The translations under genes were made by a program, and so were the position numbers. The notes beneath the pieces were generated by a model. It had not been told where the DNA came from, did not search any database, and saw only the letters and a program-made list of their open reading frames with translations. A DNA stretch of 28,387 nt, taken from Sistotremastrum niveocremeum HHB9708. Its lineage: Eukaryota; Basidiomycota; Agaricomycetes; Sistotremastrales; Sistotremastraceae. The stretch covers positions 173,656-202,042 of the forward strand of contig KV419439.1 in NCBI GenBank assembly GCA_001630475.1, written 5' to 3'. Below are positions 1 to 28,387 of the stretch, in pieces (position 1 is the stretch's first letter; each line of letters opens with the position of its first letter).

Positions 1-128
1 ACTCAGGTATTACTCAGGTAGGTACCCGTCTTTTGGGAAGTGAGTGGGTATGGCTGGCCAGAATTTCCTCTGAAATACTCATGAGTGGATACTCAGGTGG
101 GGCAGGTATATACTCGTGTTCATCCTTA
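1..128. mobile_element. hAT-like MITE, right end of a copy cut by the window edge
   Basis: These 128 bases match 1784-1911, the right end of the complete element at 1622-1911, at 127 of 128 positions; the single difference is G96 against T1879. The copy ends in the same terminal repeat (TATACTCGTGTTCATCCTTA, 109-128). The left part and left target duplication lie outside the window; if this copy also made an 8-bp duplication, the right one would be GAACCAAA (129-136). It has the same orientation as the 1622-1911 element and sits about 100 bp beyond the EF2 stop codon. The near identity implies very recent movement, or gene conversion between the copies. Confidence 0.85.
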
Positions 129-231
129 GAACCAAATGACAACAGCGATGTATTCAGTAATGCGTTCAACGAGCAGAGGCAATGGCAACACGCTGTAGAC
201 TTCTTGATATTTCCGCACAGTAAAGAGAAAA

Positions 232-3200
232 TTACAGCTTGTCATAGTAATTTTCAAGAGGCGGAATTTCAGGCTAAGATAAGTCAGTAAATATGTCAAA
301 ATTTTGTGGGAAGAACGAACTCTAAGACCCTTGCGGATACGGATATTCTTCACGACCTCTTCGAGTTTGGAACCCTTGTCAAGTGGTGCTAACGAAGAGT
401 AAGTTTTTGTGAGTAAATGAATGTCTGAACCACTCACAGCCTTGCATCAATTCCCAATGATCAAACACACATTGAGGAAAAGCTTGGCCTTGAGTATGCT
501 GACGAAGATCCGCAGAGAAGCCGAAGGACTCCATTACTGGGAGGTAAGCTTTCACCGTTAGCATCGGGGTTCCTGGTCTCTGTTCTTGACTGAAGACTTG
601 TCCACGTCGTCTGTTGAGACAGGAGTAGATGCCACCAATAGCGATCTCGGGGCATTGAATCTCGACAAGATAGACGGGTTCCTGTAATGTGGGTTGTGCG
701 AGCAGAGCGGCCGCGTAGCAGACACGACGGCACGTAGAGATAATTTGACCTCCTCCACGATGGATGGCATCCGCATGGAGCTACAGAGGAATGTTAACTC
801 AGTTCAAGATATTGAGATATGGCACGTACTGTCGCATCGAGAATGTTGAAACGAACACCCCGCATGTTCTCTTCGGCACAGACTCCCCCTTTGGTGGCCC
901 ACTGGAAAGCAGAGACACACGAATCCTTGATCTCGTTCAGGTATTGAACTCCCTTTGTAACATCGACGAGCAAGTTTGCGCCGGAGGCGTCGGGTCCGAA
1001 ACACCAAATCTTCCGGGCATCAGCTAAGGCTTCCAACAAATATAGCCCGTTTAAGGATATCCGCAAGTATACTTGCCAAGGGTACCTGCCTAATACACCA
1101 TAGGCAGGTATGAGATTATCGGCTGGACATTTAGGCAGGTACCTGCCTGCTATTTTTACTAGTAAATAGGGGTTATTTAGGCAAGTATAGGCAAGTAAGT
1201 ACCTGTACTTGCCAAGTACAAGTATGGGATTTTGGCTGAAAAAAACAGGCAGGTACCTGCATGCAGGTACCCAGGTAAGGCAAGTATATATTCGTTGGAG
1301 GCCTTAGCATCAGCAATATCCCAACCATACTCATCTGCAAGAATCCTGGCACGGGCTTTGACGTCGTCCCGAGGACCGACTTTTCCGCTCTCGATATCTT
1401 TGGAAAGTTCTTCGTCCAAGGGCATGGCTTTCGCATAGAGACGATTGTGCTTATTCTGGGATTTCGACAGAGCGACAATTGAAGATTCGGCTCGAACGGT
1501 TTCGCGGTATCCGACTACTGGGTCAGACTTCTTCAAAGGCACTCCAGCGTGTTCTTCTTCGAGATCCTGTAAACCGTTCTCGATGAAAATGTGATCAATG
1601 AGAGGCGAAAAATTTACAGACTAAGGATGAACACGAGTATAGCAAAAAAAAAGGTACCCATGGATAAACCTGAGTAGGTACCTGCCTTTTTCATTTTTTA
1701 CAGGTACCGAGTATTGGCTTTCCCAGAAAAACAGTCAAAAACAGGTATCCATACCTGGGGTACCTGGGTAGAAAGGCCATTTTACTCAGGTATTACTCAG
1801 GTAGGTACCCGTCTTTTGGGAAGTGAGTGGGTATGGCTGGCCAGAATTTCCTCTGAAATACTCATGAGTGGATACTCATGTGGGGCAGGTATATACTCGT
1901 GTTCATCCTTATTACAGACCTTGATACAAATTTCCAGGTGCAGTTCACCAGCACCAGCAACGATGTGCTCGCCACTCTCGTTAGTGATAACCTGGACACA
2001 CGGGTCAGACTTGGAAAGACGCTTCAACCCTTCGACCAATTTGGGCAAATCAGCCGCGTTCTTGACTTCAACGGCAACTTGCACAACGGGAGAAACGGAG
2101 AATTTCATGACTCTCATATTATGTGCCGTTTCAGAGGTAGTGAGAGTTCCGCTCTTGAGCAAGAACTGATCGATGCCGACGAGACCGATGATGTTGCCAG
2201 CCGGACAATCTTCGATAGGCTCGACGTAACGACCCATCATCAGGACCGTCCGCTGAACAGACTTGATGAACAAGTTTTCTTTCATTCCAGGTGCATAGTT
2301 CGGACCCTGTATGCGGATGTTCGGACCGGAGCGAACGGTTCCGGAGAAGACACGACCGAAGGCGTAGAAACGACCTTTATCGGAAGTGGGCACCATCTTC
2401 GAGATGTACACGACCAAAGGACCTTTGGGGTCGCAATCTCGAATGCCGATGGCCGATTCATCGTCCATGGGGCCTTCGTACAGCGTCTCAACGCGATAAC
2501 GCTGAGCTGTGGCGGGAGAAGGCAAGTTGATGACTATCATCTCCAACAGCGAGTCTCCAGCTGGCAAAAAGTTCTTCATGACAACTTTCAGAAGAGCTTT
2601 TCCTTCGAAGTCGCGTTCCTTTTGCGAGAGTGTGATATCGAGCTTCTCGAGCATAGAAGTGATCGACTCTTTCTTGAAATCCATGACGGCGTCAAAGATC
2701 TTGAAGATGGGATCGAGGACGAATGCGTTGAAAGCGCGTTCGAGAGGTTTACCATCGGCATCGGTGCTTTTGGTGGTCCATTTCTTCGTGGTCGGGTTGA
2801 AGAAATTATCGCCCCATAATTTATCCATCATCTTCTCCTTGTCGACACCAAATCGCTTGCTATACCGAGTAGCGAATTGACGGAGAGTGAAGCCCCATCC
2901 ATGAAGACCAGAAGCGAAAGCAACGGTTCCCTTGTCAGGGTAAACCTGGACATCGCCAAGGACGGGGTCTTGATAGGTGGAGATGGTGACGTTCACGGAT
3001 TCGATGGTGCGAGAGAACGATTGGAATAAGTCTTCTTTGGTGACTTGGAGTTCCAATAATGCGCGATCGACTTTGTTGATGACAACGACGGGTTTGACAC
3101 GTTCGCCGAGGGCCTGACGAAGGACTGTCTCGGTCTGGACACAGACACCTTCGACGCAGTCGACAACGACGAGGGCGCCATCGGTGACGCGGAGAGCGGC

Positions 3201-3791
3201 GGTGACCTCGGACGAAAAGTCAACGTGGCCGGGAGAATCGATCAAGTTGATCAAGAACTCGGTACCTGGCGAAAAGCATTTAATACATGTGAGATATTGA
3301 CAGTGAAGAGTGAGCTATAAAGTGCGTACCATTGGTTTTCTGCTTGATAGCAGATAAATCCTCTTTCTCGACTTCGAAGTACATGGAGATAGCGGTAGAC
3401 TTGATGGTGATTCCACGCTCCTTCTCATCTTCTCTCGTGTCCATCCAACGCGTTTCACCGGCTTTCGAAGGTGCAATGATACCCGCTTTGGAAACGAGAG
3501 AGTCGGTGAGAGTCGACTTGCCATGGTCCACTTGATTTTAAATAAGATGAAGGTTACTGTGAAGTATAACGAAGAGGATCACACTGACCATGCGCAATGA
3601 CGCTCATGTTTCGGATGTTGGTTGGGCGATCCATAAGGGCTCGCATTTGATCTGAAGGATTTGGAGGTGATATAAGTCGAGATGTGTTTCAAGAATGTCT
3701 TATGACCACTGACCGACTGTGAAATTACTTCCAGAGACACCATGTCAGCCTTTGGAAAAAATCTGAAGACCGGAAAGATCACTCACACCAT
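232..3791 (-). CDS. EFT2/EF2: Translation elongation factor 2 (eEF2), coding exon interrupted by a MITE
   Basis: GTPase that moves tRNA and mRNA through the ribosome in the cytosol. Coding segments, read on the minus strand: 3791-3787, 3727-3714, 3651-3589, 3530-3330, 3265-1920, 1566-1315, 1024-830, 780-438, 388-321, 273-232. With the insertion at 1025-1306 and one copy of its 8-bp duplication removed, these sum to 2529 nt, 842 aa plus stop, the same length as yeast EF2. Seen: P-loop AHVDHGKST, G3 DSPGHVDF, G4 NKVDR, diphthamide loop [10 protein letters not shown] (His near 699) and the C-terminus NYYDKL. The start is fixed by the very small first exon ATGGT, a layout I recall from fungal EF2 genes. 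As written, translation runs from codon 629 into the element and stops at 1177-1179 (about 672 aa), losing the diphthamide loop and domain V. Identity is certain; function of this copy is not. A single-copy EF2 would be essential, so this may be one nucleus of a dikaryon, a second copy, or an insertion handled by splicing. Confidence 0.95.
1025..1306. mobile_element. hAT-like MITE in an EF2 coding exon
   Basis: A 282-bp element with 20-bp terminal inverted repeats (TAAGGCTTCCAACAAATATA at 1025-1044; TATATTCGTTGGAGGCCTTA at 1287-1306; three mismatches). It is flanked by a perfect 8-bp target duplication GCATCAGC (1017-1024 and 1307-1314). The duplication length and the TAAGG terminus fit the hAT superfamily. 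There is no transposase, so it is non-autonomous. The interior carries several GGTACCTGCC-type palindromic motifs and GGCAAGTA-type repeats, the kind of subterminal repeats that transposases bind. Removing the element and one duplication restores the EF2 reading frame exactly (IADARKIW). Confidence 0.93.
1622..1911. mobile_element. hAT-like MITE in an EF2 intron
   Basis: A 290-bp element with perfect 20-bp terminal inverted repeats (TAAGGATGAACACGAGTATA at 1622-1641, its reverse complement at 1892-1911) and a perfect 8-bp target duplication TTACAGAC (1614-1621 and 1912-1919). On the other strand the duplication reads GTCTGTAA, which fits the nTnnnnAn preference reported for hAT elements. It lies in the EF2 intron 1567-1919; the insertion duplicated the 5' splice-site sequence GTCTGT, and the ancestral intron was 55 nt. 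The interior has GGTACC-centred palindromes like those of the element at 1025-1306, but the terminal repeats differ after the first five bases. No transposase is present. Confidence 0.94.
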
Positions 3792-3860
3792 GGCGATTTA
3801 CTGCTGATACCGAAAGGCGAGAGATTTGAGTAGCGCTCTACGAGGGCATCGGTGCAGAGG

Positions 3861-3867
3861 TTTTATA
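3861..3867 (-). promoter_or_regulatory. TATA box candidate of EF2
   Basis: TATAAAA on the minus strand, about 70 bases upstream of the EF2 start codon, a reasonable place for a strongly expressed fungal housekeeping gene. The start context AATCGCCATGG agrees with a strong initiation site. The motif is visible; its use is inferred. Confidence 0.5.
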
Positions 3868-5015
3868 AGCTCAAGAGATCAATCACATACGGGACCGACG
3901 AGCAACTCCTCGATCAACCAAGTGACTCCTTGAGACAAAGAAGTGTCGGACATATCGGCTCTCCCCCGCGAACTGAGACATCAATGTGCGCTGATGAAAG
4001 CGAACTCAAAATTAAATTGGGTCTCCTCGCCATTTCAGTCGTCCATATATTACACAAAGCATCTCGATCTCTTAGAATGTCTGAGTCCAGTTTTCGTGAG
4101 TCCCCTGTGATTTCTGTGGCCTCTTCGTCTTTTTCCCTCAGTTTGTTGTTCTCACTTTCTTACTACCCCTCCGCTACGAACGGAAACTGACAAACTTCTT
4201 CTCATCCTTTCTGCCGTCAAGCTGTTGGTCTGAGTCAAATGAGTCAAAGTGATGATTAAGTCTGCCGCAGAGTGGATCAAGATGGCAGCGAAATCCAGAC
4301 AATTTAAGCGGCAGGTTGTCATAGAATCGAGTGTTCTGATTGGGCGACCTAAATTCCCACTAGAAGAGTGCCTCTCAGAGGAGTCAAGTTATTGAGCGGA
4401 GACCTCACATATCAATGCGTTGAAAATGTTGGCAACCAAGACCTTGATTGATTGCACAAGACGAACTGAAATCTCTAGAGGCGCGATGAAAGAGTTGATT
4501 TTGGAAACGACCTTATTAATTTAACCGGCATACGGGATTAGCCAATCAGATCGAGGAGCTGAGCCATGAACAATTCGTCAAAGAGATCAGCGCTCAGCTT
4601 GCAAGGAATCAAGGATAACCGAAGGAGCAAGAATGAGGAGGAGACACCAAGGCTTGAGTGACGTAGCGAGGCGATAAAGGGGAAACACCCAAGCATTTAG
4701 ATCATTGATATAGAAGGCTTGAATACATTTAGAAGACGCGAGAGTTTGACTGCCAATGTTCATAGTCACTGGTGCAAAATTGATGGAATATCACATACAA
4801 GAAATCGAAGGAAATCGAAGCACCATTCGCATCCGCCCATCCGGAGTGACTATAGCGTAATTACTGATGCTTGCGATGACCAGAAGCCCATGGGTGGAAA
4901 ACGCAGTTCAATGAACATCAACGAGAAAAAAGAGTGTCGATCGATGCACGTGACGCGTCTTTCTTGACGTCGCTGAGCCCGCTTTCGACGTCCGAGTCAA
5001 AGCGTCCAGCCCATC
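3868..5015. other. Divergent intergenic region between EF2 and TIM50
   Basis: About 1.15 kb between two divergent gene starts. It contains only short open frames without recognisable similarity. Two TGAGTCA motifs (4231-4237 and 4240-4246), nine bases apart, match the bZIP (Gcn4/AP-1) core. The remainder probably holds the promoters and untranslated leaders of both genes. Confidence 0.5.
4947..4971 (+). promoter_or_regulatory. E-box and CRE-like motifs upstream of TIM50
   Basis: CACGTGAC (4947-4954, E-box type bound by bHLH factors such as Cbf1) and TGACGTC (4965-4971, bZIP/CRE core) occur 45-70 bases before the TIM50 start codon. The spacing fits core-proximal control sites; function is inferred only. 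Confidence 0.3.
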
Positions 5016-6942
5016 ATGGCATCTCTTCTCATCAGCAGAAGACTGATATCACGCTCATCGATACGACCATCATCAACTTCCCATGCGCGATGGCTCGCTA
5101 CCAAGCCACCGTCAAAAAATTCTCCAGCAAAAGGCTCGGGCTCATCCTCAAACCCTCCAAAAAGTCAATCGTCAACACCACCTAACGATCCACCACCGCC
5201 ACCAACCCCCACCAATGGAACTGAATCAACAGAGCCATCGACACCGACTCCATCACCATCATCGCTCTCACTAGATTTTTCACCCCTCCCACCCGCTACT
5301 CCTTCATCACTCGACACCGAAGGTCGTACAGGTGCTAAATCCGCCAAAGATAGTCTTTCGAGTATCGAGAAACGGAGGAGGGCGATGAGTAGGATGCTTT
5401 TGGCGTTGATGGGGTTGGGTAGCGTCGCTGGTGTTTTTTATATGGGGAGAGAATGGGAGGACGGTGAGCGGAGGGGGAAGGATGTAAGTTCTTTCGAATT
5501 TGGTCCGAGGTGTAGAGCTGATGAACCGTAGGAGTTGAAGCTTGCTGGACGATGGGAGAGGACGACGACGAGGCTTAGTGAATTGACTGATGTATGTCTT
5601 CCCTCTATCTTCGACTCCAACCCGAATTGCAACTGATCGACTTTATAGGTATTCAGTAAACCACAATGGACAGAACTCCTCCCACCTCCCATGCCTCCAC
5701 CTCATCAAAAACCCTACACGCTCCTCCTCTCAATGGACGATCTCGTCATCACTTCCACATGGGATGTAAGTTCATCACTATCCGTTCGGACGTAGGCTGT
5801 ATGTTGATGAATCGTAGCGCGCAACGGGATGGAGAACGGCTAAAAGACCTGGTATCGATTATTTCCTCGCCTACATGTCCCAATTCTACGAAATCGTAAT
5901 CTTCACCACCCAACCGCACTACGTACGTCCCCCCTCCCCCATTATCCAATCCCAATTCCTCCACTAACAATATGCTATAATACCATGTGATACAGACCGC
6001 CGAACCCGTCCTCATGCAACTCGACAAGTACCAATTCTACATCACCTACCGCCTCTACAAAGAAGCCACCCGTCTCAAAGACGGAAAAGTCGTCAAGGAC
6101 TTATCATACCTAAACCGCGATCTCTCAAAAGTGATCATACTGGATACACATCCCGAACACGTCGAGACGCACCCTGATAACGCTATCGTTATGAATCCTT
6201 GGAAAGGCGATTTTAAGACGGGTAAAGAGCTGATAGGACTGATACCCTTCCTTGAATGTACGTCCTCTCCTCTTTTGTGAGTTGGGGGTGGGAACTGATG
6301 TGGAGTAGCGATTGCGTTTTATAAAACGGAGGATGTGAGGCCTATTTTGAGGGCTTATAAGGGGAAGGATATCGCGGTTGAGTATGCGAAGAAGGAAGCG
6401 GAGCAGAAGGAGAGGTTCTTAGCTGAGTGGAGAGCGAAAGGCGGAGGCCGTAATGCTACGTCTACACTCTCATTCTCATCCCTCTTCGGAGGTCGTGATC
6501 CCCTCGTACGTCCCTCCCCCTCCCTCATCCCCTCCCTTTCAAACCTCGACCGCTACGCGATCCCGATGCGATACTGATACTAATTCGGGAACAGACATCC
6601 CCCTCCCAAACTCTAACAGAGCCCCTAACATACCTCGAACAAGAACGCCGAAAAGCCCAAGCCCAATACCGCGCCGAACAGAAATACATAACCGAGAATC
6701 AAGCAGAGCTCGATAGGACTTTGCAAGAGGATAGAGAGAGACAGATGAAGGAGATGGGTGGGGGGAGTCTTTTTGGGTGGGTTGCTGGGATGACGGGGAT
6801 GGCGCCTCCTGGTCCTGGAGGGGCTCAGCCTGGAGGAGCGGGAGGTGAAGCTCAAGGTGGTGCGAGTGGGGTGAGTGGGAGCGCTGCGAATACGATTGCG
6901 AATGCCAGTGCGGGAGCAGGTGCAGGGAAGGAGAAAGTTTAG
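5016..6942 (+). CDS. TIM50: Mitochondrial import inner membrane translocase subunit TIM50
   Basis: Receptor subunit of the TIM23 complex in the inner mitochondrial membrane; it takes presequence proteins from the TOM complex in the intermembrane space. Exons: 5016-5483, 5532-5591, 5649-5765, 5818-5922, 5996-6257, 6309-6505, 6595-6942, giving 518 aa; all junctions are GT-AG and keep the frame. The N-terminus ([18 protein letters not shown]) is rich in Arg and Ser and lacks acids, a typical presequence. A Pro/Ser/Thr-rich linker follows, then one membrane helix near residues 127-144 ([17 protein letters not shown]) and the FCP1/NIF-like domain from about 199 ([17 protein letters not shown], then [20 protein letters not shown] and [11 protein letters not shown]). 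The first Asp of the phosphatase DxDx(T/V) motif is Ser here, as expected for the non-catalytic TIM50 branch. The C-terminus is a charged coiled stretch and a Gly/Ala-rich tail. The first ATG of the presequence frame was taken as start. Confidence 0.93.
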
Positions 6943-7240
6943 ATGGTATATGTATTCGCATTATTCGACGTCGAGTTATTACTACCACTACTCATTTAAT
7001 CGACTCCATTCCCTCTTCCTTCATCCATCCCGTCCCGTCTCTTTCCTGCTTCTCCGCCTGTTCGACATCCCGCTCGACATCCCATTCGACATTCGACATC
7101 TGCTAATCCAACTTGTCCGATCCATTATCCAAAATCCACCACATAAACCCCAAGAAAAGAAAAGAAAGAAAGAGGGTATTACAGAAAATCAAAGTTAAAA
7201 ATTCAAAGCAAAAGAAAACATGCAAAAGAAGGAAGGGGGA

Positions 7241-10075
7241 TTACTGATCCCGACCGAGAGAATAAACACCGCGATGATTCGGGAATATCTCCTTTAGCGT
7301 CTCCACGTTCAAATTCAATCGATCTACACCCCGTACCACATCCACACAAAATCCCAACCACGCCACGCCACGCCACGCCAACACCCAATCCAAACCGAAC
7401 CGAACAAAACAAACAAACAATTCGTCAGCTCAAATCCCAAGAAGACAAGAGAAGGGGAGGGAGAGGGAGAGGGAGAGGGAGAGAGAAAAGAGGACTTACC
7501 GTCCAAATACCCATCATAATGCAACAACCACAAACACCCATCACTAAAACTCAACCCCATCACACCGCTCGCCTCATCAACCGTCATATGATGTAAATCG
7601 TCGAGGTCGAATACGGAAGGGAGGGGGAAGGATTTTATGGATGCTGTTTGGGACCAGGGAGTTTTCGTGCGGCGGCGAGGATTTCGTCCGAGCCCTTGGG
7701 AGCCGGGGTGGGAGCTGGAGGGGTTGAGTGATGAGGGGAAGGTATTGTTTGAGAGCGGGGAGGGGAAGGAGTGGCCGTTGGAGGTGGGACTTGAGGGGAG
7801 GTTCGAGTGGGATGAACCATTCCCGTTGAGACGCGTCGAAAAATCAAGTTCATCGATATCCATCTCTACATCTCCATCCCCATCTCCATCTTTCCCCCAC
7901 TCCTCCCTCCCTTGTCCTCCTCCTCCTCCTCCCTGTCCCGGTCCTGGGCCCTGTTGAGAAGACACAGGCGACACAGGCGACGAAGAAGCGATGAGTTCTT
8001 CAGGTGTCGGATCGTCAGGTGCGTTAGGGATACGGGGGACCGTACAGAGACACATCCTCCGTCCTCCTTTCTTCCTCCCCCTACTCCCTTGCCCAGTCCC
8101 ATTTCCTCTCCCATTTCCTCTCCCTCTCCCCCCACTGCTCCCACTGCTCCCGGCTCCATGACTACCGCCATAGCTACCGGTATCCGCATCCTCATACGAC
8201 CTCAGATTAGGGTCATATTCAATCCATACCACCGCTTTTGCTTCTCCGAAAAATATGGGGTATGGGTCTCGTCCAGGGAAAGAGAATAATGACATTCGGC
8301 GAGGGGGGAGCCAAGTGCGGTATACGGGTGTTCCGAGGAATGGGACGGGGAGGTGATGGTGGGACATTGATACGAGGACTGTGGGGGGTGGGGGATCTTC
8401 TCCATCCCCATTTGCTCCGTCAAGGTCTTGGCCTTGACCTTCGGCGTGGCCGTTCCCGTTGGGGTGAAGAAGAGGGGGATTGGCATGGCCGTTCGCGGGA
8501 GGATGAGGTGCGTTAGGAAGATTCGGAGGATTGAGAGGATTGGGTTGAGGTTCCGGCACCCGCCAATAGCTAACGACGCTCATCTGTCGTTCCCTCATCT
8601 CCTCCCCTTTACAAGTCTCCCATTTCCTACTTCTCTGACTAACCACAAGCTCTCCTCTCCCCCCACTTCCTCCTCCCGCGGCACCTCCTGCCCCATTTCC
8701 TTGTCCTCCCCCCTCTCCTGCTGCACCAGGGTCGCCTCCGGCTCCTGCGTCGCCCGCCCAGTTTATCCGTTCATCAACAAAATTCAAATACTTCGGAGCC
8801 GGAGCCTGTACCGCCAATTCCGACCCAGGAGGGAGAGATAATGCTTCGGTGATGAGTGTGAGGGGGAAATTGTATACTTGGGATTGAGTGGGTGAGGGGA
8901 TCCATAGTGCTAGGTAGGGGCCTGCGAGGTTCGCGTGATATCTTGCTTTAGGCTACACACCAATGAGCCATCAATTCCATATTTGAAAGGGAGCTCCCTC
9001 CTCCTTGCAGAGTCGGGCCTCCCTACGGTCGGCGACTTACCGCGGGAAGATCAGTTCTCAACGTCCCCATTCTCGAATTCCGCCAATCGAGGATATAGAA
9101 CGATAAAGCGCCGTCGTCTTCGACTCCGATACTGATAACGAGATCTTCGGTAAGGGTTAGATCGGCGAGTTGTCGTGCCATTTGGAAATTTGCGTAATGT
9201 TTGAAGGTGCCACTTGGGCGAGTGGGATCGGGGCCGAATTCGAAGCGGACGAGTTCGTATTCTACTAGGCCGGCTCTAGGACTGATCAGCATCAGCGTAG
9301 CGGTACCTATCCATTTAAAAGTGGACGTACTCTGTAATTCCTTGGTGAAAAACAAACATGATAGCAGCTCCCTTCTCCATAATCCGCCATTGCAAAACCC
9401 GCTTATTATCCCCCGAATAAGGCCACGACTCCAAAATAACCTGCATCTGAATATCCGAAATCGTAAGCTTACTAATCCCCTCCCTCTCATACCACTCCGT
9501 CGTCACCAAATACCTACTCCCCGGACATATCAAATAACTTATATCCCCCTCCCTCTTATGGGCACGAGGATGAAAAGCTGTTATTTTGCGTAAGAGGGGT
9601 TGAGGAGCTACTTCCCAATTGTAGTGCACGCGTGCGGCGTGGTGTAGGGATTTCATGAGTTTGAGGGTGCCGTGGTGGATTTGGGGGTTGTATGCTAGGT
9701 CGGGGAGGTTGTCGGGTGGTTCGATTGGGATGGGGCGGAGGGAGGAGAGGTCTTCGGCGAGGATGCGCCAGGTTGTTTTATCGGATGCGAAGGCGCATAT
9801 CGCTCTATTCACCTACAATCTCGTTAGCTCAACTTTTCATATCATAGATGTCAGAGGGAAGAATAGATGGAGGATGGAAGGAACGATGGGCGAAAAGGAC
9901 GCAGCATCGAGAGCGAACGTAAGCATAGGAGAAGGAAGAGTTGACGTACGAGACGGAGAGTGAAGATATCGAATACGTCGAGATACTTTGTGAGATATAT
10001 GAATAACTCAAAAGGCCAGGTATCGAGGCCAAGTGCTCGAGTCGTTAGATGCGATGGGAGGATATCAACGTCCAT
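7241..10075 (-). CDS. F-box domain protein, Agaricomycete type
   Basis: Probable substrate-recognition subunit of an SCF ubiquitin ligase. Exons on the minus strand: 10075-9950, 9812-9331, 9275-9041, 8952-7500, 7323-7241, giving 792 aa with all junctions in frame. The F-box lies at about residues 19-65 (TWPFELFIYLTKYLDVFDIF, then LRLVNRAICAFASDKTTWR). A long beta-rich region follows, as in the many mushroom F-box proteins of this layout; no substrate can be named. The fourth exon contains a low-complexity insert of several hundred residues (Gly/Ala stretches, Asn-Gly and Ser-Pro runs, acidic DGDGDVEMDIDELDF). The conserved-looking end (LNVETLKEIFPNHRGVYSL) is encoded by the last exon. Introns 1 and 4 (137 and 176 nt) are longer than the others. 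It is convergent with TIM50; the two stops are about 300 bp apart. Confidence 0.85.
7358..7380. repeat. Tandem CCACG repeat in an F-box gene intron
   Basis: Four copies of the 5-bp unit CCACG plus a partial copy, inside the last intron (7324-7499) of the F-box gene. Confidence 0.8.
7453..7490. repeat. GGGAGA-type microsatellite in an F-box gene intron
   Basis: A purine tract with period 6 (GGGAGA units). On the coding strand it is a pyrimidine tract that begins just after the 5' splice site GTAAGTCC of the last intron. Together with the CCACG repeat it explains why this intron is 176 nt long. Confidence 0.8.
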
Positions 10076-11574
10076 CGTCAGTTTCGGCGAAGGGACCGAT
10101 ATGTCCGCTTCCTCCTCTTGACTCCTGCTTGCTCCCTCTGATTTTGCGATTCGCTCTTACATTCTCTTTGATTGAGCGATCTGGGTGCTCTGGATGTCTT
10201 GTGTCTGTTCTGGTTGTTGATGGTCTTGTTCCACCTCTATCGGCGCTTTTTGTGTGATGAATGTTGGATTGTCTCAGATGTGTTTCATGATCTGCTCGAT
10301 TGTTCGAGGCATTCATCCTCCATTCACTCTTTGACATGCGCGTTCGATCGATCGCTCCTTTCGATTCTCATAACCAGCATCCTCGCAATCTCCCAGTGAG
10401 AAGCCGCTCGCTTTATCTGAAAGATTTCGCCCGATGCCTGGATCGGCAACGCTGAGTACAGTGCGCAATTACACTTGTCTTCTCTTCGCGCCTCGCACAA
10501 TGACCAGCAGGTCAACTATCGCGCTCATCCAGGCACCACCAGCCGCTCTCCTGCAATGTCTCACATCCCCCGCGCTTATCATATTTTACTGCTACAATCA
10601 TACATCCGGGCTATAGCCCTGCATTGCGCTCCCTCTGCGCGCCGACAGCAGTCGGCACGGTGTCTAGCCTTGCTGTTGCTAGCACTGTCCACCCGCTCAT
10701 CGGAGAGGCCAACTCTCGGGTGATTGATGCCACTGAGCCGAGAGCTAACGCCTGTCTCACTCCGATTGGGTTCATTCGAGGATGCTGGGGATCCTCACGC
10801 GCGCCATTATTTATATGCGCTGCTGCGCTGCATCTCGCATAACGTTCTCCTGCTTGCGATTGTTTTTTGTATCTTCCTTTGTATCTTCTTCGGGATACCT
10901 TTCCTCACCAAGGATTTTCCCATCGGGTTTGCCTTGGAAGGTTTTAACGGTCCCACTTGTTATTTAATATGGTTTCCTCGTTCTTTTTTCTGAGCAGGCT
11001 TCCCATCCATCTCTTTCCGCTGGTTGATCACAACTCGTGGCGAATGAGCACCGAAGTTCTTGAATCATCGTATATTTGCTTTGGATAAGGAAACAATAAG
11101 GCCACTGGTGGCGCAACCGTGGCACCGCGGCGCACTTTTCTGGTGCTTTGGTGCTGCCATAGTCATGTGTTCAATGTTACCATTGAGGGACTAACTCCGA
11201 ACCAATGCCACGCATATTGAACTCCAAAAATATCAATGGAAAATATTCAAGAAACGCTGCCTATTGAACTGCATATCTCGAGTCCCAATGGTGTGTAGTA
11301 AAAAATCTCTATAGGCTTCAGTAAGTCCTCGTACTTTCAGCTTCGAGTTCGATCACTGTTGATCAGCGATGCTCTCATATCTCCGTTAAATCCGTGTGCG
11401 ATCCTGTCACCTTGCGTACGCCTTACTTGCTCCTGAACGTTATGATGCGCGAGCAGCAGCCCCTTCTTGTCAGGCAAGGATGCCACTTCAACATACTTAT
11501 GAATCTTTAGCCCTTAACCATGAATCGCTCGTTCACCTCCCCCTCCACATTCGCCGTTCACTCCTCGCTCAGCC
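10076..11574. other. Intergenic region between F-box gene and DUF6535 pseudogene
   Basis: About 1.5 kb with only short open frames and no recognised protein. It includes the divergent promoters of the two flanking genes. Visible small structures are a perfect 12-bp palindrome GGGCTATAGCCC (10608-10619) and a hairpin GCCGAC-AGCA-GTCGGC (10641-10656). A pyrimidine-rich stretch precedes the ATG at 11575. Confidence 0.5.
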
Positions 11575-14500
11575 ATGTCCGTTCCCATCCTTCCATCATC
11601 CTCGTCAGAGCAACCTCCGAATCCTCAAACCGATGTCGATCTCCACTCGATGACAAGTTTGCTGACGGGCCAGTTCAGCAAGCTCATCGCAACTGTTGAG
11701 AAGCTGAACGTGACCATGGAAGGACAAAAATCAACGATGGACGAAGTGAAGAATACACTCGTCAATCACGGCAAGAAATTCGACATTCTCACAAGAGATG
11801 CCGAGAAGAGTGAGTCATTTCCCCCATCCAAAATACTAAAGAACTCAAGCGTATGATGTAGACGATCTGCCATACGACGAAAAGGATTTAGACGACGAAA
11901 TCACATGTGCTGCTTTGTACGAGCTCATTCTGGCGAAGACGAAGGAAAAGACGGACGAATGGAACGGGACGATCGACGTCACGTTGATCTTCGTAAGCTC
12001 AATCATTGTCTACGGACAGTAGGCTGATTCAAATCCGTCGCATTGATAGATTGCTTTATTTTCTGCGGTACTCACTGCGTTCCTCGTCCCTGCGACCCAA
12101 GCCCTTCTGCCCAATTCCAACGCCGCCGGTAACTCAATCTCATCATAGAGTCCTCCACCAGTCCCTCCTCGCTCCGACCAGGCTGTTTGTGCGCTCTATT
12201 ACCTTGCGTTAATCACTGCCGCGAGTGCAGTTAATCTATCAATTCCGTTTGGCTCGATTCTGACTTCAGTCCAGATCGTAGTAGTGTTGTGTGCCCTAAG
12301 TCGACAATGGGTGCGCAGGTTGACTCTAAAGCCAGAGGGGTCAAACTGGAAAGAAAGGGTCCTCTGGCATATCGGGAGAATGGAACGAGCGGAAGGGTGG
12401 ATCAAACCCCTCATGGAGATCCAATATCGACTCCTTCTGCTCTCCATTGGCGTCTTCATGACCGGCCTACTGTACCAGCTGTAGAATCTTTCGCACTCGT
12501 TCAATGGAGAAGCCACTATTCTGCTGGTGACCTGGGCATGCGGAGTCATTCTGGCTTCGGGTATCGCGGTTATCATGATCGCTACGACATATCACGCGGT
12601 ACGATATGAGGGCTCGGTCTTTGAGGGATTGATCAGCCGAATGATTGTTGGGGAGACTAGCCCTGGCATATCCCATAAAACTGATTGCCGGAGGGAAGTG
12701 GCTCGGGCAGTGCATCGTGTCAGCAGGACGGTTGGTCGGGCGGTCTGTAGCATCTGGAGGAAAATGGATTGGGAGGTACTTGGCATCCGGAGGAAAGTGG
12801 CTTGGGCCATCCTTCACCTCCAGAGCAAAGTGGATCGGGCAGTCCATCGTATCCGGAGGAGACCACATCAGACGCTTCAGCGCATCCGGAGGGAATCGTA
12901 TTGGATCTTTCATCGTATTCGGAGGGAAACGCATTGGAGATGCCATCCTTCTCCTATTGGCCCTTGTATACGTTGTTGTATACGGAGGGTTCCACTTGGC
13001 CATCACAGCTTTCTATTCCTTGATATACCTGGGGCCGCGCCTTCGAGAGCTTGATCTCGTCGTTGTTGCGCAGCGGGCGATGGTAATGATCACTTTTAGC
13101 AGCATTTTGGATCAACTCCGGATGTCGCGGTGGCCAACTGGAACGTGGGCAACTAGAAGTCAAGAGCTCTGGCTGAAAATACTGAAACTCCATGCCGTGT
13201 TGACAGTAATAGGCAAGATGGTGATCAGTCCGCGCCTCAAGGAAATTTTGCCCACAATGGTGGTTGTAGTGGTGATACTGTTGCAGCCGGTTGTGTGGTT
13301 GATGTGGACACTGGGAATGGCGTTGGAATGGACAAGGGATCAGCGAGTTCACCTTGAATGCAATTCCATGACAATGCTGATGGAAGTCTATCTGGAGCTG
13401 ATGGCGGAAACAAGCGAGCCCGGAATATTGGAACGCACTACAGCGTCATTTTCGCTCTCGCAGTGGGTGAGATATGGGGGTGGAACAATGGATGAATTGT
13501 GGACGGTTCGAACCCGGCTGATGGCGAGTCATACTTCCTTTCGCGTTAGGGAGACTATGAACAGGCAGTTCGCTCGGTTGAGCTTGTGGTTTTCTCAGAG
13601 ACAGCGAGAGCCAGAGGAGGTCAGGAGCGGCAGAGCAAGAGAAGACCAAGCCCGAGAGAAAAATGAAGAGGTCAGAGTCATTGAATTGACGAAATTCCTT
13701 GTCGGACAACGGACAGACGAAATCTCTCGCCATTTCGCTCCCACGCGGAAAAACTGCACTGAGATTTTGAATCTCCTTTCTCTCCCGTTCGACGAATTCA
13801 TCGCCAAGTGTCTCTGCGACCGCAACATCGACGTGGGAAATCACCGAAAGATCTTCCATTACTCTGTCGCTCATTGCCTCAATCTTCTTCGCGTGGGCAA
13901 ATCCCATGACGTCGCACGCATCCTTTCCCACGTCGATCTCTTTTCCGCTGTCAGATCCTTCGTCCTCGTGGATAACTACTATTCCCCCTACGATCGTGTG
14001 GTCAAGCCGATCATCGGCGATCGCAGGGCTGAAGCTCTTCGCTTCCTCGCCGAATTCCTCTCAACTCGTCGTGATTGGTCCGATGTCGATTCCGGCGGTG
14101 CAGCTGCTGTCTTTCTGATCGCTGCTGGCTCTCCCCCTCAATTCACCTCTGACATCGACCTTTCCCCCATCATCGGACACATCGGTCGACATCCTTCATG
14201 GAAGAATTGGCGCGAAGCCAGCGACACCTTTATTGAATATCTCATGCAGTGCGACATCTCGGCGTTGTCGGAGCGTAACGGAGTCCAGGAGTCCCTTCAG
14301 CGTTGCGTTGATCGGAGTTTCCGTGACAAAGATGGAGTTTTATGCAGTTCCAGTGAGGAAACTCGCCTCGCTGCTGAGACTCTCTTGGATCGTACGTCTT
14401 CCTTTCACATTTCCCAACCTTATCTAACATTTGACCAGAACACCAAGCTCTGTTCACTCCGCCATCTTCTCCTTCTCGCCATTCAGCATCTATAAACGAC

Positions 14501-14756
14501 GCGGAAGATATATCTCGGCTCTCTGACCAGAGTCCGTCTCCCGATATCTCAGATCTGGACCAGGAACCCTCCCGACGTCGCCTCAACCTCTGAACCTGAC
14601 GACCCACTTGAGACGCACATCCCTTCCATTGATACTACGACCATCCTTGCAGCAGATATTCGACTGCGGAGTGAAGGCCATGAGATTATTGACATGAGCA
14701 TGCCGCCCGAACCTTCGGATGTCCTGCACGAGTCGGATAAATCGGGCTACAGCTAG
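11575..14756 (+). pseudogene. DUF6535-type membrane protein gene, copy 1, decayed
   Basis: Homologous to the DUF6535 proteins of basidiomycetes (function unknown, several membrane helices). Exons 11575-11809, 11862-11992 and from 12050; a GC-AG intron at 12221-12274; a later intron 14394-14438. Seen: a heptad-like N-terminal helix (SMTSLLTGQFSKLIATVEKL), the family core AKTKEKTDEWNGTIDVTLIF with membrane helices after it, then SRQWVRRLTLKP, ERAEGWIKPLMEI and HAVRYEGSVFEGLISRMIVG. Damage: TAG at 12146-12148; TAG at 12482-12484 where the family has Trp (LYQLWNLS); and a shift of reading frame between about 12630 and 12690. After that the frame stays open to 14394 and encodes eight 11-residue repeats, a membrane segment and a helical C-terminal domain. 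The end is uncertain: TGA at 14591 in the spliced frame, while a coding-looking frame runs on to TAG at 14754. An alternative is a shorter gene starting at ATG 12645. Confidence 0.75.
12690..12953 (+). repeat. Eight tandem 33-bp units encoding 11-residue repeats
   Basis: Eight consecutive 33-bp units in the open 3' frame of DUF6535 copy 1. Examples of units are GGKWLGQCIVS, GGKWIGRYLAS, GGKWLGPSFTS, RAKWIGQSIVS and GGKRIGDAILL; the pattern is G-G-K-(W/R)-(I/L)-G followed by a short variable part ending mostly in S. Differences between units at Gly and Ile/Leu codons are often in the third base, which supports this as the coding frame. The last unit runs straight into a hydrophobic membrane segment (LLLALVYVVVYGG). 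Confidence 0.8.
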
Positions 14757-17290
14757 CCAAGTACGTTGATCAAAGGAGTCAACGATGGACTTGAATTCCA
14801 GGCATTCTGTATTCGTTCCTTTAAATCATAATCACGACTGGGATGAATCTCTTTGGTGGTATTCTGGGCTTCACACCAATTATTGCTTCAAATCTACGCT
14901 CCAATCCATGTTTTGCTCTCAAAGCCAGTACATCGTGAGCAAATCTTGACATCCAGGACCATAGAAACATGGAGGAAGCAGCCAAGCCCAAATCGGTGCA
15001 AGCCGTACTTTGAAAGTCGTGTTACAGTGCCGGAGCATGTAGGGCGAGCTCGAACAAAAGCCTCAAGGCGAGAAGAGCACCGGACCATAGTGTTGGATAT
15101 GAGTAGATCTCCTGAGATAGAAAAAATGGTGTCCAAAGTCGCCTCAGAATTCAGTCTAGCTGCGAAACACAATGCTTGTCTTGGCGCTCCTGCAAAATTT
15201 GGGGGTCTGGATAAGGAAGACGAAACATATTGATCGGCGAAGCCGCAGTTGGAGAGGCAGGTACAACAGAGCACGTAAAGAGGACTGAATTGAGTGATAG
15301 TGGAAGCGAGGAAATAAGAGCGTCTGTGAGGCTGATGCGATTGAGCGTCCGGTATAAAAGTGTCCGATAGCACAATCTGGCTTAGATCTCAACGGAGTAT
15401 TTTCTGATATCACAGCACATCTGATAACGAACGCCATTGATTAGACTTTGAGATCAACATTTGAAGCGAAACAGAAGGACGCACCAGGAGCAAACATTAC
15501 TCTTCTCCCTCTTCCATCCCCAAGTTTCACACCTCTTTCTACACCATCTTCATCGATTCATGAGCAGATCACATTTGCAATCCAGATTCGCGTGGTCCAT
15601 GAAGGCCAGATCCGGGAGATGTTCAATAACGGCGTGAACGATCTCAAACCGGAAAGCAAAATTAGACGGGCAGCAGAGGAAAGAAGATCATTGACAGTCA
15701 AGATATCATCGAGGATGGAGAAGACGAGACTCTGATATCAGCGAAGTATAAGGATGAAGATACGTCCACGTCGCGCATCTCAGACATTGCCATTAAAGGT
15801 CGAGCAAGCCACGAAATTATGTCTGAATTTGGGCTTACGTATCAGGAATGGTCTTCATCCGAGTAGTAAGAGAGAAGCATTGAAAGCTTTGAGCCTCGAG
15901 CACGATGTCATTCAGCCGATCTTGATAATTTTCAATATCCTGCGCTTTTGGTTTTTTGATGACGGCAGATTCAGAGAACCAAAGCCACTTATTGAGCCAA
16001 TTCATGAGTCAACTGTCTCGCGATAGGAGGGCGTAGATTTATCTCTGAATCGACAGTCTCATAAGAGGGGATGATCACCATGAAGCGCGGCGAGATCACC
16101 AGAAGCAGAAATCACTCAGAGAAAAGAGACCAGGATACCGCTTACGTCAGCAACCCTCTGCCTTCAACGACTCGCACTGGTCATTCTACGCTCTGGTTAT
16201 TTGAAACCTTGGCAGAGATCTGTTGCGGACAGTCATGGCTCTTCGACGAGCTAGGAATGGGATCCGAGACGTCTGTGATGATTGGTGAGTCCATATTTTC
16301 TAAGCGTGCCACTTTTTCCTCATGATTCGTGTCCTAGCTGTCATCGTCTGTAACCCATATCCCATCTATTCTTGAGTTTGGGATCGCTTCTACTGCCTCG
16401 GGATCTCCAATGGCTTGCAAGAGTGGTCTTGGTGCCCTGACCTCACGCGTCGTCGCCATGCTCGAGGCCACGACATCAGTCGAGAAAAATTCAAAATTCC
16501 ATTGTGGCAGCAATTCGTCAGGAAGGCGATTCTCCCTACTCATGAACGGTCAGCAGACTATCTATGAGCGTTTCTGTATCTGTCCATCGCAGCTGTATGA
16601 TTGTCTCAGTCTCTCGAAAATCGGCGCAGTGACGTGATCGAGCGAGAATGATACGCCGACGAATAAGGTCTGATTCGAAGGCATAAGGAACCCGATCATG
16701 CGTGCCATCCACCTCTTTATGGACTGGTGAGTGCACTCTTGCTCTCTTGATGCTGACTCAAAAATTAACACGCTGTCAAACTAGTAAGCGTTCTCAACTA
16801 CGTCTCGGGGCTCGAACATCGTGTTTAGACCGGGGTAGTGAACGAATAACGGATTGGATGTACGTGCATCTTACACATGCGCTCACTATATCCCGCTAAT
16901 GGGAATACACTGAAGTCGTCGCTGGGTCCCGACCAAGGCCCCATTGAAGCCCACTCGTCCGAAGCCTTTGAAATGACAGGATCATCAAATGCATCTTGTT
17001 GCGGAGCTCACTAAGAGGCTCCTTCCGATCTATCAAATTTGCGGGCCTAGATCCACCCACGAGCCCAACGACCATACTCTGGCATTCGACGATCGAGACA
17101 GGCAAAGAAGTGATGATGTGAAATCCGGACCTTCGCTGTATGTGAGACATGTTCGGGATCGTTTTCACGGGGGTAAGTCAACTCGGAGTCAAGAGATCAT
17201 ATATTGACACTGATTGATGATCGGCCGTTGAAAGTGCAGGAGCTTCTCTTCACCGATTCAAGCCCTCGGAATCAAAACACGCGTTGTTCT
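14757..17290. other. Unrecognised region downstream of DUF6535 copy 1
   Basis: About 2.5 kb with open frames of at most about 130 codons and no recognised family. The more coding-like pieces on the plus strand are 15448-15735, 16071-16290 (ending at a possible GTGAGT donor at 16285) and a stretch read through 16340-16637 (includes SILEFGIASTASGSPMACKS). These could be exons of an unknown gene or relics; I could not chain them into a model. Confidence 0.35.
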
Positions 17291-17303
17291 TACTCCCTCG
17301 ATA

Positions 17304-18300
17304 ATTCCGATCATAGCACTACGAAGACCGGCATCGTCTGAGAAACCGCCCAGTCTATCCGTCTGCGACCGTTTTCGACATACATACTGTGCTTCGTTAT
17401 ATTGTCGTTGGCTGCGCTGCTTTCACAGGACTATCAAGACCTTACAGTCCCACCCGACATCTTTGTGCCCGGATTGTATTCCGCACTACGTCGCACGCCT
17501 GATTTCAGGAGCAATATATTAAGAACAGAGAAGCTCGACAATGATGCTCGTGCATTACTGTTACAAAGGGATGTCATTCTCGTTCGCGCAACGCAAAAGA
17601 AACATGCTACAATGAAATACCTCCTTCATTTCATCTCATCGCATGTCAAGTGTCTCCAGATGCATTGAGGAAGCCGATGTCACACCAAGTCCTGAGGTAC
17701 AACAGATGAAGATCGTACAACTCTGGCAAGACTTCAGCACGGAAGATCCAGTCTAACAGCGTGTTCTTGGAATGGTGCCATCCAGGATTCGAGGGACCAT
17801 GCTGAGACCACAAGGCACGAATAGCGGGAGAAAATATTTGGTAGGAAATTACTTATGACGTTCCTGAGCTGGAAACTTCCCAGGAATAGAAACCCGATTT
17901 GTCGAACCTGATCGTCGAAAGAAGGTAGACGAGTTGAATGCGTAAATAATGTTGAATCTTGACAGAGCAATTCGTATCGCAAGCCAGCGGGAGCAAAATG
18001 AGCGCCAGCACAGCCATAGCATTACGTCAGATTCAGGACCAAGGCCCAGAGGCGCCCAGCGGTCTTGAACGAGAATATTGAGTGCTCCTCCAAATTCAGG
18101 TTGATTTCGACCGAAAAGGAACGAAGATCGACAAAAACAGACCATAGAGATCAACAAGATGTCAATCGGTAGATCATCCTTGCAAAATGACGTCGCCGTT
18201 GCTAAATTGAAGAAAGATCAGTCCAAAAAGGGAATGAAATGTACCTGGAATGAATATGGCATGAGCGTTAGAAGCATGTCAACAAGATGCACGCACCGCA
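17304..18300. repeat. Segmental duplicate, upstream copy
   Basis: Diverged copy of 22012-22690, in the same orientation. Anchors: ATTCCGATCATAGCA with the following bases (17304-17329 against 22012-22037, one mismatch in 26), a 24-bp identical block (17767-17790 against 22370-22393), and TTCGACATACAT plus several further short blocks between them. The copies differ by several indels. The upstream copy holds an open frame at 17402-17668 (includes QDYQDLTVPPDIFVPGLYSA) that is broken in the other copy. No protein family recognised. Confidence 0.75.
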
Positions 18301-18380
18301 CAGCTCGATCTCTCGTCGGGACTTGAATCCTCCTTGTCTCAAACCACCACCATCCCCCTCGTTCCTCTCTGTTGTCCGCC

Positions 18381-19058
18381 ATGTCTGAGTCGTCGCCTCC
18401 TTGGTCGCCTCCAGAGCCCATCCCGGAGTCTTCACGAAGAAACGCGGACGATAACACGTCGACGATAGCTTTACTCACAGATCAGTTTAGCGCTTTGTTA
18501 GGCGCTGTGAACGCGCTGAATGCCACCATGAACGGCGTCAAGAGCACGTTAATCGACCATGGCACGAAATTCGACGTCTTGATAAGGGATGCATTGAAGA
18601 GTGAGTCATCGACGTGACGCATTGTGATATCAGACTTGATTGACGGCGACGCTAGATGACCAACCTTATGATGAGAAGGCATTAGATGACGAATCGACGT
18701 GTCTGGCCTTGTACGATATGGTGGTGGCGAAAACGAAGGAGAAAGCGGAGGAGTGGAATGGAACGATTGATGTTACGCTTATATTCGTGAGTCAATCTAG
18801 ATCGTCGTGATTAATGACAATGGTTGCTCACAATCTGGACCATTTAAAATATCATAGATCGCTCTCTTCTCTGCCGTACTCACAGCTTTCTTGGTCCCTG
18901 CAACACAAACTCTGCTTCCCAGCTCGACAGAGTCATCCAGTCCTGATTCAAACTCCAATTCCACTTCAACTCCAACTCTCCCTCCTCCCCCAGCTCGATC
19001 CGATGAAATTGTGTGCGCTTTATATTACTTGTCCCTGATCACCGCTGTGAGTCCTTAA
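18381..19058 (+). CDS. DUF6535-type protein, copy 2, truncated after exon 3
   Basis: Paralogue of the gene at 11575, with the same intron positions. Exons 18381-18600, 18656-18786 and 18858-19046 encode 180 aa: a Ser/Pro N-terminus, an amphipathic helix (LLTDQFSALLGAVNALNATM), the family core (VVAKTKEKAEEWNGTIDVTL), a first membrane helix, a Ser/Thr/Pro linker, and the start of the second helix (SDEIVCALYYLSLITA). A good donor GTGAGT follows at 19047, exactly where copy 1 has its next intron, but I found no continuation (the RQWVRR...AEGW block) in the following 600 bp. Without splicing, translation ends at TAA 19056-19058. The frame so far is undamaged, unlike copy 1. Probably a 3'-truncated copy; a short expressed protein cannot be excluded. 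Confidence 0.7.
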
Positions 19059-19609
19059 AGACATCGCGAGTGGATCTTGCATCTCTCCGTACTTGGATGA
19101 AGATTTTCGAATTTATAAACCGGCAAGCATCGTCGGATTCGACGAGGCGGCTAAAGCATATAAATTCCCCGTTCACTTCCGGACCGGGGGTGTAGCAAGA
19201 TTGAAGGTTCTGATGTGCGTATATCACGGATTCTTGTTGGTTGAAGCAGAAGCGAGCCAAGTTTCGCGTCGACTCAAACCCGATTCTCAAATCGCCTGCT
19301 GCTGAAAGCCTTAGATCGATTCCCTCTTGCTCTCTGTGATTCTCGGCAGGAAGCTCTGCCCCTCCGAACTTGGAAGTTGTGCCTCTCAAACAATCTGCTT
19401 TGACCACGGAATCCCCTCTGACCTCAAAGACCGCGTTCCGGAGCCAAACCTTGAACCATCGGACATCAAGTCATTCGAAGACTCCAAGAGGATTTGTCTT
19501 GGGACATAATCTTCATCCTGCCAAGAGTCCAAGACTGCCACTTTTCAATTCCGAGAAGTTTCAAAACGGTCTGTCATATTTTGGTCGCGAACACATGCCA
19601 CGATACTGA
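19059..19609. other. Unrecognised sequence after DUF6535 copy 2
   Basis: Contains a 70-codon plus frame (19093-19305, includes IVGFDEAAKAYKFPVHF) and a 122-codon minus frame (19039-19407). Neither matches a family I know. This is where the missing two thirds of DUF6535 copy 2 would be expected. Confidence 0.4.
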
Positions 19610-20390
19610 TTCACAACAGATGTATTTGCGCCAAGGGAAGTTTTAGCGACGCTATTTGATGCAAGTCGTCAATCACGCTGGTATTCATTTCTTGAAATTT
19701 TCAGCAATGCCAGAGCGATCCGCAAGTGCGATTTCGGACCTTATAATTACGATGTCAAAGTTAGACTACTTTCACCGAACTGTGAAACATAGGGTTGTAA
19801 AATATTACGAGTTGTAGTATGAAATACGAAAATCGTCCTTCTCGTGCGAGAGCGACCTACATCCTTGACAGTGATTGCGAGCTCAATTGATTATATTTTA
19901 AATTAAAATTTGTAGCGTACATGCGTATTCAAAATATCTTCACGATGGCACCTTTCCGATAGATTTTACATGCGTCCTCGTCGTTTGAGCCCGCATATAC
20001 TGCATTTTTGGCCCCATCCGAAATCCGGTTTTAAACTCCGCGCCAGCTGTTTTCGAGCCTCCAAAATTCATGTTTGCCAGCGATAGCGGACTCAAAACTT
20101 CATTTAAATTCTTATAACTAATTACACGACATATTGTAAGGTATATTATGAGGTCAGACCCGTTACGCGCATTTTTCCTGCCCCAGAAACCGTTTGACTG
20201 TGTGATCGCCGATTTCGAGGCTCAGGTTGGGTTAGGTAGGGTTAGGTTTGAAACCCCGCCCGCACGTCTGTGACAGTGATTGCGGGCTCAAACATCAAAT
20301 AAAATTCAACAGATTAATCCTATAGACTCTAATCATACTCTATATACTGCTCAATGCATCTCGCTGTGATAAACCGCCCACAACTCTGAG
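19610..20390. repeat. AT-rich island without long open frames
   Basis: About 780 bp with visibly higher AT content and no open frame of 60 codons. Internal structure: a 21-bp direct repeat with one mismatch (19866-19886 and 20271-20291, core TGACAGTGATTGCG); a 12-bp perfect inverted repeat TTTGAGCCCGCA (19984-19995) with its complement at 20281-20292; and a telomere-like run GGGTTAGGTAGGGTTAGG (20229-20246). It looks like an old transposon or other repeat; no clear terminal repeats with target duplications were found. Confidence 0.5.
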
Positions 20391-20639
20391 TGATTGCCTG
20401 TCGTCTCTCTCGGCAACTTCCGAAATGGCTGTACGGCCAGCGATTTCGGCAACTTCCTCACTTGCCTTGGCCTTTGTCGTTGCTTCGTCGTTCACGCAAC
20501 GTTCATGGTCAAAATTCAAGCTTGGCTTTCAGATCCTATCATCGTCGACACTTGTCGTGACCTCCCCACATTCGAGTCGGTTGCCATCACACACCCTGTG
20601 GCCTTGCAATTGCTATCAAGACAGTATTGGACAGTATCC

Positions 20640-20786
20640 GTAAGTACTTGCCATGGTAGAAGATAAACGCTCCATAATGCTTCCACATTGAACAGCTGCT
20701 TGTCAGATCTTCTGATGTGAGATGAATAGAGAGGACGCGGAGAAGTAGCTGTGACTGTCAAGAAGGTGTATGAGCGCAATATCAGG
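20640..20786 (+). repeat. Repeat family L1, copy a
   Basis: First of three diverged copies, in the same orientation (others at 25987-26138 and 26473-26609). All begin with GT(A/C/G)AGTACTT(G/A)C followed by ATGG(T/C)AG(A/G)A, and contain a block near GAGACGACG/GAGAAGACG and an end ATATCAGG or TTTCAGG. The start looks like an intron 5' splice site, so the unit may be an intron with the following exon of a duplicated gene. Confidence 0.65.
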
Positions 20787-21341
20787 TGCGCTATCTACCT
20801 TCTGCTCTCATCCATCGCTTATCGATTCTCTCTTTCCGACTGTCGTGTCTCCATCATGTTTCTGTATGCGATCTCGCCCTTCACCCACGTATTACAGCAG
20901 CATCTTGAAGTGTGCCTTCCTTCTTCAATTAGGCCTTTGCTTCGCCGAACATCGCGCGCAATCTCACCATCCGGTCCAATCGATTCCTTGGAATCTTGTT
21001 GTCAAGCCGCGTCGTCAAATCAAGCTGCACGTACATTGTCATGCCATCACTGCCCCGCATTGCCCACTCCGTGTTCATTCTCCATCCTCATCGCATCGCG
21101 ATATCAAGACCATTACTCTCCTTACCTCACTCCCTTTCATTCTATTCCCACACCGCTCTATCCTCTTCGTGTTCGAACACTGGATCGCCACCGTCTCCTC
21201 GCCACGACTTTCGCTTCGGACTGCTATCGAGGTCTTGTCTTATATCCTCGACCTCTGTCTTTGTAGTCCGTTAGCAGGTGCAATCTCCTGAGGGATTTTT
21301 CATTGTCCGAATACTGATGGCTTCTCTTTCGTGGTCTTCAG

Positions 21342-21540
21342 ATATCTGTTCAAGGGATTGCGAGACCCACGGAAGCAGAAATCCAGGCGAAGTTGGCCGA
21401 ATTTGCAGGGTTTGGATCATCATGATCAGTATCCGCCGCATGTACGTTTACGCTCGTTCTATGATCTTGAAGATCCTCTAATTGATCTTCGGCGTTCGTT
21501 TTGACTACTTCCCTTTGTAGTCGATGTCTCCTCTTCCATT
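21342..21540 (+). pseudogene. Relic of an unknown duplicated gene, copy a (segments L2 and L3)
   Basis: Homologous to 26963-27150. It follows a CAG acceptor (21339-21341) and reads ISVQGIARPTEAEIQAKLAE, then, after a frame change near 21415, DQYPPHVRLRSFYDLEDPL, a TGA near 21502, then PFVVDVSSSI (21511-21540). The last segment differs from the other copy at 3 of 30 bases, all in third codon positions. Family not recognised. The frame change and stop suggest that this copy is dead. Confidence 0.5.
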
Positions 21541-22011
21541 CATGTGACTACCATTGATATCTTCCACAGATATCATCATTGCCGCCATTGTCAACTGAAC
21601 AAGACCCCATCATATTGCTTGCGCGTTCTGTGGATTGGACACATCAAATTACTGCCATCCCTACAATCTTTGACTCAACAACATCTCGACATCTATGCTC
21701 GCGTGATCATGTCCTTGTCATCTGGCCCCAAAGATTTATTCAGACACCGGTAAGCACTCCACCTTGTCCAATTCTCTCCAACATTACATTCCTCACTCAC
21801 AGCTTCTGCCAGCTCACTGCGCATCTCTCAGTTTTCGCGATGTCTGGATCGCAAGACACATTTAGTCGAAGCGGATTTCTCATTACGTCTTGTCTCCCGG
21901 TGCGACATCTTGCAGTTTACAGTCAGTATCATTCTTCGAACAGAAAATCGCTTCCTGACGCACTTCTATCCGCTTTAGATTTCATGGGTAACAGACGATT
22001 TGCAGAAGATC

Positions 22012-22690
22012 ATTCCGATCATAGCATTACGAAGACCCATATCCGCTGAGAGATCGGCTAATCAATTCGTTTTCGACAGTCTTCGACATACATGCTGCGG
22101 TTGACTTCATTCCTGCTGTTGGATAAAATACTTTCGCAAGATTTCCAAGCTTTTCCACGTTACTACCCGTAGTACCTGACACGGTGTTACACCAGTTCAT
22201 CCAACGCAAAAGGAACAATTCTGCGATGAAATGGCTCTTTCATCTAATCATGCCGAGTTTCGTCAGATTGATCGAGAGAGCGGAGCACCCTCAAACACCG
22301 AGCAACCTATGAAAAATGTATAAGTCTGGCAAACTTCAGCGCGGAAGATGCAATCTGACGACGTCTCTGTTGGAATGGTGCCATCCAGGATTCCAGGGAA
22401 CATGCTGAGACCAGTGCTCAGACCATGAGGCACGAACAGAGGGAGACAATATTCGAGAGGCAATTGCCTGAGATATCCGTGGACTTGAAACTTCTGATGA
22501 CTGAAAATCATATCTGTCGAATGTGATAGTAAGAAGAAAGCAGATGAGTTGGATTTGTTGATAAAGGATGAAATTCCGATCAGTGGGAGGGCAGGCCTAT
22601 CGAAGCAAAATAGGCGCCGGCACATCCTTAGCACCACCCACCACCAGATTCAGGACTAGAGCACGAAAGACATGATGCACGCACAGCACA
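22012..22690. repeat. Segmental duplicate, downstream copy
   Basis: Diverged, partly deleted copy of 17304-18300 (see anchors there). Among the differences, it carries an extra 13-15 bp (CAGTGCTCAGACCAT) near 22415-22430. The frame that is open in the upstream copy (17402-17668) is interrupted here. Confidence 0.75.
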
Positions 22691-24299
22691 AGTTCATGCC
22701 ATTTGCTTCTTCAATAACCGCCTTCTATGTACCGGCATCGTTCATCTCAAGCTCTGACTGATGGGCTTGGAATGCTTCCTTTCGACATCGACGTCACTGT
22801 CTACTGCACAATATGTCACCCTTTGCTTCGAGTATCACTGCGAGAGTTTGTTACTGTCTGCAGTGATATATCAAATGGTAAGGTCTCTTAAGCTCCTGAT
22901 TTACTCGTTTACTCACCTTGGACTAGTCTGCGTAGGTCAAGTCCGTCGCCGCATTGGTTCAGTGTTCTTATGGTCGCTTCGCTATAAGGGTGGCCATGAA
23001 TCAGACAGAAAGGAAGATCACGGGTGATGATAGAACCTTGCGAGCAATGAAACTCATCTAACGGTTGCTGAAGGTGCGTCGTCTTCTTATCGCTGACCTG
23101 CTCGAGTTCTAATTCGTTTGATTAATCGAGCTCAGAGTCCACCATAAACTTTCTTCTTGCTGTTTCACCACAGATCCTCTCTCTCCTCACAATACGAACA
23201 CTCCCTCTTGTCGTCTAAGATGAGCCGTGGATCTCTATTACTGCTCTGCCATCTTTTGTCCCAAGACCCCCCTCTATCTCGTTGTCTTCGCTCAATTCTA
23301 TGCAATAGCCAGCACACTGACCCTCAACGTACACAATAGCCCAACTATCTTGATTTAGAGATAATCCATTCGCCTATCTCTCTCCGCTGCCTTCTCTTGT
23401 GCCATTACATCCATCGTCTCCGCCATTCCGGTAGCACGAAGAACGAACATGGCATTACATACATTGCTCACCCCTGTATTCTTATATTCAGATGCTCTCT
23501 CTTCCGTTCTTTCCACCGCCGTCATTTCCATCGTCCCTGTCCCTCTCCTCTCGTTTGCCCTCCACCATAGACGGCACCCGTCAATCATCCTTCGTCTTGG
23601 GTCCTCGTGACCTGATCTCAACTCTCGACCTTCTCTGAACGACCGCCATATTGCCAGTACCACTCGCATGGATCGTGTTCAAGGTTCTTATGGTAAATAC
23701 TTGCCGCTGCAATGATTCTCTAAAACTCACTGATGACATGATGCCTCTGAGTTTTTCATCGAATCCGCCAGTAGTCCTATTCTCGGGCATCAGATGGCGC
23801 GATTGCATCATGTGCCAAGATCTTGTTGATTAAAAAACCTCGCATATTATCCGCATTCCGCAAGATGAAGTGCTTTCGGTGCGTACCGTGAAAGTCTTTT
23901 GGACCAAGGTCACTGACTCAGCCAAGATGTCGCCGCTACGCTTGCCAACGCCACTTCAGAAACTGGTGCTTCCAGTCAAATTTGCTTCTGAAAGAGAGTA
24001 GGATACTTCGGAAGTCAAACGGTGATCTTGTGCGTGCTCTCTTTCGATCGTCTCACTGACTTGATTGACTTGAAGCATGCGTGTACAACCTATCGTACAT
24101 CCCGATCCCGCGTTTTTCGCCTTCCCTTGTCACTCGGTCCCATCCACCCGAGATTTATCGCATCTTGCCGTCAGTCAGTTCCTCTTCGAAATTCTGTGTT
24201 GTCATTGCTCTCGGCGGTGTCTTTGAACGGAAGGTAGGCTGCTTTCAATCTCTCGTACCACTATCGAGCCCTTACAACCCACACAAATCTCCTTAGGAA
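22691..24299. other. Gene-poor region without recognised genes
   Basis: Only short open frames on both strands (longest about 104 codons, minus, 23355-23669). A sequence GTAAATACTTGCCGC (from 23696) weakly resembles the start of repeat L1, so further worn copies of the same duplicated unit may lie here. Nothing else identified. Confidence 0.4.
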
Positions 24300-24336
24300 A
24301 TGCTGCATGTCATCATCAAAGACGAGCATGCAGCAT
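24300..24336. repeat. Perfect 10-bp inverted repeat (hairpin)
   Basis: ATGCTGCATG (24300-24309) and its exact complement CATGCAGCAT (24327-24336), separated by 17 bases. No gene context is recognised around it. Confidence 0.6.
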
Positions 24337-24730
24337 GGTTTGGATTGGGATTGGGATCCTTGCGTTCTGGTCGATGAATGGGGAATCAGGTGTGTGCGTC
24401 ACTTCTATCAGAGCATAAATACTTTCTGATGTGTTATCGTATTGGTCCAATGTCTGTTGTATCCTCCTCAATACTCCTCAGTCCTGCGTCATCTCCCTCT
24501 CCATGTTCGACTTTCCTTGCGACATTCCCCTTTCACTCGGTCCATTCATACCCAAGTCAAACCTCTACCATCCGTTCGATGCATTCCAAGACTCAAGACG
24601 ATCGAAGATTTTGCTACCTCTAGCTAGGTTGTAAATGTTTTGTTGTCTTGCTGCGCGCCTTCGATTTTGCACATTCTTGTTCGCCCCGTGTAACGTTAAG
24701 CATGGATCCTGATGCCCATCTGAGTCTTTT

Positions 24731-25098
24731 GAAATATGATATATTTTGCTGCAATCTTTAAATTGTGATTGAGTTGAGTGACGGTCCGCGAAGTCGAAAA
24801 CACTCCGTTAAACCAAGTCCCACCAGCCCATTGTACATGCGCTGTACACCACGGCACGCGCGCTAGATTCAACGTGATCACGACTACATCAAAGCCGCTA
24901 TTTCAGTCTTGATGTCTTCCATTGCTGTAGCGTCGGATATGAGTCTTTATATCTATGCTGAGTGGGTTTCGAAATATGATGTATTGCTGCGATCTGTAAA
25001 AGTGTGATTGAGATATCTACGAACGCACCTCGAAACTTATAAGTTGGGCCCGTCACGAGTACATCACAACGCGCGCCTATTTTCAACGCGATCACGTT
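24731..25098. repeat. Diverged tandem duplication
   Basis: 24731-24883 is repeated at 24971-25098 in the same orientation. Blocks: GAAATATGAT with TGCTGC and GTGATTGAG (24731-24773 against 24971-25012), and GCGCGC with TTCAACG and GATCACG (24851-24882 against 25064-25096). The copies start 240 bp apart at the first block and about 214 bp apart at the second. No coding function seen. Confidence 0.65.
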
Positions 25099-25109
25099 CA
25101 TTTTACCTT

Positions 25110-25986
25110 CACCTGCTATACGCCGCCTCTCGTTCTCGGGCCTGCCGCAGCGCTCCATCCACCAATCTACACACTCTTACCACACTCTTATCTCAATCGC
25201 CATCAGCCTGGAAGTTATCAACAGGCCTCGTGTTTGGTCAGGCGAAAGAAAATCAGGCGTACCGAGCCAGCCGACGCGGCCGAGGCACATACATGCTGGA
25301 AAAACGAGGATCGTTGTCAGGAGATATCAAGAGAAGGAAAGAGAGTCGTTAAGTATGGTTAAGAATTGGAAAGGAATGGAACATGAGGCTGTAGAGAATG
25401 CGAGTAATGACAGATATCGTACGCTTGATTGTGCTTCAAGTTCATGTCATGTCTGATTTCGTATATAAAGATGAGCTATTGAAGCTATCTAGGCTATCAT
25501 ATCATTGCATTCCCCTCTTCTACGCTGACACTACGCTCCAATCGATCCCTCGGTCATGCTCCATCCCTCGTTCAATCCGTCCACCGATCCTCAACTTTGA
25601 AGGAAGAGGCCTCAATGATTCAGTGAGAAACTGGGGTGGCAAGCGAAGAATTGACGAGGGAGTTAAGAATGGGATCTTTGGCCTTTCGGCTCTAGTCTCC
25701 TTACTCTCATAATTGCCAGCACGTCGAGTCGGTCTGCAAAACTAGCGCTGATCTTTGACTCCGGAATGATGGCTAGCTGTACGGCCGGTCCGTCAACTCC
25801 CTTTGCCCTATCGTTCATTGTTCATGGTCTCTCACTTCTTATCGAGCGAAGATCGTTCTCAGTTCTTGCTTTGTCACCGCTGCGCTAGCTTCCGTCAATG
25901 ATATCTGTTGGCCGCAACCTCAAGTCCAAGGCTGGCTATCATCGCAATGGCCTATGTATTCAATCAGTGCCGGCAAGACAATATCC
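25110..25986. other. Region without recognised genes
   Basis: Open frames of about 100 codons (25008-25352 and 25398-25712, plus) without recognisable similarity. Likely non-coding or decayed sequence. Confidence 0.4.
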
Positions 25987-26138
25987 GTCAGTACTTGCTA
26001 TGGCAGAAAGTCAAAGGATCGCTTATCATCCCGTGCCATACAGTCTCTTCCCAGCTCTTTCCACACGATATCGACAGAGAAGACGCGCAGAAGTAGACGG
26101 GTGGGGAAGTTAAGATTCAGTGTGAGCGGAATATCAGG
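25987..26138 (+). repeat. Repeat family L1, copy b
   Basis: Second of three L1 copies; begins GTCAGTACTTGCTATGGCAG and ends ATATCAGG. Bases upstream of it (near 25970-25986) also resemble those upstream of copy a (ACAATATCC against ACAGTATCC), so the duplicated unit extends to the left. Confidence 0.65.
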
Positions 26139-26472
26139 GTGCAAAAGAAAACAAAAGTGCGTCATCTACCTTCTTTCATCGACCATGCAGATTCAGCGGA
26201 CCCACAGACGAAGACGAACGTGATATTCCATGTACGTCCATTGTTCATCTCAATGCTCTTTGAAACTACGCGCACGAAGATTCGAACAAGCTTCAATCCC
26301 ACAGCAATGATATATCCTTACCCAGCATCGCATCACCACCCCCGCCGCCTGAATTCCGCCTCGAAGGCTGTCATATCCGTCTCTGTTCATCGCGTGGGTC
26401 ATCCTGCGATCTCATTCGCTCATCGTCCGCCATCACACATCGACTTCTTCTGCAATTACTGATAACATGAGT

Positions 26473-26609
26473 GAGTACTTACGATGGCAGGAAGTCAACG
26501 CCTCACTGATGATTCCAGGCCATCCAGCTTTCTATTAAACCTTTTGATGCGAGATTATGGAGACGACGTGTACAGAGAGACTGAGAGTGAGCACGCGTGC
26601 GGTTTCAGG
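26473..26609 (+). repeat. Repeat family L1, copy c
   Basis: Third L1 copy; begins GTGAGTACTTACGATGGCAG and ends GGTTTCAGG. It precedes the L2/L3 relic at 26963 in the same order as copy a precedes 21342. Confidence 0.6.
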
Positions 26610-26962
26610 TGAGTATCTACGCCTATCAGAGGTACAATCCGTCGCTCACTGCTATTTGCCTGTATCTAGACATTCTCTGGACAGCATCGTTATTTATCGT
26701 CCCTTTCCCTGAGGAGTGCCTAGTCCCTTGCCCCATTGTTACCCTCGCCATCCAGTTCCACACTATATGCTTTCAAAATCCTTAATATCTTCCGCTCATC
26801 CGATCCTCTCAACATCAACATCGCCATGCTTCCCACCGCAACTCTCTTTCCAGTCTCCCAGCAACGTCACCATCGAGGCTCGTGACGTGGTGTGTGCATT
26901 ATGGTGCGATCTCCTGTGATTTCTTTCTGGATTACTGATCGCTTATCCCCCATGCTCTCCAG

Positions 26963-27285
26963 ATATATTTCAAGTGATTGTGGACTCAACAGAAGAAGAA
27001 ATGGCGAGGAAATTGACTAAGTCTGAGGGTTCGGATCAGTATGCGCATGTTTCTTTGCGCTCGGTCTGCAGTACCATTAAATATCCGCTAACTGATGGTC
27101 AGACCTCTTTTCGACAACATCCCTTTGTGGTCGACGTCTCTTCTTCCATTGACTACGCCGCCATCGTTGAGTACACGAGACCTGGACGGCATATGCTTGC
27201 CTGCTCCAGGACGCGTTCAATCATTCCATACATCTGGCATGTCTCACCTCTCCAGACATTTACCCTTCTTTGCCGCTTGTTATAG
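26963..27285 (+). pseudogene. Unknown duplicated gene fragment, copy b (segments L2 and L3)
   Basis: A 104-codon open frame after a CAG acceptor (26960-26962): IFQVIVDSTEEEMARKLTKS, then SDQYAHVSLRS and FRQHPFVVDVSSSIDYAAIV, ending at a stop at 27283-27285. It is homologous to 21342-21540 but without frame changes over that part, so it may be an exon of an intact or recently intact gene. I do not recognise the family; no start codon or neighbouring exons could be assigned. It could also be a relic. Confidence 0.45.
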
Positions 27286-27379
27286 ACAGAAGATGTCAAA
27301 TGGAGAAGTATATACGAAGTCGGATGGTGGGCACATTAGAGGAGTACGTACGCTGATCTACTATCTGATGACTCTCTTA

Positions 27380-27413
27380 TGTTTTTTTTTCTTCTTTTTC
27401 TTTTTCCTTCTGG
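27380..27413. repeat. T-rich pyrimidine tract
   Basis: About 34 bases of T with scattered C on the plus strand (TTTTTTTTTTCTTC..., ending TTTTTCCTTCTG). No gene context was assigned; it could be the remnant of a retroposon tail read from the other strand. Confidence 0.6.
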
Positions 27414-28130
27414 GCCAATAAGCTCGTTGTCCTTGGGATGCACTGATCTTGCCCTCTTACGTATAACGGTACATTAGGACTAGCAGCAGAAACCTGTATT
27501 ATCAGATGAACAGACACGGATAATGTAGTAATGGCCGAGTACTAACAATCAAGTCTGGAACATCATTGGGAATCCTGGTGCCCGAAACAACTTGATGACG
27601 TCATTTTTGCCACCACGGCGGTCAATCTGGCACCACCAAGCCTTTGGTTCTCAGCTATCATGGCTGGTCACGTCTTTCATGTTCTTAGCACGCCAATTCC
27701 CACCGTTCAGGTTTGTCGGTGATTCAGAAGCCAAATCAACGCTTAACGCCATCACCCTCGTTCCCGTTAATTGCCCGTACTGTCGATCAGGCCTGGCAAG
27801 TTTGCCATCTCAATGTTCTCTTCCTCTGGCATCAAAACAAATCGTTCCCAAGGTTTGTACAGTGAGTACTGGCTAATACAAAGAGAATGGTGGATGACTT
27901 ACTGACACTCTTCCGTCCTTCAGTGTCGCTTGGGATCTTTCAAGCATCCATGTCTCAGTCTATCATTGTTCGAGGAATTGGGACATTTGTCCCCACTCAG
28001 ATATAAAGCTCACTTATGCTAATATTCAAGATTTCCCATCAGTAGCAATCGTGCATCCTCCCATGGATCAATCGTTGATGGACAATTCATCAGCTACCGA
28101 ACTGAGCGGAGGACTTGGCTTGGGATTAGT
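27414..28130. other. Region without recognised genes
   Basis: One plus frame of 94 codons (27592-27876) ends shortly after a GT(G)AGTACT sequence (27861) that weakly resembles the start of repeat L1. Nothing else identified. Confidence 0.35.
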
Positions 28131-28345
28131 GTTCCAAGGTCCAGTTGCCGTGACCGGTGGCAACCGGCAGTCGCAACCGGACCGTGACCGGACCGCAGTT
28201 GCTGGTCGCCTAGGTTTCTGGAAAATCAGGCAACTGGCAACCGCAGTCATGACCGGTTGTGACCGTGGTCGCAACCGAGGACCCTTAAGGGTCCCCAACC
28301 AGGGTACCCAGAGGGTATTTTGGGTCTCAAATGGGTGTTTATAGT
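28131..28345. repeat. Motif-rich repeat, probable transposon end or MITE
   Basis: A dense series of GTGACCGG, GCAACCGG and related motifs on both strands (28148-28280), followed by a perfect 16-bp palindrome GGACCCTTAAGGGTCC (28279-28294) and GGGTACCC. The alternation of short motifs and palindromes is what subterminal transposase-binding regions look like, similar in style to the GGTACC-rich MITEs at the left edge, though the motif differs. Terminal repeats and target duplications could not be defined because the window ends. Confidence 0.45.
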
Positions 28346-28387
28346 GACATATCTGGTATATATTGGTCTCTATATGCATCTAACATA

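Follow-up and report, generated by a model that had tools for sequence, protein, structure and literature searches.

The EF2 (eEF2) gene in a 28,387-nucleotide stretch of contig KV419439.1 of Sistotremastrum niveocremeum HHB9708 (positions 173,656 to 202,042; hereafter the window) has very probably been inactivated by a recently active hAT-type MITE, which inserted into its sixth exon and turned one of two EF2 genes, a dispensable duplicate, into an incipient pseudogene. The intact partner lies on another contig of the same genome. The pair gives a clear view of gene death at its outset, in which an old and well-kept duplicate of an essential translation factor is cut by a very young transposon while its sister remains intact.

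Results

Structure of the window EF2 gene and of the insertion

The EF2 paralogue occupies positions 232..3791 of the window on the reverse strand and comprises nine exons, all read on that strand: exon 1 (3791-3787), exon 2 (3727-3714), exon 3 (3651-3589), exon 4 (3530-3330), the large exon 5 (3265-1920), exon 6 (1566-830), which the MITE interrupts, exon 7 (780-438), exon 8 (388-321) and exon 9 (273-232). All eight introns have GT..AG ends, and the coding pieces add up to 842 codons, 629 before the insertion and 213 after it, with codon 630 split. Besides the insertion, the coding sequence shows no further frame or splice lesion, and the downstream piece still encodes the diphthamide residue, histidine 699. 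The first-pass annotation had described the other exons, splice sites and key motifs as intact. The introns and the codon count agree with that description, but two qualifications are needed: two conserved residues of switch I are changed (F56W and T57M), and a second, different MITE lies in intron 5, with the 5' splice site falling inside its 8-bp duplication.

The exon 6 element is a 282-bp non-autonomous sequence (1025..1306, forward strand) with imperfect 20-bp terminal inverted repeats, which start with TAAGG and agree at 18 of their first 20 positions; its termini carry TAAGGCYTCCAACRAATATA ends. It is flanked by a perfectly matching 8-bp target-site duplication, GCATCAGC, at 1017..1024 and 1307..1314. 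Since the ends of the element are fixed independently by 20 other genomic copies, such a match would be expected by chance with a probability of about 4^-8. The reading frame enters the element, continues for 43 codons and meets a stop codon at 1179-1177, after 672 aa and ahead of the diphthamide histidine, so that the diphthamide loop and domain V are missing from the product. The frame is thus broken in the manner of a pseudogene. Every number tested in the initial description of the insertion (a 282-bp element, a perfect 8-bp duplication, a split codon 630) was borne out, as was its prediction of a protein ending near residue 672.

The exon 6 element family

A search of the 34.7-Mb assembly (111 contigs), in which 40 of 93 candidates were scored and whose counts are lower bounds, identified at least 22 near-full copies of the element at 97-100% identity, the window copy included. 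The window copy and 20 of the 21 others were aligned, the remaining copy being that in L068 (6118-6399). All 21 aligned copies are 282 bp long and lie within 1-6 substitutions of the majority consensus; the window copy differs from it at three positions, one of them private. Perfect 8-bp duplications flank 18 of the 21 (window included; the copies in L034, L041 and L051 are without one) and also the L068 copy, which brings the figure to 19 of 22 copies examined. Counted by eye in the 18 duplications, T occupies position 2 in 9 and A occupies position 7 in 10, a composition that leans towards Ac-type targets. The longest frame across the empty site reaches at least 150 aa for 9 of the 18 copies with duplications, against 32% of 2000 random window sites, a raw excess over a control drawn from one 28-kb window.

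The account of hAT MITEs in PMC3517528 names 8-bp duplications and short terminal repeats as the features that place MITEs in this superfamily, and gives a range of 5-27 bp for hAT terminal inverted repeats. The exon 6 element has an 8-bp duplication and terminal repeats within that range; it is short (282 bp), has no coding capacity and occurs in at least 22 near-identical copies. Judged by this anatomy it is a hAT-type MITE. The youth of the family, the 8-bp duplications and the short terminal repeats all agree with the earlier reading of a recent hAT-like insertion in an EF2 exon. The window copy itself appears very young, with one private substitution in 282 bp set against a dS of 0.66 between the two EF2 genes, a rough comparison in which the neutral rate is not calibrated.

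Mobilisation would presumably have depended on a hAT transposase. The genome contains 21 matches to the hAT dimer domain; among the 10 of these loci examined with 1.5-kb flanks, none is bracketed by the ends of the exon 6 element, and the L052 locus has one matching end, but on the wrong side for enclosing the domain. Four further elements, longer or of another kind, share these terminal repeats and are each flanked by a perfect 8-bp duplication: L066 132-2309 (2178 bp), L067 108-1938 (1831 bp), L064 158-963 (806 bp) and L068 3839-4138 (300 bp). As candidates for an autonomous parent, the 806-, 1831- and 2178-bp elements contain none of the genome's 21 dimer-domain matches.

One family copy (L044 2001-2282) lies within a retrotransposon-like frame: the sequence to one side of it matches an endonuclease, and that to the other a reverse transcriptase. 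A Pfam scan of ten frames flanking family copies returned matches at just the two beside this copy.

An intact second EF2 gene

A protein search with the large exon of the window gene identified one other EF2, on contig C14, with 92% identity over 453 residues. The C14 gene encodes 842 aa in nine exons that match those of the window copy, has GT..AG introns and no internal stop, and aligns end to end and gap-free with yeast eEF2 (PDB 1n0u). The other matches were weaker relatives, which we take to be Snu114-, Ria1- and EF-G-like proteins, or copies of the second MITE family, recovered because the query ran into the intron 5 element. A domain IV profile search returned C14, C46 (the window gene) and, on C43, a third protein in two pieces, which the large-exon protein search matched just weakly, and a DNA search of the assembly with exon 6 returned the same two EF2 places, C46 and C14, and no others.

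The broken frame had been presented as a puzzle in a normally essential gene, with a second EF2 copy among the ways out, and a search of the genome for another locus had been proposed; the intact gene on C14 is that copy. A second intact EF2 had also been named, together with silence of the window gene, as what would make this an ordinary pseudogene, and the C14 gene supplies the first half of that case. With a second intact EF2 in the same genome the puzzle dissolves, and the cell need not depend on the window copy.

Age and history of the EF2 pair

Before the insertion the two proteins share 581 of 629 residues; after it, counting the stop, 194 of 214 positions are identical. For these two parts, the Nei-Gojobori method (NG86) gives dN/dS values of 0.056 and 0.063 at dS 0.66 and 0.67, and YN00 gives 0.069 and 0.074 at dS 0.58, each pairwise dN/dS being an average over both EF2 branches. 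Low dN/dS at high dS indicates that strong constraint has long acted on the pair, in the part before the insertion as in the part after it.

The copies have nonetheless not evolved alike. When residue changes were polarised with yeast, 30 fell on the window branch against 14 on the C14 branch (chi2 5.82), in a test with this single outgroup that leaves 24 further differences not assignable to a branch; for the part after the insertion, the corresponding 8 against 4 changes are not significant (chi2 1.33). The window copy scores below the C14 copy with each of the 22 PDB EF2 sequences common to the lists of both large-exon searches, which were taken at one cut-off and consist of related sequences rather than independent tests. 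The effective codon number, for the same two parts, is 48.7 and 54.0 in the window copy against 39.5 and 45.9 in the C14 copy. The window copy hence combines weaker codon bias with about twice as many assignable protein changes. Because an intact, more codon-biased and slower-evolving EF2 is available on another contig, we infer that the window copy is dispensable.

Outside EF2 (beyond window positions 187-3867), no homology was found between the 26 kb around the C14 gene and the window plus the 10 kb that precede it, a stretch that includes 2501 N. Since homology in these regions ends with EF2, the pair looks like old duplicates of a single gene, introns included. The same absence opposes a segmental or whole-genome duplication as its source. 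Uncollapsed haplotypes are likewise rejected, as a dS of 0.66 is far above the allelic range and homology is again restricted to EF2. A processed (retro-)pseudogene is ruled out, the window copy keeping eight introns that match those of C14.

The second MITE family and other features of the window

Intron 5 measures 353 nt, against 47-64 nt for the other introns of the gene, and contains a member of a second MITE family (1622..1911, forward strand) with terminal repeats TAAGGATGAACACGAGTATA (20 of 20 positions alike). Its own 8-bp duplication, GTCTGTAA on the gene strand, lies at 1614-1621 and 1912-1919; because this duplication contains the 5' splice site of intron 5, the same 8 donor bases stand on each side of the element. 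The family has at least 18 near-full copies in the genome at 93-100%, counting the one in intron 5. A truncated copy (1..128, forward strand) lies beyond the 3' end of EF2 and abuts the 2501-base run of N (L028 7456-9956) that directly precedes the window. Elsewhere in the window, EF2 aside, 16 frames reach 150 aa or more; the ten of them that were scanned (157-616 aa, positions 4977-22046) gave no match to Pfam at an E value of 0.001.

Switch I substitutions

Codons 56-57 of the window gene (exon 4; 3442..3447, reverse strand, counted from the exon coordinates) encode W and M in place of the F and T found in the C14 copy and in yeast. Window position 57 presumably corresponds to Thr56 of the mammalian protein, counted without the first Met. 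With T57 replaced by M, the window paralogue is without the conserved regulatory threonine of EF2; a study that substituted the EF2 threonine in yeast reportedly found methionine to be tolerated in this place. The threonine was already gone from the broken paralogue when the MITE inserted. Thr56 of mammalian eEF2 is described as its most observed phosphosite, and as inhibitory, in PMC11660736, and PMC10449493 gives Rck2 as the eEF2 kinase of yeast.

Splice sites around the insertion

Removal of the element at the RNA level had been put forward as another way in which EF2 might still be made. GT-AG pairs were enumerated for introns of at least 40 bases, with the search for donors starting 150 bases ahead of the first duplication and that for acceptors ending 160 bases past the second, and no pair in this enumeration removes exactly 290 bases. 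Exact removal requires the two intron ends to occupy equivalent positions in the two copies of the duplication (gene-strand sequence GCTGATGC), and none of the nine junctions there, inspected by eye, has GT..AG, GC..AG or AT..AC ends; GC-AG and AT-AC introns were checked in this way at the exact junctions alone. When other lengths are allowed, 114 GT-AG pairs leave exon 6 open, five of them within two residues of the exact junction. The donors of these five score between -0.7 and 1.1. The 16 native donors of both EF2 copies score 5.8-8.8, values that are somewhat flattered since their own introns served to build the scoring model. The best of the 29 donors in the insertion region reaches 3.8, under the weakest native donor. 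With no exact pair and every donor below all native ones, the proposal of RNA-level removal is not upheld.

Discussion

In the reading that we favour, a recently active hAT-type MITE would have transposed into exon 6 of the window EF2, and by breaking its frame would have inactivated the gene and set it on the path to a pseudogene. Any transcript would encode the 672-aa protein, which lacks the diphthamide loop and domain V. With three introns downstream of its early stop, such a transcript should be degraded by nonsense-mediated decay. The MITE knock-out of an EF2 paralogue is ordinary in kind. Its practical lesson is that an apparently broken essential gene calls for a search for a paralogue before RNA repair is invoked. 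As the low dN/dS implies that the window copy was long useful, its loss may carry a cost, or may be confined to the sequenced isolate or nucleus.

Such confinement leads to the alternative that survives best, namely that the insertion is polymorphic, with an empty and working allele retained in one nucleus or isolate while the assembly displays the filled one. This is possible, though on balance unlikely, and it is compatible with the favoured explanation; heterozygosity between nuclei had been among the ways out first offered. The very young element family, a coding sequence otherwise free of frame and splice lesions and the low dN/dS of the pair are all in keeping with it. Against it, the exon 6 search of the assembly found matches on C46 and C14 only and no empty allele of the site, although a collapsed assembly would hide one.

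A more speculative proposal, to which we give little credence, is that the window gene was a specialised EF2, strongly constrained in its GTPase and diphthamide motifs, which stress kinases could not switch off once the inhibitory phosphorylation threonine had been lost (T57M, next to F56W); a MITE burst would have just removed it from this isolate, and other nuclei or strains would still use it. Should the T57M paralogue prove functional in other strains, it would constitute a natural EF2 without the main inhibitory phosphosite.

It is very improbable that the element is spliced out as an introner-like intron and that EF2 is still made. Introners that carry both duplications and terminal repeats have been described, and some recruit their splice sites from the flanks (PMC9860276); the 114 GT-AG pairs described above would, moreover, keep exon 6 open. 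Yet none of the 114 removes exactly 290 bases, the nine duplication junctions are without splice ends, and both the near-exact donors and the best regional donor score below the native range. The exon 6 element is not bounded by splice sites that would remove it. No sign of intron-making by its family was seen, splice sites having been examined at EF2 alone.

A functional truncated product, extending from the GTPase domain to part of domain IV and acting for instance as a decoy, is equally hard to credit: the frame is open to residue 672, but the insertion is very recent and decay of the transcript is to be expected from the early stop upstream of three introns. Misplacement of the element into the gene by the assembly is scarcely believable, for although the window starts at a 2501-base run of N, a misjoin would not yield the exact 8-bp duplication that is typical of the family (19 of 22 copies examined).

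Literature searches on a MITE in an EF2 exon, on basidiomycete hAT MITEs and on Agaricomycete MITEs gave nothing on point among the matches listed, and the inactivation that we propose for the window EF2 is best placed beside three known systems. Like the introners described in PMC9860276, the exon 6 element is a non-autonomous DNA element with a duplication and terminal repeats located within an exon; unlike them, it is without splice sites for exact removal and breaks the frame. The Drosophila hAT MITEs Mar and Vege, as reported in PMC3517528, share with it 8-bp duplications, short terminal repeats, a lack of coding capacity and many copies, but are longer, at 610 and 884 bp against 282 bp, and differ also in that here no related transposase was found among the 10 of 21 hAT loci examined with flanks. 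With respect to the host gene, the closest parallel is yeast, where EFT1 and EFT2 likewise both encode eEF2 and a double mutant of the two is described as inviable (PMC3585130); the two copies in S. niveocremeum differ from the yeast pair in being old, with about 8% of residues different, and in that one of them is broken.
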